A stretch of 64,000 nucleotides of DNA from Comamonas resistens (GTDB lineage Bacteria; Pseudomonadota; Gammaproteobacteria; Burkholderiales; Burkholderiaceae_C): the NCBI RefSeq assembly GCF_030064165.1, contig NZ_CP125947.1, forward strand, positions 3,100,001 to 3,164,000, given 5' to 3'. Both the position numbers and the translations under genes were made by a program. The notes beneath the pieces are model-generated. The model did not search any database. It was not told where the DNA came from and was given only the letters and a program-made list of their open reading frames with translations. Shown piece by piece: positions 1-64,000 of this stretch; within the stretch, counting starts at the first letter, position 1; every line of letters starts with the position of its first letter.

Positions 1-690
1 AAGCCCGCCATGGTCACCGCTTCGCTGCGCCGCCAGGGCAGCAACGCGGCCGATGCCGCCGAAAACGGTGCCAGCTTCTGGGAGCTGCTGCGCAAGCTCA
101 ATGTGCCCGTGCTGCCCAATACCGCGGGCTGCATGACGATCCAGGAGGCCGTGACCACAGCCCAGATGGCGCGCGAAGTCTTCGACACGCCATGGATCAA
201 GCTGGAGCTGATCGGTGACGACTACACGCTGCAGCCCGACACACTGAACTTAGTCGAAGCCGCTTCCATCCTCATCAAGGACGGCTTCCAGGTTCTGCCC
301 TACACCACTTATGACCTGGTGCTGTGCCAGAAGCTGGTGGACGTGGGCTGCCAGGCTGTCATGCCCTGGGCGGCCCCCATTGGCACGGGCCGCGGCCCCA
401 TCAACCCCTATGCGATGAAGATGCTGCGCGAGCGCCTGAACGTGCCGCTGATCGTGGATGCCGGCCTGGGCCTGCCCTCGCACGCCTGCTCCGTCATGGA
501 GTGGGGCTATGACGCCGTGCTGCTGAACACCGCCGTGGCCCTGTCCGAAGACCCCGTGGCCATGGCCGGCGCCTTCTCCGATGCCGTCAATGCCGGCCAC
601 GCCGCTTACCGCGCCGGCGCCATGACCGAACAGACCGCCGCCCAGCCCAGCACCCCGGTGCTGGGCACGCCCTTCTGGCATCAGGAATAA
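1..690 (+). CDS. thiG: Thiazole synthase ThiG, C-terminal part (5' end outside window)
   Basis: ThiG forms the thiazole phosphate ring of thiamine from deoxyxylulose phosphate, dehydroglycine and the ThiS thiocarboxylate. The frame is open from the first base, so the start lies upstream; 229 residues are visible. Recognisable family features are the WIKLELIGD strand carrying the Schiff-base lysine, the segment [13 protein letters not shown], and the phosphate-binding [27 protein letters not shown] near the C-terminus. thiE follows about 180 bp downstream on the same strand, so this is the distal part of a thiamine biosynthesis operon. No TPP riboswitch is visible, but its usual place would be upstream of the window. 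Confidence 0.96.
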
Positions 691-691
691 A

Positions 692-862
692 GCACGACCT
701 ACGCACATCAGACTCAAGCAAGGGCTTCGCCTCAGGGAAGCCGTCCTGATCCGTTCTTGTTTGCGCAAGTCCCATAACGGCACGACTTACGCAAATCAGG
801 TTCAAGCAAGACATTTCCTCCATGGGAACGCTCCTTGTGCATCCTTGTTTGCGTAAGTCATA
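692..862. repeat. Two tandem copies of an about 85-bp hairpin-forming intergenic repeat
   Basis: The thiG-thiE gap holds two imperfect direct copies, about 692-773 and 780-862. Each starts GCACGACYTACGCAMATCAG and ends in TTGTTTGCGYAAGTC. Within each copy the two ends are complementary (ACTTACGCAAA against TTTGCGTAAGT in copy 2), so each can fold into a long stem around a variable centre. The arrangement resembles a short palindromic extragenic element and may act as an RNA processing or stabilising signal between thiG and thiE. Confidence 0.7.
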
Positions 863-873
863 AAAGGTTTCTC

Positions 874-1812
874 ATGGACACCCAAGAAATTCAGGCCCTG
901 GCTCAAGCCATCATTCATCAGCACGGCGCCACCTTTGGCGCACAGCTGCACCACGATGCCAACTCGGTGGAGCTGACACCCCAGCCCGTACCGCCCGCCA
1001 TGCGCCAGGAGCCCGCCTATCTGGCAGCGCTGCAGGCTTGCAGCAGTCTGGGTTTCATTGCGGTGGATGCCGAGACCCTGGCCCAGGCCTGGCAGCGCCA
1101 GAGCGAGCGCACCCAGCAGTTCGACATCACGCACTGGCCCGATGACCCGCGCGACTTCGGCCTCAGCGGCGGCGACCCCGCACAGGCTTTTGCCCATTGC
1201 CCGCGCGAGCTGGGCCTCTACGGCGTGCTGCCCACGGCCGAATGGGTGGGCCGCATGGCCCGCGCCGGCGTGCCCACGGTGCAGCTGCGCTTCAAGTCCG
1301 ACGACAAGGCTGCAGTCGCCGCCGAGGTCAAGGCCGCCGTCGAAGCCGTCAAGGGTACGAAGGCACGCCTGTTCATCAATGACCACTGGCAGGCTGCGCT
1401 GGACGCAGGCGCCTACGGCATTCACGTCGGCCAGGAAGACCTGGATGTGATCGGCGCGCGTGACCTGGAGACGATTCGCACCTCGGGCACGCGCTTTGGC
1501 GTGTCCACCCATGGCTATGCCGAGATGGTGCGCGCCCATGCCGTGCAGCCCAGCTATATCGCCCTGGGTGCCGTCTTCCCAACCACGCTCAAAAAGATGG
1601 CCACCGCCCCGCAAGGTCTGTCGCGTCTGGCCGCCTATGTGCGCCTAATGCAGCATTACCCGCTGGTGGCCATAGGCGGTATTTCCGAGGACTTGTTCCC
1701 CGCCGTACGCGCCACGGGCGTGGGCTCGATTGCCGTGGTGCGAGCGCTGGTCAATGCCCCCGACCCCGAAGGCGCCGCACGCGACCTGATGGCGCGCATG
1801 AATCAGGCATAA
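874..1812 (+). CDS. thiE: Thiamine phosphate synthase with N-terminal extension
   Basis: ThiE couples HMP diphosphate and thiazole phosphate to thiamine monophosphate in the cytoplasm. The family core spans roughly residues 110-310: VQLRFKS, then INDHWQAALDAGAYGIHVGQEDLD (Mg/pyrophosphate-binding region) and a late AIGGIS phosphate loop. About 100 N-terminal residues (MDTQEIQALAQAI...) precede this core, so at 312 aa it is about 100 aa longer than the usual 210-aa enzyme. The ATG at 874 is preferred over an in-frame ATG at 835, which lies inside the intergenic repeat. It follows thiG directly, consistent with one thiamine operon. Confidence 0.93.
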   Translation: MDTQEIQALAQAIIHQHGATFGAQLHHDANSVELTPQPVPPAMRQEPAYLAALQACSSLGFIAVDAETLAQAWQRQSERTQQFDITHWPDDPRDFGLSGGDPAQAFAHCPRELGLYGVLPTAEWVGRMARAGVPTVQLRFKSDDKAAVAAEVKAAVEAVKGTKARLFINDHWQAALDAGAYGIHVGQEDLDVIGARDLETIRTSGTRFGVSTHGYAEMVRAHAVQPSYIALGAVFPTTLKKMATAPQGLSRLAAYVRLMQHYPLVAIGGISEDLFPAVRATGVGSIAVVRALVNAPDPEGAARDLMARMNQA

Positions 1813-1853
1813 AACAGCCGCTATCGCTTGCTGGCACTGCGCAATGCACTATC

Positions 1854-1884
1854 AAAAAAGGACTCTTCAGGGAGTCCTTTTTTT
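1854..1884 (+). terminator. Rho-independent terminator after thiE
   Basis: The hairpin AAAGGACTC / GAGTCCTTT with a short loop is followed directly by a T run. It lies about 40 bp past the thiE stop and ends the thiamine operon. The flanking A run makes it potentially bidirectional, so it may also stop transcription of the leftward GGDEF gene. Confidence 0.88.
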
Positions 1885-1925
1885 ATTGAAAGCAAAGAGG
1901 TTTTCCGGCTTGCCGAAGCGCGTCA

Positions 1926-3138
1926 CTATGGCATGCCATTGGTTCCGCTTCGGCTTGGGATCAGCTGGTTGCTATAGGCCGCCTGAACCACCTCCACTCG
2001 GTTGCGCCCCGCAGCCTTTCCTTTGTACAGAGCAGCATCGGCCTGGCGCATGGCTCCATCCAGCGCCGCAGCCTGCTTGAAGCCATGGGAGACGCCAATG
2101 GTGACCGTACATTGCAGCGTTCGGTCCAGCCCCGTGATGCGAATGGTCTGCATCTCGATGGCAGCGCGCAGGCGCTCGGCCAATTGCCTGACGCCGGCCG
2201 CATCGCCCCCCCTGGCTGATGACGACAAACTCCTCTCCTCCTATGCGCCCCACCAGGTCTCCCGGGCGCACCGTTCCCTGCAACACCTTGGCGACCTGGC
2301 ACAGCACAGCATCGCCGGCCTGATGGCCGTAGCTATCGTTGATGCGCTTGAAATGGTCGACGTCGGCAATCAGCAGATGCGCAGGCTCGGCCTTGCGCGA
2401 TCTGAAGCAGTGCTGCAGTGCCTCGTTCAGGCCCCGGCGGTTGAGCAACTGGGTCAAGGGATCGCGCGCGGCAATATTGCGCAGGTCGTCGCTGAGGCGG
2501 CGCAGCACCAGCCAGACGATGGACGGTGGCAGCACCGTGGCCAGGAATGACATATAGATATAGAACGCCAGCTGAAAACCGTGATCCATCTGCAGCGCGT
2601 CCAGGCCCCCTGTCAGCAACTTGAAGAATTTGATGACGTTGAGCACGCATATGCCGCTGACCAGCACGGCAAAGAACACCATCTCCCCATAGAGGTCCTT
2701 GGCAAACGTGCGCACGCCGTAGATCACCGTCAGCACCATGCCGAAGAACAGTAGCGCGGCCATGCCCGAAAGCATGGCATAGCGTGCAACCGGACCCAGA
2801 CTCCATTGCACCAGCACTTGCATGGTGCTGTAGATGGCGGCAAAGGCCAGCAGGGGACGCAGCAAGGGCACAGGCTGCCCGAAAAAGCGCATGGCCCCCA
2901 GCCAGTAAGCCACGGGAGACGCCAGTGTGAGCGTGTGATTGAGCACGCTCATCGCGCTCCAGGCCGGCCCGCCCTCCACCAGCTGCAGCACATAGGCACT
3001 GCCCAACAGGAAATTCCCCATGGCAAAGAAATCCATGCCCATTTTTCTGGGACGCAGACGCTGGCTGATGAGCAGGAACATCAGCGAGAAGCACAGCAGA
3101 TGTGTGCACAGCATCCCGACAAGAATCTTTGCAACCAT
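1926..3138 (-). pseudogene. Membrane-bound diguanylate cyclase (GGDEF), frameshifted in a C7 run
   Basis: The predicted protein has about six hydrophobic segments in its first 230 residues, then a GGDEF domain (RDPLTQLLNRRGLNEAL, DVDHFKRINDSYGHQAGD, RIGGEEF), so it would make c-di-GMP with a GGEEF active-site motif. After GGEEFVVISQGG the frame is lost at a run of seven C (2206-2212, plus strand). With six C the reading continues as DAAGVRQLAERLRAAIE and runs to a normal domain end (ALYKGKAAGRNRVE) and a stop at 1926. The shift falls after the active-site loop, so the truncated product would lack the last third of the domain. The start at 3138 (MVAKILVGML) is chosen because it opens directly into the first membrane segment. 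This is either a recent pseudogene, a phase-variable tract or a homopolymer error. Confidence 0.85.
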
Positions 3139-3468
3139 GAGACATTGGGAAAAAACCAAACCGCCTGCCTGCACGACATGCACGGCATCGATATTCGGAC
3201 GGCGCGGCAGATGCACGCTGATGTAACCACAAGCAACCAAGGCAGAGCCGGAGTGTAAGCCTTGTCTGTGACGCGCAGTTGTGCAGACGCAAGCAGCACG
3301 GCCGTGCAGGTGTAGAACGACAGTTCTGAGGCCTTGCAACTGCTCGGCGGGCACGGGCTTCACGCTACGGCCTTGACACCTCAGTGACAATCCCGACGAC
3401 CCTAACTTGGGCAGCCCCGGTCCCACACGCGACAATGGGCCGGTTACCAGTCACGCATAAGACAGAAC

Positions 3469-4188
3469 ATGGACGAACCGATTCTTAGTATGGAAGAACG
3501 TGAGGCGATCAACTCTGGTCGCTGGTTTTCATCCCTTTCGCCCTCTCTGAGGCACGACATTCTTCGATGCGCTTACGTCAAACGATTCAAAGATGGCATG
3601 CTCATCTGTGCTCGGGGGGAGCCTCCCGAGGAGTGGATTGCTTGTGCGCGTGGCGCGGTACGCGTCAGCTCCACCTCCATCACGGGCAAGCAGATCACGC
3701 TGACCTATGTGGAGCCGGGCATCTGGTTTGGCGATGTGGCAATTCTGGATGGCGACAAGCGCACCCACGATGCCTATGCCCATGGCGAGACCACGCTGAT
3801 GTGCGTGTCCAAGGCCGACTTCAAGCGCATTCTGTCCGAGCATGCGGAGTTCAGCGACGCCATACTTCGCCTGAATGCGCGCCGCGTGCGCCAGCTCTAT
3901 GGTCTGGTGGAAGACCTCAACACCTTGCCGCTGCGCGCACGTCTGGCCAAGCAGCTGCTGCACCTGACACGCAGCTACGGCGTGATGAGCCTGTCGGACA
4001 GCAACGAGATCCGCATCGGCCTGCATCTGGCGCAGGAAGAGCTGGCCCAATTGCTGGGTGCCTCGCGTCAACGCGTGAACCAGGAACTCAAGTCCATGGA
4101 GCGCGAGGAAGTCATTCGCATCGAGCCCGGCGGCTTGGTGGTGCGCAACCGGGCGGTGTTGCTGAGAATTGCCGATACGGATCACTAG
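3469..4188 (+). CDS. Crp/Fnr-family transcriptional regulator
   Basis: This 239-aa cytoplasmic regulator has an N-terminal cyclic-nucleotide-binding-type beta barrel (about residues 25-140, with FKDGMLICARGEPPEEW and GIWFGDVAILDG) and a C-terminal winged helix (about 150-230; the recognition region is LAQEELAQLLGASRQRVNQELKSME). There is no N-terminal Fnr-type cysteine cluster, so oxygen sensing through an Fe-S cluster is unlikely. The ligand cannot be read from the sequence. It diverges from the GGDEF gene across an intergenic stretch of about 330 bp and is followed by a hairpin repeat, so it is probably transcribed alone. Its targets are unknown. Confidence 0.9.
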   Translation: MDEPILSMEEREAINSGRWFSSLSPSLRHDILRCAYVKRFKDGMLICARGEPPEEWIACARGAVRVSSTSITGKQITLTYVEPGIWFGDVAILDGDKRTHDAYAHGETTLMCVSKADFKRILSEHAEFSDAILRLNARRVRQLYGLVEDLNTLPLRARLAKQLLHLTRSYGVMSLSDSNEIRIGLHLAQEELAQLLGASRQRVNQELKSMEREEVIRIEPGGLVVRNRAVLLRIADTDH

Positions 4189-4432
4189 CCCCCCTGAGCC
4201 GCTTTGCGGCTTCCCCCCCGAGGGGGGACGACACCTTCGCTGCGAGGCGGCTCTTGCTCGGTGTCACTGACCTAGGTTGTGCCTGCTTTGAGGCCAGCCA
4301 CCTTCGGCAGCCCTCGTTTCTTCGCCGCTTTCGCGGCAACTCCTCTTCTTCTATGCAAACGCTCGCTGCGCCCTGGCGCAGCGCGGCGGCTTGCGTGCGG
4401 ACATCACAAATCGAATCAAGGACTGAGATTTA
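4189..4432. repeat. Comamonadaceae-type intergenic hairpin repeat with terminator-like stem
   Basis: This gap has no gene. It opens with two stacked hairpins: GCCGC-TTT-GCGGC (4198-4210) and a C-run/G-run stem CCCCCC-CGA-GGGGGG (about 4213-4227). Further GC-rich inverted segments follow (GCCGCTTTCGCGGC near 4322). The CCCCCTGAG...CGAGGGGG pattern is common between genes in this family. It probably terminates the Crp/Fnr transcript. The promoter for the next gene should lie near its right end, but no clear -35/-10 pair is visible. Confidence 0.6.
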
Positions 4433-5518
4433 ATGAGCACTTTTGACCATTTTGTCGGCACCCGTGCTGTTTCCGAGCAGCATGCTTTCGACACCGACGC
4501 GCTGACAAGCTGGATGAAGCAGCATGTCGAGGGCTTTGAGGGCCCGGTGCAGGTGGAGATGTTCAAGGGCGGCCAGTCCAACCCGACCTACAAGCTGCTC
4601 ACGCCCCGCAAAAGCTATGTGATGCGCTCCAAGCCCGGCCCCGTGGCCAAGCTGCTGCCCTCCGCTCATGCCATCGAGCGCGAATACCGCGTGATGAAGG
4701 GCCTGGCCGGCACCGATGTGCCCGTGCCCCATATGTATGCGCTGTGCGAGGACGAGTCCATCATCGGCCGTGCCTTCTACATCATGGAGTTCATGGAAGG
4801 CCGTGTGCTCTGGGACCAGTCCCTGCCCGACATGACGCCCGAGCAGCGCGCCGAGATCTATAACGAGATGAACCGCGTGATTGCCGCCCTGCACAAGGTG
4901 AAATTTGCCGAGCGGGGCCTGGCCGACTATGGCAAGAGCGGCAATTACTTCGAGCGCCAGATCGGCCGCTGGAGCAAGCAATACGTGGCTTCCATCACCC
5001 AGCCCATTCCCGAGATGGACAAGCTGATGGAGTGGCTGCCCGCCCATATGCCAGCCAGCGCCCGCGATGAAAGCCGCGTCTCCATCGTGCATGGCGACTA
5101 TCGCCTGGACAACCTGATGTTCCACCCCACCGAGCCGCGAGTGATCGCCGTGCTGGATTGGGAACTGTCCACGCTGGGCCATCCGCTGGCCGATTTCAGC
5201 TACCACTGCATGAGCTGGCATATCCCGGCCGCGCTGGGCCGCGGCATTGCCGGCCTCGATATCGCGGCCCTGGGCATTCCCAGCGAGCAGGACTACATCC
5301 AGCGCTACTGCCAGCGCACCGGCATCGAAGACGTGGCGGCGCTGCAGCGTGACTGGAATTTTTACCTGGCCTACAACATGTTCCGCATCGCCGCCATCCT
5401 GCAAGGCATTGCCAAGCGCGTGGAGGCCGGCACGGCCTCCAGCGCCCAGGCCAAGGCCTCGGGCGACACGGCCCGCCCCATGGCCGAACTGGCCTGGTCC
5501 TTCGCCCAGCGCAGCTGA
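4433..5518 (+). CDS. APH-type phosphotransferase (ACAD10/11 kinase-domain homologue)
   Basis: This 361-aa aminoglycoside-phosphotransferase-fold protein has a kinase N-lobe (FKGGQSNPTYKLL, YVMRSKPGP), the catalytic loop HGDYRLDNLMFHP (about residues 218-230) and the metal-binding IAVLDWELSTLGHPLADF. It matches the kinase domain that is fused to an acyl-CoA dehydrogenase in eukaryotic ACAD10/ACAD11. Here the dehydrogenase is a separate gene 48 bp downstream. In known bacterial counterparts such pairs phosphorylate and process 4-hydroxyacyl-CoA. That role is inferred from the pairing; antibiotic resistance is unlikely. Confidence 0.88.
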   Translation: MSTFDHFVGTRAVSEQHAFDTDALTSWMKQHVEGFEGPVQVEMFKGGQSNPTYKLLTPRKSYVMRSKPGPVAKLLPSAHAIEREYRVMKGLAGTDVPVPHMYALCEDESIIGRAFYIMEFMEGRVLWDQSLPDMTPEQRAEIYNEMNRVIAALHKVKFAERGLADYGKSGNYFERQIGRWSKQYVASITQPIPEMDKLMEWLPAHMPASARDESRVSIVHGDYRLDNLMFHPTEPRVIAVLDWELSTLGHPLADFSYHCMSWHIPAALGRGIAGLDIAALGIPSEQDYIQRYCQRTGIEDVAALQRDWNFYLAYNMFRIAAILQGIAKRVEAGTASSAQAKASGDTARPMAELAWSFAQRS

Positions 5519-5566
5519 GTTTCCCCCCTCACCTCTCTTGCTTGTCCCACAATAAAAGGAGCTCTC

Positions 5567-6841
5567 ATGGACTTCGACTACTCGCCCAAAACCAAGGATC
5601 TCCAGCAGCGCCTGCTCAAATTCATGGAGGAGAACATCTATCCGGCAGAAAAAGACTATGCCGAAGAGATGCTCGCCAACACCGCGGCCGGCAAGCGCTG
5701 GACGCCGCTGCAGACCATTGAAAAGCTCAAGGTCAAGGCCCAGGCCGCGGGCCTGTGGAATCTGTTCCTGCCCGTGGACAGCGCCGAAGCCTCGGGCTAT
5801 CACGGCGCCGGCCTGACCAACCAGGAATACGCGCCGCTGGCCGAGATCATGGGCCGCGTGCCATGGGCCTCCGAGGTCTTCAACTGCTCGGCCCCCGACA
5901 CCGGCAATATGGAAACCATTGCCCGCTACGGCAGCGAGGAACTCAAGAGCCGCTGGCTCAGGCCCTTGCTCGAAGGCAAGATCCGCTCGGCCTTCGCCAT
6001 GACCGAGCCCGAGGTCGCTTCGTCGGACGCCACCAATATCTGCACCCGCATCGAGCGCCAGGGCGACGAATACGTGATCAACGGCCACAAGTGGTGGATC
6101 TCTGGCGCCGGCGATCCACGCTGCGCGGTCTACATCACCATGGGCAAGACCGACCCCGAAGCGCCCAAGCACTCGCAGCAAAGCATGATCATCGTGCCCG
6201 CCGATGCACCCGGCGTGCGCGTGGTGCGCCCGCTCAACGTCATGGGCTATGACGATGCGCCGCACGGCCATATGGAGATGTATTTCGAGAACGTGCGCGT
6301 GCCCGTCGGCAATATCCTGCTGGGCGAAGGCCGCGGCTTCGAGATCGCCCAGGGTCGCCTTGGCCCCGGCCGCATCCACCACTGCATGCGCCTGATCGGC
6401 CTGGCCGAGCGTGCGCTGGAGCTGATGTGCAAGCGCGCCAGCAGCCGCGTGGCCTTCGGCAAGAGCGTGGCCCAGCAAACCGTGACCCAGGAGCGCATTG
6501 CCGAGGCGCGCTGCAAGATCGACATGGCACGCCTGTTGACCCTCAAGGCTGCCTGGCTGATGGACGTGGCCGGCAACAAGGTGGCCAAGACCGAAATCGC
6601 CATGATCAAGGTCGTGGCTCCCAGCATGGCCTGCCAGGTCATAGACTGGGCCATGCAGGCGCATGGCGGCGGCGGCATGTGCGATGACTTCCCGCTGGCC
6701 TACGCCTATGCGGGTGCGCGCACGCTGCGCTTTGCCGACGGTCCCGACGAGGTGCACCGCAATGCCATCGCCAAATGGGAGCTGGGCAAGTACGGCAGCT
6801 ATGGCAGGAATGCCGACATCCCCGTCACACGCGGCAGCTGA
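5567..6841 (+). CDS. Acyl-CoA dehydrogenase (ACAD10/11-like)
   Basis: This 424-aa FAD-dependent acyl-CoA dehydrogenase has the usual order of helical N-domain, beta domain and helical C-domain. Visible signatures are [16 protein letters not shown] (flavin and substrate contact), [14 protein letters not shown], and the C-terminal [40 protein letters not shown]. It has a good RBS (AAAAGGAGCTCTC before ATG). The partner kinase gene immediately upstream points to catabolism of hydroxylated or branched acyl-CoA. A terminator follows, so the operon appears to be these two genes. Confidence 0.93.
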
Positions 6842-6873
6842 TTAGTCCGGCGCTTCCGGCCTGAGCCACCCCC

Positions 6874-6912
6874 AACACCCCGACTGCGCAAGCTTCGGGG
6901 TGTTCTGTTTTT
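6874..6912 (+). terminator. Rho-independent terminator after the acyl-CoA dehydrogenase gene
   Basis: A 10-bp stem AACACCCCGA / TCGGGGTGTT with an 11-nt loop is followed by CTGTTTTTC. The 140 bp downstream to the next gene carry a degenerate intergenic repeat (TTTGCAAGCAGCTAACGCTTG) of the kind also seen near 55465. Confidence 0.85.
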
Positions 6913-7058
6913 CACTATCTATTTGCAAGCAGCTAACGCTTGTTGATAGCCAATTTCAGGCCATTTTGATTCAAATCAGAGATAGGGCCAGCGCCAGCAG
7001 CTTCTCTATTCATAGCACCCCAGAGATGGTCTCTGACCCTGCTTGCTATAGTGCCCCC

Positions 7059-8618
7059 ATGAAGCTTGTCCACCGACTGCTCGTCGCCCTGGCTGCCTGG
7101 TGTCTGCTGATGCCCTCGGTGCTGCTGGCACAGAGCCCGCAGGGCGAGCCGCTGCGCGTGGGCTCCAAGCGCTTTACCGAAAGCTATATCCTGGCCGAAA
7201 TCGTGGCCCAGACCGCGCTGCAGGCGGGTGTGCCCACCCAGCTGCGCCAGGGACTGGGCAATACCGCCATCGTCCATGGCGCGCTGCGCTCGGGTCAGAT
7301 CGATGTCTATGCCGAATACACGGGCACGATTGCACAGGAAATCGTCAAGGACGCAACCCAGACCACACTGGAGGGACTGAACCGCGCCCTCGCCTCCCAG
7401 GGTCTGGCCGTGGGCGTGCCTCTGGGCTTCAACAATGGCTATGCGCTGGCCATGCGCCGCGATGTGGCACAACGCCTGGGCATCACGCGGCTCAGCGATC
7501 TGGCCCGGCATCCGGAACTGCGCTACGGCCTGTCCAATGAATTCCTGGGTCGCGCCGATGGCTGGGCCGGCCTGGCCCAGCGCTATGGCCTCAAGGCCCA
7601 GCCGCAGGGCCTGGACCATGGTCTGGCCTATGAAGCCGTGCGCCAGCAGCATATTGATGTGATGGACATCTACACCACCGACGCCAAGATCGACCACCTC
7701 GGCCTGCTGGTGCTGCGGGACGACAAGGATTACTTCCCCCATTACGACGCCGTGCTGCTCTACCGCAGCGACCTGCCCCTGCGCCAGCCTGCTGCCTGGG
7801 CCGCGCTGCAATCGCTGCAAGGCCGTATTGACGAGGCGGCCATGATCCGCATGAACGCCCAGGCCGAGCTGCAAGGCATGGACTTTGCCCGGATTGCGCA
7901 GCGGTTTCTGCAGCCGGACGCCAAGGCCGATGCAATAGCCCCATCCTCGAACAAGACCGCGCAGCACCCCGGTTTTGGCGCCCGGCTCTGGCAAAGGCTG
8001 GCTGCCGATGATCTGGGGCGCCTGGTCGGGCAGCATCTGCTGCTGGTGCTGCTATCGGTGGGCGCTGCGGCGCTGATTGCGATTCCTGCAGGAATCTTGC
8101 TGTTCCCACATGCACGGTTGCGAGCCCTGGCACTGGGCATGGCCGGCGTGATGCAGACCATTCCCTCGCTAGCATTGCTGGCCGTGCTGATTGCCGCCAT
8201 GGGCGTGATTGGCCGCGCTCCTGCACTGGTGGCGCTGACGGCCTATTCCATCTTGCCGATTCTGAGCAATACCTGCGCCGGGCTGGCCGAGGTCTCACCA
8301 GGGCTGCGCAATGCAGGGCTGGCCCTGGGCATGACCAAGCCACAGCTGATGCGCTGGGTGGAACTGCCCATTGCCATGCCCACCATCACCGCCGGTTTGC
8401 GCACGGCCTGCGCGATTGCCATCGGTACGGCCACGATTGCCGCCTTTATCGGCGCGGGCGGCCTGGGCGAGCGCATTGTCACGGGGCTGGCCCTCAACGA
8501 CAGCGCCCTCATGCTGGCCGGTGCCCTGCCCGCCGCAGGTCTGGCCCTGATCAGCGAGCTGGGTTTTGAACTGTGGGAGCGCACACTGCGCCACAGACAG
8601 CTGCGGCGCAGTGCCTAA
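7059..8618 (+). CDS. Osmoprotectant-type ABC transporter: substrate-binding protein fused to permease
   Basis: The 519-aa protein joins two subunits. After a signal peptide (MKLVHRLLVALAAWCLLMPS, cleaved near LLAQS) comes an OpuAC/OsmX-like ligand-binding domain, about residues 30-300 (GSKRFTESYILAEI, GQIDVYAEYTGT, QQHIDVMDIYTTDAKI). A permease of five or six membrane helices follows, about 330-515, with the EAA-type loop LRNAGLALGMTKPQLMRWVELPI. The substrate is probably a quaternary amine such as glycine betaine or choline. No ATP-binding subunit is adjacent: the next gene converges and is a chemoreceptor, so the ATPase must be encoded elsewhere. The ATG at 7059 is chosen because it opens the signal peptide. 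Confidence 0.88.
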   Translation: MKLVHRLLVALAAWCLLMPSVLLAQSPQGEPLRVGSKRFTESYILAEIVAQTALQAGVPTQLRQGLGNTAIVHGALRSGQIDVYAEYTGTIAQEIVKDATQTTLEGLNRALASQGLAVGVPLGFNNGYALAMRRDVAQRLGITRLSDLARHPELRYGLSNEFLGRADGWAGLAQRYGLKAQPQGLDHGLAYEAVRQQHIDVMDIYTTDAKIDHLGLLVLRDDKDYFPHYDAVLLYRSDLPLRQPAAWAALQSLQGRIDEAAMIRMNAQAELQGMDFARIAQRFLQPDAKADAIAPSSNKTAQHPGFGARLWQRLAADDLGRLVGQHLLLVLLSVGAAALIAIPAGILLFPHARLRALALGMAGVMQTIPSLALLAVLIAAMGVIGRAPALVALTAYSILPILSNTCAGLAEVSPGLRNAGLALGMTKPQLMRWVELPIAMPTITAGLRTACAIAIGTATIAAFIGAGGLGERIVTGLALNDSALMLAGALPAAGLALISELGFELWERTLRHRQLRRSA

Positions 8619-8637
8619 CCACGCTTGAGAGAGACTC

Positions 8638-10401
8638 TTAAAAGGTTTCCCAGTCACCGTCGCCGGCCACTGCCGGCACAGATGCGGGCGCAGGCTTGGC
8701 GATGGACTTGGGCCTGGCAGCTGGCGCCTGAGCGACCGGCTTGTTTGCCATCGTGGCCAGAGGCTTGGTTGCAAGCGCTGCCTTGGTCACGGCTTGAGGC
8801 ATGGCCGCTCTCGCCGGTGCCAGCGCAGGCGAGCTCATGCCAGCAGCGTTGACCTGGCCCAGCTTGAAGAAGCTCACCGTCTCGGCCAGCGCGGCGGCCT
8901 GGGCGCGCAGGGCTTCGGTGGCGGCAGCGGACTCTTCGACCAGCGCGGCGTTTTGCTGGGTCATCTGGTCCATCTGAGCGACCGCCTGACTGACCTGCTC
9001 TATGCCCGAGGTCTGCTGATGGCTGGCCACCGAGATCTCGCCCATGATGTCGGTGACGCGGCGCACGCTCATCACGATTTCGTCCATGGTCTTGCCGGCC
9101 TCGTCCACCTGGGAGCTGCCTTCCTGCACCTTGCTCACGGAGTCATCGATCAGTTGCTTGATCTGCTTGGCCGCTTCGGCCGAGCGCTGTGCCAGGGTAC
9201 GTACCTCGGATGCCACCACGGCAAAACCACGGCCCTGGTCGCCAGCACGCGCAGCCTCCACGGCGGCATTGAGCGCCAGGATATTGGTCTGGAAAGCGAT
9301 GGAATCAATCACGCCGATGATGTCCACGATCTTGCGCGAGGACTCGTTGATGGCCGACATGGTCTGCACCACCTGGGCCACCGTGGTTCCGCCGCGAACC
9401 GCCACCTGCGAAGCGGCCGAAGCCATCTGGTTGGCTTGCTGGGCATTGCCGGCGTTCTGCTGCACGGTGGAGGTCAGCTCCTCCATGGAGGCCGCGGTCT
9501 GCTCCAGCGAACTGGCCTGCTCCTCAGTGCGCGAGGACAGATCCTGGTTGCCGCTGGCGATCTGGCTGCTGGCCGAGGCAATGGAGTCCGTGCCCTGACG
9601 CACCTGACCCACAATGCGCTGCAGGCTGGTATTCATCTCCTTGAGCGCCTGCAGCAACTGGCCGACTTCATCGCGGCTTTGCACGGTGATGCTGGCGCTC
9701 AGATCGCCTGCGGCCACGGACTGGGCCAGCTGTACGGCAGACTGCAGCGGACGCGAGATGGAGCGTGCGATCAGCACCGCCAGCACCACACCGATGACGA
9801 TGGAGCCCAGCAGCAGCGCCATCACCCACCACCGAGCCGCCGCATACAGGTCGTCGCCGGCCTGATTGGTTTCCTCGGTCGCCTGGTGATTGATCTCGCT
9901 GAGCGCTTCAAGACGCGTATTGATGCCACGACTGATCCTGAGAGCTTCGCCGCGCAAAATCTCGCTGGCGTCATCGTTGAGCAGTTGATGCGAAAGATCC
10001 ACCACCTTGGCCGTCTGCACGGCATAGGCCTTGAGCTCTTCTCCGATTTCAGCCAGCAGCGTCCTCTCCTTGTCGGTTCTCACGTACTTGGTGTAGGACT
10101 GCAGGTTCTGGAGCAGCTCGTCCCAGAGCTTGGGCATACTCTTGTCATAGACCGCCATTTCCTCGGACGTCTGTGCCATCACATGCTGCATGGTCTGCGA
10201 GCGGTAGCGCTGCAGCTGGTAACGCATGTCCTGCAGGTTGCGGGCCGCCGGCAGCCACTGGCGCGCCAGATCGGTGGCCGTGGCATTGACACGCTCCATC
10301 TGCACCAGGCCGTACAGGCCCGATACCGCACTGATCAGCAGGATCAGCACAAAAGACACCAGCAGCTTGTTGGCCAGCTTGAGGTTGCGAAAGAAGTTCA
10401 T
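8638..10401 (-). CDS. Methyl-accepting chemotaxis protein with C-terminal DWETF tether
   Basis: This 587-aa transmembrane chemoreceptor has helix 1 at about residues 10-30, a four-helix-bundle-like periplasmic domain (30-190), helix 2 at about 190-212, a HAMP region (RSISRPLQSAVQLAQSVAAGD) and a long cytoplasmic signalling coil. The hairpin tip includes IIGVIDSIAFQTNILALNAA and AARAGDQGRGFAVVASEVRTLAQRSA. The last five residues, DWETF, match the pentapeptide that tethers CheR/CheB in enterobacterial Tsr/Tar. A Pro/Ala-rich linker precedes it. The start at 10401 is chosen because it begins just before helix 1. The ligand is unknown. Confidence 0.94.
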   Translation of the reverse strand: MNFFRNLKLANKLLVSFVLILLISAVSGLYGLVQMERVNATATDLARQWLPAARNLQDMRYQLQRYRSQTMQHVMAQTSEEMAVYDKSMPKLWDELLQNLQSYTKYVRTDKERTLLAEIGEELKAYAVQTAKVVDLSHQLLNDDASEILRGEALRISRGINTRLEALSEINHQATEETNQAGDDLYAAARWWVMALLLGSIVIGVVLAVLIARSISRPLQSAVQLAQSVAAGDLSASITVQSRDEVGQLLQALKEMNTSLQRIVGQVRQGTDSIASASSQIASGNQDLSSRTEEQASSLEQTAASMEELTSTVQQNAGNAQQANQMASAASQVAVRGGTTVAQVVQTMSAINESSRKIVDIIGVIDSIAFQTNILALNAAVEAARAGDQGRGFAVVASEVRTLAQRSAEAAKQIKQLIDDSVSKVQEGSSQVDEAGKTMDEIVMSVRRVTDIMGEISVASHQQTSGIEQVSQAVAQMDQMTQQNAALVEESAAATEALRAQAAALAETVSFFKLGQVNAAGMSSPALAPARAAMPQAVTKAALATKPLATMANKPVAQAPAARPKSIAKPAPASVPAVAGDGDWETF

Positions 10402-10704
10402 GGGGGATAAGAGGGCCCTGGACGACCTGAAAGGTCTGGCACCCGCGAGATGGGAAATAGGGAAACGTTCCGAAAGCGAAAGCGCGTGCACACTGCGCGC
10501 GCCTGCGGATTCTATGCAGTATTTGTTACTGTGAGTAACGTTGCCCATGAATAAATCCGATGGTGCCATCAGGGACATAGCTGGGGTCAACAAGACACCC
10601 GGATGCAGGCCTCGAAAGCCCTGTCAAAGGCCATTGCCTGCCCGAAGGCTCATGGCATGAGAAAATCAGCGCTTATTTATCAACAAGAACACAACGGATT
10701 CACC

Positions 10705-11809
10705 ATGGAAGCAGAACGCGTCAACTCTATCGGCAACACCCTCCAAGATCTGTCCGAGCGCACGGCAGATCTCCGGAGGTATCTTTGACTACGATGCCAA
10801 GTACGAACGTCTGCGCACGGTAAACGCCTCGCTGGAAGACCCCTCCGTCTGGAACGACCCCAAAAAAGCTCAGGAGCTGGGCAAGGAAAAGAAGTCGCTT
10901 GACTCCGTGGTGCTGACGCTGCAAAAGCTCACCACCGAGCTGGCCGACAACACCGAGCTGTTCGAGATGAGCAAGGAAGAAGGCGATGACGCCGGCCTTG
11001 AAACCATCGAAGTCGAAACCGCCAAGCTCAAACCACTGATCGAAGAGCTGGAATTCCGCCGCATGTTCGGCGGCGAGGCCGATCCGCTCAACTGCTTCAT
11101 CGACATCCAGGCCGGCGCCGGCGGCACCGAAGCCTGCGACTGGGCCAGCATGCTGCTGCGCCAGTACCTGAAGTACGCCGAACGCAAGGGCTTCAAGGCC
11201 ACGGTGGAAGAAGAAACCCCTGGCGACGTGGCCGGCATCAAGAGCGCCACCATCAAGGTCGAAGGCGAGTATGCCTATGGCCTGCTGCGCACCGAAACCG
11301 GCGTGCACCGCCTGGTGCGCAAGTCGCCCTTCGACAGCTCGGGCGGCCGTCACACCAGCTTCTCCTCGCTGTTCGTCTACCCCGAGATTGATGACTCCAT
11401 CGAGATCAACATCAATCCGTCGGATGTGCGCACCGACACCTACCGTGCTTCGGGCGCTGGCGGTCAGCACATCAACAAGACCGACTCGGCCGTGCGCCTG
11501 ACCCACATCCCCACGGGCATCGTGGTGCAGTGCCAGGACGGTCGCTCGCAACACAGCAACCGTGACGTGGCATGGCAGCGCCTGCGCTCCAGGCTGTACG
11601 ACTTCGAGATGCGCAAGCGCATGGAAGAGCAGCAAAAGCTCGAGGACACCAAGACCGATGTGGGCTGGGGTCACCAGATCCGCTCCTATGTGCTGGACAA
11701 CAGCCGCATCAAGGACTTGCGCACCAACGTCGAAGTCTCGGCCACCCAGAAGGTGCTGGACGGCGACCTGGACGTGTTTATCGAAGCCTCGCTCAAGCAA
11801 GGCCTCTGA
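10705..11809 (+). CDS. prfB: Peptide chain release factor 2, read through a programmed +1 frameshift
   Basis: RF2 releases peptides at UGA and UAA. The protein is encoded in two frames: 27 codons from ATG 10705 to an in-frame TGA at 10786-10788, then the +1 frame (GAC at 10787) to 11809, 367 aa in total, the normal length. Diagnostic motifs are SPF ([11 protein letters not shown]), the RF2 stop-codon recognition tripeptide, and GGQ in [17 protein letters not shown], which enters the peptidyl transferase centre. Low RF2 lets the ribosome pause at the UGA and shift, giving autoregulation. pepN follows with an 18-bp gap. Confidence 0.97.
10775..10789 (+). promoter_or_regulatory. prfB programmed frameshift site
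   Basis: An internal Shine-Dalgarno-like GGAGG (10775-10779) sits three bases before the slippery CTT, followed by TGA C. This is the same spacing and codon set as the E. coli site (SD-TAT-CTT-TGA-C), so the autoregulatory mechanism is preserved. Confidence 0.96.
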
Positions 11810-11827
11810 TCCTAGAAAGGAATCGAT

Positions 11828-14530
11828 ATGCTGCAACTGCGTGACGGGCAAGCCCCGGCCACCGCGATTTATCGTGCCGACTACGAGGCCCCGGCCTGGT
11901 GGATCGACACGGTGGACCTGACTTTTGACCTGGACCCGGCCAAGACGCGCGTGCTCAGCAAGATGCGCGTGCGCCGCAACCCCGAGGTGCCGGCACAGGC
12001 GCTGCGCCTGGACGGCGACGAGCTGAATCTGGCTCGGGTGATGGTCAACGGCGGTGGTACCTCCTTCAAGATGGACGGCGACCAGCTGGTGCTGGAGAAC
12101 CTGCCCGAGGGCAACGAGCCCGTGGAGCTGGAAATCTTCACTACCTGCGCCCCCATCAAGAACACCAAGCTCATGGGCTTGTATGTGAGCGAGGACACGT
12201 TCTTCACGCAGTGCGAGGCAGAAGGCTTTCGCCGCATCACCTACTTCCTGGACCGTCCCGATGTGATGGCCATGTACACCGTCACACTGCGCGCCAGCAA
12301 GGCCCAGTATCCGGTGCTGCTGTCCAACGGCAATCTGGTGGAGTCCGGCGATCTGGAAGACGGCCGCCACTTTGCCAAGTGGGTCGATCCGCACAAGAAG
12401 CCCAGCTATCTGTTTGCGCTGGTGGCCGGCAATCTGGTGGCCCGCGAGCAGAAGATCAAGAGCCGGGCCGGCCGCGACCACCTGCTGCAGGTCTTTGTGC
12501 GCCCCGGCGACCTGGAAAAGACCGAGCACGCCATGAACTCCCTCATGCACTCCGTTGCATGGGACGAGGCCCGCTTTGGCCTGAGCCTGGATCTGGACCG
12601 CTTCATGATCGTCGCCACCAGCGACTTCAACATGGGCGCCATGGAGAACAAGGGCCTGAACATCTTCAACACCAAGTATGTTCTGGCCAGCCAGGCCACG
12701 GCCACCGACACCGATTACGCCAATATCGAATCCGTCGTCGGACACGAGTACTTCCATAACTGGACGGGTGACCGCGTCACCTGCCGCGACTGGTTCCAGC
12801 TCAGCCTCAAGGAAGGCCTGACGGTGTTCCGCGATCAGGAGTTCAGCATGGACATGGCGGGCACGGCTTCGGCCCGTGCCGTCAAGCGCATCGACGATGT
12901 GCGCGTGCTTCGCACCGTGCAGTTTCCCGAGGACGCAGGCCCCATGGCGCACCCCGTGCGCCCCGACAGCTATATCGAGATCAACAACTTCTACACGGTC
13001 ACGATCTACGAAAAAGGCGCGGAAGTCGTACGCATGCAGCACAACCTGGTTGGCCGCGAAGGCTTTGCCAAGGGCATGAAGCTGTACTTCGAGCGCCATG
13101 ACGGCCAAGCCGTGACCTGCGACGACTTCTCGCAGGCCATTGCCGACGCCAACTCGGGCTCTCCCCTGGCTCAGCATCTGCAGCAGTTCCGCCGCTGGTA
13201 CAGCCAGGCCGGCACACCCGTGCTCAAGGCCGTGGGCCAGTACGATGCCGACGCCCGGACCTATACGCTGACGCTGTCGCAAAGCTGCGCGCCCACCGTG
13301 GGTCAGGCCGAGAAACTGCCGTTCGTCATTCCCGTGCAAATGGGTCTGCTCACGGCCAGCGGCCAGCCCATCGCCCTGCAATTGCAAGGCGAGGATGCGG
13401 CCCAGGCAGTCGCCAGCCGCATGCTGGTGCTGACCGAAGCCGAACAGCGCTTTGTTTTCAGCAATGTGAGCGAAGCCCCCGTGCCCTCGCTGCTGCGCAG
13501 CTTCAGTGCCCCCGTGGTGCTGGAGCATGAATTCAGCGATGCCGATCTGCTGACCCTGCTGGCCCATGACAGCGACCCGTTCAACCAATGGGAAGCCAGC
13601 CAGCGCCTGGGCCTGCGTTATGCCCTGAAGGCAATCGCTGCCAGCGGCGAAGCCAGTGCCGAAATCCTGCCGGCGGACTTCATCGAAGCCATGCGCCGCG
13701 TGCTGCGCGATGACAAGCTGGACGCGGCGTTCAAGGATCTGGTGCTCACGCTGCCGTCCGAGAGCTATATCGCCGAGCAGTTGGCAGAAGTCGATCCGCA
13801 GCGCGTGCATGCCGTGCGCGAAGCCATGATCTTGCAGCTCGCGAGTGCCCTGCAGCCCGAATGGGAGAACATCTGGGAAGCCAACCGAGACACCGGCGCC
13901 TATCGCCCCGACCATGTCAGCGCCGGCCGCCGTGCTCTGGCAGGTCGCGCCCTGTCCATGCTGTGCTTGCAGGCAGCCCGGACTGGCGACACGGTCTGGC
14001 CCGGCAAGGCCTACCAGCGCTGCAAGGACGCCGGCAATATGACGGACCGCATGGCCGCCCTCTCTGCCCTGGTCTACAGCGCCAGCCCTCTGGCCGAGCA
14101 GGCGCTGCAGCGCTTCCACGCCCTGTTCAAGCAGGATGCACTGGTGCTGGACAAATGGTTTGCGCTGCAGGCTGCCGCCAGCGACCGCGGCGGCGATGTG
14201 CTTCCGGCAGTCAAGGCGCTGATGAAGCATGCCGACTTCCAGATCAAGAATCCCAACCGTGCACGCAGCCTGATCTTCAGCTACTGCAACAATGCTGGCG
14301 CCTTCCATCGCGCCGATGCGGCGGGCTATGTGTTCTGGGCCGATCGCGTGATCGAGATCGACGGCATCAACCCCCAGGTGGCCTCCCGTCTGGCCCGGGT
14401 CATGGACCGCTGGAAGAAGCTGACCGAGCCCTACCGCAGCGCGGCCCGCCAGGCTATAGAGCGTGTGGCAGCCAGGCCCAATCTGTCCAATGACGTGCGT
14501 GAAGTCATCACGCGCGCGCTGGCAGACTGA
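11828..14530 (+). CDS. pepN: Aminopeptidase N (M1 family)
   Basis: This 900-aa zinc metallopeptidase removes N-terminal residues from peptides in the cytoplasm. The substrate-binding motif is MGAMENKGLNIFN, and the zinc site HEYFHNWTGDRVTCRDW (HExxH) continues to KEGLTVFRDQEF with the third, glutamate ligand. The length and C-terminal helical domain match the bacterial PepN type (about 870-900 aa). An RBS (GAAAGGAATCGAT) precedes the ATG. It lies 18 bp after prfB and 5 bp before the TPR gene, so the three may share a transcript. Confidence 0.96.
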   Translation: MLQLRDGQAPATAIYRADYEAPAWWIDTVDLTFDLDPAKTRVLSKMRVRRNPEVPAQALRLDGDELNLARVMVNGGGTSFKMDGDQLVLENLPEGNEPVELEIFTTCAPIKNTKLMGLYVSEDTFFTQCEAEGFRRITYFLDRPDVMAMYTVTLRASKAQYPVLLSNGNLVESGDLEDGRHFAKWVDPHKKPSYLFALVAGNLVAREQKIKSRAGRDHLLQVFVRPGDLEKTEHAMNSLMHSVAWDEARFGLSLDLDRFMIVATSDFNMGAMENKGLNIFNTKYVLASQATATDTDYANIESVVGHEYFHNWTGDRVTCRDWFQLSLKEGLTVFRDQEFSMDMAGTASARAVKRIDDVRVLRTVQFPEDAGPMAHPVRPDSYIEINNFYTVTIYEKGAEVVRMQHNLVGREGFAKGMKLYFERHDGQAVTCDDFSQAIADANSGSPLAQHLQQFRRWYSQAGTPVLKAVGQYDADARTYTLTLSQSCAPTVGQAEKLPFVIPVQMGLLTASGQPIALQLQGEDAAQAVASRMLVLTEAEQRFVFSNVSEAPVPSLLRSFSAPVVLEHEFSDADLLTLLAHDSDPFNQWEASQRLGLRYALKAIAASGEASAEILPADFIEAMRRVLRDDKLDAAFKDLVLTLPSESYIAEQLAEVDPQRVHAVREAMILQLASALQPEWENIWEANRDTGAYRPDHVSAGRRALAGRALSMLCLQAARTGDTVWPGKAYQRCKDAGNMTDRMAALSALVYSASPLAEQALQRFHALFKQDALVLDKWFALQAAASDRGGDVLPAVKALMKHADFQIKNPNRARSLIFSYCNNAGAFHRADAAGYVFWADRVIEIDGINPQVASRLARVMDRWKKLTEPYRSAARQAIERVAARPNLSNDVREVITRALAD

Positions 14531-14535
14531 GCCCC

Positions 14536-15504
14536 ATGACATCAGGCATGTTCCGCAAAAGCGTGGCCACTCTGAGTGCTGTGCTGGGGTTTGGCGCCCA
14601 GGCCGCCAGCCCTGCCTCAGGTTTTGAGGCACGCTTTGCGCCGCTGTATGCCAGCGTCTTCACCGAAGGCGGCAGTTTCAGCGGCAGCGCCATGAGTCGA
14701 GACCTCAAGGCGCTGGAACCTCTGCTGACCAAGGCATCTGCACGAGACATCTTCCGGCTTTACTACACCGAAGCCAGTGTCTATGGCCGACGCCAGATGC
14801 CTGCCGAAGCAGCTCAAGCCGCCCAGAAAGCGCTTGCGGTCTTGCCGACGACCACCTCTACCGAGCTTGCTTACCCTCAGTTCTATTTGCGCCATTCCAG
14901 CATTCGCTGGCTGGCCGATGCAGGCGACCATCAGGCTGCCATGCGATGGGTCAAGCATTTTCAATCGCAGTATCCGCTGCCAAGCATTGCCAAACTGCCT
15001 GCCGAGATGCGCTGGGACGAAACCAGGCCCATCGCCAAAGCGCTGGACTTCCCCACACAGACCCAGATCCTGGGTGTGTATGAGGACGAAGGTTATCTGT
15101 TGCATGAGCAAAAAAGATACCGTGAAGCACTACAGGCCAATCAGCGCCTGCTGCCCGTGGCGCGCGAACGCCTGCAAGCCCTGGGCCGTCCCGAGTTGCT
15201 GCGCGGGCTGCTGACCAATATGGCGCAAAACAGCTACGAGCTCGGTGATCTGGAGCTGGCGCGTGGCTATCTGCAGCAGCGTCTGGATATTGCCCTCAAG
15301 GCACAGGATCACGAAACTGTCTACGACTGTTATTTCCAGCTCATGGTGCTAGCCCAGGAACAGGGTCAGCAGCAACAAGCCCGGCAATGGCTGGCGGCAT
15401 ACGAAAATCTTGCCCAAACCAATAAGGACAGCACTCATTTAGAGCGCTCCAAGCAACTAGGCGCCGAACTTGCCAAGCGATCCACCAATCGCAGCAAACC
15501 TTAG
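14536..15504 (+). CDS. Exported TPR-repeat protein of unknown function
   Basis: The 322-aa product begins with a probable signal peptide (MFRKSVATLSAVLGFGAQAASP, cleaved after AQA). The rest is almost entirely helical, with TPR-like pairs such as AEAAQAAQKALAVLP, REALQANQRLLPVARERLQALG, ELGDLELARGYLQQRLDIALKA and QQQARQWLAAYENLAQ. No catalytic motif is seen, so it is likely a periplasmic scaffold. It starts 5 bp after the pepN stop. I do not recognise a characterised homologue. Confidence 0.75.
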   Translation: MTSGMFRKSVATLSAVLGFGAQAASPASGFEARFAPLYASVFTEGGSFSGSAMSRDLKALEPLLTKASARDIFRLYYTEASVYGRRQMPAEAAQAAQKALAVLPTTTSTELAYPQFYLRHSSIRWLADAGDHQAAMRWVKHFQSQYPLPSIAKLPAEMRWDETRPIAKALDFPTQTQILGVYEDEGYLLHEQKRYREALQANQRLLPVARERLQALGRPELLRGLLTNMAQNSYELGDLELARGYLQQRLDIALKAQDHETVYDCYFQLMVLAQEQGQQQQARQWLAAYENLAQTNKDSTHLERSKQLGAELAKRSTNRSKP

Positions 15505-15564
15505 GCACCCAACAACTGTTTTCAATCCCCTGGGATTGGCCAAGAATTTTTAAGGAGTTCTCTC

Positions 15565-16587
15565 ATGAAGAAAAACATCAGCCTGACCCGCTATCTGGTC
15601 GAGCAGCAACGTGTGGACGGCCTCATCCCTGGCCAGTTGCGCCTGCTGCTGGAAGTGGTGGCCCGCGCCTGTAAGCGCATCAGCTTTGCCGTGAACAAGG
15701 GCGAGCTCGGCGACGTCATGGGCACGGCCGGCAGCGAGAACGTGCAGGGCGAAGTGCAGAAGAAGCTGGACATCATCGCCAACGAGACCCTGATCGAAGC
15801 CAATGAATGGGGCGGCCACCTGGCTGCCATGGCCTCGGAGGAGATGGAAGGCATCTACGTGGTGCCCAACCGCTACCCTCAGGGCGAATACCTGCTGATG
15901 TTCGATCCGCTGGACGGCTCGTCCAACATCGACATCAACATGTCCATCGGCACCATCTTCAGCGTGCTCAAGAAGCCTGAAGGCCACCCAGGCGTGCATG
16001 AAAGCGATTTCTTCCAGCCCGGTACCCAGCAAGTGGCCGCCGGCTACTGCATCTACGGTCCTCAAACCACTCTGGTGCTGACCGTGGGTGATGGCGTGTC
16101 CATGTTCACGCTGGACCGTGAGCAAGGCTCTTTCGTGCTGATCGAGGAAAACGTCAAGATCCCCGAAGACACCAAGGAATTCGCCATCAACATGTCCAAT
16201 ATGCGCCACTGGGATGAACCCGTGAAGCGCTATGTGGACGAGTGCCTGGCCGGTGAAGAAGGCCCCCGCGGCAAGAACTTCAACATGCGCTGGGTGGCGG
16301 CCATGGTGGCCGACGTGCACCGAATCCTGTGCCGCGGCGGCGTCTTCATGTACCCCTGGGACAAGCGCGAGCCCCAAAAGGCCGGCAAGCTGCGCCTGAT
16401 GTACGAAGCCAACCCCATGAGCTGGCTGGTCGAGCAGGCAGGCGGCATGGCCACCAACGGCCGCCAGCGCATCATGGACATCCAACCCACACAACTGCAT
16501 GAGCGCGTCAGCGTGGTGCTCGGCTCCAAGAACGAAGTGGAACGTGTGACCCGCTATCACCTCGAAGCCGATGAAAAAGCGCTATAA
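15565..16587 (+). CDS. fbp: Class I fructose-1,6-bisphosphatase
   Basis: FBPase hydrolyses fructose-1,6-bisphosphate in gluconeogenesis. The 340-aa protein carries the metal-binding [22 protein letters not shown] and the substrate-binding [21 protein letters not shown] with the C-terminal G(R)[24 protein letters not shown] precedes the ATG. The final codons (CTATAA) overlap a TATAAT hexamer at 16583-16588 that fits the -10 box of the tRNA promoter just downstream. Confidence 0.97.
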
Positions 16588-16600
16588 TTTCTAGCTTATC

Positions 16601-16676
16601 GCCGGTGTAGCTCAGTCGGTAGAGCAGCTCATTCGTAATGAGAAGGTCGCGTGTTCGATTCATGTCTCCGGCACCA
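16601..16676 (+). tRNA. tRNA-Thr (anticodon CGT), used as island attachment site
   Basis: The 76-nt sequence folds as a cloverleaf with acceptor GCCGGTG / CTCCGGC, D-arm GCTC...GAGC, anticodon loop TTCGTAA with CGT at 16634-16636, a T-arm with loop TTCGATT, and encoded CCA. There are weak spots: position 6 opposes 67 as T-T, the anticodon stem ends in G-A, and the T stem has G-T pairs. The 3' half from the anticodon loop onward is identical to the copy at the far end of the island. This suggests the element replaced the native 3' half. Confidence 0.9.
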
Positions 16677-16677
16677 A
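16632..16677 (+). repeat. attL: 46-bp direct repeat, left boundary of the island
   Basis: The stretch from anticodon-loop position U32 through CCA plus one base (TTCGTAATGAGAAGG...GGCACCAA) is repeated without mismatch at 49299-49344. A breakpoint in the tRNA anticodon loop is typical of tyrosine-integrase elements. Confidence 0.95.
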
Positions 16678-16685
16678 TAAATTCA

Positions 16686-16806
16686 ACGACTTACGAGTCG
16701 TGATTGTTCAAAGTGCCGTCTCCTGTCACACTCAAGTCACAGTAGACGGCACAACTGAACAACGCTGCGCAGTAGCGCTATCTCTTCAGCCAGTTCTTGT
16801 GCCGTC
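16686..16806. other. Cluster of inverted repeats between attL and the integrase gene
   Basis: A small hairpin ACGACT-TACG-AGTCGT (16686-16701) is followed by three copies of the octamer GTGCCGTC: forward at 16713-16720, inverted at 16745-16752, forward at 16799-16806. Arm-type integrase or excisionase binding sites are often arranged like this near att sites; the role is inferred. The integrase promoter should also lie here. Confidence 0.45.
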
Positions 16807-16836
16807 ACATTTCGCTGACCACACACAAGATGCACC

Positions 16837-17937
16837 ATGGCTGCAATCCGCGAACGAAAAGATCAGAACGGAAAGGTGAGCTACCAAGCTCAAGTCCGTA
16901 TCCAAGGCTATCCACCTCAGTCCAAGACATTTCTGAGGAAAACCGACGCCAAGCAATGGGCCATCCAGACGGAAACCGAAATCCGTACTGGCATGACTAT
17001 CCGCAAAAGCACCGCCAGCAAGCACACCGTGCGCGAGATGTTGGAGCGCTACCGCGACAACGTGCTGATCGACAAAGCCAACGGCGGCAAAGATCACAAG
17101 ACGCACATTGCATGGTGGATTGATGAGCTTGGCCACTACGCCCTGTCTGAAGTCACAACGGACCTTGTGACACGGAGCATGGATAAGCTCAAAAAATCCA
17201 AGACACGGCTGGGCAAATCCCCTGCACCTGCGACCGTGCTGCGCTACTTGATGGCGCTCTCTCATGCGTTCAATGTGGCACGTAAGCAGTGGAACTGGTG
17301 CGAGTCTTCACCAGTCGAGAATGTCCAACGCCCCAAAGTCAAAAACGAGCGCACCCGCTATCTGACAGATGCCGAGCGAGAAGCTTTGCTGCACGCATGC
17401 AAAAACTCTCCGAACTCCGACCTCTATTTGGTCGTGCTACTGGCAATTTCCACTGGTATGCGCAAAGGCGAAATCATGGGCATGCGCTGGCAGGACATTC
17501 ACACTCCACCAGATCAGAGCTTCACTCGCGTACATCTGACCAAAACCAAGAACGACAAAGCTCGCTCGGTCTTGCTGACCTCCCCTGCCCTGGAGTTGCT
17601 GGAAGAGCGGCGCACAAAGCTGCTTGATAGCCTGCAAGCCAAGACCACTACCGGGCTTATTTTCCCGAGTGCTGTGAACGCAGATCAGCCCGTCGACCTT
17701 CGCAGGCCATGGTGCTCTGCATTGCAAGCGGCGGGTGTTGATGGGTTCCGCTTCCACGACCTTCGTCACACAACAGCTAGCTACCTTGCCATGAACGGAG
17801 CCAGCCTTCTGTCTATCAGCAAAGTGCTGGGGCACCAAACCACCAAAATGACGGAGCGGTACTCCCACTTGGCAACATCCCATATCGACGAGGTAGTTCG
17901 CAGTATGAATGCGAAGAAGTTCGGCGCAATCACTTAA
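16837..17937 (+). CDS. int: Island integrase (tyrosine recombinase)
   Basis: This 366-aa phage-type integrase has an N-terminal DUF4102-free arm/SAM-like region (VREMLERYRDNVLIDKANGG...), then a catalytic domain with the active-site set: Arg in STGMRKGEIMGMRW, His-x-x-Arg in FHDLRHTTASYLA, His in VLGHQ and the nucleophile Tyr in MTERYSHL. It faces away from attL, the usual orientation for islands whose integrase recognises the tRNA just upstream. All catalytic residues are present, so it is likely functional. Confidence 0.95.
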   Translation: MAAIRERKDQNGKVSYQAQVRIQGYPPQSKTFLRKTDAKQWAIQTETEIRTGMTIRKSTASKHTVREMLERYRDNVLIDKANGGKDHKTHIAWWIDELGHYALSEVTTDLVTRSMDKLKKSKTRLGKSPAPATVLRYLMALSHAFNVARKQWNWCESSPVENVQRPKVKNERTRYLTDAEREALLHACKNSPNSDLYLVVLLAISTGMRKGEIMGMRWQDIHTPPDQSFTRVHLTKTKNDKARSVLLTSPALELLEERRTKLLDSLQAKTTTGLIFPSAVNADQPVDLRRPWCSALQAAGVDGFRFHDLRHTTASYLAMNGASLLSISKVLGHQTTKMTERYSHLATSHIDEVVRSMNAKKFGAIT

Positions 17938-18105
17938 CGGCCCCACCATATACAGCCCACCTCGCAATCGAAATTAATGCTCAATCTCCACTCGAAGCAA
18001 AAACACCTCCAATCAACAGCATGTGTTTTACCAAAATGCAGTCAAAAATATCTCCAAGCTTCCAGTGCATCAAAGGGAAAATTTATTTAGGCACACTCAT
18101 TGTTG

Positions 18106-18530
18106 CTATTTTTTAAAAACCACATCTCGATGAAATTCAAGATACGAAAAATTTTCAATTTTCAAATTATGTATTTTCAAATCAATTGAAATACCTAAAT
18201 TCTGTTGTGCTTCCATCGGCAAGGTATTTGAAACCAGCAAAGTGCCATGATTCGAAAAAGAAATCCAACCGCCATCAAACAAGGCATCGAAATTAGGCGC
18301 CAACAACAAACCATTGAAAACATCCAACCGCTCGTTATCAGAGGCACACAAGGCCCAGGGTTTGATATGCGATGCGCGTAGCAAAGATGGCACCGCCAGC
18401 CCGGAGACACAGCAACGACCTTGCCAAAAGTCGAGCAATGCTCCCCGAAAGATGTCCTGCCCTACACGTTGAACGACCATACGTTCAGCTTCAGTAGTTT
18501 TTGGAAGATTGTGCGTTTGGGCTCTGAATA
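18106..18530 (-). pseudogene. HNH endonuclease gene, 3' part (split by IS21 element)
   Basis: In the restored reading this segment supplies the C-terminal part beginning RAQTHNLPKTTEAERMVVQRVGQDIFR, followed by an HNH_2-type nuclease core: the zinc-finger-like RCCVSGL, ASHIKPW, and NGLLLAPNFDALFDGGWISFSNHG. Joined to 21027-21328 and with one copy of the 7-bp target duplication removed, it gives one continuous 239-aa frame. As it stands, transcription enters from the IS and translation lacks the natural start. It was probably the last gene of the large defence-type operon. Confidence 0.85.
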
Positions 18531-18604
18531 TGTTGATTTCCATGCAAAACTGACCCGCTATTTCCATCTCAAACTGACCCACCCTTTGGCTTGAGCCGTA
18601 AGGC

Positions 18605-19402
18605 TCAAGATGTGGATAAGGTTTTGTTTCTCTCCTTCTTCATGGGCGTTTGTTGGACTGCACTGCTATGCTTGAAGCGGTAGCTGTCATTGCCTGTTTC
18701 CATAATATGGCAGTGGTGGGTCAGGCGGTCCAGCAGGGCCGTGGTCATCTTGGCATCACCAAACACGCTGGCCCATTCGCTAAAGCTCAGGTTAGTGGTG
18801 ATCACCACGCTGGTGCGTTCGTAAAGCGTCGAGAGCAGATGGAACAGTAGCGCACCACCAGATGAGCTGAAGGGCAGATAGCCAAGCTCATCGAGTATCA
18901 CCAGATCCGTATGCACCAGCCTGTGGGCGAGCTGTCCGGCTTTGCCCTGTGCCTTCTCTTGCTCCAGGGCATTAACCAATTCCACGGTAGAGAAGAAGCG
19001 CACCCTTAGGCGGTGGTGCTCGATGGCCTGGATACCCAGCGCCGTAGCGATGTGGGTCTTGCCAGTACCAGGGCCACCGACAAGCACCACATTGTTAGCC
19101 TTCTCGATGAATTCACAGCGGTGAAGGCTGCGCACCAAGGCTTCATTGACTTCGCTGTGGGCAAAGTCAAAGCCCGCCAGATCTCTGTAGACCGGAAACT
19201 TGGCTGCCTTGAGCTGATAGGCAATAGAGCGCACTTCTCGCTCTGCGCTCTCGGCCTTGAGCAGTTGCGACAGTATGGGATGTGCTGCTTCAAATGCTGG
19301 TGAGCCTTGCTCGGCAAGTTCTGTCACGGCCTGGGCCATGCCAAACATCTTGAGCTGCCTGAGCATGATGATGATTGCTGCAATGGCTGGGTCATGACGC
19401 AT
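18605..19402 (-). CDS. istB: IS21 helper ATPase IstB
   Basis: This 265-aa AAA+ ATPase of the DnaC/IstB type has Walker [12 protein letters not shown] (about residues 100-110), Walker [13 protein letters not shown], and the sensor region [12 protein letters not shown]. IstB assembles on DNA and directs the IstA transposase to its target. The ATG at 19402 overlaps the end of istA (19392), the usual translational coupling in the family; an in-frame upstream start would lie deeper inside istA. Confidence 0.93.
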
Positions 19403-20909
19403 GGCGCACCTGTCGGAGTTGGTCATAGCGCACGACGTTGGCTTGTGGCTCAACGATCAAAGCCAAGGCTTGGGGTGAATGGATGGGCTCAGGTTCCGGT
19501 GTTCCATCAATGAGGCGGTGCAAGACATTGATGATGTGGGTCTTACGAGGCACACCATCCTCCAATGCCAACTCGACAGCGGCTAGGACGGCTTGCTCAT
19601 CGTGCTGCAACACCAAGGCAAGCACCTCCACCATCTCACGGTCGCCGCCAGGCTGCTTGAGCAGCAGGGCTTGCAGACGTTTGAACGCGTCTGGCAGCTC
19701 GCTAAACGGAGCACCGTTGCGCAATGCGCCGGGTTTGCGCTGCAATACGGCCAAGTAGTGACGCCAGTCATAGACCGTTCGCCCAGCGCCTTGGTGATTG
19801 CGCTCAATGATGCGCGGATGTTCACAGACGAACTGGCCTTCGGCTACGACGACCAGGCGGTCGGCATAAACCTGCAAGCTCACAGGCCGGTTGGCATAAG
19901 AGGCTGGCACGCTGTAGCGATTGCGTTCAAAGTGCACCAGACAGGTGGGCGAGACCCGTTTGGCATGCTCAACAAAGCCGTCAAACGGCCGAGGCATGGG
20001 CATCAAGGCTGAGCGCTCTTGCACCCAAACATCTGTGACAGAGCCAGGCAATTGGCCATGCGCAATCTCTTGCCATAACTGCTGACACCGTTGCTCTAGC
20101 CAATCATTGAGTGCACTGAGTGTCGGAAACGCTGGTACAGATTGCCAGATACGATGGCGAGCGTCCCGAACATTCTTCTCGACCTGTCCCTTCTCCCATC
20201 CCGAGGCCGGATTGCAAAACTGTGCCTCGAACAGGAAGTGGCTGGCCATGGCACTAAAACGGGCATTGACCTCTCTGAGCTTGCCACGACCGACACGATC
20301 GACGGCTGTGCGCATGTTGTCGTAGATACCTCGCCTAGGGATGCCTCCAAACACCGCAAAGGCACGGTTGTGGGCATCAAACAGCATCTCATGGGTTTGC
20401 AGCGGATAGGCCCGCAGATAGAAGGCTCGGCTGTGGCTGAGCTTGAAGTGAGCCACTTGCAGCTTAGTCCGTACACCCGCAATGACAGCCCAATCCTCGC
20501 TCCAATCAAACTGGAAGGCTTCTCCAGCGCTGAAGACCAGAGGCACAAAAACGCCTCGCCCTGATGTCTGCTCAGCCGCATGACACTGAGCCTTCCACAC
20601 TCTGGCAAAGGCAGCAACTCGGTTGTAGGAGCCGGTATAGCCCAACGCCTGCAAGTCGAGAAACATCTGCTTGATCGTGCGCCGCTGCTTGCGAGAGCGG
20701 TTGGCTTCTGTGCGCAGCCAGCCCGAGAGTTTGCTGGCAAATGGGTCTAGCTTGGTGACGATGGTGCGCTGTGCAAGACGAGGCTGCACAACATCGGCAC
20801 GCAAATACTTGCGGATGGTATTGCGAGAAAGCCCGGTTCTGCGGGCGATCTCTCGGATGGACAGGTGCTCACGCAGAGCCCAGCGTCGGATGACACTCAA
20901 AGTAGCCAC
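19392..20909 (-). CDS. istA: IS21 transposase IstA
   Basis: This 505-aa DDE-type transposase has an N-terminal helix-turn-helix ([25 protein letters not shown]), then the RNase H-fold catalytic core beginning at [12 protein letters not shown] (first Asp), with a second acidic position near [12 protein letters not shown] and a glutamate in the [23 protein letters not shown] segment. The GTG start at 20909 is chosen because AGGAG lies 8 bases upstream. The end overlaps istB by 11 bp. Confidence 0.93.
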
Positions 20910-21026
20910 GTCAATCACTCCTGGTCTCCTGCTGCACAAGAAAGCAGCAGGCTAGGGTTAATGCGTGGGTCAGATTGAGATGGAAAAACCGGGGGCTAGT
21001 GGGTCACTTCTGGGTGGAAATCAACA

Positions 21027-21328
21027 CTGAATACATCAGCCACGCGGTTCGGTATCGTCCGCGCCATTGCAGACGCATGCTGTAACACTTGATAAAGCTG
21101 TTCAAACCCTGTAATTTGCAATGCCCCAGTCATAGAATGAGGATGAAGCAAGGCAAATGCGGAACTCGTTAGCTTGTACCCTCCTGTCGGAGTCAACTCC
21201 ACACATATAAACTCGGGAAAAATGGCCGAGCGTAGTTCCAACTGACCTTTTTCATTAAGCGTTATTTGTCGCTCGAAGCCACAATCAGCAGCGGCTTTTT
21301 CGATACGAATACGTTCTAGTGGTTTCAT
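21027..21328 (-). pseudogene. HNH endonuclease gene, 5' part (split by IS21 element)
   Basis: The start codon and first 100 residues of the interrupted HNH protein are here (MKPLERIRIEKAAADCGFER... MARTIPNRVADVF). This N-terminal region is beta-rich, as in HNH_2 proteins that carry a sensor-like domain before the nuclease. Reading into the IS adds SVDFHPEVTH and a stop. The start ATG overlaps the stop of the upstream 53-codon gene as ATGA, so it belonged to the same operon. Confidence 0.83.
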
Positions 21329-21486
21329 GTGGCATCGTCTAATATTTTCTGAAACTCGTTATGGCCAACGCAAGCTTGGAGAACATAGCTTTCAGTCTTA
21401 AGCAGCCTCTGTCCCATCACAAATCCCACGGCTTTGCACAACCCCTCTAGCCTCGTTGGCATATTCTTTTGGAAAGAGGAAAGCAT
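21325..21486 (-). CDS. Small protein between the SMC-like ATPase and HNH genes
   Basis: This is a 53-codon frame from ATG 21486 (MLSSFQKNMPTRLEGLCKAV... ending EFQKILDDAT). It fills the 190-bp gap between the ATPase stop and the HNH start, and its TGA overlaps the HNH ATG (ATGA), the usual sign of translational coupling. A GTG four codons upstream is an alternative start. It is helical with no signal peptide. I do not recognise the family. The position, between an ATPase and a nuclease, would suit a small linker subunit. Confidence 0.5.
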   Translation of the reverse strand: MLSSFQKNMPTRLEGLCKAVGFVMGQRLLKTESYVLQACVGHNEFQKILDDAT

Positions 21487-21517
21487 GGGTATACGCACCA
21501 ACTGTCACCAAAGTGCA

Positions 21518-23524
21518 TCACGCAGCATTGCCGCCGTCTTTCGAAGCAAACCCAGGCAACTCGACCTCAAGCTTCCTCTTAAAAAGCAACGCTTCATCCT
21601 TTCCTGGTTGAAGTTCCAGCACCAGAAAAGGATCTTTACCCAGCTCCAATGGAGGGGGCGAGGTTGTGGTGACGATGTACTGAAAGGGTACTCCTTCCGA
21701 GGTAGATAGCTGCTTATCGGCTTCGAACGCCGTAGAGAGAAAATTCCGGTACAAAAGCGCACTCATGTCCGCTTCTCGCGGGCAGTCGTGAACGAGGAAG
21801 CCAGGATGGTGGCTTTCAACAGAGGTTGCCGCATCGAGCAAGCAACTCAGGTCGCCCAAAAGTACTTCAAGTACCTGATATGCCTCACCGCCGAGAGCCA
21901 GCTCAAAGGGGCGCTGGTCAGAGTCGTGCACGAAGCGGCCGTGCCCTTCTTCACCAAGCAGCGCGGCCGCTACCATAGACGTAATGACTTTGATTTGCTC
22001 GACACGCGCTGATGCTTGCAGCCGCCGCGTAGCAAGTGCTGCTCTCTTGCCATTAACCTGCTCGGTCAAAGTGCCCTCATGGGTCCGCGCAGAAGTCAAC
22101 GCCTCAGAGCCCTTCCCCTCGGCTCGGAGCGCGTACTGAGCTTGAAACTCTTTCCAATCCGCCGCAAGCGTATCGCGCCCAATCTGGCTCGTGGCAACCC
22201 GCATCCGTAGCCTAGCCACACCAGCTCTTAGCTCTTTTACTCGAGCAACCTGCTTATCCAAGCGTGCCTTAGCGGCCTTCTCATCCTCAGCAGCCTTATT
22301 GAAAGAGGCAAGCCTTACTTGAAGCGAAGCCTGAGCATCCTTAACGTCCATTCGCCCATGCATGCTTACCGTGGACCTGCGACTTAGAACGTAACTGCAA
22401 CTATCGAAATCGACCCTTCCATGCGAACAATGACCTTTCAGACGTGTGAGCTCGTCAATTTCGCCTCTTAGACGCAGTGCATCTTTCTCCCGTGCCTCAT
22501 ACAGCGCCTTGCTCAATTGTGTTTCCAAAATGGACTGTGCACATACCGACCGCAAGTCATTCAGTAAGACCAAATCCGGCTCCATAGCTTGCTCGGCAGC
22601 AAGCGCCTCCGCTTCAATCGTCTGTTCGTTCAACGCTGCACGGCGTAAAGACTCTGCTACCTGGGAAGCTAGGGAATCTTCCACAATGGACTCGAATATC
22701 GGCAACTCCTTGCGAGCACCCACTTTGGTGCGAACTCGCTGCTCCAGTCGGTCCAGCTCCATCGCCGACACCTTCTCCAGAATAGGAATCTGGCTTTTCA
22801 CCTTATTCAACTCCGCATCAAGCTGCTCGGCTTCTTGAAGCAACCTGACCACCTCGACATTCAAAATTCCCAGTACCGAACTCACAAACAGAGGAGGGTC
22901 TACCCGCGAGCGCCTAAACCCCAGACCCTCACCCTCGCGCCAGTGAAAAAATCCATCAAAGCGAGTTCGCTGCTCCCGGACACACCAAGCAAGCAGATGC
23001 CGCCACTCCAAAGGTTGGTTTGTTCCAGGTAGCACTTGCGTGGGGAGGCGGCCAATGAAGCCGCTTTGCAAAGCCTCCAGGTAGTCCTGAAACGGTGTTG
23101 CTCGCGGTTCATCAAACAACTCGTCTAATTGGTTGCCTACCTTGGCCCATGAGGGCGACGATGCACCGAAGGGCCTGAAGACTAGCCAAGAGACACCTTC
23201 AATATGAACTTGAGCCGCCACACCACCTTTGGGGAAATTCGCAGCCGCTTTGGCCCTCAGCGCTGAGATGGCACTGGCGTCGTCTCCCAGCAAATAGCGC
23301 AGTAGAAGACAAAACGAGGTCTTTCCAACTCCATGGCCAGCACTCGCCAGGCCAGAGCCTGAGTTATCGTCCGGCTCTCTGGCCCACACGACGTTTATAC
23401 CTGGCCTCAGAGGAATATCACGAATACAGCACAGAGGCTCGCGGGACTCCAAAATCCAAACCCGCTCTACCCAAAGCCGTGGCAGTGGACGCACTGCCTG
23501 AAGATTCTGAAGTCCTGATTTCAT
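21518..23524 (-). CDS. SMC/RecN-like ABC ATPase of the defence operon
   Basis: This 668-aa protein has a split ABC-type ATPase head. The Walker A GHGVGKTSFCLLLRYLLG is at about residues 63-80. A long coiled-coil insertion follows (about 225-510, e.g. LLQEAEQLDAELNKVKSQIPILEK and AARLDKQVARVKELRAG...). The C-terminal half contains a Walker-B-like hydrophobic strand ending in Asp (HPGFLVHDCPREADMS) and a late strand YIVTTTSPP at the H-loop position. A central CSHG...DSC pair could be a small hook-like or zinc motif. It begins 8 bp after the methyltransferase stop. Such ATPases usually sense or load onto DNA. It is not one of the named DISARM components. Confidence 0.75.
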   Translation of the reverse strand: MKSGLQNLQAVRPLPRLWVERVWILESREPLCCIRDIPLRPGINVVWAREPDDNSGSGLASAGHGVGKTSFCLLLRYLLGDDASAISALRAKAAANFPKGGVAAQVHIEGVSWLVFRPFGASSPSWAKVGNQLDELFDEPRATPFQDYLEALQSGFIGRLPTQVLPGTNQPLEWRHLLAWCVREQRTRFDGFFHWREGEGLGFRRSRVDPPLFVSSVLGILNVEVVRLLQEAEQLDAELNKVKSQIPILEKVSAMELDRLEQRVRTKVGARKELPIFESIVEDSLASQVAESLRRAALNEQTIEAEALAAEQAMEPDLVLLNDLRSVCAQSILETQLSKALYEAREKDALRLRGEIDELTRLKGHCSHGRVDFDSCSYVLSRRSTVSMHGRMDVKDAQASLQVRLASFNKAAEDEKAAKARLDKQVARVKELRAGVARLRMRVATSQIGRDTLAADWKEFQAQYALRAEGKGSEALTSARTHEGTLTEQVNGKRAALATRRLQASARVEQIKVITSMVAAALLGEEGHGRFVHDSDQRPFELALGGEAYQVLEVLLGDLSCLLDAATSVESHHPGFLVHDCPREADMSALLYRNFLSTAFEADKQLSTSEGVPFQYIVTTTSPPPLELGKDPFLVLELQPGKDEALLFKRKLEVELPGFASKDGGNAA

Positions 23525-23532
23525 ACTGTTTC

Positions 23533-26500
23533 TTACCCTCCAAACCTGACCTGTGGGTCATCACCACCGTCTTCGTCCCGCTGCGCGGCGGTAGCAGACC
23601 GATGAACTGAAAGCTTGAGCATCAAACTAGCCAACTCAGGGTGTGACGGCCGAACCAGTACATCGGCGGGAGTCTCACCTAACCCCGCAATGAACACAAC
23701 AGACCCGCCATCCCGCTTGCGCTGCAGCAGTTGTGCCGACTCAAGCCGCAGCACAAATGGTTGAACCAAGTCCAACGTGGAAGTTTGGCTGAGTAGCGGA
23801 AGTGAGCTGCTCAACCCTCTTAGTCGTTGCGCGTCGACTGCATTCAGGTAGCGTCCTGCCAATGCAACATTCACAACAGCATCCTGCAGTTGGTCCACAC
23901 TCATACCGAGCTCGCTGGCTCTGACTAAAGAGAGCAAAAGTCCTGCAAATTCAGCTTCATCCAGAGTCTTGATGACACCTTGCTCAGAGTAAATGGGCGA
24001 CAGCACATCCTCTTCCTCAGCCGTTGACTCTTCCAAGCCCTTCGACAACTTGTCCCAGGCCGCCAGCACCAGCCGCTGTGTTCGGTACTCCCCAAACTCC
24101 TGAATTTCGTTTTTCTTAAGAACGCGGAAAGTTTCGCTAGGGTAGTCCGCGCCCATAACGTCTGCCGGGTCGAGGATGTAGCGCAGCTCGTCGCGGGTGA
24201 GGCCGTATAGGCGGGCGTAGTAGGCGTCGAGTTCGGCGCGCAGTTGAGCGCGGCGCTCGGGATTCCAGGGAAAAGGGGGCAGCGGGGTACCGTGCTGTTC
24301 GGGCGGGCGCGGGTCGGCGCTGGGCATGGCGGCCAGCAGGTCGTCGGCCCAGGCTTGTATGTCGTGGGCTGTGTATGTGAGTTCCAGCACGCGTGGGAGG
24401 ATGAAGGCAAGGTCGGTCTCGCTGTAGTGTTCAGGAGGTAGAACGGCAAACTGCTTGACGTAGTGGTAGGTCAACGACGAGCCACTCACTTTTTGCTTTG
24501 CGATGTAGTCCAGCGGAATGGAATTGATTCCTGCCAGCAGACATGCGTTGAGCGCAGCTGAGTACTTGGCCTCGATGAATAACAGTGGTGTTTTGTGATT
24601 TGCAGCGTATCTAGGGAACACCGATGCCAGTACTGTGCGCTCCGCTGCGGCATTCGTGATATCCCGCCACCCAATCAGCCACCTCGGGCTGCGCCTGTCC
24701 ATCCAGGCGTCCAGCCATTGCAGTTCAAAGTCTTTGCTATCTGAGCCTTGCAGGGCTTGCAGTTGGGCCAGTTCATCTTGACTCAAGCCCTCACCCTGGG
24801 CTGGGTCGTCTTGTCGCGCCCATTTCTGAAACAGCGACAGGGCTTTTTTGCCGGTGGAACCGTCGGCCTTGAGTGCATCGGCCAGCCAACGGTGTTGCTG
24901 CGCCATCTGGGCTTCCACTTTTTGGGTCAGTGCCCAGGCAGTGGCAGCATTGCTCAGACAGGCCAAGGAGGTGCTGGAGCCTGCCGTTGGGTGACTAGCA
25001 GCCACATCATTGTTGGGTGCAGCAAACATGTCCGCCGTGGAGGCCACAAGTTCAGGGACAATGCCTTCGGCCCGCTGTCGCAGCAGCGCACCGGCCACCC
25101 ACTGTGCCACGGCCAGGGTCAATGAAGTGCCGCAAGTGACCATAGCAGCCGCCCGCTCACCGTCTCCGCCGTCATCGACCTGAGCAGCTTCGGTGGCTGT
25201 TTTGAAAGCCAGCCAAGCGTTTGCAACCCTACCGGGCACACGGGCAATACGTGCCAGTACTTCGTACTCCTCCACCCAGTATCGTGGGCGCACGGTGAAT
25301 GCGGGGTCTACTTTCTGTGCCCAAGTAACGTCTTCGATGTCCTGCTCAATGGGGTTGTCTGGGTTGTCTACATAGGTGGCCCAGCGGTGGTCGAACTGGT
25401 GAATCATCTTCGCCTCATACAGCGGCAGGCGCTTGTGCGCCTCGCTGAGGTCTGCATCGGCAGGGCCTGCAGTAAAAAGGTGACTGTCGTTGGACATGTG
25501 AAACATCGTTGAAAAACGAATGCTCCAGGGATTGACCTCAGGTGCGATGAGGCGTGCGTCTTGGCCATCGCCGGACCATTCGGCCTCACGAATGAGCACA
25601 GGTGCGGCGCGATAGAGCTTTTTGGTCAACTCTGCGTCACGTTTGCTACGGAATGTGGGCAAAGTCCGTGTATTGGGATTAAGTAGCCGAAACTCTTCCG
25701 GAAGAAGCTCGTACCACTTTGCGTCTAACACCAGTTCCGCTATTCGATTGACATCAAATATGAACTTAGCGCTTCCCGATGTACCGAGCGTCAAGAGACA
25801 AAACGGTTTACGTTCATCTGTGGCCGGGAACCACTTACGGACCTCATAGAAGCTAATCAACTTCGCTAAACGCCCAGACGAAACTACAGAGCCAAAAAAA
25901 ATCTTTGTGGTGTCATCAGTCGCAATGCCGGTCGGCACGATAAAACCTGCGCGGCCCTGCGGTGTGGTGAGCTGTAATAGGGTTTCAGCAAACAGCGCGT
26001 AGGTGTTGACATCCCCCACGCCAGTCAGCGGGTAACGGCCACTGTCATGGGCATAGAGACTTGCGGCTTCGGCGCCCCGACGGGCGGCGATGAAGTCTTC
26101 GTACAGGCGCATTTCGGCGCGGTTGGGCGGGCTCAGGCCTTCTGCGGCTTCCACGTCTGGGTACAGGGTGTGCAGCAGCAGGCCCTGGCGCAGCAGTTCA
26201 ATGCGCTTGGCTCGTTCGGCCTTGTTTTTGGCGGTGGCTACCAACGGGCTGCGGGTTGCAAAGAATTCCTCTTCTTGCAGCTTGATGCGCTCCCACGGAG
26301 GGTTGCCCAACATGACGGCAAACCCGCCCTTGGCCGCCACCTGCGGAAAGGCCTGCCACCAATGGAACACACTGTGAGCACGGCACAGGTCGTGCGCGGC
26401 TTGGTTCAACTCGAGATTGGCTGGCTGGTTAAGGTTGGGGTGCATCAAGCCCCACAGGTAACCCGACATCGGAATGTGCGCCTGGTTTTGCGGAACCTTG

Positions 26501-28707
26501 GGCGCTAAAAAGGCAGCCACATAAGTATCGGCCAGCTTGGCCAGGGTGCTTTGGGCGGCCTGCTGGTTGGCGTGCGCCCATGCGCTGCGCTTAGTGGCGA
26601 TGCCGTCCAGCGTGTCGTCGGCTAGCTGTTCCACGGCGCTGGCGTCTTGCACCAAGCTGCTGGCGGCAAACAGGTCATTTGCCACAACCTCTTTCCAACT
26701 TTTAAGCTCGGCCTTGTTCTGCTTCTTCAGCGCGGCGGCTGTGGCTTTGTCGTCCCCACTAAGCACAGCGTAGGCTGCGTCGGGGATGCCGTTTTCCAGA
26801 ATCTTGGGGTCCAGCACGCCCAAGAGGGCATCGCCCACTTGCAGGTGGTGGTCGATAAAGGTCAGGGGCCGGTCAGGGGTATAAGCCTCCAGCCATAGCG
26901 CGGTTTTGGCCAGGGCAATGGCCATGGGGTTTTTGTCTACACCATAGATGCAGCGGCTCACCACATCGCGCAGGGCGTGGCGGTAGTCGGCGGGTGTGGG
27001 GGCGCCACCCAGGGCGGCGGCACGCAAATTGGCGACCTCATCGGCCAGGCGGCGGGCAGCAGCCAGCAAAAAGTGTCCACTGCCACAGGCAGGGTCGCAC
27101 ACTGTCAGTTCCAGCAAGGCCTGCACAGGGTTGGCGGGGTGGGCCTGCACGGCGTGCGCAATCACGGGGTCGAGCGCGCTCTGGATGAGCTCTTGTACCA
27201 AGCTATCGGGCGTGTAGTAGCTGCCAGTGAGCTTGCGTGCATTGCCTTTGTTGCTAGCGTCGTCGTCATCGCCCACAAAGGCCAGGCGGGCCGCGTGGGG
27301 CTGGCTGAGGTGCTGGTAGTCGGGCACCAGCTCCAGCAGGCTTTCATACACACTGCCCAGTTCTTCAGCACCCATGTCTCGGTAGTTGACGCGGGTCAAC
27401 CCTGTAGACTGGCGGAAGTAGCCCAGTTGGAAGACGGCGGCCAGCAGGTGGCGGTTGTCTATCTGAGACTGGTTCAGCAATGGGCATTGCTCTTGGGCAA
27501 ACAAGCCGCCCAAGGCGGGCAAGCCCAGCGCGGCTTGGCCGGTGGCCAGCCCACGGAAAGTGATAGACAGGGCTTGCCACAGGTCGCTGTGGGTGTCATG
27601 GCTGCTGCGGCGCACGGAGCGTTCGCGCAGCCAGGTCAGGCTGTAGCCCTGCCAGTAGCGTTCTTCCTGCTCGAATGTGGCGTCGGGCGTAAAGATGAGC
27701 GAGCGGCCCGTGCTGGGGTCTGTGCGGTCTTCCACCGTAGCCAGGAAGATGAAGCGATAGACCAGGCTGAGCAGTTCTTCAAAAAATACCTGTTTGGTGG
27801 CGCTGCTTTGCTCTTGATTTTGTAACTGCTCGCGCAGTCTGGTATTAGCTGGGTGGCTTAAAAAGCCTGTACCTAGGCTGCGCAGGGCATGTTCAACCTG
27901 AAAGCGCAGGTTCATGCGTACGGTCTCGCCGCTTTTCTGGCCCGCGTTGCGCCAGCGCTCCCAAGGGCAGTCGGTGGCTTCTGTGTGTGTGCCGTCCTGC
28001 TGAATTTTGCCAAAGCGCGAGGCATGGGCCAACAACCAGAAAGCGGTGAAGTCGGCGTAAAGCTCTTCGGTGAAGATGGCTTCGAGGTCCACCTCAATAT
28101 AGGCCGGACGGGTCAGGCTGGGGTTGTCTCGCAGGATGCGCAGCTTGAGCCCGTTGCTGGTGATGGCCCACAGGGATTGGTCAGATGCATTCAGCGCCTC
28201 TTGGGCCAACATGTAGGGGCTGCGGCGGCGAGTTCGGCCGGTGTCAGGATTGGTGTCCCCAAAGCGCTCGGCGGCCTGGTCCAGAGGGTGGTCAAAGCCA
28301 GCGAGCACCACGGGCAGGCGGCCGCCGAAGGCGGCGTGGCCGATGTTGAAGGATTGTTGGCTGTTGCCGCTGGCGGACAGGCTGCTTTGTGCCGTCAAGT
28401 CGGCGTAGCCCAGCACTTGGCGCAGCAAAGGCAGCAGCAGGGTTTGCTCCGTGACGCTGTGGGGGTTGGCGTCTTGCCGATGGCGTTGTTGTGCAAAGTC
28501 TTGCCAAAGGTTTTGCGCAATCTTGAAATACCGTGCGATTTCGTCGCGCAGCTTGAGTCCCTTGGGGATGTCATAGTGCACCTCAGTCTGCTCGGTAGCC
28601 TCGGGCGCAGCCAGGGTGGTCAGGCGGGTGAGCTCTTCGGCCGGGATGAGGCCACCCTCAATGCGTAGGGCGGTGTAGGCGAGTTGTTGGGTGGTTTTGC
28701 GAGCCAT
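23533..28707 (-). CDS. Eco57I-type N6-adenine DNA methyltransferase, 1724 aa (DrmMI/PglX-like)
   Basis: This very large methyltransferase has an N-terminal region of about 480 aa (YFKIAQNLWQDFAQQ..., FEELLSLVYRFIFLATVEDR) leading into a gamma-class core: LTGSYYTPDSLVQELIQSAL, motif I VCDPACGSGHFLLAA (about residue 540), GVDKNPMAIALAKTALWLE and catalytic motif IV GNPPWERIK (about 804). The remaining 900 residues should recognise target DNA. No clear nuclease motif is seen in it. The ATG at 28707 overlaps the upstream helicase stop region (TGACCATGG). It probably marks host DNA for a DISARM/BREX-like system. Confidence 0.88.
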   Translation of the reverse strand: MARKTTQQLAYTALRIEGGLIPAEELTRLTTLAAPEATEQTEVHYDIPKGLKLRDEIARYFKIAQNLWQDFAQQRHRQDANPHSVTEQTLLLPLLRQVLGYADLTAQSSLSASGNSQQSFNIGHAAFGGRLPVVLAGFDHPLDQAAERFGDTNPDTGRTRRRSPYMLAQEALNASDQSLWAITSNGLKLRILRDNPSLTRPAYIEVDLEAIFTEELYADFTAFWLLAHASRFGKIQQDGTHTEATDCPWERWRNAGQKSGETVRMNLRFQVEHALRSLGTGFLSHPANTRLREQLQNQEQSSATKQVFFEELLSLVYRFIFLATVEDRTDPSTGRSLIFTPDATFEQEERYWQGYSLTWLRERSVRRSSHDTHSDLWQALSITFRGLATGQAALGLPALGGLFAQEQCPLLNQSQIDNRHLLAAVFQLGYFRQSTGLTRVNYRDMGAEELGSVYESLLELVPDYQHLSQPHAARLAFVGDDDDASNKGNARKLTGSYYTPDSLVQELIQSALDPVIAHAVQAHPANPVQALLELTVCDPACGSGHFLLAAARRLADEVANLRAAALGGAPTPADYRHALRDVVSRCIYGVDKNPMAIALAKTALWLEAYTPDRPLTFIDHHLQVGDALLGVLDPKILENGIPDAAYAVLSGDDKATAAALKKQNKAELKSWKEVVANDLFAASSLVQDASAVEQLADDTLDGIATKRSAWAHANQQAAQSTLAKLADTYVAAFLAPKVPQNQAHIPMSGYLWGLMHPNLNQPANLELNQAAHDLCRAHSVFHWWQAFPQVAAKGGFAVMLGNPPWERIKLQEEEFFATRSPLVATAKNKAERAKRIELLRQGLLLHTLYPDVEAAEGLSPPNRAEMRLYEDFIAARRGAEAASLYAHDSGRYPLTGVGDVNTYALFAETLLQLTTPQGRAGFIVPTGIATDDTTKIFFGSVVSSGRLAKLISFYEVRKWFPATDERKPFCLLTLGTSGSAKFIFDVNRIAELVLDAKWYELLPEEFRLLNPNTRTLPTFRSKRDAELTKKLYRAAPVLIREAEWSGDGQDARLIAPEVNPWSIRFSTMFHMSNDSHLFTAGPADADLSEAHKRLPLYEAKMIHQFDHRWATYVDNPDNPIEQDIEDVTWAQKVDPAFTVRPRYWVEEYEVLARIARVPGRVANAWLAFKTATEAAQVDDGGDGERAAAMVTCGTSLTLAVAQWVAGALLRQRAEGIVPELVASTADMFAAPNNDVAASHPTAGSSTSLACLSNAATAWALTQKVEAQMAQQHRWLADALKADGSTGKKALSLFQKWARQDDPAQGEGLSQDELAQLQALQGSDSKDFELQWLDAWMDRRSPRWLIGWRDITNAAAERTVLASVFPRYAANHKTPLLFIEAKYSAALNACLLAGINSIPLDYIAKQKVSGSSLTYHYVKQFAVLPPEHYSETDLAFILPRVLELTYTAHDIQAWADDLLAAMPSADPRPPEQHGTPLPPFPWNPERRAQLRAELDAYYARLYGLTRDELRYILDPADVMGADYPSETFRVLKKNEIQEFGEYRTQRLVLAAWDKLSKGLEESTAEEEDVLSPIYSEQGVIKTLDEAEFAGLLLSLVRASELGMSVDQLQDAVVNVALAGRYLNAVDAQRLRGLSSSLPLLSQTSTLDLVQPFVLRLESAQLLQRKRDGGSVVFIAGLGETPADVLVRPSHPELASLMLKLSVHRSATAAQRDEDGGDDPQVRFGG

Positions 28708-28709
28708 GG

Positions 28710-31544
28710 TCAAGCCTCCACCATAGCTGGGACCAGCACGTAAACGCCCATCACATCCACCGGCAAGCTGGCGGTGACCTGGTAGCTACCGCGGGCTTCG
28801 GCAGCTTCGCGCACGCGGCGGTGGTCGGCCAGCAGGCTGTGGGCCCGGTCTTGTGCAATGGCTTCCAGCGAGGGCTGCCAGGTTGGCAATTGGTCCAGGG
28901 CTTGCTGGATGTGACGGTCTCGAATCACAGGGGGCATGTTGCGGCTGGCCTGGGCGCCTAGGAATTCGCGGGCTTGTGGCAAGGGAAGTTCGGTCAAAGG
29001 CTCGGTACCAGCGACGCTGACGGCCACGGTTTCTTCACAGAGCATTAGTCGGGTATTGTTATCGCGGGTGATGCTGAGCTGGTGGCGCAGGCGCAGCAGC
29101 AGCACGGTGGTTTTGAGGGTGACGTTGCCGACAAAGGCAGCGCCAGCACGGGCCACGCCGTCAGCATCTGCATTCTGGCTGTCCAGGGCCTGCCCGAGCA
29201 GGGTGTCTGCCAAAGCGACGACCAGTGGGTGGGTACGCTGGATAAAGATGGAACCTTGGGCGGAAGGTTGCTGAAAGTCAATGCGCAAGGTGCCACTCAG
29301 GCCTTCGGCGGCTAAACGCTCCCTCAAGGCTTGGGGCAAGGCTTCCAGTGGTGCCTTGAAGTGGTTTTTATAGGGTTCGAGGCCCGCTCCCAACTTGACC
29401 ATGGCCCGGCTTACAAAACGCTGCACATCGTCTTCGTTGCCGAGTGCGGCGGCGGATTTTCGCCACTCCGGCAGTACGTCATCGGGTTTAAGGCGGCGCT
29501 GGGCAAAGATGGAGCGGTTTTTGGCGGCCTTCTCGCGTGCGCTTTGCCAAGCGGTCTCAATCTGCTGGGCGGGCTCGCCAAAGTCGAAGCCAATTTGGGC
29601 TTGTTTGCCCAGTGCGTTGTGCTTGCGCAGCAGCACGGCGTTGAGCAGGGCCTGGGTGAGCTTGCCTTCATCGTCAGGCATGGGCACCAGCACGCCCAGT
29701 TCTTTGCGGATGCTTTCTGCCTTGCGCAGAATCACCTGCAGCACGGCACCGTCCACAGGGTTGTCCTCGCCGTAGAGCATGGTGCTGCGCACTTTTTTTG
29801 CTTGCTGTCCAAAGCGGTCCACGCGGCCTTCACGCTGTTCGTGGCGGGTGGGGTTCCAGCTCAGGTCGTAATGGACCACGGCGGTAAACAGGCTTTGAAG
29901 GTTGATACCTTCAGACAGGCAGTCCGTGGCAACCAAAATGCGTAGCTCTGTGTCACCCAGCTCGGCCACAGCGGCTTCACGCTCACCGGGAGTGAGTTCG
30001 CCGGTCACTGCTTTGACGGTGGCTTTCTTGAACTTGCCGCGCAGGTACTCAGCCAGGTAGTGGGCAGTAGCGATATAGCGGCAGAACACCACGGGCTTGA
30101 AGCCTTCTTCCACCAGGGCTTGCAGGTGGGTGGTCAGCTTGGCCAGCTTGGGGTCGTTGGCGGCACCAGCCAAATTTTCAGCGGCGGCGATGAGGTCCTG
30201 CAGGTGTGCGGTGTCTTCGGTCTGGGCTGCGGGCTCAATGTCATCGGTGGACAGTGCGTCGTCCAGGCCATCCATGACGCGCTCGCTGGCCTGGGCTTCG
30301 AGCTCTTCGAGCGAGAGTTCCGCGCCCTCTTCTCCTACACACTGCCCACCTTTGAGGCGGGTGCGCAGAGCGTTCACAGCAGCTGCCGGCGACGAGGAAA
30401 TACAGCGCAACAAGGCCAGGGCGGCCCACCAGTTCATGCGCTGTTCGCGTTGCCCCTTGCCTTCGGAGCTCACGACCAGCTCGCGGGCGTAGTCCAGCAC
30501 GTCGTTAAACAGCCGCCCCCAGGCACCGGTCAGCTTGTAGGTGATCTCCGCCGTCTCGCGGTCGGGAAACATGCTGGCGTCTTGCCACTCGGCAATGTCT
30601 GGGCGGCGGCGCTGGACAAAGTGGCGCGACAGGTCTTCACGCAGGTCGGTACGGGCGCCGACGGGCAGGTCTTTGAGCTGGGTGAAATCTTTGCGCAGCA
30701 GGCCCAACAGGTTGAAGAAGGCGCCTTCGTCACCGCTGTGGGGGGTGGCAGTCAGCAGAACCATGTGGCGCTGGTGGTTTTCTGCCAAGCCCTTCAGGAG
30801 TTGGAAGCGTTGCTGGCGGCCTTGACCGCCCTGGGTGCAGGTGTGGGCTTCGTCCACGATGACGAATTCGGGGCAAAACCGCTGGAAGGCTTCGCGCCGA
30901 CGTTCAGACTTGATGTAGTCCAGGCTGACGACGGTGAAGGGAAGAGCGTCAAACACCGAGGTGCCGGGCGGCAGGTCACGCTCGAGCCGGTTAGCGCTGG
31001 CGCTGCGCACCACCACGGCCTGAATGTGGAAACGGTCCTCCAGCTCGCGCTGCCACTGCTCGCACAGGTGCGGCGGACACAGCACGGCCATGCGGTGGAT
31101 TTCGCCGCGGTCGAGCATCTCGCGAGCAATCAATGCGCCTTCAATGGTTTTACCGATACCTACGTCGTCGGCAATCAGCAGGCGCACAGTGGGCTGCTTC
31201 ATGGCCATCAGCAGTGGCACCAGCTGATAGGCACGCGGCTCCACGGCAATGTTGCCAAAGCTGCGGAACGGGCCGGCCCCGCTGCGCAGCTTGAGCTGCA
31301 GGGCATCCATCAGCAGTTGGCTGGCAGAGTGGTTGCGCGCCTGGGTCACCACAGGCCACGGGAAAGTAGCGGGGCCAACGGGTTGTTGCTCCAGTGGCAA
31401 GTAGATGAGCGATTCGTCTTTTTCACCACCGCCCAAGGGGCGCAGGCGCAAGGTATCGGCCGTGGATTCGGGCAGCACTATCCATTCGCGGCCACGGGCC
31501 GATACGAGACTGCCGGGGTAAAACTCGGCGACAGGAGTGTTCAT
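28710..31544 (-). CDS. drmD: SNF2-family helicase, DrmD-like
   Basis: This 944-aa SF2 helicase has Walker A DDVGIGKTIEGALIAREM (about residues 126-143), motif II VIVDEAH (about 229-234), TATPHSG, and a helicase C-domain with ATDCLSEGINLQ and HEQREGRVDRFGQ. The N-terminal module (YPGSLVSARGREWIVLP) and overall length match the SNF2-like helicase of class 1 DISARM. It starts 2 bp after the stop of the DUF1998-type helicase and ends 2 bp before the methyltransferase ATG, so the three are translated together. The in-frame start further upstream would overlap the preceding gene by about 60 bp. Confidence 0.88.
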   Translation of the reverse strand: MNTPVAEFYPGSLVSARGREWIVLPESTADTLRLRPLGGGEKDESLIYLPLEQQPVGPATFPWPVVTQARNHSASQLLMDALQLKLRSGAGPFRSFGNIAVEPRAYQLVPLLMAMKQPTVRLLIADDVGIGKTIEGALIAREMLDRGEIHRMAVLCPPHLCEQWQRELEDRFHIQAVVVRSASANRLERDLPPGTSVFDALPFTVVSLDYIKSERRREAFQRFCPEFVIVDEAHTCTQGGQGRQQRFQLLKGLAENHQRHMVLLTATPHSGDEGAFFNLLGLLRKDFTQLKDLPVGARTDLREDLSRHFVQRRRPDIAEWQDASMFPDRETAEITYKLTGAWGRLFNDVLDYARELVVSSEGKGQREQRMNWWAALALLRCISSSPAAAVNALRTRLKGGQCVGEEGAELSLEELEAQASERVMDGLDDALSTDDIEPAAQTEDTAHLQDLIAAAENLAGAANDPKLAKLTTHLQALVEEGFKPVVFCRYIATAHYLAEYLRGKFKKATVKAVTGELTPGEREAAVAELGDTELRILVATDCLSEGINLQSLFTAVVHYDLSWNPTRHEQREGRVDRFGQQAKKVRSTMLYGEDNPVDGAVLQVILRKAESIRKELGVLVPMPDDEGKLTQALLNAVLLRKHNALGKQAQIGFDFGEPAQQIETAWQSAREKAAKNRSIFAQRRLKPDDVLPEWRKSAAALGNEDDVQRFVSRAMVKLGAGLEPYKNHFKAPLEALPQALRERLAAEGLSGTLRIDFQQPSAQGSIFIQRTHPLVVALADTLLGQALDSQNADADGVARAGAAFVGNVTLKTTVLLLRLRHQLSITRDNNTRLMLCEETVAVSVAGTEPLTELPLPQAREFLGAQASRNMPPVIRDRHIQQALDQLPTWQPSLEAIAQDRAHSLLADHRRVREAAEARGSYQVTASLPVDVMGVYVLVPAMVEA

Positions 31545-31546
31545 AT

Positions 31547-34500
31547 TCAGTGTTTCTGAGCAGGCCCAAACAGGTCTGCATTGGCCGCGAAAATAGCGGG
31601 CCACTGGTTTTGTTCTTTGGGAAAGCGGACGACTATAAAACCTAAGTCTTCCAGCTTGCGGTTGGTCTGAGCATCCTTGGCTCGTTGACTCTCAATGTCG
31701 TGGTGAGGGCCATCAATAAAAACCGCTAGGTTGTAGTCATCGTAGAAAAAATCTGCGCTCACGCCTACAGCCGTTAACGTGTGCTGGGCACGGTCTGGCT
31801 TGAGGTAGCCGTGCTCTTCCATGTGGGAGAGCCAGACTTTCTCCAGCGAGCTGGAGGACATGCGCTCCAGCTCCGCGCTGTGCTGCTCAGGCGCACGACC
31901 TTGAGAGCCTCGGGCTGAAGTGGATTCTGTCAACCGGCAGAGGATATCAAGCAACTGCCCTCCGGCCTTCTTATCTTGCCGGTCAATGAGAGGATGGTCT
32001 GGCTGGTTGTAGTAGGAAAGCAGGCAGCGGTAGCAACCGGCCTCGCAGAGGGGGTGGTCATGCTCGTCCACCTCCTGGGTAAGTTCGGACTTTTTCCAGG
32101 CCTCACCTTCATCATCCGGCATTTGAAAGTGCATGATGCGCAGTGCTTCTGCCGCTACCGTGCGCAGAGCCTGGGGCTCGGTGGCAATACGGGTGAGTAC
32201 CCCGGCTCCACCTTCAGCCGCCTCGAAGAACAGGATGGATTGGCGGTTGTCACGCCCAGGCAGCGGTTCTGCCACGAGTTCGCTCTCTTCTAACTGGTAC
32301 ACCGCCTCGATGCCACGCTTCAAAGCGTACTGCAGCGTAGTCATGGTCGTTTCTTCCAGCACACCCAAGCGGTGATGCGGCATCACGACCAGGATGTTGC
32401 GGCGGTCTTCCACGAAGGGAACGATGCGCTGTGGGGGCGTCTTGTCTGGCGGCGCTTCGTCCCCTTCGCCGTCTCCCGCTTCGTTCTCTCCGCCGACCCA
32501 GTGACCCGTGACGGGGTTAATCATGAAGCCCAGCACCTTCTTGTCCTTGCGTCGCTTCCAGCCGTAGTTCATGCGCCAAATGGTGGCAGCCGGACCGTAT
32601 TGGAGTTCCAGCAAGGGGCCCTGCTCGTCAGAGACGACGGACGTCACCATCTGCAGCTTGCCGTCTGCCTGAGCGAACTGCAGGGTGGTCTGCATTTCGT
32701 ACCCTTGGCGCACGCGCTCCTCTTCGTTAGCAGTGATGCGCTCGGCCCGCTTGGTGGAGACGTTTTCGATGCGGTAGAGGTGTTTAACCTCCTCGGCACC
32801 ATCCAGAGAGGCATCGCAGGACACACAGCGGTCTGCATCACGCTGGGTGCGGAAGTGGCCGTAGCCACACATGGGGCACAGGCGCGCCACTTCGGTGGGC
32901 AGTTTGGCTCCATCGGCTACTTGGTCTTGTCCACCAATGGTCAGCAGCGCTTTGGTCACCCGGTACTGACTGCCTTCGTGATAGATAAGGCTGTAGGGCC
33001 CAAATTCGCTCAAGGCCAGGAAACGAGGGCGCGACAGGAAGCTTTCCCTCCCGATATTGCCTCGGCGGGCCGGAATGTACGCCATCAAAGGAAGGCGCGG
33101 GAAGTTGTAGCCGGGCAGGAAGCCCTGGCTGGCCAAGTAGCGGTAGGTGTAGAAGTCACTGTTGAAAGCGCTGTCACCAGCTAACAGCAGGTCTCGCTGC
33201 TTGCGCGCCTCGTTGTGGCGCTGTTGGGCCTCTCGGCGTTCACGTTCGCTGGCTGACGGGTTGTTTTCTTTCTTGTAGTTGAGCTCGATGGCCTGCGCAG
33301 TGGCCTGGTAGAGGTCACGCCAGCGGTTCAGAGCGCTATCGAATTCCTTAAACGCCCTCTGAAACACAGATTCTGACCACGTCGGCGTGAACCAGGGAGC
33401 CCGCTCGGGCGTGAGCTCGTCTTTGAGCATGCCCAGCACTGCCAGGCCACGCTCATGAGCCTTGCGTTGGGCAGTGGGCTTGGAGAGCTCATCGGCCAAG
33501 TCAGTGGTGAGCGGCAAGTCCTGCGGCTTTTCCATATCGAGTAGGTCACGAATGCTGTTGCCCAGCTTCTTGCCCGTCTCGGCCAGCCAAATGGCCTGCA
33601 GGTGGCTTTGCACCAGTTCGCGGTTGGCCAGGTCTAGCGTTGGTGCATTGACCTGACCGTGCACCATGCGGACCGGGTCGCGGAAGTAGTACTGGTCGTG
33701 CGGGGACTGACTGGCGCAGTATGTAATGACCAGAGCTGGCTGCCCCGCGCGGCCTGCCCGACCACTGCGCTGAGCGTAATTGGCCGGCGTAGGCGGTACG
33801 TTGCGCATGTACACGGTGTTGAGCGAGGAGATATCCACCCCCAACTCCATCGTGGGAGAGCAGAACAGCACGGGGAGCCACTCGAGGTCGTGGCCGTGCT
33901 TCTCACGCCATTCTTCACGGTCTTTATCAGTGAACCGGAAGCGGGCTTCACGCTCCATACGGTCGTCTTGCTCAACCTGGGCCGTGTGCTCACGGGCCTC
34001 GAAATCGAACAAGCGATGCGCAGGCTCGCTCAACAGCTTCGCGATGTTACGGTACAGGTTGCGGAAAAACGCATTTTCGTGGGCCTGACGGCTTGCGCTG
34101 CCGTTTCCGGCCTGCCATAGCATTGCACTGCCATTGAGCTGCCAGCCAGTCAGCCCAAAGTCTGTTTCTTCCTTACGGACTAGGCCATAACTCTCAGCAG
34201 CTTTGAGCAAGGCCCCCACCACATCGCCATAGGTGGCATCCTTAATTTCCTTATAGAACGGATTGCTTCCACCCCAGGTACTGCCTCTTTTGAATTCTTT
34301 GCCCAAGCGGGAGCGGCTGGAGCCAATGACCAAATACTCTTCAAGCTTTTGCCGCTTGATGCGCGCGTTGTTGTCGTCCTTGGGGCGACTGGTAACAAAC
34401 CACTTGGCAGGTACCGGGCGCTCGTCCTCCGTGAAGCCCCAGGGTTCACACAGATTGGCAAAGCTCACCGTGCGAAGCTGGTCCAGCTCTGTGCGGTCCA

Positions 34501-36874
34501 GGTAGCGGGAGGCGACGCACAAGCCTTCACGCATGAATCCGAAAAGCAAGCTCAGCACATGAGCTCGCTCTGCAGGCCTCGCAGCCCGAAGGACCTGAGG
34601 TGCTTCGCTCCACTCCTGCTCGTCGGCTGCAAGGTCATCGATGTCCTGGTACTGGATTTGCATCAAGCCCAGTTGTTCCAGGTTGGGATTATTGAAGCGC
34701 CACCCTTTGCGTAGGTCGTAAAACGCCCGATACCCCAGGATAGAACGCATGGCGTCTTGCACCTGACGGCGGCTGTTGCCCTTGACCTCAGGCTGTTGCA
34801 TGTACTCTGCACGCACCGCGTAGTCGTCACGGTGAAACCCGAGGGCCTCAAACACCGCATTCGCGATGTCTTTTTCAGATAGTGTTTGTTGCGGCGCACC
34901 CTCCAGAGCCGAGAACAAAGCCGCACGGGTCAACAAGACTTGAAGGAAATCGTTGAAGTGCCCAGCCTGTAGGGCCGCGTCTTGGCGGTTGTCCGAGAAG
35001 CCCAGTACCTTTTTGGCCTCAGGGGAGAGCTCCTGGTCTTGCTCGTACAGGTAACGCAGTGAGGCCAAGGTCAACATAGTGGTCGCTGAGCTTCGGCCCT
35101 CACCAGACAGTGAAGTCAACCTCAACGAGTCTTTGCCATTGCTGGTGTGGGTCACACCGCAAGAAAGACAGAAGCGAAAGCTTCCAGGGATGAACCATGC
35201 AGACAAGCCACCATCGTGGGTCAAAACACCATCTGAACGTACCTTGACGGCTTGCGGAATGTATTTCTTCTGAGTGGGCTTGACGCGCCACTCTCCGTCA
35301 GCGCGCTCTTCCACCCAGGTTTCTGGGTAGCTTTCTGGGTCAGCCTCATCCCAAACACCAGAAACATCCGGCATCAGGTAGCCGGCCTTGACGCCGTCGT
35401 CCTCGTGTTCACGCTCCTCGATGCTGCGAACCGAGAAGGTTCGCCCTTCGACTGCATCCTGGTCCCACACCGGGATGTACTCTTGACCACAGTCGCGGCA
35501 AAAGTGGACGTTGTAGAGGTGGCGGCTGCGGTCGCCGGAAACGAATTGCTGACCATCCAAAGTCACGGTTCGTTGACCTGGCGCCTCGAGCGAGGAGAAG
35601 ACCTTGCCACCACCTGAGATGAACTGGTGCAGTTTGAAGGCAAACAACGACTTGCCTGATGGGTCGGTGACGTTATAAGCTCGAAGAAGGAAGCGTTGCA
35701 AATAGTCGCTGCATTGCTCTTTTTCCAGACCCGACGCCTTAGCCAGCAACTCGGCGGCAAGGTTCAAAGTTTTGGGTTTTGCGCGGCGGGGCTTCCCACT
35801 CTCATAAGTCAAACCCAGTGTCAGCTCGACCCAAATAGACACTGGGTGCTGCGCCATGGCGGGGAAATCGAGAGTTTGCGGCACTCCCGCTTGAATGGCT
35901 GCGGCCAAGCGGGGGGTGATGGTCTCGAGCGTTTCGGTCTCAGGTGTGGTGCGTTTGAGGGTTTCGGTGATGATATTGGTCACCGGAATCTGGGTGCCGA
36001 ACAAGCGGCTGGCTACCTCCGCGACTTTGGCGTTGCGCTCGACCTCAGTGCCGTCGGTCGCCATAGTGGCTGATGTTCCGATACAGACCAACTGATCAGC
36101 CAAGGCCTCACGGACGCGGCGCACCAACAGCGCCACATCAGCACCCTGGCGTCCTCGATAGGTGTGCAACTCATCAAGTACCAGGAACTTCAAACCCTTG
36201 GCATTAGCAATTACCTGTTGGTCAATCGCGTTCTGCCGCGTCAGTAACAACTCCAGCATCATGAAGTTGGTCAGCAGGATGTCTGGTGGGTTGGCTTTCA
36301 TTGCCTCCCGCTCTTCCGTGCTTTCTTGTCCAGTAAAACGACCAAACGTCACTGAGCGCGCATCAGGTTCGGCTCCCAAGAATTTCTTCAGTTCTTCAAG
36401 CTGGCTGTTCGCCAACGCATTCATGGGATAGACAACAATGGCGCGGGTACGCTTAGCCTCATCGTTGGCCTTAGCCTTCAAGCAGTAGTCAATGATGGGA
36501 ATAAAGTAAGAAAGCGATTTTCCTGAACCCGTGCCCGTAGTTAGCACATAGCTTTCACCAGACGAGGCGAGACTGATGGCTTCAACTTGGTGCTTGTAGA
36601 GTGGCAAGGTCAGTCCGGCAGATGATGCTGTCTTCCCAAAACGGAAAATCTGCGCGCATGATGAGCTCAGTTGCTGTCCATCACATAGCTCCTCAACAGT
36701 CCCGCCAGGCCGAAAGTTGGGATTGACCTGAATCAATGGCTCAGGCCAATATTTCTGGGAGGCGTACTCTGCGTCGACAAAGGCCCTAATATCATCGGCC
36801 TTGATCCGCGTGAAGCTGCGCGTGAACTGGGCATACTCGTTGACCAAATTTTGGCGGAAGTCAAAGACGTTCAA
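31547..36874 (-). CDS. DEAD-type helicase with DUF1998-like region and C-terminal Vsr/PD-(D/E)xK-like segment
   Basis: This 1775-aa protein is the first gene of the operon. The helicase has Walker A TTGTGSGKSLSYFIPI (about residues 112-127), motif II LVLDELHTYRG (about 232) and motif VI TPANYAQRSGRAGRAGQPAL. Cysteine pairs in HFCRDCGQEY, FCLSCGVTH and LCPMCGYGHF/CVSCDAS look like zinc sites. The DUF1998-like part ends with LCEAGCYRCLLSYYNQPDHPLIDRQ. The last 100 aa (LEKVWLSHMEEHGYLKP... AVGVSADFFYDDYNLAVFIDGPHHD...IVVRFPK) resemble Vsr/DUF559 nucleases. It therefore looks like DISARM DrmA and DrmB in one chain. TTG 36874 is chosen as start because GGGAG lies upstream and homologous proteins begin with the NVFDFR-type helix; an ATG at 36907 lacks an RBS. 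Confidence 0.85.
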   Translation of the reverse strand: MNVFDFRQNLVNEYAQFTRSFTRIKADDIRAFVDAEYASQKYWPEPLIQVNPNFRPGGTVEELCDGQQLSSSCAQIFRFGKTASSAGLTLPLYKHQVEAISLASSGESYVLTTGTGSGKSLSYFIPIIDYCLKAKANDEAKRTRAIVVYPMNALANSQLEELKKFLGAEPDARSVTFGRFTGQESTEEREAMKANPPDILLTNFMMLELLLTRQNAIDQQVIANAKGLKFLVLDELHTYRGRQGADVALLVRRVREALADQLVCIGTSATMATDGTEVERNAKVAEVASRLFGTQIPVTNIITETLKRTTPETETLETITPRLAAAIQAGVPQTLDFPAMAQHPVSIWVELTLGLTYESGKPRRAKPKTLNLAAELLAKASGLEKEQCSDYLQRFLLRAYNVTDPSGKSLFAFKLHQFISGGGKVFSSLEAPGQRTVTLDGQQFVSGDRSRHLYNVHFCRDCGQEYIPVWDQDAVEGRTFSVRSIEEREHEDDGVKAGYLMPDVSGVWDEADPESYPETWVEERADGEWRVKPTQKKYIPQAVKVRSDGVLTHDGGLSAWFIPGSFRFCLSCGVTHTSNGKDSLRLTSLSGEGRSSATTMLTLASLRYLYEQDQELSPEAKKVLGFSDNRQDAALQAGHFNDFLQVLLTRAALFSALEGAPQQTLSEKDIANAVFEALGFHRDDYAVRAEYMQQPEVKGNSRRQVQDAMRSILGYRAFYDLRKGWRFNNPNLEQLGLMQIQYQDIDDLAADEQEWSEAPQVLRAARPAERAHVLSLLFGFMREGLCVASRYLDRTELDQLRTVSFANLCEPWGFTEDERPVPAKWFVTSRPKDDNNARIKRQKLEEYLVIGSSRSRLGKEFKRGSTWGGSNPFYKEIKDATYGDVVGALLKAAESYGLVRKEETDFGLTGWQLNGSAMLWQAGNGSASRQAHENAFFRNLYRNIAKLLSEPAHRLFDFEAREHTAQVEQDDRMEREARFRFTDKDREEWREKHGHDLEWLPVLFCSPTMELGVDISSLNTVYMRNVPPTPANYAQRSGRAGRAGQPALVITYCASQSPHDQYYFRDPVRMVHGQVNAPTLDLANRELVQSHLQAIWLAETGKKLGNSIRDLLDMEKPQDLPLTTDLADELSKPTAQRKAHERGLAVLGMLKDELTPERAPWFTPTWSESVFQRAFKEFDSALNRWRDLYQATAQAIELNYKKENNPSASERERREAQQRHNEARKQRDLLLAGDSAFNSDFYTYRYLASQGFLPGYNFPRLPLMAYIPARRGNIGRESFLSRPRFLALSEFGPYSLIYHEGSQYRVTKALLTIGGQDQVADGAKLPTEVARLCPMCGYGHFRTQRDADRCVSCDASLDGAEEVKHLYRIENVSTKRAERITANEEERVRQGYEMQTTLQFAQADGKLQMVTSVVSDEQGPLLELQYGPAATIWRMNYGWKRRKDKKVLGFMINPVTGHWVGGENEAGDGEGDEAPPDKTPPQRIVPFVEDRRNILVVMPHHRLGVLEETTMTTLQYALKRGIEAVYQLEESELVAEPLPGRDNRQSILFFEAAEGGAGVLTRIATEPQALRTVAAEALRIMHFQMPDDEGEAWKKSELTQEVDEHDHPLCEAGCYRCLLSYYNQPDHPLIDRQDKKAGGQLLDILCRLTESTSARGSQGRAPEQHSAELERMSSSSLEKVWLSHMEEHGYLKPDRAQHTLTAVGVSADFFYDDYNLAVFIDGPHHDIESQRAKDAQTNRKLEDLGFIVVRFPKEQNQWPAIFAANADLFGPAQKH

Positions 36875-37277
36875 ATTACATTCTCCCTCGTTGCTCTTGG
36901 AACGCATGCATTTCCAACCAAGTGCCTGCGATTTCGTGTGCAACTATTCCATAAAACTAAGCTCTGGAAATTGAACCGCATTGGCCAATCGTTCCTACCA
37001 GCCACACCAACAACAAGCTAAGAGCTGCTAACACCACTTTCCTCTAGGACTAGCATGAAGCCTCGAAGCCTCGATGCTTCGAGCGCTCATGACAAGACCA
37101 CCCGCTAGCAAAGCGGTGGCGACAGTTCCAGCCCCTGCTGCCGGCCTTCGGGACTCCATCAAAGGTGCCGAATGCCCGCTCAGGCTGCAAATCGGCTTTG
37201 AAAGGCGGCTGGATGCCCAAGAAGCGTTGTGGACGTTGGCCGCTGCACGCTTTGTGGATCGGCTATGTTAGCGACTC
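36875..37277. other. Gene-poor stretch upstream of the helicase operon
   Basis: About 400 bp separate the helicase start from the stop of the second recombinase gene, which reads toward the helicase. It should hold the operon promoter. A short open frame (37074-37271, plus strand) has no RBS or recognisable product. A small imperfect repeat, CCTCGAAGCCTCGATGCTTCGAG (37062-37084), can form a hairpin. I see no convincing promoter boxes. Confidence 0.4.
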
Positions 37278-38270
37278 CTAGAGCAGACTCGGAGTGGTCT
37301 TTCGAGAAATACGGCGAATGTACTTTGCCAGTATCAGGTCTGACTTATGTCCAGTCTGCTCACGTATCTGCCAAGCTGGCTGACCTTGTTCGGCAGCGCT
37401 GGTGCAGTAGCCAGCTCGCAGACTGTGGCCGCTGAAGCTCTGCACATCAGCCCCGTTTTGCGCCACGGCCGCTTTCACAATGAGCGCCACTGACTGCGGT
37501 GTCAGCCCTTGCTTGGCAACAACGCCATAGCGATTGACAGACCTGAACACATGGCCTGTTCTTATGCCCGCTATCTTCAGCCAGTGCATCAGGGCTTTGA
37601 CAGGGCACTGACTGCCATTGGCTCGCGGAATTAAAACGGTTCGGCCATACCGCTCCTGATCCGTTTTGCTGATTGGTATTGCAATTTCCAGCCCCGCCGA
37701 TGAAAACGACAAATGCTCCATACACACCTCAACAAGCTCCGATCGACGCATAGCCGACGTAAAGCCAACCAGCAGAATGGCACGGTCACGTGCCGCTCTG
37801 ACGGGTATGTGGACTTTCTCGATGATTTCCAGCGCGGCCAACAAGTCATCTTTGGTCAATGGCTTCACTTGCCGCTGTTTGGTGCCGAGCGTTCGGCGTA
37901 TGCCCTGCATGACTTGCCTGACGATTTCGCTGTGTGCCGGTGATATCTGCTTTTGATCGACATGCGCTTTGTGGATCGCGGTGATGCGGCGCTCCAGCGT
38001 GACAACGGCCAGACCATCGTTGGCGGACTCAGCCAGATACTTCGCCAGCCGCTTGGGCGTGCAAGGAATGATGCCTCCATGTGCCAGGAAATGCCGTAAA
38101 TCAGAAGCGTAAGCGCGCTTTGTGGCGCCGGCTTGGCGGGCATTCATATATTCTTGAACTGAGCCGCCTTTCAATATCTGGTTTGTCCCATTCTGGTTTT
38201 TGTGATTTCTCTCTGTTTTTTGATTGCAATATTTATCAGAGACTAAAATAGTCGAATGTTTATTACTCAT
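37278..38270 (-). CDS. Second tyrosine recombinase
   Basis: This 330-aa XerC/D-like recombinase has an N-terminal SAM-like core-binding region (QEYMNARQAGATKRAYASDLRHFLAHGG) and a catalytic domain with Arg in TSAMRRSELVEV, the box GHSLRAGYCTSAA, TGHKSD and the Tyr in LILAKYIRR. It differs from the attL integrase in sequence class and resembles the recombinases found with plasmid-type and cassette elements. It lies immediately upstream of the defence operon on the same strand. No att-like repeat pair is obvious for it. It may have brought in the operon as a separate module. Confidence 0.88.
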   Translation of the reverse strand: MSNKHSTILVSDKYCNQKTERNHKNQNGTNQILKGGSVQEYMNARQAGATKRAYASDLRHFLAHGGIIPCTPKRLAKYLAESANDGLAVVTLERRITAIHKAHVDQKQISPAHSEIVRQVMQGIRRTLGTKQRQVKPLTKDDLLAALEIIEKVHIPVRAARDRAILLVGFTSAMRRSELVEVCMEHLSFSSAGLEIAIPISKTDQERYGRTVLIPRANGSQCPVKALMHWLKIAGIRTGHVFRSVNRYGVVAKQGLTPQSVALIVKAAVAQNGADVQSFSGHSLRAGYCTSAAEQGQPAWQIREQTGHKSDLILAKYIRRISRKTTPSLL

Positions 38271-38615
38271 GAAATTTCCAATTTAATTATTGATAACTGT
38301 GACTTATCGCTACCTAGGATTTAACTAGGTCTCAACCTGCTTCAACGCACGTGCAGACGAAGTGAGTCGCTGCGACAGGCATATCGTTGCAGGCGTTGAG
38401 GAATGGCTAGGGGAGATGATCCGTTGTGATAAATAACTTGCAATTCAGATTTGATCACTGAATGCATTGAATTATTTAGCATCTATCGCTTTAGAATTCA
38501 TAAAAATGCTAATAATTCAGCATTTTCTTGTATTATTGATATAATACCATCAAGCGCAGATAAATACGTATTATTTATCGTGCGGCGCAGCATCAGAAAA
38601 TATCAGTGATCCAAT
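38271..38615 (+). promoter_or_regulatory. AT-rich divergent control region with palindromes and an extended -10 promoter
   Basis: This 345-bp AT-rich gap lies between the recombinase (left) and the 231-aa gene (right). Inverted repeats are AAAATGCT/AGCATTTT (38503-38510, 38519-38526) and GATAAATA/TATTTATC (38559-38566, 38572-38579). A strong extended -10, TGATATAAT (38537-38545), lies between them, which puts the start of transcription near 38552 and the second palindrome over the early transcript. The palindromes are good candidate operators. Confidence 0.6.
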
Positions 38616-39311
38616 ATGAGTGCAGCGATTATTAATCCCAACCCTTGTTGTATCGCTAGCTTGAACTCGCCAAACAATTTAGTTTTTCGCCGGCATCACC
38701 GCATACAACTGCTGCAGCGCCTGTTGCCGCTGCTGATGGATGTGCTGAACGCGGAGCTGCTGGCGGACATGTCACGCGATGTGGAGCTACTGTACTGGCC
38801 GGTGCTGGGTCATTCGCAAAGTCCATGTTTCTTTGAAGTGCCTGCTTTTCTTGGCACATCGACCCCGGATCAGCCAATGGCGCCTGCTCTGGTCGTGGAG
38901 CGTTTGATGGCCGCACCGTGCCCACCGCTGCCGGTGGATATGGCACCAGCGGCTCGCAATCTGGAGCGACTACGCATGCACTTCTATTTGTCTTCGGCGC
39001 AGTGGCAGCGGCTGCTGTGTGCATATCTGAACTATGGCGGCGCAGCGTGGCCGGGTCTTGAGCTTTCGCCTCCATCCATGCGCAGTGTTCTGGCTGCATG
39101 GTGGCATGTTGATCTGCCTGCTGTCGATACTGCGCTGGATGGCCGTCTGAGCTTGCTTGGCTTGCTGGAGCTACCCGATCCATGCGATGCCGGTTCGGAC
39201 TCCTGCAGCTTGGCGTCTCTACTGTCTATACCTGCTGCTGTGGTTCAAGCACTGAGCCTCAGCTATGCGACGGATGCTGAGTTATTTGATGCGTTGCAGC
39301 TCACTGTGTAG
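38616..39311 (+). CDS. Hypothetical island protein, 231 aa
   Basis: The product is not recognised. It is mostly helical and Leu/Pro-rich, with segments RHHRIQLLQRLLPLLMDVLN (about residues 26-45), ARNLERLRMHFYLSSAQWQRLLCAYLNYGG (about 110-139) and DALQLTV at the C-terminus. There is no signal peptide or clear membrane segment. It lies behind an extended -10 promoter with flanking palindromes, and a terminator follows about 65 bp after the stop, so it is probably transcribed alone or as a leader gene to the next pair. Confidence 0.6.
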   Translation: MSAAIINPNPCCIASLNSPNNLVFRRHHRIQLLQRLLPLLMDVLNAELLADMSRDVELLYWPVLGHSQSPCFFEVPAFLGTSTPDQPMAPALVVERLMAAPCPPLPVDMAPAARNLERLRMHFYLSSAQWQRLLCAYLNYGGAAWPGLELSPPSMRSVLAAWWHVDLPAVDTALDGRLSLLGLLELPDPCDAGSDSCSLASLLSIPAAVVQALSLSYATDAELFDALQLTV

Positions 39312-39375
39312 TGCCGCTCTTGCGCCCACGCCGGTGATGTGAAGTCAGCGCCGCTTTTACTTTCTTGATCTCTCG

Positions 39376-39403
39376 ATGGACCGCTTTGCCGGTCCATTTT
39401 TTT
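39376..39403 (+). terminator. Rho-independent terminator
   Basis: A perfect 8-bp stem ATGGACCG / CGGTCCAT with loop CTTTGC is followed by seven T. It separates the 231-aa gene from the next pair. The following 110 bp form a GC-rich leader (GGAGGACGTCGCTCGCCC...) before 39511. Confidence 0.88.
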
Positions 39404-39510
39404 ATCCGTTTCCACGCATGCGGAGGACGTCGCTCGCCCTCGCGGCGTGGTGGTGTCGGCGATTCGCACGTGGAGCTCTTGTGTCTGACGTTTAACCAAG
39501 GAGTACTTCC

Positions 39511-39882
39511 ATGTCAGCAAATTCTTCTCGTTCTGGAGCGGTACGCCGCATGACGTTGATGAGCAATGCCCCGCGCTTCGCGCTCGGCCAGATCGTGGCA
39601 ACACCTGGCGCCCTGGAACTGCTGGAACAAGCCGGCTTCAGCGCGCTGGCATTGATCTCACGCCATGTGCATGGAGACTGGGGCGATTGCTGCGTCGAAG
39701 ATAAAGCCACCAATGAGCTATCGGTTCAACAGGGCATGCGTGTGATGAGCGTCTACCGGCTGGTAGACGCCGAGAGACTGCTGCAGACGCCACAAGAGAA
39801 GCGCAGCAGCCTGCCCACCATCTGGATCATTACCGAAGCCGACCGCTCTGTGACTACGCTGCTCTTGCCGGAGGACTACTGA
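39511..39882 (+). CDS. Small plasmid/island-associated protein, 123 aa
   Basis: This compact protein has the motifs FALGQIVATPGALELLEQ, HVHGDWGD, the acidic DKATNELSV and WIITEADRSVTTLLLPEDY. Proteins with this pattern are widespread on plasmids and islands of Beta- and Gammaproteobacteria, but no function is established to my knowledge. RBS CCAAGGAGTACTTCC precedes the ATG. Its stop (TGA 39880-39882) overlaps the ATG of the next gene by one base, so the two are translationally coupled. Confidence 0.75.
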   Translation: MSANSSRSGAVRRMTLMSNAPRFALGQIVATPGALELLEQAGFSALALISRHVHGDWGDCCVEDKATNELSVQQGMRVMSVYRLVDAERLLQTPQEKRSSLPTIWIITEADRSVTTLLLPEDY

Positions 39883-40613
39883 TGGTGGCGCGAGCATCTG
39901 GAATCACCTACGGTTTCCAGCGTGTGCATGCGGCATTGCAGACTGGTCATGTGCTGACCGTGCAGCAGCAGCGCCAAGAGCCAGTGCGCTGCTTCATGCA
40001 GCAGTCCATGCTGGATGGCGCTTGCGGTACGCATGTGCTGGCAATGATCTTGGTGATTTTCGATCTAGCCAAAGCCTCGGCCATGCACGACATGAGTCAG
40101 CGCAAGTACGGTGTGGCAGCAGCGGCCTGGAAAATATTTGGCCCCAAGTACTTTTCCGGAATCCATGCCAAAGAATGGGCAGAGCTGGTCAACCAATTGG
40201 CCTTGCCACTGAAGCTGACGGCTAAGTACGGAGCCAAAGAGCATGTGGATCGGTACGCACTGGACTGGCTGATGCGCGGCGAGTTGGTGGCGCTGGCCTT
40301 TGCATCGGTCAAGCACCAGCGCACCAAGCACTGGGCACTGGCAGTCGGTATAGAAGGCGTGGCTTCTGGATCAAAGCGTCAACCGCAACGCATCTTGTTG
40401 CTGGACCCTGGCGGTAGCGAGCCGAGCTTCCAAGCGTTCAATGCACGGCTGCGATTACCGACTTCTGGTCTTGGCAGTCGCCGAGCCAAACAACTGCATC
40501 TGCCTGCTGATGACGCCAAGCCATGGACGGTGTTCTGGCATTACGAGTCCGAATCGTGGTCTGCGGAGCTGGTACGTCTGCTGGCAGCCGTGCGCGTGCG
40601 CAAGCTGCAGTGA
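39882..40613 (+). CDS. Possible papain-like (C39-like) cysteine peptidase
   Basis: This 243-aa protein is of uncertain family. It has a plausible cysteine-protease triad: Cys in SMLDGACGTHVLAMILVIFD (about residues 42-61), His in RTKHWALAVGIEGV (about 146) and Asp in RILLLDPGGSEP (about 167). The order and the hydrophobic helix after the Cys match C39/papain folds. There are no signal peptide and no membrane helices, so it would act in the cytoplasm. It is coupled to the 123-aa gene through a one-base overlap. The function is inferred from motif order only. Confidence 0.55.
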   Translation: MVARASGITYGFQRVHAALQTGHVLTVQQQRQEPVRCFMQQSMLDGACGTHVLAMILVIFDLAKASAMHDMSQRKYGVAAAAWKIFGPKYFSGIHAKEWAELVNQLALPLKLTAKYGAKEHVDRYALDWLMRGELVALAFASVKHQRTKHWALAVGIEGVASGSKRQPQRILLLDPGGSEPSFQAFNARLRLPTSGLGSRRAKQLHLPADDAKPWTVFWHYESESWSAELVRLLAAVRVRKLQ

Positions 40614-40618
40614 CTGGC

Positions 40619-41014
40619 CTATGCCTTGGCGCGTTTGACGCGGTGGTCGGCACCGACGACTTTGGACGGCGCTGGACTTTTCTCGGCATGCGCCTGGTTG
40701 CGGCGACGCAGTTCACCGCCTTGCGATGCTGGAGGCAGCGTGGCCGTCACGCCTTCAAAGAGCTCTGCCGGCGTGATGCCTAAGCAATGGCACAGCGTGG
40801 CAAGTGTGAGCAGCGATGGATTGATGTGGCCGTTCTCCAGTTTGGAGATACGCGAGCGCTCCACTTCCGCCTCATGTGCCAGTTGCTCTTGTGATTTTTG
40901 CGCCAGCTCGCGGTAGCTGCGCAGCTTGGTCCCCAATGCCTTCGTTACGGCATTGGGCAGCTTCACCACTGGCGTGGTGCTCAGCTGCGATGGGACAGAC
41001 TCCTTGGCTTTCAT
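40619..41014 (-). CDS. XRE-family helix-turn-helix regulator
   Basis: The Cro/CI-type HTH is at about residues 27-85 (KLRSYRELAQKSQEQLAHEAEVERSRISKLENGHINPSLLTLATLCHCLG), followed by a basic, disordered tail. The start at 41014 gives 131 aa. An ATG at 41068 would add 18 residues but lies inside the palindromic operator and would leave almost no leader. It diverges from the lipoprotein gene, and the half-sites between them suggest autoregulation and control of that gene. Its 3' end is 5 bp from the stop of the convergent peptidase-like gene. Confidence 0.85.
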   Translation of the reverse strand: MKAKESVPSQLSTTPVVKLPNAVTKALGTKLRSYRELAQKSQEQLAHEAEVERSRISKLENGHINPSLLTLATLCHCLGITPAELFEGVTATLPPASQGGELRRRNQAHAEKSPAPSKVVGADHRVKRAKA

Positions 41015-41055
41015 GGCCGCAGAGGGTCTGCCAATGTGTTTTTTGAGCCAACGTC

Positions 41056-41092
41056 TTATACGACACATTGCGCTAAGATTTGAGTCGTATAA
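41056..41092. promoter_or_regulatory. Palindromic operator/promoter between XRE regulator and lipoprotein gene
   Basis: The half-sites TTATACGAC (41056-41064) and GTCGTATAA (41084-41092) are a perfect 9-bp inverted repeat with a 19-bp spacer. Each half contains a TATAAG/TATAAA-like -10, one for each divergent gene. An XRE dimer bound here would cover both promoters. Confidence 0.65.
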
Positions 41093-41115
41093 AACACATA
41101 CAACGGGAGAGAGGA

Positions 41116-42258
41116 ATGATGAAAAAGACCTTTATAAGTAGCGTCTGTGCGGCTGTCGCCATGCTTGCGGGATGTGGCAACAAGACCCCAGCCTGTGCGG
41201 ATGCCGAGACCGTCAGCTTGGTCAAACAGATTTACCAGCAGCAGTTTGACAAGCAGCACCACGATATGAGCGAGGAACGCCAGCAGCGTGTGCAATTCAC
41301 GGTCAAGGACACGACTGTGGCTCTGGAGAACATCACTACTGATGCCAACAACGCAAGCACCGGCAAAGCCGTGTGCTCGGCACAGCTGACAACGGTCTTC
41401 CCTGAAGATGCTGTGAAGGCTGAGCCGCAGATGGAGCAATACATGCGCGCCATCTATGAAAAACAAGGCGCAGTGCTGGATGGCACCAAGCTCCGGGGCC
41501 AAGTGACATACACAGTGCAGCGCACCGAAGACACCGGAGCATTGCAGGTAGCACTCAACGGCTTCATGCCGTTCATGGGCTACTTCCACGACATTGCAAT
41601 GGATCGCTATGACCGCATGCTGCGTGCACAAGCGGCGGCAAAGAAAGTTACCGATGCACAGGCCCCTGTTGCGCCATCCGCCAGCCAGGCTGAAATGGAA
41701 GCAGAGTCTGAAGGCTCACCCTCAGCCCCGGCTCCTGCCGCTATACCGACGCGAGTGATACAAAGCCCAGCGCAACAGCCACAAGCAGCGGTAAACAAGC
41801 AAAGCCCAACCGCACCACATACATCTACCCAAACAGTGGCAGTGCCCAATCTATGCTCTGCCGACGAGACACCTATGTTTGCATGCTCCACTGGCAAGAA
41901 GCGTGCGTCGCTGTGTATGAGCGGCAGCGGCAATGAGCTGGCATACCGATTGGCTCCGCTCAATGAGGCACCGGAGATGGTCTACCCGGCCAATGCTGCT
42001 GCCGCCAGCACCTTGTTCAAGCAAGGTGTGTATACCGGCACCGATGGACAGTCGATGCCGTTCGTGTCATTCGACAAGGGCAACTACCGCTACACCTTGT
42101 ATGGCAGCACATCCACCGCGCAGGGCATCTCGGTTGAGCAAAACGGAAAGCGGATTGCGGATTTGCGCTGCCAAACGGATCGTCTGTCTGAAGTGGGAAT
42201 GCCCAAGCTGCAAAGTCTGAACTTGGGTCAAGACACGCGCCCACTGCAACTGCCATAA
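41116..42258 (+). CDS. Putative lipoprotein with two domains joined by a Pro/Ala-rich linker
   Basis: The 380-aa product has a lipoprotein signal (MMKKTFISSVCAAVAMLAGC, lipobox LAGC). An N-terminal domain (about residues 30-175) is followed by a low-complexity linker rich in Pro, Ala, Ser and Gln (about 185-250). The C-terminal domain (about 255-380) has paired cysteines (NLCSADETPMFACSTGKK, ASLCMSG) and a late DLRCQTDRL. RBS GGGAGAGAGG is strong. It is divergent from and probably repressed by the XRE regulator. No known homologue comes to mind. Confidence 0.7.
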   Translation: MMKKTFISSVCAAVAMLAGCGNKTPACADAETVSLVKQIYQQQFDKQHHDMSEERQQRVQFTVKDTTVALENITTDANNASTGKAVCSAQLTTVFPEDAVKAEPQMEQYMRAIYEKQGAVLDGTKLRGQVTYTVQRTEDTGALQVALNGFMPFMGYFHDIAMDRYDRMLRAQAAAKKVTDAQAPVAPSASQAEMEAESEGSPSAPAPAAIPTRVIQSPAQQPQAAVNKQSPTAPHTSTQTVAVPNLCSADETPMFACSTGKKRASLCMSGSGNELAYRLAPLNEAPEMVYPANAAAASTLFKQGVYTGTDGQSMPFVSFDKGNYRYTLYGSTSTAQGISVEQNGKRIADLRCQTDRLSEVGMPKLQSLNLGQDTRPLQLP

Positions 42259-42438
42259 AGCGCCACCTGTGACGTCCAAGCTTCAGTTATGCCTATCTAC
42301 TCCATACCAGCTTGCTCAGTTAGCGTGGCGATGGGCATAACTTCAAAAAATACAGAAAGAGAGGGAGACATGATCTCCAAAAACCATGCTCCAGCCCACG
42401 CACGACTGCGAAGCTGCCAAGAACCGGGGGAAGTTGCA

Positions 42439-43484
42439 ATGAACAACTGGCTCCGACCAAAAGACTTGGCCAGGAAATGCTTTCAGGCCCTGCTGGCTTC
42501 AGTTCTTGGCATAGGAGGCGCCAGTAGTTATGCGGCCCCCTTGGATGATCTCAGCGGAGGTCAAACCGGCCGCATCGAGTTCAACTCCAAGACGCCAGAC
42601 CATCGCTGGGCATTGGTTCGTGGGCGGTTGGGAAGCGATACCCCCATTTTTGGTGATCTGCTGATGCCTGCCAATGCGCAGGGCAAAGTTCCGGCGGTGG
42701 TGTTTTCGCATGGCAGCGAAGGTGTCAGCAGTCTGTACTTTGATGTGTGGGCCAAAGCGCTGAACGCGGCTGGCTACGCCGTCTTTGTGGTGGACAGCTT
42801 CAAGCCGCGCAACGAAGAGCGGGTCACGGGAGCTTCCAAGCAGCTGACTTGGAACACCACGGCCAATTTGGCGGATGCGCTGTATTCCCTCAAGCTGCTG
42901 GCGACACATCCGCAGATTGATAGCCAGCACATCTATCACATGGGCTGGTCACGTGGCGGGCAAGCCGTTCTGGATGCAGCATGGCCGACCTACCAGCAGC
43001 ACGTTGTTCCTGTCACGGTGAAGTGGGCCGGCAGTATTGCGGTCTACCCTGGCTGCAATATGCGCTACCGCGTCGATCAGCACAACAAACTGCCGTCGCC
43101 GCTGCTGATGCTGCTGGGCGAGAAAGACGATATAAGCCGTGCATGGAGCTTGCCGATGAGCTGGTGGCCAACGGCAATCCGGTCACGTACAAGGTCTACG
43201 CGGGCGCTACGCATGTTTTCGACCGACTCAACCAGAAGTGGGCTCAGTACCGAGAAGGCAACTACAACAAGTGCTCAATGGACGTGCGCATGCCATACGG
43301 TGCCAATGATCGTTCTTGGGGTCCGGTACATGACAAGTACTCCGGCAAGACCTTCACCGACGCGAACGAGTGGAACGGCTTTCTCAAGACATGCCAGCAA
43401 GCATCGTTCATCAACATCGAGAGCAACGACAAGGCTAGGGAGCAAGCTATCAAGGACGTGCTGGTATTCCTGTCGGCGCGCTAG
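42439..43484 (+). pseudogene. Secreted dienelactone-hydrolase-like alpha/beta hydrolase, frameshifted
   Basis: The start at 42439 (RBS GGGGGAAG) opens a signal peptide (CFQALLASVLGIGGASSYA). The alpha/beta hydrolase has a nucleophile elbow GWSRGGQAVLD and catalytic Asp in LGEKDD. Near 43130 the frame breaks: one base is missing, and the next frame continues as YKPCMELADELVANGNPVTYKVYAGATHVFD (catalytic His) to a stop at 43484. Without the shift the gene would encode about 348 aa with a full triad. It could be a pseudogene or a single-base sequencing error. Confidence 0.82.
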
Positions 43485-43555
43485 GTGATTCCCTGCCAGC
43501 ACTGCCTGGATACGCCGTTGCTTTGCGCTGTCATGGGGTTTACTGCTCAAGAAAA

Positions 43556-43873
43556 TTAAGCTGGAGTGTGGGGGCCAATGTGCATCTGCAGGCCCAGTGC
43601 ATGCATCACCTTCATGACGGTGGACAGACTGGGATTGCCTTGCTCGCCGAGCGATTTGTACAGGCCCTCACGGGTGAGGCCGGTATCTTTGGCCAACTGC
43701 ATCATTCCGCGAGCACGGGCAATGTCTCCGAGAGCTTTGGTAAACACTGCAGCATCATCTGGCGCTTGCTCCAGGCAGGCTTGCAGATAGGCCGCGCAAT
43801 CCTCATCAGACTGCAGGTACTCGGCGGCATCGAAGGGCTTGATGCCCAACTTCTCATAGGCAGCACGGTTCAT
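43556..43873 (-). CDS. Antitoxin of HigA-like type (HTH addiction-module antidote)
   Basis: This 105-aa protein has a C-terminal Cro-type HTH (ALGDIARARGMMQLAKDTGLTREGLYKSLGEQGNPSLSTVMKVMHALGLQM), the layout of the addiction-module antidote family paired with RelE/HigB-like toxins. It starts 4 bp after the toxin stop, in toxin-first order. It neutralises the toxin by binding and represses the operon. Confidence 0.9.
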   Translation of the reverse strand: MNRAAYEKLGIKPFDAAEYLQSDEDCAAYLQACLEQAPDDAAVFTKALGDIARARGMMQLAKDTGLTREGLYKSLGEQGNPSLSTVMKVMHALGLQMHIGPHTPA

Positions 43874-43877
43874 AGCT

Positions 43878-44174
43878 TTACCCTTTCAACTCTTTGACCA
43901 TCGCCTGGGCCTTGGCAATGTCTTTTTGCTGGGTGGACTTGTCGCCACCACCAAGCGCAACAACGACCACATCGCCAGCGCGCCAGCAGTACACGCGGTA
44001 GCCGGGGCCAGAGTCGATGCGCAACTCGGTCACTTCGCCTCCAACTGGCTTGCAATCGCCCCAATTCCCGAGCGACAGCCGAGTGAGGCGAGCCAAAACC
44101 TGTCGCTGACCCACTTTGTCGCGCAGGGCCTGGAGCCAATCGTCAAAGGCCGCAGTACGTAGAACTTGGATCAT
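43878..44174 (-). CDS. RelE/HigB-like type II toxin
   Basis: This 98-aa RelE/ParE-fold protein has FDDWLQALRDKVGQRQVLARLTRLSLGNWGDCKPVGGEVTELRIDSGPGYRVYCWRAGDVVVVALGGGDKSTQQKDI, typical of the addiction-module killer family. It probably cleaves mRNA on the ribosome. It is the first gene of a two-gene operon with the HTH antitoxin and probably stabilises the island. A 180-bp intergenic stretch with the promoter lies upstream. Confidence 0.92.
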   Translation of the reverse strand: MIQVLRTAAFDDWLQALRDKVGQRQVLARLTRLSLGNWGDCKPVGGEVTELRIDSGPGYRVYCWRAGDVVVVALGGGDKSTQQKDIAKAQAMVKELKG

Positions 44175-44357
44175 TGTGTGAACTACAGTTTACATCATTC
44201 AATCGAGGTGCGCTTGACAGACGAAGTCTGGGAAACGCTGAAAACGCTCGGCCACCAACATAGTTCCCCAGCATCAGACTCAATTCTATTAAACATATTT
44301 TTATCCATTTATTTGGTCACAGCTGACATAACTGCATTTATTTTGTAGCGCTATTTA

Positions 44358-45506
44358 TTAAATAGACTTCACACTCCGATAACTAGAATTTTCACTATTC
44401 AACCATGCACGCTCATACTGGGTGGAATCAACAAAACCATTCCAACGCTTAGGATCATAAACGAATCCACTTTCCAGAGCCCACTCCGGCGGTTCCATAA
44501 TATTAGCGGGGTCTGTCAGCGACTTCCACGAAATTCCATCTACCATCAAAGCCGGAACTGACAAGTTAATACCATATTTCTCCAGAATATCCTTGCGACA
44601 GCGATAGTAGGTTGCAGGGCTTGGACAAAAGGCTTTAGGGTCTCGACCAGCCAGCCACAAAGCTATCAACGTACGGTTTTTCAAGTCCGCCTTTTGCAGT
44701 ATCAACTCACGCACATCCAGCGAAGGCAGGTCTTGCAGCGGAATATCTTCGACCGTTTTGATATGGAGAGCACGAGCGGCATCCTGATTCCAGGCGAACC
44801 CCTTATCCAAAGATAAATTTTTATTCTTCAGATCACGTTTATGCCTTGTTTCAATACGCACGCCATGAGCCAGATATTGGCCTATCATCTTATCGAAATA
44901 CAATCCTGTCCCGATTCTCTCAAAGCTCATAGGCATCTTTCCAAGCAGCTTATGCTTGTGGCGCAAGAGCTTATCTAGAAAATAATTTTGCTTGTCATAA
45001 ATCAGGACTTCACGGTCACGTGACCCAGGCCACAACCGCACTCCAACACCGGGAGAAATCGTAGTTGCTTTAAGCGAAGCAACACCATAACGCCGAATAT
45101 CATCACACAGTTTAGCGATCAAGCTTGCAGGCATTGCATAGTGTTCTGCAACATGCACCTCATCTACGGCATAGTTACCAGAAATTATCGCCTTAGAAAC
45201 TGAGGCAGGACAGTCCATCTCCAGAGTTTCAAAAGCCAAACGAATAGTCTTTTTAACTAGACCTCGAAAATCATTGGAGCCCATCCCATTATGACCTTGC
45301 AGCCACTGTGCTGGCGATCCATGAAAACGTATGCGTTGACCATTGGTTTCTACACGCACATTGAAATGCGGAGCATATTTACCAGCACTTATCTTAACCT
45401 CGGTAAACGATTTAGTTTTAACCCCGCTAGGCTGACGAACCACTACTTTCTTTCCAATTTCAGGAAAATCATCACCATCAATGGTTATATTGAAATAGTC
45501 GATCAT
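44358..45506 (-). CDS. II/X-type phage/plasmid replication initiator
   Basis: This 382-aa protein resembles the phage gpII/plasmid X-family rolling-circle initiators. It has an N-terminal MIDYFNITIDGDDFPEIGKK, the conserved FHGSPAQWLQGHNGMGSNDF (about residues 60-80) and tyrosine-rich segments (IYDKQNYFLDKLLRHKHKLL, RIGTGLYFDKMIGQYL). The DNA-cleaving Tyr cannot be assigned with certainty. It is AT-richer than the core genes and lies downstream of a RepA-like ATPase, so the island has a plasmid-type replication module. Confidence 0.75.
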   Translation of the reverse strand: MIDYFNITIDGDDFPEIGKKVVVRQPSGVKTKSFTEVKISAGKYAPHFNVRVETNGQRIRFHGSPAQWLQGHNGMGSNDFRGLVKKTIRLAFETLEMDCPASVSKAIISGNYAVDEVHVAEHYAMPASLIAKLCDDIRRYGVASLKATTISPGVGVRLWPGSRDREVLIYDKQNYFLDKLLRHKHKLLGKMPMSFERIGTGLYFDKMIGQYLAHGVRIETRHKRDLKNKNLSLDKGFAWNQDAARALHIKTVEDIPLQDLPSLDVRELILQKADLKNRTLIALWLAGRDPKAFCPSPATYYRCRKDILEKYGINLSVPALMVDGISWKSLTDPANIMEPPEWALESGFVYDPKRWNGFVDSTQYERAWLNSENSSYRSVKSI

Positions 45507-45673
45507 GGTTTTATATTCAACTGCTGCAAATGTGCAGCCGTATAGAGAAATGATTCAATGGTGATAGTGGTCTCCACAGCTCTACTTCGCTGACGGCACC
45601 GTGCACAGCCGCTGCAGCGTGAAGGCATGCAAGGGTGTGCAACAGTGCAAGCGCTAGTGGATGCACATATGCA

Positions 45674-46615
45674 TCAACTGGTGGACTTGAGCCAGCGGCT
45701 TACAGTGGTGCGGTCAACGCACAGTTTTTTGGCCACCTCAGCTTGGCTCAATCCGGACTCCACCAGCTCTTTCGCTTCCTTCGCGCGAGAGTTCTTGTGC
45801 ACTCCATCAGACTGGCTCCAGGTCAAACCGCCCTCTTCGTCTTTGCCCATCGTGACCGCAATAGGCTTGGCATCGGCAGGGGACAAATGGCGATTCTTCT
45901 CCCAAACCAGGTTGAAGCGTAAAGCTCCATCACTAAATGCACCATCGGCCGGTTTCAACGCCACAGACCAATCCAAAGCATCCTCATGGCTGCTGCTACC
46001 GCGCTGCTTGCCTGTTTTGCCCGTGTGATGAATAACGATAATTGTGCGACCGGCTCGCTTATGGCCCAGCATCCAACGCATCATGGGCGCCCAAGCTTCA
46101 GCCGTTTCACGACCATCACCACTCCAAGCAGAATAATTATCGATAAAGAGCACATCCCAGTCAGCGCCAATCAATGCATCAATTTCCCTTTGACCATCCA
46201 TCGTATTGATTGAAGGCAACAAGCCTGTGAAAATTTCAGGGGTAAAAATCTTCAACCCATCAGGCGGATTAGTATTCAGACTTTTGCACAATGCAATGGT
46301 GCGGCTCTTGAGAGTGACGAGGTCCATCTCTCCATCCATATAAATTACCTTACGGGCTTTGCGCGGCTTCTTATTCAAAAAATCCACACCAGTACTCATG
46401 GATACAGCGATACCCAATGCCACCCATGTTTTCCCGTGCCCTCGAGGGCCGAACAGCATGCCAATTTGATTGGACTGGATGAGTTCACCCCAGTGCTTCT
46501 TGCGTGTCCTGGCATTCAGCTTTGCCAATTCTGCTGCAGAAATCAACTTCATTTGATCAAACGGCTGGAAATAATTCGACTCGCCGGAATCAGCTTGATA
46601 TTTGGAATTTTTCAT
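45674..46615 (-). CDS. RepA-like AAA ATPase/helicase with C-terminal HTH
   Basis: This 313-aa RecA-fold ATPase of the RSF1010 RepA class has Walker A FGPRGHGKTWVALGIA (about residues 54-69), Walker B VLFIDNYSAWSGDGRE, and VIHHTGKTGKQRGSSS (sensor loop). It ends in a helix-turn-helix (KELVESGLSQAEVAKKLCVDRTTVSRWLKS). Such proteins act as replicative helicases of plasmids and phage-plasmids. It lies upstream of the initiator gene with 167 bp between them. A palindrome GATGCA-CATA-TGCATC overlaps its stop. Confidence 0.85.
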   Translation of the reverse strand: MKNSKYQADSGESNYFQPFDQMKLISAAELAKLNARTRKKHWGELIQSNQIGMLFGPRGHGKTWVALGIAVSMSTGVDFLNKKPRKARKVIYMDGEMDLVTLKSRTIALCKSLNTNPPDGLKIFTPEIFTGLLPSINTMDGQREIDALIGADWDVLFIDNYSAWSGDGRETAEAWAPMMRWMLGHKRAGRTIIVIHHTGKTGKQRGSSSHEDALDWSVALKPADGAFSDGALRFNLVWEKNRHLSPADAKPIAVTMGKDEEGGLTWSQSDGVHKNSRAKEAKELVESGLSQAEVAKKLCVDRTTVSRWLKSTS

Positions 46616-46719
46616 ATACTCTTGTAGTAAAATTTGCCCGATGATTTTTGGATTCTAAATATGCACTCTTAATTCAAAGATGATGCAGAAACCAAAAATC
46701 ATTTTTTATTTACACTCAA

Positions 46720-47007
46720 TCAACTTGCAGATTGAGAGTTAATCCATTCGGCAAAGGCAAACTCATCAATTAACACACGGCGCCCCACTTTGCGAATTGC
46801 ATGCGCCAAGCCATTGCCTGGAACATATTCCTCACCATTCCTGGACTTGGCACGCAATCGAGGCTTGGATGCGTAGATAAGAGCACGAATTGAATTTTCA
46901 GAGAATGCTGGAAATTTTTGACTCAGCTGATAAACAGTCAACCAGCTCTTCATAAAGGATTCGCAATCCTGTTTTGAAATTTTCACTTCAAATTTTTCCT
47001 CGATCAC
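46720..47007 (-). CDS. Excisionase/AlpA-like DNA-binding protein
   Basis: This 95-aa protein has a MerR/Xis-type winged helix: WLTVYQLSQKFPAFSENSIRALIYASKPR ... GLAHAIRKVGRRVLIDEFAFAEWI. GTG 47007 is chosen because GGAGAG lies 5 bases upstream. It heads the replication-module genes on the same strand. The palindrome upstream (47026-47051) is a candidate operator. It may act as excisionase for the island or as regulator of the replication genes. Confidence 0.78.
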   Translation of the reverse strand: MIEEKFEVKISKQDCESFMKSWLTVYQLSQKFPAFSENSIRALIYASKPRLRAKSRNGEEYVPGNGLAHAIRKVGRRVLIDEFAFAEWINSQSAS

Positions 47008-47025
47008 CTTTACTCTCCTTATTTG

Positions 47026-47117
47026 ATGAATGTGCATCGCTGCGCATTCATGGCAAATATATTTCTAGTAACAACAAAATCCGGAAAATTATAAAAAACT
47101 ATACTTTTCCGGATTTT
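47026..47117. promoter_or_regulatory. Operator-like palindrome and strong hairpin upstream of the Xis-like gene
   Basis: ATGAATGTGC-ATCGCT-GCGCATTCAT (47026-47051) is an inverted repeat with one mismatch just upstream of the RBS. Further out, AAAATCCGGAAAA / TTTTCCGGATTTT (47076-47088, 47105-47117) forms a 13-bp stem flanked by A/T runs, which could terminate transcription on either strand. From 47118 to 47341 no convincing gene is seen. Confidence 0.6.
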
Positions 47118-47341
47118 TTTCTTTCAACTCAATGACTTGGGAGAATTTCGGAAATCAGAACAAATAACCACTTGATAGACATGGAATTTTATTTAAAGCT
47201 TTCAGCATTCAGATGTTGTCGATCTGTCAGCTCACGCCCCAGCCTGCCCGAGCCCACAGCAGCATTCGCTGAACGACACGCTAAGGATGTGGATGAAGTG
47301 GAGCGGCTGTTTCTCGTCGTCTGCACTCAGCAGGAATACAG

Positions 47342-48055
47342 ATGCCGGAGACTATTGACCTGAGCGACATTGCTGCCGAAGTGATCAGAAAGCGCATCAA
47401 GCATTTGCACTTGAGCGTGTACCCGTCCGCAGGTCGTATACGGATTTCTGCGCCAGAGCACATGGCCTTGGACACGATCCGGGTGTTTGCGATTTCCGAG
47501 CTGCCATGAACCAAAAGCCAGCAGCGCAAAGTGCGTGCACAGAAACGCGAAGCCCCGCGCGATTACATAGACCGAGAGAGTCACTATCTGCGGGGCAAGC
47601 GGTATCTGTTGGCCGTGATTGAACGCAATGCAGCTCCCATCATTGACCTCCAATACAAGCGGATCGTGCTTGGTGTGCGCCCAGGCAGCAGGACGGAACG
47701 CCGTGAAGAGCTGCTGGATGCCAGGAACCGCGAACAGCTCAAACTGGCATTGCCGCCGCTGCTGCTGCTGCAAAAGTGGGAAACATTGATGAACGTGAAA
47801 GCCTCCAAGGTTCTTGTGCAACGCATGAAAACCAAGTGGGGAAGATGCAACCCCGACAGCCACGCCACTCGGCTGAACACCGACTTGACAAAGAAGCCGC
47901 CGGAATGTCTGGAATACACCATCGCGCACGAACTGGCCCATTTGATTGAACCAAGTCACAATGCACGCTTTGCCTTAGTAATTGATCTATTTATGCCGAA
48001 GTGGAAATATTTCAGGGAAGAGCTAAAAGACCTCCCTGTGCGGCATAAAAATTAG
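47342..48055 (+). pseudogene. YgjP-type M48-like metallopeptidase with in-frame TGA
   Basis: The N-terminal part (MPETIDLSDIAAEVIRKRIK... RVFAISELP) is followed by TGA at codon 56 (47507-47509), where the family has Trp (TGG) in the PWIK-like segment. The frame then continues without a shift: KSQQRKVRAQKREAPRDYIDRESHY, then the zinc site CLEYTIAHELAHLIEPSHNARF (HExxH). Read through, it would be 237 aa, the normal length. Such genes usually follow hsdR in type I restriction operons; here no hsd gene remains. The downstream 174-residue frame may still be made from an internal start. Confidence 0.85.
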
Positions 48056-48069
48056 ATTTTAAATGGAAT

Positions 48070-49103
48070 TTAAAAATTACCCGAAGATAAATCAAAATTC
48101 GTTTTAATATTTTTCCTATAATTAATAATTGAACCTGCATAATCATCAAAGTATGCGATTTTACGATAACCATTATCTCTAAGTTTAGTAGCGGTATCGA
48201 ATCTATGCCTCATTTTTTTAGCATAATTATCACTAGAAGCAACTCTACCAAACCCAGGCTTCACATTAACAATTTTATCCTCACTCTCCCCCTTTATAAT
48301 TCTATCCAATAGTTCAATATATTCCCCATAAATTCCACCCCTATTAAATTTATCCTGTCCCTCGTAAACATGATAAATATCGCCAACCTCTTTTAAAAAT
48401 ACTGAGGCTTATCTTTCATAATTTTCTCGATAAATTTTCTTTGCTCTTTTACTAGTATTTCTAGTTCGTTTTTCAAATAACCAATTGGCTGCATTACATC
48501 TATTTTCAGCACAACCTCCGTCCTCTTAATTTCACCTACAGAAACAGAGCATGGCTTTTGACGAAAGTGCTCGGACTCACAAAATTCGGCATACACTTCA
48601 AATTTTAGATCACTGAAAATCTCAGCCTCTGATTCAGGAAGCGGGGAGACTTCTGGATCGATCCATTTTTTTATGCCAAATCTTTCTTTCGGTAAGATAG
48701 AAGAAGAATGGCTAATTGCAAATCCTGCCTCTTTTCTTATCTCGAGAGTACGTTCATGCCATTCTTTTAAATTTTCCCCGAGCAACGGCTCCACCCCTTT
48801 CTTTGGATGAAATGGGCTAACAGCCGCGAAATCCTCTGTCTTACTCTTGCCACTCAGCTTTTCATGCCACTTGTCATCGAGCTGCTGCTGCTCTTCAACC
48901 ACAAACAAGGACATAGGAATTTCGTCGGACAGTGACCGGCAAAGCTCCTGTGTGTTGATGCTCAAGCTCCGAACAGCCTCTGGAAGCGCCATCCATTGCG
49001 CATATGCCTCTCTGTATGCAGGGTTACGTCGAAGAAATTCCCAAGCCCATTGCCTGGATGACTTCGGCCCCACTGGCTCTTTGTCTGCTTGCACCGTGCT
49101 CAT
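48070..49103 (-). pseudogene. DUF6499-like protein, frameshifted in a T5 run
   Basis: From ATG 49103 (RBS GAGGTGAGG) the N-terminus SRQWAWEFLRRNPAYREAYAQW matches the DUF6499-type domain common on integrative elements. The frame ends at KDKPQYF-TAA. Adding one T to the adjacent T5 run (about 48397-48405) continues it as LKEVGDIYHVYEGQDKFNRGG ... RFDTATKLRDNGYRKIAYFDDYAG to a stop at 48070, and the ALRDxGY-type tail is what this family normally ends with. It is one gene with a one-base deletion, about 345 aa if intact. The DNA is markedly AT-rich. Confidence 0.72.
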
Positions 49104-49298
49104 CCTCACCTCGTTGAACGTAATCAGGTGGTCTGGATCGTGCCAAAACAATGCCCGGATGCAAGCCTTCCGTGTCACAGCTATGTCACAGTTGGGGAAA
49201 AATTTCCGCACTATTCGGCATCAATGCGGGATGCTAAAATTGGCTTGTCTCGAGTGAGAACAGTAGTGAGCATCAATCGACGATACTTCGCGCCAGAG

Positions 49299-49344
49299 TT
49301 CGTAATGAGAAGGTCGCGTGTTCGATTCATGTCTCCGGCACCAA
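49299..49344 (+). repeat. attR: 46-bp direct repeat, right boundary of the island
   Basis: This is a perfect copy of 16632-16677, the 3' 45 nt of tRNA-Thr plus one base. The sequence before it (GCGCCAGAG) bears no tRNA 5' half, so it is not a second tRNA gene. It marks where native chromosome resumes, or where an older element begins (see 58604-58624). Confidence 0.94.
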
Positions 49345-49390
49345 AATAGCTAGATTTCATGCGGGTTCCGCGTGAAAACTGGGGCCCAAG

Positions 49391-49424
49391 AGGGGCAGCT
49401 TTTGCTAGAAGCTGCCCCTTTTTT
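49391..49424 (+). terminator. Rho-independent terminator beyond attR
   Basis: The 11-bp stem AGGGGCAGCTT / AAGCTGCCCCT is followed by a T6 run. It probably was the native terminator of the tRNA-Thr transcript before the island inserted. Confidence 0.9.
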
Positions 49425-49459
49425 CGTCTGCATTTATAGACTGGCAGCACAATGAGCAG

Positions 49460-49687
49460 ATGAGAATCATCGCGCTATTGCTCATCGCTGCGGCTCTGTT
49501 CTACGGCGCGTCACGGCTTCCCCATATCCAGATCGGAGAGCGCGCCACTGGCGGCTATGACGGTGCATCAATGACACCGCAGCAGCAAGTCAACCAAGCC
49601 GCGAAAGAGGCCCGAGAAGCAGCCGATGCAGCTGAAGCGGCAGGTAACGCGACCATGCGCCAAGCAACCCCTGAGCCTACTCCTTGA
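49460..49687 (+). CDS. Small membrane-anchored protein, 75 aa
   Basis: It has one N-terminal membrane segment (MRIIALLLIAAALFYGASRL) followed by a polar region rich in Ala, Glu and Gln (QQQVNQAAKEAREAADAAEAAG). It could be an inner-membrane anchor or uncleaved signal. It is the first frame after attR; the RBS is weak. The function is unknown. Confidence 0.55.
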   Translation: MRIIALLLIAAALFYGASRLPHIQIGERATGGYDGASMTPQQQVNQAAKEAREAADAAEAAGNATMRQATPEPTP

Positions 49688-49896
49688 CGAATCGCGCGCC
49701 GGCAACGCCAGCCTAGCCCCAGTTGTGCGAGATGTGCTTTTCAGAGTTCGCGGTCTTGCACAGCAGCAACAAAGACACCGGTTTGAGCACGCCCATGATT
49801 AGCAGGGCTTTCTGGATCTTCGGCCCCTCCATACTTCTCAACTGCTAGCACTTGCTAAACTGAGCCGTGTCGCTTTAAGCATCAGATTGCAAAATC

Positions 49897-50442
49897 GTGG
49901 CTGCACGCGCTTCACCACTCCTTGGCTATACAGCACTCGCCATCTTTATTCTGTGGCGTGTGTCTGTTCGCTTTAAGCGCGCGATCGGTCCCCAACGGCT
50001 CTCACGCTATCGAGCACCCATCACCTTTGCCATCTATGGAACCATCCTCCTCGCGGTCATTTGGTCACTGGTTCCACGGCTGGGATTGATTGCTGAACTA
50101 CTTGGTTTCATGACCATAGGTGCAGCTCTAGCTGCCGTGGCGCTGCGCAAAACCCTGTTTGAGGCTAAACCTGGCTCACTGACCTACACACCCTACAAAC
50201 CTATCGCGCTGAGTCTTGCAACTCTTTTCCTGGCTCGATTGGCTTATCGACTTATCGAGGTTTTGTGGCTGGCACCAGAGGTTCAGCGCAGTGCTGGCGA
50301 GTTTGTCAGCAGCCCTCTCACACTTGGCGCCTTTGGGTTGCTTACGGGTTACACGCTTTGGTATACAAAAGGTCTTGCGGCTTGGCGCCGACATGTGATC
50401 GCAGCGAAGCACGCACGAGAAGCCCTGAAAAGCGAAGACTGA
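49897..50442 (+). CDS. Multi-pass membrane protein, 181 aa
   Basis: It has about four hydrophobic helices (LLGYTALAIFILW, ITFAIYGTILLAVIWSLV, LLGFMTIGAALAAVAL, and later segments), then a basic C-terminus. The loop LFEAKPGSLTYTPYKPIALSLATLFLARLAYR resembles DUF1453/CcdC-like membrane proteins, but the match is tentative. The start is GTG 49897 (GTGGCTGCACGC). The 210 bp upstream hold no other gene. Confidence 0.65.
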   Translation: MAARASPLLGYTALAIFILWRVSVRFKRAIGPQRLSRYRAPITFAIYGTILLAVIWSLVPRLGLIAELLGFMTIGAALAAVALRKTLFEAKPGSLTYTPYKPIALSLATLFLARLAYRLIEVLWLAPEVQRSAGEFVSSPLTLGAFGLLTGYTLWYTKGLAAWRRHVIAAKHAREALKSED

Positions 50443-50512
50443 TCAGCGATTCGAACAAAAGCCATGACGCGCTAATTACGACATGACCTGCATCCGGATC
50501 TGATGACTCGCC

Positions 50513-50644
50513 CTAGTGTCTCCACCAACGGCCCAGCCAATCTTCAAGAAACTCGGCCGGAACCACCATTTCTTTTAACAGCAGGCTCAGCAAAAGGCTT
50601 AACAAAACCAAGCCCAACAACAGTGCTTTGCGCTTGAGCTCCAT
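50513..50644 (-). CDS. 43-residue single-pass membrane peptide
   Basis: The short frame MELKRKALLLGLVLLSLLLS... continues to a polar C-terminus (EFLEDWLGRWWRH). RBS GGAG lies 6-7 bases before the ATG at 50644. The pattern of basic start, 16-residue hydrophobic helix and Trp-rich end is typical of small membrane proteins. No homologue is recognised. Confidence 0.5.
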   Translation of the reverse strand: MELKRKALLLGLVLLSLLLSLLLKEMVVPAEFLEDWLGRWWRH

Positions 50645-50831
50645 GCGTATCTCCAGTGAGGCTTTGGGGCAGTCTAGGCAAAGCTCGTTGCATGAATATG
50701 GCTGGCAGGTAAAGCCAAGTCACCATTCTGTGAAACAGGGCCGAAATTAAGTCTTTCCTAAGTTTGGCAGGCGCTCAATACTGGTTCAGAAACGCTCTGC
50801 ACCAAGCGTACGCATAGGAAGGAGCCCGACC

Positions 50832-51218
50832 ATGCAAGGCGATGCAATTGTTACCCGAGTCAATCGGAGATCTGTACCTTGGCTTACGGCCGCGGTGCTG
50901 GGGGCAACAGCTCTCAGCGGATGCGTAGTGGCACCTGTGAGACCTGCCTATACCAATGGCTACTACGATGAGGGCACGGTTGTCGCTAATATTGCGCCGC
51001 CGGCCCCCTACGTGGAGACCATTCCTGTGGCCCCGTTCGCAGGCGCCATCTGGATTGGCGGCTTCTGGGATTGGTCGGGTGGGCGCCATGTATGGCGTCC
51101 CGGTCACTATGAACGGCCGCGTCCGGGCTTCAACTACCGGCAACCAGGCTGGGCACACGGCCCGGATGGCCGCTGGATGCTACACCGCGGTGGCTGGGAT
51201 CACGGACACGGCCGCTAA
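50832..51218 (+). CDS. YXWGXW-type repeat lipoprotein
   Basis: This 128-aa product has a lipobox (AVLGATALSGC). The mature part is rich in Tyr, Trp, Gly and Pro, with tandem motifs IWIGGFWDWSGGRHVWRPGHYERPRPG and GWAHGPDGRWMLHRGGWDHGHGR, as in the proteobacterial YXWGXW-repeat family. It is probably an outer-membrane or periplasmic lipoprotein. RBS AGGAAGGAG precedes the ATG. Confidence 0.85.
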   Translation: MQGDAIVTRVNRRSVPWLTAAVLGATALSGCVVAPVRPAYTNGYYDEGTVVANIAPPAPYVETIPVAPFAGAIWIGGFWDWSGGRHVWRPGHYERPRPGFNYRQPGWAHGPDGRWMLHRGGWDHGHGR

Positions 51219-51294
51219 CCAGAAACATCTCGCTTGCACCAATGCCCAGCGAAAATGAACTGAATTTCCAATTTAGTCACACTTCACTGTTACA

Positions 51295-51312
51295 TTCCCT
51301 CACAGGAGGGAA
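51295..51312 (+). promoter_or_regulatory. Hairpin sequestering the Shine-Dalgarno of the 51314 gene
   Basis: TTCCCTC-ACAG-GAGGGAA is a perfect 7-bp stem whose right arm and loop contain the AGGAGGG ribosome-binding site, one base before ATG 51314. Similar sequences recur at about 51760, 54111 and 54515. Confidence 0.55.
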
Positions 51313-51313
51313 C

Positions 51314-51697
51314 ATGCAAACAACTGCAGTCGACCAAGCGGCACCGAATTCGCTCTCATTTCATCATCATCTGATGGCCATGGGCCTCGTGGCCTGGGCC
51401 AACCCGCTGATTTACTACCACCACAGCCCCATTCGCGCGTGGCTTGGGACACTACTTCCGCCTCTGGTGCTGGCACTTGGTGCATATGGTCTGTATGCGC
51501 TGCTTCTAAGCAAGCGCGCAAGGAATGCATCGCCCAAGAGCTTTTTGATACTTGGCTGGGCTTTGCTGATTCCCCTGGTCACGAACCCATGGATCAATCC
51601 ACCCCCCTCAAACCCGTATGCGCCACAGGCTCAGCGACCAGCGCAAGTACCAGCACTCCCCAGCCTGCTAACAGAGCTGGATGACTCTGAGTGGTGA
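51314..51697 (+). CDS. Small membrane protein, 127 aa
   Basis: Two hydrophobic helices (WLGTLLPPLVLALGAYGLYALLL and SFLILGWALLIPLVTNPWI) are followed by a Pro-rich C-terminus (NPPPSNPYAPQAQRPAQVPALPS). The ATG at 51314 has a strong RBS (AGGAGGG) inside a hairpin; an in-frame start at 51242 would begin inside the upstream region without an RBS. The function is unknown. Confidence 0.65.
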   Translation: MQTTAVDQAAPNSLSFHHHLMAMGLVAWANPLIYYHHSPIRAWLGTLLPPLVLALGAYGLYALLLSKRARNASPKSFLILGWALLIPLVTNPWINPPPSNPYAPQAQRPAQVPALPSLLTELDDSEW

Positions 51698-51785
51698 AAC
51701 GCGACTGCGTCCCTGGCAGCTGGTCGAAACCGTTTCAAAATCAATCTGCTCTGCCGCAGTCCCTCGCAGGGGGAACATGCAAACA

Positions 51786-51817
51786 AAAGCCCGCAAGGCT
51801 CACACCCGGCGGGCTTT
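51786..51817 (+). terminator. Terminator-like hairpin
   Basis: The stem AAAGCCCGC / GCGGGCTTT has a 14-nt loop but lacks a clean T run. It lies in the 285-bp gap after the 127-aa gene, which otherwise holds a second copy of the SD-hairpin motif (51760-51775) and no convincing gene. Confidence 0.5.
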
Positions 51818-51982
51818 GTCGCATCAGCAGAATCAGACAGCCAACACAAGCGCCGACTGGCAGGCCTCTGGGCTCTTTCACTATCCCTGACCTGGTCAGT
51901 AGCGGTCGTGAAGCGTACAAAGCCTAACAGAACGTCACTGCTACGGGGTCTAAGCTTTTGTACTCACTCCAGGAGTCACAGC

Positions 51983-52432
51983 ATGCCCCACACCATTCAA
52001 TTGCACCGTGTGATCAAAGCGCCGCCGGAGCGTCTCTATCGAGCCTTCACCTCTCCCGACGCCCTGGTCAAATGGCTTCCGCCCCATGGCTTTGCTGCAC
52101 AGGTTCATGAATTTGACGCACGTGTGGGCGGCCACTATCGCATGAGCTTCATCAACTTTTCCACTCAAAGCAAAAACAGCTTTGGCGGCGAGTTTCTGGA
52201 GCTCGTGCCTGACCACCGTATACGCCATACCGATCGCTTTGACGACCCCAACCTGCCAGGTGAAATGATCACCACTGTGAATTTTCAGGCCGTGTTCTGC
52301 GGCACAGAATTGCATGTGAAGCAAGAAGGCATCCCAGACATGATTCCAGCTCAGGCCTGCTATCTGGGATGGCAAGAATCACTGCAATTGCTCACCCTCC
52401 TGGTAGAGGCAAGCATCCCCGACGGAGCATGA
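51983..52432 (+). CDS. SRPBCC/AHSA1-family protein
   Basis: This 149-aa helix-grip protein has the START-like pattern: HRVIKAPPERLYRAFTSPDALVKWLPPHGF, FDARVGGHYRMSFI, GGEFLELVPDHRIRHTDRF, GWQESLQLLTLLVE. Members bind hydrophobic ligands or act as stress proteins; the ligand is unknown. The start at 51983 is chosen because AGGAG lies upstream and the protein then begins at the first beta strand. Confidence 0.88.
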   Translation: MPHTIQLHRVIKAPPERLYRAFTSPDALVKWLPPHGFAAQVHEFDARVGGHYRMSFINFSTQSKNSFGGEFLELVPDHRIRHTDRFDDPNLPGEMITTVNFQAVFCGTELHVKQEGIPDMIPAQACYLGWQESLQLLTLLVEASIPDGA

Positions 52433-52675
52433 TCAAGCCCTCATCTCTCGACTGTATTGATTGAAGGCATGGCAGCCCCCAGAAACAACAAACCTCGTTG
52501 AGCAGGGTCTGCGGCTCAATATCCATGCTTTAAATACGCTGGCAGCTCCTATAAGAAGAGCAAATTGCTTGTCAAAAATTGCGCGACATGACTTGAAATT
52601 ACCAAATTTCAGGGATATGAAGCGCCTACCCCGCCGCCTACATTTAGTTGCATCGTCAATCTGAAATAGAACGAA

Positions 52676-54064
52676 ATGCAACCCAAATTTCAACGTGCGG
52701 CGCTGGTGGCCACAATGGCTGCAGCGCTGACGGCTTGTGGTGGTGGCAGTGACACAGGCACGACCGCTGAAACGCGCTTCAGCGGTCGCGTGACCGACCC
52801 GGCCGGCGCACCCGTCGCCGGCGTGCACGTCATGCTGGAGGATCGCACCACCGATGCGCTGCACATTGTGTCGACAGGTGCCGACGGGAGCTTCAGCGCC
52901 TCCGTAAATGCAGGGGTGTACGACGTGTTGTTTGATGACCCCGATCAGATGCACTACGTGTCTTTGCAGAAAACTGCGGTGGACCTGCGCTCGGACAAGA
53001 TAGAGGCAGTCCAGCTGGAAGCGGCAGACGCGGCCAACGCCAGCCTACTGACCGGAACGATGGTCGACACAGCCGGCACGCCTGTTGCACATCGCTCCCT
53101 GCTTGTGCTTCCTATCGTTTCACGTGCTCCCGAAGCGCTGAGCGCCGTGAACATGCCTGCGCCGTTTCTGGTTCAGACGGATGCGCTGGGCCGCTTTTCA
53201 GCTGCCATGGGGCATGCAGGTATTGAGTACGAATTCAATGTCGTGGTGCTCAAGGCCGGTGCGCCATCATTGGACCTTGCTTCGTTCGCCGAGGGCCCGA
53301 ATGTCTCGTCAAACCCTGACGACGTCGATCCTCGCCAAGTGCTTATCGCGTTCCTGCAGCAGCACGCCGAAGAGAGCATCGACGTGAATAAGCCCGATGG
53401 GGCCATGCGGATGAGCATTCGGATTGGGGCGGGCGTCAACAACCTGATGGGCGCTGCTGGCGTACCGAGTGTCGTTCCAGCCGATGCCCAAACGCTGATG
53501 GACCAGAACAAACAGGCCAAGTTAGCAAAGCTGTCTTCCGTGGATGGGGTTGCAACAGCCCTGGCAGCGGAGTTCAGAGCCGGACTGGAAGCGCTCATTC
53601 CAGCAGCGGTCGCAGGCATCATCGTCGAACGCTTTAACGAAGTTGGCCTTGATGTCTTTCCGGGCTCTAGCGTGATCAAGAGCGGCGAGTTGACCGCTGG
53701 TCGGATTGACGTGACGTCAAACCGCCGCGACGCAATGCCGCTGCGATCACTCTTGCGCACGCAGAGCGGCTCGTCTCAGGCACACATTGCTCTGTTTTTC
53801 GACAAGGCCACGATCAATCTGCACAACAGCGTATCGCTACCCTTGTCCATCTTTGGGGACAACCAGATTGATTTTTCGACTCCGTATGCAGGTGTTTACA
53901 GCTTCACAGACCGTACCAACGACACCTACCGACTGAGCGTTTTCATGACATCGACGAGCCATAGAGTGAACTTCAGAAGCAAGAAGCCCGATATCGTGAA
54001 GATCAGGTACTCCTTCATGTTCATTCCTGAGGAATGCAGGATTCGACCGGCAGGTTGCAAATAG
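52676..54064 (+). CDS. Large lipoprotein with carboxypeptidase-regulatory-like domains
   Basis: This 462-aa product has a lipobox (MAAALTACGGG). Two CarbopepD-regulatory-like beta-sandwich modules follow: FSGRVTDPAGAPVAGVHVMLEDRTTDALHIVSTGADGSFSASV (about residues 35-85) and LTGTMVDTAGTPVAHRSLLVLP...TDALGRFSA (about 120-185). The rest has no clear family. It is probably a surface or periplasmic lipoprotein. About 240 bp upstream are AT-rich and without genes. Confidence 0.72.
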   Translation: MQPKFQRAALVATMAAALTACGGGSDTGTTAETRFSGRVTDPAGAPVAGVHVMLEDRTTDALHIVSTGADGSFSASVNAGVYDVLFDDPDQMHYVSLQKTAVDLRSDKIEAVQLEAADAANASLLTGTMVDTAGTPVAHRSLLVLPIVSRAPEALSAVNMPAPFLVQTDALGRFSAAMGHAGIEYEFNVVVLKAGAPSLDLASFAEGPNVSSNPDDVDPRQVLIAFLQQHAEESIDVNKPDGAMRMSIRIGAGVNNLMGAAGVPSVVPADAQTLMDQNKQAKLAKLSSVDGVATALAAEFRAGLEALIPAAVAGIIVERFNEVGLDVFPGSSVIKSGELTAGRIDVTSNRRDAMPLRSLLRTQSGSSQAHIALFFDKATINLHNSVSLPLSIFGDNQIDFSTPYAGVYSFTDRTNDTYRLSVFMTSTSHRVNFRSKKPDIVKIRYSFMFIPEECRIRPAGCK

Positions 54065-54138
54065 CCCAGTGCAACTGCGGTGCGCTCACCTCTGGGCGCC
54101 CCTCTGCTAAATTCCTTCACACAGGAGGAGTGATAGAG

Positions 54139-54495
54139 ATGAGAGCTTTTCAGGGAGCCGCCGCTCTACTGGTCGCACTACTCTGCGGACCACATTTGCA
54201 TGCACAGCAGATCACAGGGAATGAGCTGTCTCAATGGCTCTCTGAAGCCAACAAATCTCAAGCGGGTATCGCTTCTGACCGCCAACAGGTCAATATTGCT
54301 CGCGGGTATGCATTAGGAGTGGCCGAAACACTGGCATCGTCCAAAAGCATTTGCATACCAGATAGCGTCACACGCGACCAAATCCTGGACATCATTCATA
54401 TGATGCTCGGCACGCAGCAGCAGCTTGGGCACATGAATGCCAATTCACAGGTCGCAGCGGCGTTGCAGAATACCTTCCCCTGCAAGCCACGATAG
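54139..54495 (+). CDS. Rap1a/Tai-like secreted protein, 118 aa
   Basis: A signal peptide (MRAFQGAAALLVALLCGPHLHA) is followed by the Rap1a/Tai immunity-type pattern: GNELSQWLSEAN, IARGYALGVAETLASSKSICIPDSVTRDQILDI, and a C-terminal ALQNTFPC with paired cysteines. Family members neutralise T6SS peptidoglycan amidases in the periplasm, but many orphan copies exist and no cognate effector is adjacent. RBS GGAGGAG lies upstream in a repeat-like leader. Confidence 0.75.
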   Translation: MRAFQGAAALLVALLCGPHLHAQQITGNELSQWLSEANKSQAGIASDRQQVNIARGYALGVAETLASSKSICIPDSVTRDQILDIIHMMLGTQQQLGHMNANSQVAAALQNTFPCKPR

Positions 54496-55060
54496 ATTTC
54501 AACTGCTCTGCAACATTCCCCTTCACAGGAGGAATGAGAGATACGCACACGCTCGGCCTCGGGCAGTTAGCCAAACAACGGATTGCGCTTGCAGTGCTCG
54601 AGCATCGTCTTTGCCGCAGCAGGTCGGATCAGTTGGGCCCATACCAACTTGTACCAAGCGGACGAACGAAATGCTGCCGTCTGGCGCAAAGTCACTCGAT
54701 AACAGCTAGAGACCCGCTCTTTTTTTGATGGTGTTCCGGGTCGGCTCCGTGACTTACTTATTCACTCGACCCATGGGGTTCGGTTGGAAAAACTGCAAGA
54801 GGTATCGCACCGGCCACAGGCGCGCATCATGACCACCCCGGCAAAGTAGCGGGGGCTACTGGCGTGACTGCTCTAGCGAGACGCTTGGCCCTTGGAATCA
54901 GCCAGGGCAGGCGGTATTCAGGATCTTCGGCGCAGCCTCCGCGTCGATGGCGAACAGTGGTCGCGCCAGATCGCACTTCAATGGAGCTCGCAATGTGATC
55001 CCCCTTAAGCCTTTTTAAAGGTAGCGCAGTATCCAATACCTCCACAGCCGAGTCTGGGCC

Positions 55061-55267
55061 TTGCTCCTCTCCCTCTCAAACTGTTCCCCAGGCACGACCC
55101 GCAAGGTCACCGGCTTTTTCCCTCTATAGCCAGCAACTCAATACACAGCGCAAGACTCCCATCCTCCCTATCAGTCACCGAATACCAGTTACGCCGGGCC
55201 TGGGGCTTCTCTCCTCCCTCCCTCTTGACTCTTCCCCAAGCGCGACCTGAAAGGTCACCGGCTCTTT
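55061..55267. repeat. Imperfect direct repeat, two copies of about 60 bp
   Basis: Copy A (55061-55118) and copy B (55206-55267) share a pyrimidine-rich lead (CTCCTC...), TTCCCCA, then CGACC...AAGGTCACCGGCT and a T-rich end. GACC/GGTC can pair within each copy. The function is unknown; they may be duplicated terminator or phage leader units. Confidence 0.5.
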
Positions 55268-55271
55268 ATTC

Positions 55272-55302
55272 AAGCCCGCAGCATCCGCTCGCGGGCTTTT
55301 TT
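55272..55302 (+). terminator. Rho-independent terminator
   Basis: The stem AAGCCCGC / GCGGGCTT with an 11-nt loop is followed by six T. It lies before the small membrane-peptide frame at 55322. Confidence 0.82.
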
Positions 55303-55321
55303 CTTTGCCCACTGAATTTTC

Positions 55322-55445
55322 ATGAACACCCCCCCCAACGCGACCAAGCCCTGTATTCACCAATCTCCAGCTCAAGCTGCTGACTGCCGCTCAGTGGCTT
55401 CTGGTCGGCGCGGCCATGTTGATCACGCTCACGCCCGAAGCCTAG
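55322..55445 (+). pseudogene. Possible 40-aa membrane peptide disrupted in a C8 run
   Basis: ATG 55322 opens MNTP then reads through eight C. With seven C the frame continues RPSPVFTNLQLKLLTAAQWL... to LTPEA and a stop at 55443, giving a single hydrophobic helix. The next small phage-type gene follows at 55532. The evidence is limited to the hydrophobic pattern. Confidence 0.3.
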
Positions 55446-55531
55446 CCGCTTTGAATCATCAAATTTCATAGCTGCTAGCGCTTTCTCAATAAGCACCAGA
55501 CCCATATTTCATACATAATCGGAGACGACTC

Positions 55532-55729
55532 ATGCCGAAAACGATTTTCGACCTCCTGCTGGTGCTCGTCGGCGTCCTGCTGCTGGCCGCCTGGCTCTCC
55601 GCCCCAGAGGCCCAGGCCGATGAGCCACCAGCGCGGGTCAAAAGCCTGCGCGATGAATTCGCCTGCCCCGGCATGCATGCCGAGTGACTGGACGAAAGCA
55701 CCGTGCAGTGCCTCACAGAAAAGCCATAA
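55532..55729 (+). pseudogene. Small secreted/phage-type protein with in-frame TGA
   Basis: RBS GGAG precedes the ATG. The signal-type N-terminus MPKTIFDLLLVLVGVLLLAA is followed by a short polar part ending CPGMHAE. The TGA at 55685 falls where related prophage proteins, as I remember them, have Trp; after it the frame continues as LDESTVQCLTEKP to TAA at 55727. The 51-residue product may still be made; the extension suggests a TGG to TGA change. Confidence 0.5.
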
Positions 55730-55741
55730 CGGCTGGCCAGC

Positions 55742-55954
55742 CTACATATTCTGAGCGCCAAAGAACACACCGTCACCACCATTCCATGGCCGCCCATGTT
55801 CGTCATACATCCAACGATCCCGGTCACCGCTCATAGACATGCTCCCCATCGGCTGGCTCGCTCCTTGGGCGGGCATCGATCCTGAATCACGCCTTGGCAT
55901 TGAACAACCAGCCAAAGCCGCAGCAACCGCCGCAATTACAAGTAGCGCTTTCAT
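55742..55954 (-). CDS. Small lipoprotein, 70 aa
   Basis: Signal MKALLVIAAVAAALAGC has an LAGC lipobox. The mature part is Met/Ser/Gly-rich (SMPAQGASQPMGSMSMSG) and ends in DEHGRPWNGGDGVFFGAQNM. RBS GGAG lies 5 bases before the ATG. It is likely an outer-membrane lipoprotein of unknown role. Confidence 0.7.
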   Translation of the reverse strand: MKALLVIAAVAAALAGCSMPRRDSGSMPAQGASQPMGSMSMSGDRDRWMYDEHGRPWNGGDGVFFGAQNM

Positions 55955-56094
55955 GGCAACTCCTTCAGTAAGTGGAGTCTTGCAGGCTATTCCTGTTACT
56001 CCGGACCTCTGTAAGTTGATGTTGTATTGCTCATTTCAGTACCCCAATCATTCAATCGCCCGCTTTGATGCGGGCGTTGCTTTCTGGAATTCCC

Positions 56095-56478
56095 ATGTTT
56101 AAAAACATGACCATTTACCGCATTGCCGGGACCTGGCAGGGCGATCTGCAGGTGCTGGAAGATGCGCTGCAAAAGACAGTCTTCGAGGAGTGCGACGCCA
56201 CACAGGAGTGCTCTGTGGGCTGGGTGCCGCCGCGCGGCGAGCAGCATGGCCCACTGGCCGAATCCGTGGCCGACCAATGGGTGATGTGCTTCATGAGCGA
56301 GTCCAAGCTGCTGCCGGCCAGCGGGCTCCATCGCAAGGTCAATGAAAAGGCCGAGCACATCGAAAAAACCGAGGGCCGCAAGCCTGGCAAGAAAGAGAAG
56401 AAAGAACTCAAGGACGAGGCCAAGCTGGACCTGCAGCTCCAGGAAATCAAGAAAGAGGTCTCTGGAGCCTGCTCATAA
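56095..56478 (+). pseudogene. rdgC: RdgC N-terminal fragment
   Basis: RdgC is a ring-shaped DNA-binding protein that modulates RecA. The first 110 residues (MFKNMTIYRIAGTWQGDLQV..., GWVPPRGEQHGPLAESV, HRKVNEKAEHIEKTEGRKPGKKEKKELKDEAKLDL) match betaproteobacterial RdgC. The frame then diverges into QLQEIKKEVSGACS and stops at 127 aa, against about 300 for the full protein. It looks like a deletion junction near 56430. A hairpin CGCCCGC/GCGGGCG (about 56056-56075) lies just upstream. Confidence 0.8.
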
Positions 56479-56504
56479 GCATGAGACCTGCCGCCCCGCC
56501 GTGG

Positions 56505-56768
56505 CTATCGGCCCTGAATATCGCCGACCCGAACCACAGGCTGATGGCCCTGCTCATGCTTTGTGGCCGCCACGCCATGGATTGCCGCCCAATGCGCGTG
56601 GTATGCCGCCAAATGTTGTGCGGGCCCGGCGAGATCCTTGCCTCCCGCCAAACGCTCAAGCGCGTCACCACTGATGGCTGCTGAACGGACTTCCCCGTTC
56701 GCTTGGTACTCAAACATAACCCTACGCGGACTCATTGCGTAGGTTGCACTGACATCGGCTTGATCCAT
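56505..56768 (-). CDS. Hypothetical phage-type protein, 87 aa
   Basis: The frame MDQADVSATYAMSPRRVMFEYQ... is followed by GEVRSAAISGDALERLAGG and a His-rich C-terminus. The sequence reads like a small cytoplasmic protein of the kind found in prophages. The RBS is weak (GGGGCG). It is convergent with the rdgC fragment. No family is assigned. Confidence 0.45.
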   Translation of the reverse strand: MDQADVSATYAMSPRRVMFEYQANGEVRSAAISGDALERLAGGKDLAGPAQHLAAYHAHWAAIHGVAATKHEQGHQPVVRVGDIQGR

Positions 56769-56832
56769 ACACGCCCCACTAATTAATCAGCAGCAGCAAA
56801 ATCATAGCCAATTTCTATATTCAGTTGTTGCA

Positions 56833-56976
56833 TCAGCAGTTGCCCTTTTTAGCTTGCCCTGGAGGGCAGCCATGAGGATGCGGCTTTTTGTAGCCATCGT
56901 CGTAATATCCATCGTGATAAATGGCGCATCCACTCAGCCCGAATGCCACTGCAGCAACGGCCAATAGCTTCTTCAT
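56833..56976 (-). CDS. Tiny lipoprotein, 47 aa
   Basis: Signal MKKLLAVAAVAFGLSGC (lipobox LSGC) precedes a Tyr/Asp- and His-rich mature peptide (AIYHDGYYDDGYKKPHPHG) ending in GNC. A near-perfect RBS AGGAGG lies 5 bases before ATG 56976. The composition suggests possible metal binding, but this is only inference. Confidence 0.65.
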   Translation of the reverse strand: MKKLLAVAAVAFGLSGCAIYHDGYYDDGYKKPHPHGCPPGQAKKGNC

Positions 56977-57106
56977 CGTGTCCTCCTGTTTGGTTCACCG
57001 ATGAAGTCTATGGTTGCTGGCCAAAGTGGTTTGTTAAACATCTTTGCCCCAGAAACCCAACTGGTGCGCAGCATGTTCATGCGCACTGAAGCAACCAAGG
57101 AGACTC

Positions 57107-57850
57107 ATGCATAAAAAAGTCGTACTCATTACCGGAGGCAGCCGCGGCATCGGCGCGGCAACAGCGCTTCAAGCTGCTGCCAAAGGCTGGGATGTAGTGA
57201 TCGGCTTCAACTCAGACCAGAAAGCTGCAGACGCTGTGATTGCTCAAATCACAGAAATGGGCAGGCACGCCATGGCGGTTCAGGCAGACATCGGTTGTGA
57301 AGATCAGATTCGCCGTCTCTTCGCTGTGGTCGATGTGCGGTTCGGGCAGTTGAATGCCTTTGTCAATAACGCAGGCATTGTGGACTCCGCCACGACAGTG
57401 ACATAGCTAACCGGGGAGCGCATGTTGCGCTTCAACACCATCGGGGTATTCCTCTGCGCAAGGGAAGCCGTGCTACGCATGAGCACAACGCGAGGGGGCC
57501 ATAGCGGCGCCATCGTCAACGTTTCCAGCATTGCAGCAAGGCTGGGCGCACCGCGCCAATATGTCGAATACGCAGCCTCCAAAGGTGCCATGGACGTCAT
57601 GACACTCGGCTTGGCCAAAGAGGTTGCAGCCGAGGGAATCCGCGTGAATGCAGTCCGCCCAGGCTTGATAGACACGGACATCCACGCCAGCGGTGGGCAG
57701 CCCGATCGCATAAGGCGCTTGGCTCCGGGCGTCCCCATGCAACGCGGCGGAACGGCCGTGGAGGTGGCCAACGCCATAGTCTGGCTGATGTCGGACGAAT
57801 CGCCTTACACCACAGGCAGCCTGCTGGAAATCTCCGGAGGCAACCTCTAG
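57107..57850 (+). pseudogene. Short-chain dehydrogenase/reductase with in-frame TAG
   Basis: This classical SDR has the NAD(P) site ITGGSRGIGAATALQ, NNAG motif (FVNNAGIVDS), the catalytic Ser in IVNVSSIAARLGAP and YxxxK in YVEYAASKGAMDV, and the C-terminal TTGSLLEISGG. Codon 100 is TAG (57404-57406), followed in frame by CTA ACC GGG GAG CGC ATG. A CAG to TAG change would explain it. Intact length would be 247 aa, the family norm. The start at 57107 has RBS AAGGAG. Each half is too short to be active alone. Confidence 0.88.
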
Positions 57851-57957
57851 TCAAATGGCGAAGCCCGCTCTAGGGCCGGACAGCTTCGTGCCTCGATAAA
57901 TCGAGAAGTTGCTGCATGCCCTCTAGGGGCCACGCCAGCCACCAAGAGCCTCATTGG

Positions 57958-58161
57958 CTACTGCTGAGGCTGACCTGGTGTGCTAGCTCCAGGAGCTGCT
58001 GGCGATGGTTCGGGCGACGGCATTTGAGATCCGGGAGCCGGCGCATCCATCCCCCCTGTTGCTGGCGGTCGAGACTGCAACTCCGGTTTGGGCCCCTTGT
58101 CATAGCAAGCGCCCAGTGCACCAGCGGCGATAAGCAAAGCAACGGCTGATAGCGATCTCAT
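57958..58161 (-). CDS. Small lipoprotein, 67 aa
   Basis: Signal MRSLSAVALLIAAGALGAC has an LGAC lipobox. The mature part is Pro/Ser/Ala-rich and probably disordered (PPATGGMDAPAPGSQMPSPEPSPAAPG). RBS AGGAG lies 6 bases before the ATG. The function is unknown. Confidence 0.62.
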   Translation of the reverse strand: MRSLSAVALLIAAGALGACYDKGPKPELQSRPPATGGMDAPAPGSQMPSPEPSPAAPGASTPGQPQQ

Positions 58162-58367
58162 GACGATCTCCTTTCATTGGATGAGTCCATGCTAAGGCTG
58201 TCAAAACTCTGAAGTTTCACCATTCTTTCAATGCTCACATCCTGACGCATCCACATGCGACTTCGCTGAGAGCGCCCTATAGCGCACCTGTTTGCAAGCG
58301 CCGCTCTGCACATGACAGCGCATTCGCCCGCGCTCGCCTTTGAATACGGCATGCCCGTAAAAATCAC

Positions 58368-58603
58368 TTAAAGATGTAATCTAGGCCCGCCACTGAGCGG
58401 GCTTTTCTCATTCCGGGAGCACCGAATCATTGCTCGCTTTAGCTCCGTCCAGCCAAACATCTTGCAAAGGTCCAGGCCATGCAATTTTTGAGCAATGCGG
58501 GTGGCGGCAGTATGGCGGCTATCGCGACAGGTAAAGCCCGACAGCTTTGCCTTGTCACGATAGCGGCGAAACACAACGTCCAAATATGGCAGCGTCCATG
58601 CCA
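58368..58603 (-). pseudogene. Tyrosine integrase C-terminal fragment
   Basis: The fragment reads RYRDKAKLSGFTCRDSRHTAATRIAQKLHGLDLCKMFGWTELKRAMIRC, the C-terminal catalytic region of phage integrases. The first His of the HxxR box is replaced (CRDSRH), and the Tyr expected after AMI is Arg-Cys. No N-terminal half is present. It adjoins a degenerate tRNA 3'-end copy. It is probably the remains of an element older than the 16.6-49.3 kb island. A hairpin GCCCGC/GCGGGC plus T4 lies at its 3' end (58385-58406). Confidence 0.75.
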
Positions 58604-58624
58604 ATTCATGTCTCTGGCACCAAA
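58604..58624 (+). repeat. Degenerate tRNA-Thr 3'-end copy (candidate second attR)
   Basis: ATTCATGTCTCTGGCACCAA matches the last part of attL and attR with one mismatch (C to T), extending over about 21 bp. It adjoins the integrase fragment on one side and a terminator on the other, the expected picture for an old right attachment site. Confidence 0.65.
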
Positions 58625-58626
58625 TC

Positions 58627-58663
58627 AAAAGCCCCAGGTTAGCAAGCACCTGGGGCTTTTTTT
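58627..58663 (+). terminator. Rho-independent terminator
   Basis: The 13-bp stem AAAAGCCCCAGGT / ACCTGGGGCTTTT is followed by more T. It may be the native terminator of the tRNA locus beyond the second att-like site. Confidence 0.9.
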
Positions 58664-58715
58664 GGTTTTTCATGACGGCCGCTCGGGCTTTATTTTTGAA
58701 CTCAGACTTGCACTT

Positions 58716-59090
58716 CTAAAGCTCCTGAGATCGCAACTCCGGCTTCACCGCCGCCGCGCCTCCTCCCTGGAGGTGGAACAGAACTTTTTCATGGCCTTGC
58801 GATATGCACTGGATCACGATTGCTCCATCGACATGCAAATAGGTACGAATCCGGGCACTATAGGTCTGATCCTGATAGGCAACACGGGTCTCCAAACCCA
58901 TCCAGCCATGCTCCCGACACAGGCGCCCGCTGGCAATGCTCCTGACCGTATCCTCGGAAATACCCGCTTGCAGATTGACCGCTATCCACTCTGCCTTGAG
59001 CAACAAAAACGCTTCTTCCTGGCTTCCACAGGGATGAGCCTTGTCTAGTCTCTCGAGCCATTGAATAAACAAGTCTTCTAAGCTCGGCAT
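58716..59090 (-). CDS. Hypothetical protein, 124 aa
   Basis: A helical N-terminus (MPSLEDLFIQWLERLDKAHPCG) leads to an alpha/beta-like segment (EDTVRSIASGRLCREHGWMGLETRVAYQDQ, IRTYLHVDGAIVIQCI). There is no signal peptide or known motif. Codon use is like the surrounding core genes. The function is unknown. Confidence 0.55.
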   Translation of the reverse strand: MPSLEDLFIQWLERLDKAHPCGSQEEAFLLLKAEWIAVNLQAGISEDTVRSIASGRLCREHGWMGLETRVAYQDQTYSARIRTYLHVDGAIVIQCISQGHEKVLFHLQGGGAAAVKPELRSQEL

Positions 59091-59296
59091 GTGGATCTTG
59101 ACGGTAGGAGAGCGGGAAGGACAGACACTTTATGTTTCTTTTCTGACTTTTTATAACTATCAATGTCGTGTGCATGACGCAGCTCAGAAAACCCGAGCTC
59201 ATCATCTGCATACCCCCTACCCGTTTCGCAACCTGATGGTGATTTCACGCAACTCGGCATGACTGGAAGCAATAGACTTCCTCAGCTTCATGCAAT

Positions 59297-59547
59297 TTGC
59301 ATATAAAGCAGCATTGCTTTATAATTAGCGGGCTTTGCTGTGTGGCACTTGCCCCACGCAGCAGTTTTCCGGCAGTTCTCACGTTGCCCACATTAGGCTC
59401 CTTGTTGCCTAGTGCTCCCTGGCAAGAAGTCCGCGTCTCCCGCAAGCGGCAGGCGCGCATCGTTCAGGCTCAGACGAGCCGAATGGTTTTCTCTTTTTGG
59501 ACGGTATCTCTCCTGACGACAGGAGATGGCACCGCCGTTGACTCGAT
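59297..59547 (+). promoter_or_regulatory. Sigma-70 promoter and about 215-nt structured leader of the infA operon
   Basis: TTGCAT (59297-59302), a 17-bp spacer and TATAAT (59320-59325) form a near-consensus promoter with a start near 59332. The long untranslated leader includes a perfect hairpin TCTCCTG-ACGA-CAGGAGA (about 59509-59526) just before the first gene. Long structured leaders are typical of cold-shock-type or translationally controlled mRNAs. From 59091 to 59296 no feature is seen. Confidence 0.65.
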
Positions 59548-59766
59548 ATGCACACAGAATCTATTACAGAGCGTGTCGGCAACTACGTAGTAACTGCCCT
59601 CACACAACCTACTCATACCGGCAAGGTGACCGCATCGGTCTCCATTCGCCGCGGCAAATATGACCGGATCTTCCGGTTCATTCGCCAGTTCGACAACGCA
59701 GGCTCTGCCAGCAAATATGCACTCGCCGAAGGGCGCTGCATGGTGTTGGAAAACCAGTTGAATTGA
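59548..59766 (+). CDS. Small conserved-type protein upstream of infA, 72 aa
   Basis: [20 protein letters not shown]... is followed by basic beta-rich [29 protein letters not shown]. It lies 22 bp before infA behind the long leader, so the two are co-transcribed. The family is not recognised. Basic, compact composition suggests nucleic-acid or ribosome association, but this is inference. Confidence 0.6.
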
Positions 59767-59788
59767 ATCTCTCTCGAAAGGATACGTT

Positions 59789-60049
59789 TTGGCCAAAGAA
59801 GAACTGATTGAAATGCAAGGCAGAGTGGATGAAGTTTTGCCCGATGCCCGTTTTCGCGTCACGCTGGACAACGGCCACCAGCTGATTGCCTACTCCGGCG
59901 GCAAGATGCGCAAGCACCGCATTCGCGTGCTGGCTGGTGACAAGGTCACCCTGGAAATGTCGCCCTATGACCTGAACAAGGGTCGCCTGACCTTCCGTCA
60001 CATCGAACGCTCGGGTAGCGGTCAGCCCCCTCAGCAACGTCGCCACTAA
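59789..60049 (+). CDS. infA: Translation initiation factor IF-1
   Basis: This 86-aa S1/OB-fold protein carries [63 protein letters not shown], the IF-1 signature, and a basic C-terminal tail ([10 protein letters not shown]). Translation starts at TTG 59789, with AAAGGA upstream; no in-frame ATG precedes the conserved start. The tail and context match the betaproteobacterial second-copy type of IF-1. Confidence 0.95.
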
Positions 60050-60089
60050 GAAGCGATCTGCTCACAGCCGGGGTAGCGCATGCACTGGC

Positions 60090-61124
60090 TTATCTGGTGG
60101 ACGTCCGGACCACCAACTCCGGCATAGGGCTTGGCGCCACCAGTCGGTGGCTGCCACGGCGCATGCGCTCGAACAGCAAATCAATCGCGAGCCGGGCCAC
60201 CTGGTCGAGATGCAGATTCACTGCGGTCAACGGTGGCTCACTCGTGCGGGCGCGAATACCGTCGTAGCGCGTGGCCAGCATGATGTCCTGAGGCACGCGC
60301 AGGCCAGTCTGCTGCAGATACTGGGCCACTCCCACGGCAAACACATCGACCAGCACCAGCAGCGCATCGATTTGCGGATGTGCAGCCAACAGCATGCGGG
60401 CTGCGTCGCGCCCTCCCGCCTCGCCCCTGCTCTCATCCACCCGCAAGGAAATATGCTCCATGCCATTAGCCTCGACCATGGCTTGATAGGCCAGCTCGGC
60501 CTGCGCATAGGAGTTGCGCTCGGCAGCGCCTAAAACCATGGCGATCTGCCGCGCACCTTGCGCCCGCATATGCTCCAGCAGCATTTGCACGGTCTGTCCC
60601 GAGAGCAGATCCACATAGGGCACTTGACCAAAGGCGTCGCCACCGGGTTTGCCGATGGACACCACGGGCAGACCGCGGACGACAAGCTCCTTCAGCAGCT
60701 TGTCGTCGGCAGATGGCTCTATCAGCAACGCTCCGTCGATATCGAGAAAATCAAGTGACCGCTGCCCGGTTTCCAATGGCGGAACCAGCACCATGGCCAT
60801 GCCGCGCTCCAAAGCCGAGGCTGCCGCCACGGACGCCACCTCCATCAAAAAACCCAGCCTGGAAGGGCCGCCCGCAACGGCAAACGGCATGGATGACATC
60901 AGTGCAATCATGTTGGAGCCTCCGCCGCGCAGCTTTTGTGCATGACGGTTGGGCGTGTAACCCAGCTCCCTTGCCACCTCCTCCACTCTCTGACGAGTGG
61001 CAGGGTCCACCTGCCCCCGGCCATTGAGCGCGTGCGAAACCGTGGTGACGGACACACCCGCCTGACGGGCGACATCCGAAATCGTCACGCGTGGTGTGCG
61101 GGCAGGGTCGGTAGCTTGATTCAT
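60090..61124 (-). CDS. LacI-family transcriptional regulator
   Basis: The 344-aa protein has an N-terminal LacI HTH (VTISDVARQAGVSVTTVSHALNGRGQVDPATRQRVEEVARELGYTPNRHAQKLRGG) and a periplasmic-binding-protein-like ligand domain (from about residue 65 on). It diverges from a purine-type permease and amidohydrolase, with two identical LacI-type palindromes in between, so it probably represses that operon in the absence of inducer. ATG 61124 is taken as start; a TTG at 61133 is possible. Confidence 0.93.
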   Translation of the reverse strand: MNQATDPARTPRVTISDVARQAGVSVTTVSHALNGRGQVDPATRQRVEEVARELGYTPNRHAQKLRGGGSNMIALMSSMPFAVAGGPSRLGFLMEVASVAAASALERGMAMVLVPPLETGQRSLDFLDIDGALLIEPSADDKLLKELVVRGLPVVSIGKPGGDAFGQVPYVDLLSGQTVQMLLEHMRAQGARQIAMVLGAAERNSYAQAELAYQAMVEANGMEHISLRVDESRGEAGGRDAARMLLAAHPQIDALLVLVDVFAVGVAQYLQQTGLRVPQDIMLATRYDGIRARTSEPPLTAVNLHLDQVARLAIDLLFERMRRGSHRLVAPSPMPELVVRTSTR

Positions 61125-61210
61125 CGGTGACAAGGCGCAGAAAGTGGGCAGACCTGCACAAGCCCACTGGATGGGCGGCAGGTCTTGATTCTTTCGTATA
61201 CTCTAGTCCA

Positions 61211-61226
61211 CCCAAAACGTTTTGGG
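61211..61226. promoter_or_regulatory. LacI-type operator O1
   Basis: CCCAAAACGTTTTGGG is a perfect 16-bp palindrome with the central CG typical of LacI/PurR-family sites. It lies 9 bp downstream of a TATACT (-10-like, 61197-61202), so a bound repressor would block initiation. Confidence 0.88.
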
Positions 61227-61283
61227 AAATCGAACAGCACCGCTTGCTGCTGATTTCAGCCAGGCGGTTTTTCTTCCTTGTCA

Positions 61284-61299
61284 CCCAAAACGTTTTGGG
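61284..61299. promoter_or_regulatory. LacI-type operator O2
   Basis: A second identical CCCAAAACGTTTTGGG lies 73 bp downstream of the first, about seven helical turns. Its end overlaps the RBS (GGGAG) of the permease gene. The spacing allows looping by a tetramer or cooperative binding. Confidence 0.88.
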
Positions 61300-61308
61300 A
61301 GCTTCTCA

Positions 61309-62661
61309 ATGCAGCCTTCCGCCCCTATGACAGACGCCTACCGCCCAGACAGTGTTGACAGCCCGCTTCCTTGGCCACAACTGATTCTTTTTGCCCTTCA
61401 GCATGTGCTGGTGATGGCGGCGGCCCCCATCACCTCGGTATTTCTGGTGTCCAAGGCACTGGATCTGTCTGCCGATCTCACGGTCAACCTCATCAGCGCC
61501 ACGTTTTTGATGTGCGGCCTGGGTTCCATCCTGCAATCGCTGGGCACGGCGCGCATGGGTGCCAAGCTGCCATTCGTGATGGTGCCGGGCGGCGCACCGA
61601 TTGTGATGTTTCTGGGCATTGCCCAGCAGCGCGACCTTCAGACGGCCTGCGGCGCGGTGATTCTGACCTCGCTGTTCTACTTTCTGATCCTGCCGATTTT
61701 TTCGCGCCTGCTGCGCTTTTTCCCCAAAGTTGTCATCGGCACCTTGCTGCTGCTGGTGTCCATCAATCTGCTCAAGGTCTATGGCGGCATCATCGTGGGC
61801 AAGCCCGGCTCGGCTGACTTTGCCAGCCTCACGCATATCGGTCTGGCGCTGGCCACCATTGGCTTCACCCTGCTGTTTGCACGCCTGTTCAAACGTACCT
61901 TGGGCCAGCTGGCCGTGCTGCTGGGCCTGGTTGCAGGCACGATACTGGCCGCGCTGATGGGGCTCACGGATTTCAGCGCAGTGACCCAAGGCCCTGCGTT
62001 CAGCCTGCCCCGCTTTCTGCCCTTTGGCATGCCGACCTTTGATCTGGCCGCCACCGTTCCGCTGCTGGTTTTCAGCGTGATTTCGATGGCAGAGGCCACA
62101 GGCCAGACCATGGCCGTGGCCGAAATGGTGGACAGCAAGGACAGCGCCCGCGCCCTGGTGCCACGCACCATTCGCGGCGATGCGGTGATGTCGCTGGCGG
62201 GCGGCTTCTTTGGCACCTCGATGATCATCACCAGCGGCGAAAACATCGGTCTGGTGCGCGCCACCCAGGTTCGCTCCCGCTATGTCACCGCCATGGCCGG
62301 GCTGATGCTGGCCATCGTGGCTCTGATTGCACCGCTGGGGCGCCTGGCCAACGCCATTCCCGCCTCCGTGGTCAGCGCCACAGCCATCATCATCTTTGCG
62401 GTCATAGGCACTATTGGCATCGACATTCTGCGCAAGGTCGACCTGCAACAGCGCAGCAATATGTATGTGCTGGCCGGCGCTCTGACCATGGGCCTGCTGC
62501 CCATCCTCGTGCCTGGCTTCTACAGCCAGTTTCCCAAGGGCCTCCAGCCCATTCTTGGCAACGGCCTGGCCATGGGCTGCATCACCGCCGTTGTTCTGAA
62601 CCTGATTTTCAACGGCAGCAGCCCTGCTGAAACCCCAGCCAGCCACGCTGCCAAGGCATAA
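61309..62661 (+). CDS. NCS2-family purine/xanthine-type permease
   Basis: The 450-aa polytopic membrane protein has about 12-14 hydrophobic helices. Family features are LILFALQHVLVMAAAPITSVFLVSKAL (TM1), QSLGTARMGAKLPFVMVPGGAPIVMFLG, LVFSVISMAEATGQTMAVAEMV (TM8 Glu) and SGENIGLVRATQVRSRYVT (TM10 motif). It imports a nucleobase with protons. ATG 61309 has RBS GGGAG; an in-frame start at 61222 lies between the operators. The adjacent amidohydrolase suggests that the substrate is a purine or an oxidised purine. Confidence 0.92.
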   Translation: MQPSAPMTDAYRPDSVDSPLPWPQLILFALQHVLVMAAAPITSVFLVSKALDLSADLTVNLISATFLMCGLGSILQSLGTARMGAKLPFVMVPGGAPIVMFLGIAQQRDLQTACGAVILTSLFYFLILPIFSRLLRFFPKVVIGTLLLLVSINLLKVYGGIIVGKPGSADFASLTHIGLALATIGFTLLFARLFKRTLGQLAVLLGLVAGTILAALMGLTDFSAVTQGPAFSLPRFLPFGMPTFDLAATVPLLVFSVISMAEATGQTMAVAEMVDSKDSARALVPRTIRGDAVMSLAGGFFGTSMIITSGENIGLVRATQVRSRYVTAMAGLMLAIVALIAPLGRLANAIPASVVSATAIIIFAVIGTIGIDILRKVDLQQRSNMYVLAGALTMGLLPILVPGFYSQFPKGLQPILGNGLAMGCITAVVLNLIFNGSSPAETPASHAAKA

Positions 62662-62663
62662 GA

Positions 62664-64000
62664 ATGTATCCAGACCTTCAAGTTGCACAGCTGCAGGGCT
62701 CCACCCTGCTGCTGCACCCCCAGCATGTGCTGCTCAAGACCGGCATGGCCGCCGACCATGCGGTGCTTGTCGAAAACGGCCAGTTCAAGGACGTGGGCCC
62801 GCGCGCCCTGCTGGACGCGCGCCATGCCCATATTCCTGCGCTGGACCTGCCCGGCAAGCTGCTCATGCCCGGCATGATCGACGGCCACCACCACCTGACG
62901 CAGTCGTTTGGCAAATCGCTGGCCTATGGCGAGCCGTCCGAGATCTTCCGCCGCGTCTGGGTGCCGCTGGAAGCCAGCCTGGACGATGAATTCGTCTACC
63001 AAAGCGCCAAGCTGGCCGCGCTGGAATCGCTGCGCGGCGGCTTCACCACCGTGTGCGATGCCGGCACTCGCGCCAAGGGCGAAATCAGTGCCGTCGCCAA
63101 CGCCACCAGCGATGCTGGCGTGCGCTGCGTGCTGGGCCTGATCTGCAACGATGGCGGCAACCAGAGCACGCCCGAGCAGCGCGCCGCCACCTTGCAAGTG
63201 GCCGACCGCTTTATCAGCGACTATGCCAGCCATGCTATGGTGCACCCATCGCTGGCGATCTCCATCCCCGAAGTGGCCTCGGATGCCATGCTGCACGCCG
63301 TGGCGCGGCGCTGCGCCGAGGCCGGCATCATCTTCCAGACCCATGTGAATGAACACCTGGCTTCGGTGGAGCGCTCGGTTGTCGCACGCGGCATGCGTCC
63401 GCTAGAACATCTGGCCAGCGTCGGCGCCCTGGGCCCCCAGACCCTGATTGCCCACGGCACGCTGGTCATGCCGGCAGAGCTGATGCTGCTCCAGCGCACG
63501 GATACTGCCGTCAGCTACAACCCCGTGGCCAGCGCCTGGAAGGGCAATGCCGTTGCCCCCGCCGGGCTGATGGCTGCCATGGGCATACGCTTCGCACTGG
63601 GAAGCGACTCCACACGCAGCGATGCCTTCCGTCTGCTGGATGCCGCCGAGGCCGCGCAGAAGTTCGCCTTTGCCATGGCAGCAGGCGATACCTCTGCTGG
63701 CGCTGGCTGGACCTGGCTCGATCATGCGACACACGCGGGCGCGGCGGCCATAGGCCAGGGCTCGCGCATTGGCGAAATCGCCGTGGGCAAGCAGGCCGAC
63801 TTCCTGATCGTCGATGTGGATACGCCAGAGATGTGCACCAACATCGACCTGACCTGGGACCTGGTACGCCTGGCCCAGCGCGACCAGATCGTCGCCAGCT
63901 TTGTCGATGGCAAGCTGCGCCTGTTCAAGGGCTGGCCCGTGGATTGGGATGCCCGCAAGCTCATGCACGAAGTTGCCAGCGCGGCCCATGCAGCCATTGC
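62664..64000 (+). CDS. Amidohydrolase (guanine/8-oxoguanine deaminase-like), 3' end outside window
   Basis: The frame is open from ATG 62664 to the window edge (445 residues seen). It has the metal-dependent hydrolase ligands: HxH in GMIDGHHHLTQSF (about residues 70-80), His in FQTHVNEH (about 223), His in LIAHGTLVMP (about 257) and Asp in LGSDSTRSDAF (about 313). The order matches the cytosine/guanine deaminase-like class. It starts 2 bp after the permease stop, so uptake and deamination are one operon under the LacI regulator. The exact substrate is not resolved. Confidence 0.88.
   Translation, partial: MYPDLQVAQLQGSTLLLHPQHVLLKTGMAADHAVLVENGQFKDVGPRALLDARHAHIPALDLPGKLLMPGMIDGHHHLTQSFGKSLAYGEPSEIFRRVWVPLEASLDDEFVYQSAKLAALESLRGGFTTVCDAGTRAKGEISAVANATSDAGVRCVLGLICNDGGNQSTPEQRAATLQVADRFISDYASHAMVHPSLAISIPEVASDAMLHAVARRCAEAGIIFQTHVNEHLASVERSVVARGMRPLEHLASVGALGPQTLIAHGTLVMPAELMLLQRTDTAVSYNPVASAWKGNAVAPAGLMAAMGIRFALGSDSTRSDAFRLLDAAEAAQKFAFAMAAGDTSAGAGWTWLDHATHAGAAAIGQGSRIGEIAVGKQADFLIVDVDTPEMCTNIDLTWDLVRLAQRDQIVASFVDGKLRLFKGWPVDWDARKLMHEVASAAHAAI

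What the first reader, a model, noticed from the sequence alone, without database searches (positions are those of the whole stretch)
21325..36874. DISARM-like operon with fused helicase-DUF1998, nuclease-like tail and extra ATPase/HNH genes
Seen: a tight leftward operon (2 bp, 2 bp, 8 bp gaps, then an ATGA overlap) of a 1775-aa DEAD helicase/DUF1998-like protein with a C-terminal Vsr/PD-(D/E)xK-like segment, a 944-aa SNF2 helicase, a 1724-aa Eco57I-type methyltransferase, a 668-aa SMC-like ATPase, a 53-aa protein and an HNH protein. Known: class 1 DISARM has DrmD (SNF2), DrmMI (adenine methylase), DrmA (helicase), DrmB (DUF1998) and DrmC (PLD). Inferred: DrmA and DrmB are fused here, PLD is absent, and a nuclease-like tail plus an ATPase/HNH branch may replace or extend its role. 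This combination could be an undescribed DISARM relative.
Basis: partly seen in the sequence, partly recalled or inferred. Interest (0 to 1): 0.88.

Follow-up and report, generated by a model that had tools for sequence, protein, structure and literature searches.

The report
ARMADA defence operon with Rad50-like ATPase
A bacterial anti-phage operon, carried on a mobile island and already described in outline as ARMADA Type I, turns out in many relatives to carry an extra DNA-sensing-type ATPase and an end-marking nuclease gene, with whole other defence systems swapped in and out between the two.

Summary
In detail: a tight minus-strand operon. It is not a DISARM variant. Its first three genes are ARMADA Type I (Bell et al. 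2025 preprint): YprA-like helicase with DUF1998 and a Vsr/DUF559-like tail, SNF2 helicase, PglX-like methyltransferase.

The rest I found in no paper searched. The 668-aa protein is a Rad50/SMC-like ABC ATPase with a hook cysteine pair. It directly follows the methyltransferase in 24 of 25 loci found with it. In 398 genomes of the window's phylum, all 8 with a strong ATPase hit are among the 13 with the ARMADA SNF2. It is absent from 5 of 13 assessable ARMADA I loci. The methyltransferase has an extra C-terminal tail of 161-220 aa in 39 of 39 ATPase-bearing loci, 0-12 aa in 5 of 5 lacking it.

An HNH gene follows in 30 of 36 assessable loci. The slot between them is filled in 16 of 29 loci, 15 with known or candidate defence genes (DRT1, GmrSD, Mokosh, PDC-S39 and others).

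In the window an IS21 element splits the HNH gene and the 53-aa ORF is probably debris. The operon sits in a 32.7-kb tRNA-Thr island.

The parts
31547..36874 (-). ARMADA I YprA-like helicase (1775 aa): DEAD, Helicase_C, DUF1998/MZB
   Evidence: 53-55% identical over nearly the full length to three homologues followed by the SNF2 gene
31613..31765 (-). C-terminal DUF559/Vsr-like nuclease segment of the helicase
   Evidence: Pfam DUF559 E 7.7e-5; conserved D/H pattern
28710..31544 (-). SNF2/BrxHII-like helicase (944 aa)
23533..28707 (-). PglX/Eco57I-like adenine methyltransferase (1724 aa); SAM motif and NPPW
24364..26736 (-). probable specificity region of the methyltransferase, by position
   Evidence: region differing between two near-identical Polaromonas operons; inferred for the window
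23536..24045 (-). C-terminal 170-aa tail of the methyltransferase, proposed ATPase-coupling domain
   Evidence: 161-220 aa in 39/39 ATPase+ loci, 0-12 aa in 5/5 ATPase- loci
21518..23524 (-). Rad50/SMC-like ABC ATPase (668 aa); Walker A GHGVGKT, hook cysteines C366/C376, Walker B HDCPRE
21325..21486 (-). 53-aa ORF in the cargo slot, probably debris
21034..21328 (-). N-terminal part of the HNH gene (its ORF runs on to 20996)
   Evidence: matches A2 profile positions 1-101
18531..21026 (-). IS21-family element inside the HNH gene (istA 19392-20939, istB 18605-19453)
18106..18523 (-). C-terminal part of the HNH gene, with the HNH domain
16601..16676 (+). tRNA-Thr, integration site
16632..16677 (.). 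46-bp att repeat, left copy
49299..49344 (.). 46-bp att repeat, right copy
16837..17937 (+). tyrosine integrase of the island
37278..38270 (-). second tyrosine recombinase, upstream of the operon

Best explanation
The locus is an ARMADA Type I anti-phage operon in an extended form: YprA-Vsr helicase, SNF2 helicase, PglX-like methyltransferase, Rad50-like ABC ATPase, [exchangeable defence slot], HNH nuclease. Proposed working: the methyltransferase marks host adenines at a site set by its swappable specificity region. The two helicases attack DNA that lacks the mark, and the Vsr-like tail cuts it. The Rad50-like ATPase, docked on the methyltransferase through the matching C-terminal tail, senses DNA ends or replication structures and licenses the attack. 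The HNH nuclease is a linked second cutter. Shown: gene content, conservation, co-occurrence, tail/ATPase concordance, a swapped methyltransferase region, slot contents. Inferred: that the methyltransferase marks a site, docking, sensing, licensing, and HNH acting with the ATPase. In the window the four core genes are open and full-length and the HNH gene is broken.
For: ARMADA I gene order and Vsr-type tail as published against the window. ATPase-first scan: 24 of 25 loci have YprA (its C-terminal part lies in the 10-kb flank), SNF2, MTase and ATPase in order; the 25th is a YprA/ATPase fusion ORF. Plasmids: 7 of 8 have the trio, the 8th only the last 72 aa of the MTase. Same 398 genomes: 8 strong ATPase genomes, all within the 13 SNF2-positive ones (E <= 1e-100), hypergeometric 8.8e-14, or 2.7e-12 without the own genome. 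Tail 161-220 aa in 39/39 ATPase+ against 0-12 aa in 5/5 ATPase- loci; the ATPase label needs 3 changes on the SNF2 tree. Hook cysteines 14/14 and 25/25; Walker-B Glu position is Cys or Ser in 14/14. L006 against L022: SNF2, ATPase, HNH and YprA part 97-99% identical overall, MTase 84%; in MTase residues about 661-1440, 8 of 13 60-residue windows are 46-67% and 5 are 77-97%, before that 87-99%. HNH on the same strand in 29/29 loci that have both genes.
Against: ATPase missing in 5 of 13 assessable ARMADA I loci, so the trio can probably work without it. HNH missing in 6 of 36 assessable ATPase+ loci and present without ATPase in L075. ATPase distances follow SNF2 less well (r 0.54) than MTase does (r 0.92), so ATPase alleles seem to be exchanged. 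One ATPase relative follows a Type III-like Mod/Res pair instead. In some loci extra ORFs lie between SNF2 and MTase (e.g. L024, L025, G516). Tails of the alpha, beta and gamma clades are not joined by profile comparison. No structure model; no experiment on Type I is known to me.
Confidence: 0.72

Rival explanations
1. ATPase plus HNH is an independent defence pair (Septu- or Lamassu-like) that merely sits downstream of ARMADA, as cargo.
For: The ATPase has LmuB-like size, hook and Walker B (review passages); PADLOC LmuB hit E 7.9e-11; HNH starts within 300 bp of the ATPase end in 13 of 29 loci. Septu is recalled, from no call.
Against: In 398 genomes no strong ATPase hit falls in a genome without the ARMADA SNF2; the MTase tail tracks the ATPase; the one ATPase+HNH pair without the trio (L107) keeps an MTase stub, so it is a decayed ARMADA; HNH can be absent.
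Confidence: 0.2
2. A DISARM subtype with fused DrmAB and a replaced DrmC.
For: SNF2 and MTase are DrmD- and DrmMI-like.
Against: DISARM cut-offs not met; helicase is nearest DruE models; the described ARMADA I fits order, fusion and Vsr tail.
Confidence: 0.04
3. The ATPase-HNH slot is no special place: defence genes pile up anywhere in such islands.
For: Defence islands are generally rich in such genes; Zorya lies beyond HNH in L014. The control is small and looks at one ORF per locus, while the slot test counts any gene in the slot.
Against: 15 of 16 filled slots hold known or candidate defence genes, against 1 of 10 first ORFs of at least 290 aa beyond HNH; GmrSD fragments in L018 and L023 and, read by eye, a scar in L008.
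Confidence: 0.2

Closest known systems
ARMADA Type I (Bell et al. 2025 preprint, PMC12458937)
   Same: YprA helicase first, then BrxHII-like SNF2, then PglX-like methyltransferase; C-terminal Vsr-type nuclease; the authors also place ARMADA islands on tRNA-integrated elements
   Different: The parts read (1-4 of 8, legends, word searches) name no ABC/SMC ATPase, HNH gene, methyltransferase tail or cargo slot; figures and supplement not seen
ARMADA Type II
   Same: Same three protein families, plus an extra fourth protein
   Different: Order is SNF2-MTase-YprA-ArmD (RelE-GajB-like helicase); the window has YprA first and no ArmD-like gene among the ORFs scanned
Class 1 DISARM
   Same: SNF2 and methyltransferase homologues
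   Different: DrmA/DrmB split, PLD DrmC, DISARM cut-offs missed
Lamassu / ABC-3C (LmuB)
   Same: ATPase about 650 aa with zinc-hook cysteines and a substituted Walker-B Glu (passages)
   Different: No LmuA-type effector seen; middle component at best replaced by the MTase tail; LmuB model also rings in 14 of 14 control genomes
BREX with auxiliary or backup effectors (PMC12839542, abstract and passages)
   Same: Methyltransferase-helicase system with HNH, GmrSD and OLD-ABC genes added to the locus
   Different: No PglZ/BrxC among the ORFs scanned here; the added genes lie in one fixed slot between ATPase and HNH

Membership tests
ARMADA Type I | YprA, then BrxHII-like SNF2, then PglX-like MTase, in this order | tested here: met
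ARMADA Type I | C-terminal Vsr-type nuclease on the YprA protein | tested here: met
   DUF559 hit E 7.7e-5, above its curated cut-off, and conserved residues; fold not modelled
ARMADA Type I | YprA falls in the Type I clade of the published tree | not tested
   reference sequences not fetched; only an SNF2 tree was built
ARMADA Type I | BrxA-like and zinc-binding inserts in the helicase | tested here: inconclusive
ARMADA Type II | SNF2-MTase-YprA order with ArmD (RelE-GajB) at the end | tested here: not met
   order differs; no such gene among the ORFs scanned in the operon and its flanks
DISARM | split DrmA/DrmB and a PLD DrmC; NCBIfam cut-offs | tested here: not met
Druantia III | DruH beside DruE | tested here: not met
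   no DruH among the families shown for the 13 ORFs scanned (lists of the three largest capped at 25); DruE1 314 bits, best stretch partial
Dpd | 7-deazapurine genes; NCBIfam DpdE cut-off 500 | tested here: not met
   214.7 bits and no Dpd synthesis genes among the scanned ORFs. Against this, PADLOC DpdE model PDLC02853 scores 710 bits
Lamassu/ABC-3C | LmuB-type ATPase with hook and substituted Walker B | tested here: inconclusive
   features present, but the LmuB model is not specific
Lamassu/ABC-3C | separate small middle component and LmuA effector | tested here: not met
   gene before the ATPase is the MTase in 24 of 25 loci; tail shows no similarity to the two Priestia middle-position proteins

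The most novel reading that the evidence does not exclude
Tail plus Rad50-like ATPase (often plus HNH) is a transferable sensor module, of ABC-3C/Lamassu kind, that restriction-type systems acquire by fusing a coupling tail to the last upstream protein: the methyltransferase in ARMADA I, a Type III Res helicase in one Magnetococcales MAG. The ATPase-HNH interval then serves as a dedicated landing slot where whole defence systems are loaded and swapped under one operon.
Probability: 0.4. Interest if true: 0.78.

Novelty: new variant of a known kind. Interest (0 to 1): 0.6.

Why it matters
It points to a conserved extra component of ARMADA Type I that I found in no paper searched. It gives a simple predictor (methyltransferase tail present means ATPase present) and a ready test of whether an SMC/Rad50-like sensor can be bolted onto restriction-type systems. 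The slot gives a way to find new defence genes: read what lies between this ATPase and its HNH gene. The swapped methyltransferase region suggests these systems change their target site without changing their machinery.

Tried and rejected
DISARM, Dpd, Druantia and Type II ARMADA were rejected as labels (see membership test). The idea that the 53-aa ORF is a conserved middle component was dropped: no match to sampled cargo, one doubtful plasmid hit (E 0.3), only weak hits in 3 of 299 other order-level genomes (best E 0.0019), and a frame difference from its one relative. The MTase tail was compared with the PDB (best E 0.2) and with two stand-alone Priestia proteins, without result. A last protein search for other proteins carrying the Type III Res tail found only itself. 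PDB searches with the ATPase gave only coiled-coil matches, some of them SMC proteins. Viral contigs and phage records gave no ATPase relative. The paper searches returned nothing. No empty island site was shown: five relatives' sequences behind the tRNA match the window no further than the tRNA/att stretch.
Full report
WHAT IS THERE. The operon is as described: tightly spaced minus-strand ORFs without internal stops. Pfam finds DEAD, Helicase_C, MZB (DUF1998) and, weakly, DUF559 in the first protein; SNF2 and Helicase_C in the second; Eco57I/N6_Mtase in the third; nothing in the fourth. The best PADLOC models are DruE for the first, DpdE and DrmD for the second, DrmMI for the third, and LmuB (39.8 bits) for the fourth. 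No DISARM or Dpd NCBIfam cut-off is reached.

ARMADA TYPE I. Bell et al. (PMC12458937; I read parts 1-4 of 8 of the main text, the figure legends and word searches; not the figures or supplement) define ARMADA Type I as a YprA homologue, then a BrxHII-like helicase, then a PglX-like methyltransferase, with a C-terminal Vsr-type nuclease on the helicase. The window fits. Type II, the one they tested, protects without killing the cell. Library searches with the word ARMADA listed that preprint; of the others that hold the word and concern phage defence, I saw passages of PMC13192584 and only the listing of PMC12904381.

THE ATPASE BELONGS TO THE SYSTEM. A scan of genome contigs with an ATPase alignment gave 25 loci. 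In 24 the ATPase directly follows the MTase, with SNF2 and the part of YprA that lies within the 10-kb flank upstream, all on one strand; the other, L030, is an ORF that joins YprA and ATPase parts, followed by HNH. Of 8 plasmid records, 7 have the trio and one (L107) keeps only the last 72 aa of the methyltransferase. In one sample of 398 genomes of the window's phylum (Pseudomonadota, inferred from named relatives), the SNF2 search rang in 13 at E <= 1e-100 and the ATPase search rang strongly in 8, all of them among the 13 (hypergeometric 8.8e-14, or 2.7e-12 without the own genome). Two weak ATPase hits remain: G549 is a remnant (SNF2 fragment, ATPase end, HNH) and G524 shows no ARMADA gene on its contig. 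Starting from YprA or SNF2, 13 loci show the region after the MTase. The ATPase is there in 8 (G594, G698, L043, L068, L069, L070 shortened, L076 split, and L150 of G503 cut by the contig end) and absent in 5 (G431, G516, L040, L042, L075). The other hits end at contig edges, show no SNF2 or MTase, or were not fetched (G268; contig C275 of G503). On the SNF2 tree of 46 rows the ATPase occurs on deep branches and the label needs 3 changes; the root is a midpoint and some long branches are unsure. None of 36 other same-genus and 24 same-order genomes has the ATPase.

THE ATPASE ITSELF. Pfam gives nothing for the window protein and a weak DUF2326 match (best E 4.8e-5) for 7 of 14 relatives. The Walker-A lysine and a cysteine pair in the middle of the coiled-coil region are invariant in 14 of 14 and 25 of 25 sequences; the pair reads CPxC, as in a Rad50 zinc hook, in 6 of the 14 (L043 and the five plasmid forms aligned). 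The Walker-B Asp is followed by Cys or Ser, not Glu, in 14 of 14. A review (PMC10586767, passages only) describes LmuB of Lamassu in the same terms: about 650 aa, hook CPxCG, Walker-B Glu substituted. I do not claim membership, because the LmuB model also rings in 14 of 14 control genomes, presumably on SMC-type proteins.

THE METHYLTRANSFERASE TAIL. Counted from the alignment column of the block that ends in AWDRL, the methyltransferase carries 161-220 more residues in 39 of 39 ATPase-bearing loci and 0-12 in 5 of 5 ATPase-free ones (Fisher 9.2e-7, not corrected for kinship; L107 and L150 were not in this count). In some distant rows (such as L102 and L105) the block itself is hardly recognisable. 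G574 has a second ATPase copy behind a Type III-like Mod/Res pair, and the C-terminus of that Res helicase is 34% identical to the gamma-clade tail over 175 aa. This is one case only (which also names the source as a Magnetococcales MAG). Profile comparison did not join the alpha, beta and gamma tails beyond the methyltransferase stub, so a common origin of all tails is inference.

SPECIFICITY SWAP. Two Polaromonas operons (L006, L022) are 97-99% identical in SNF2, ATPase, HNH, the DRT1 part and the part of YprA compared, but 84% in the methyltransferase. The difference lies mostly in residues about 661-1440, where 8 of 13 60-residue windows are 46-67% alike and 5 are 77-97%; windows before it are 87-99% and those after it 85-90%. 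This fits an exchanged target-recognition region.

THE HNH END AND THE SLOT. With the window there are 40 ATPase loci. HNH follows on the same strand in 30; it is absent in 6 with about 5 kb or more in view (L009, L019, G594, L043, L102, L105); 4 cannot be judged (L007, L068, L069, L070). The HNH domain is common elsewhere (26 of 369 genomes), but no match outside the window began before profile position 67, so the N-terminal part of this family was seen only in the window in that sample. The nearest solved HNH domain is 6yex (E 7e-23), which I recall as VcaM4I. Among 29 loci with both genes (window not counted), 13 gaps are under 300 bp and 16 are longer. Of those 16, 15 carry known or candidate defence genes: DRT1 in 8 (interrupted in L006 and L029), GmrSD-family in 6, PDC-S39 in 3, and single cases of Mokosh MkoA/MkoB, HEC-03B, an NsnA-like protein and, by Pfam, RES/HEPN. 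Representatives were scanned (all PADLOC hits named here have E <= 1e-28); the others were assigned by BLAST clusters. L027 has none. Scanned slot ORFs without a family: one each in L018, L024, L027 and L029; not every small slot ORF was scanned. As a control, the first ORF of at least 290 aa beyond HNH was a defence gene (E <= 1e-10) in 1 of 10 loci examined, of 21 HNH loci in that set; this looks at one ORF per locus, so the comparison is rough. GmrSD fragments lie in L018 and L023, and L008 shows by eye what looks like another. ORFs were called mechanically, so small genes are uncertain.

THE WINDOW COPY. Here the slot holds only the 53-aa ORF. Its one relative (P0125) reads its first part in another frame. 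An IS21 element with a 7-bp duplication splits the HNH gene. The whole lies between 46-bp repeats at tRNA-Thr, 32.7 kb apart, with an integrase beside the tRNA. Four same-genus genomes (G019, G002, G016, G008) have a partial second copy of the tRNA end 3.8-45 kb away, as if other elements sat there.

MECHANISM. From relatives: DruE, the YprA-family helicase of Druantia III, loads on 3' single-stranded DNA (PMC13192584, passages), and ARMADA II needs all four of its genes. Inferred here: marking by the methyltransferase, attack by the helicases and Vsr tail, and sensing by the docked Rad50-like ATPase, with HNH as auxiliary cutter.

Noticed in passing
window 49345-58661: A second, shorter element may lie behind the first: in relative G019 similarity resumes at window 58604/59280 right after the att site.
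   Followed up: partly
window 44358-45506: Rolling-circle-type replication initiator (Phage_CRI/G2P-like) inside the island, suggesting a satellite-like element.
   Followed up: no
window 38616-42258: Four ORFs between recombinase and replication gene without any Pfam or PHROG match.
   Followed up: no
L151 70-8015: Type III-like Mod/Res pair followed by a relative of the ATPase, in a Magnetococcales MAG.
   Followed up: partly
L102 19600-22368: Mu-type transposase, TniB and TniQ genes after the ARMADA ATPase on a Paraburkholderia plasmid.
   Followed up: no
L030 8831-10474: ORF joining a YprA part to an ATPase C-terminus, followed by HNH; deletion or misassembly.
   Followed up: no
G000:C1:2670513-2672174: A second SNF2-type helicase in the window's genome, 33% identical to the ARMADA one.
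   Followed up: no
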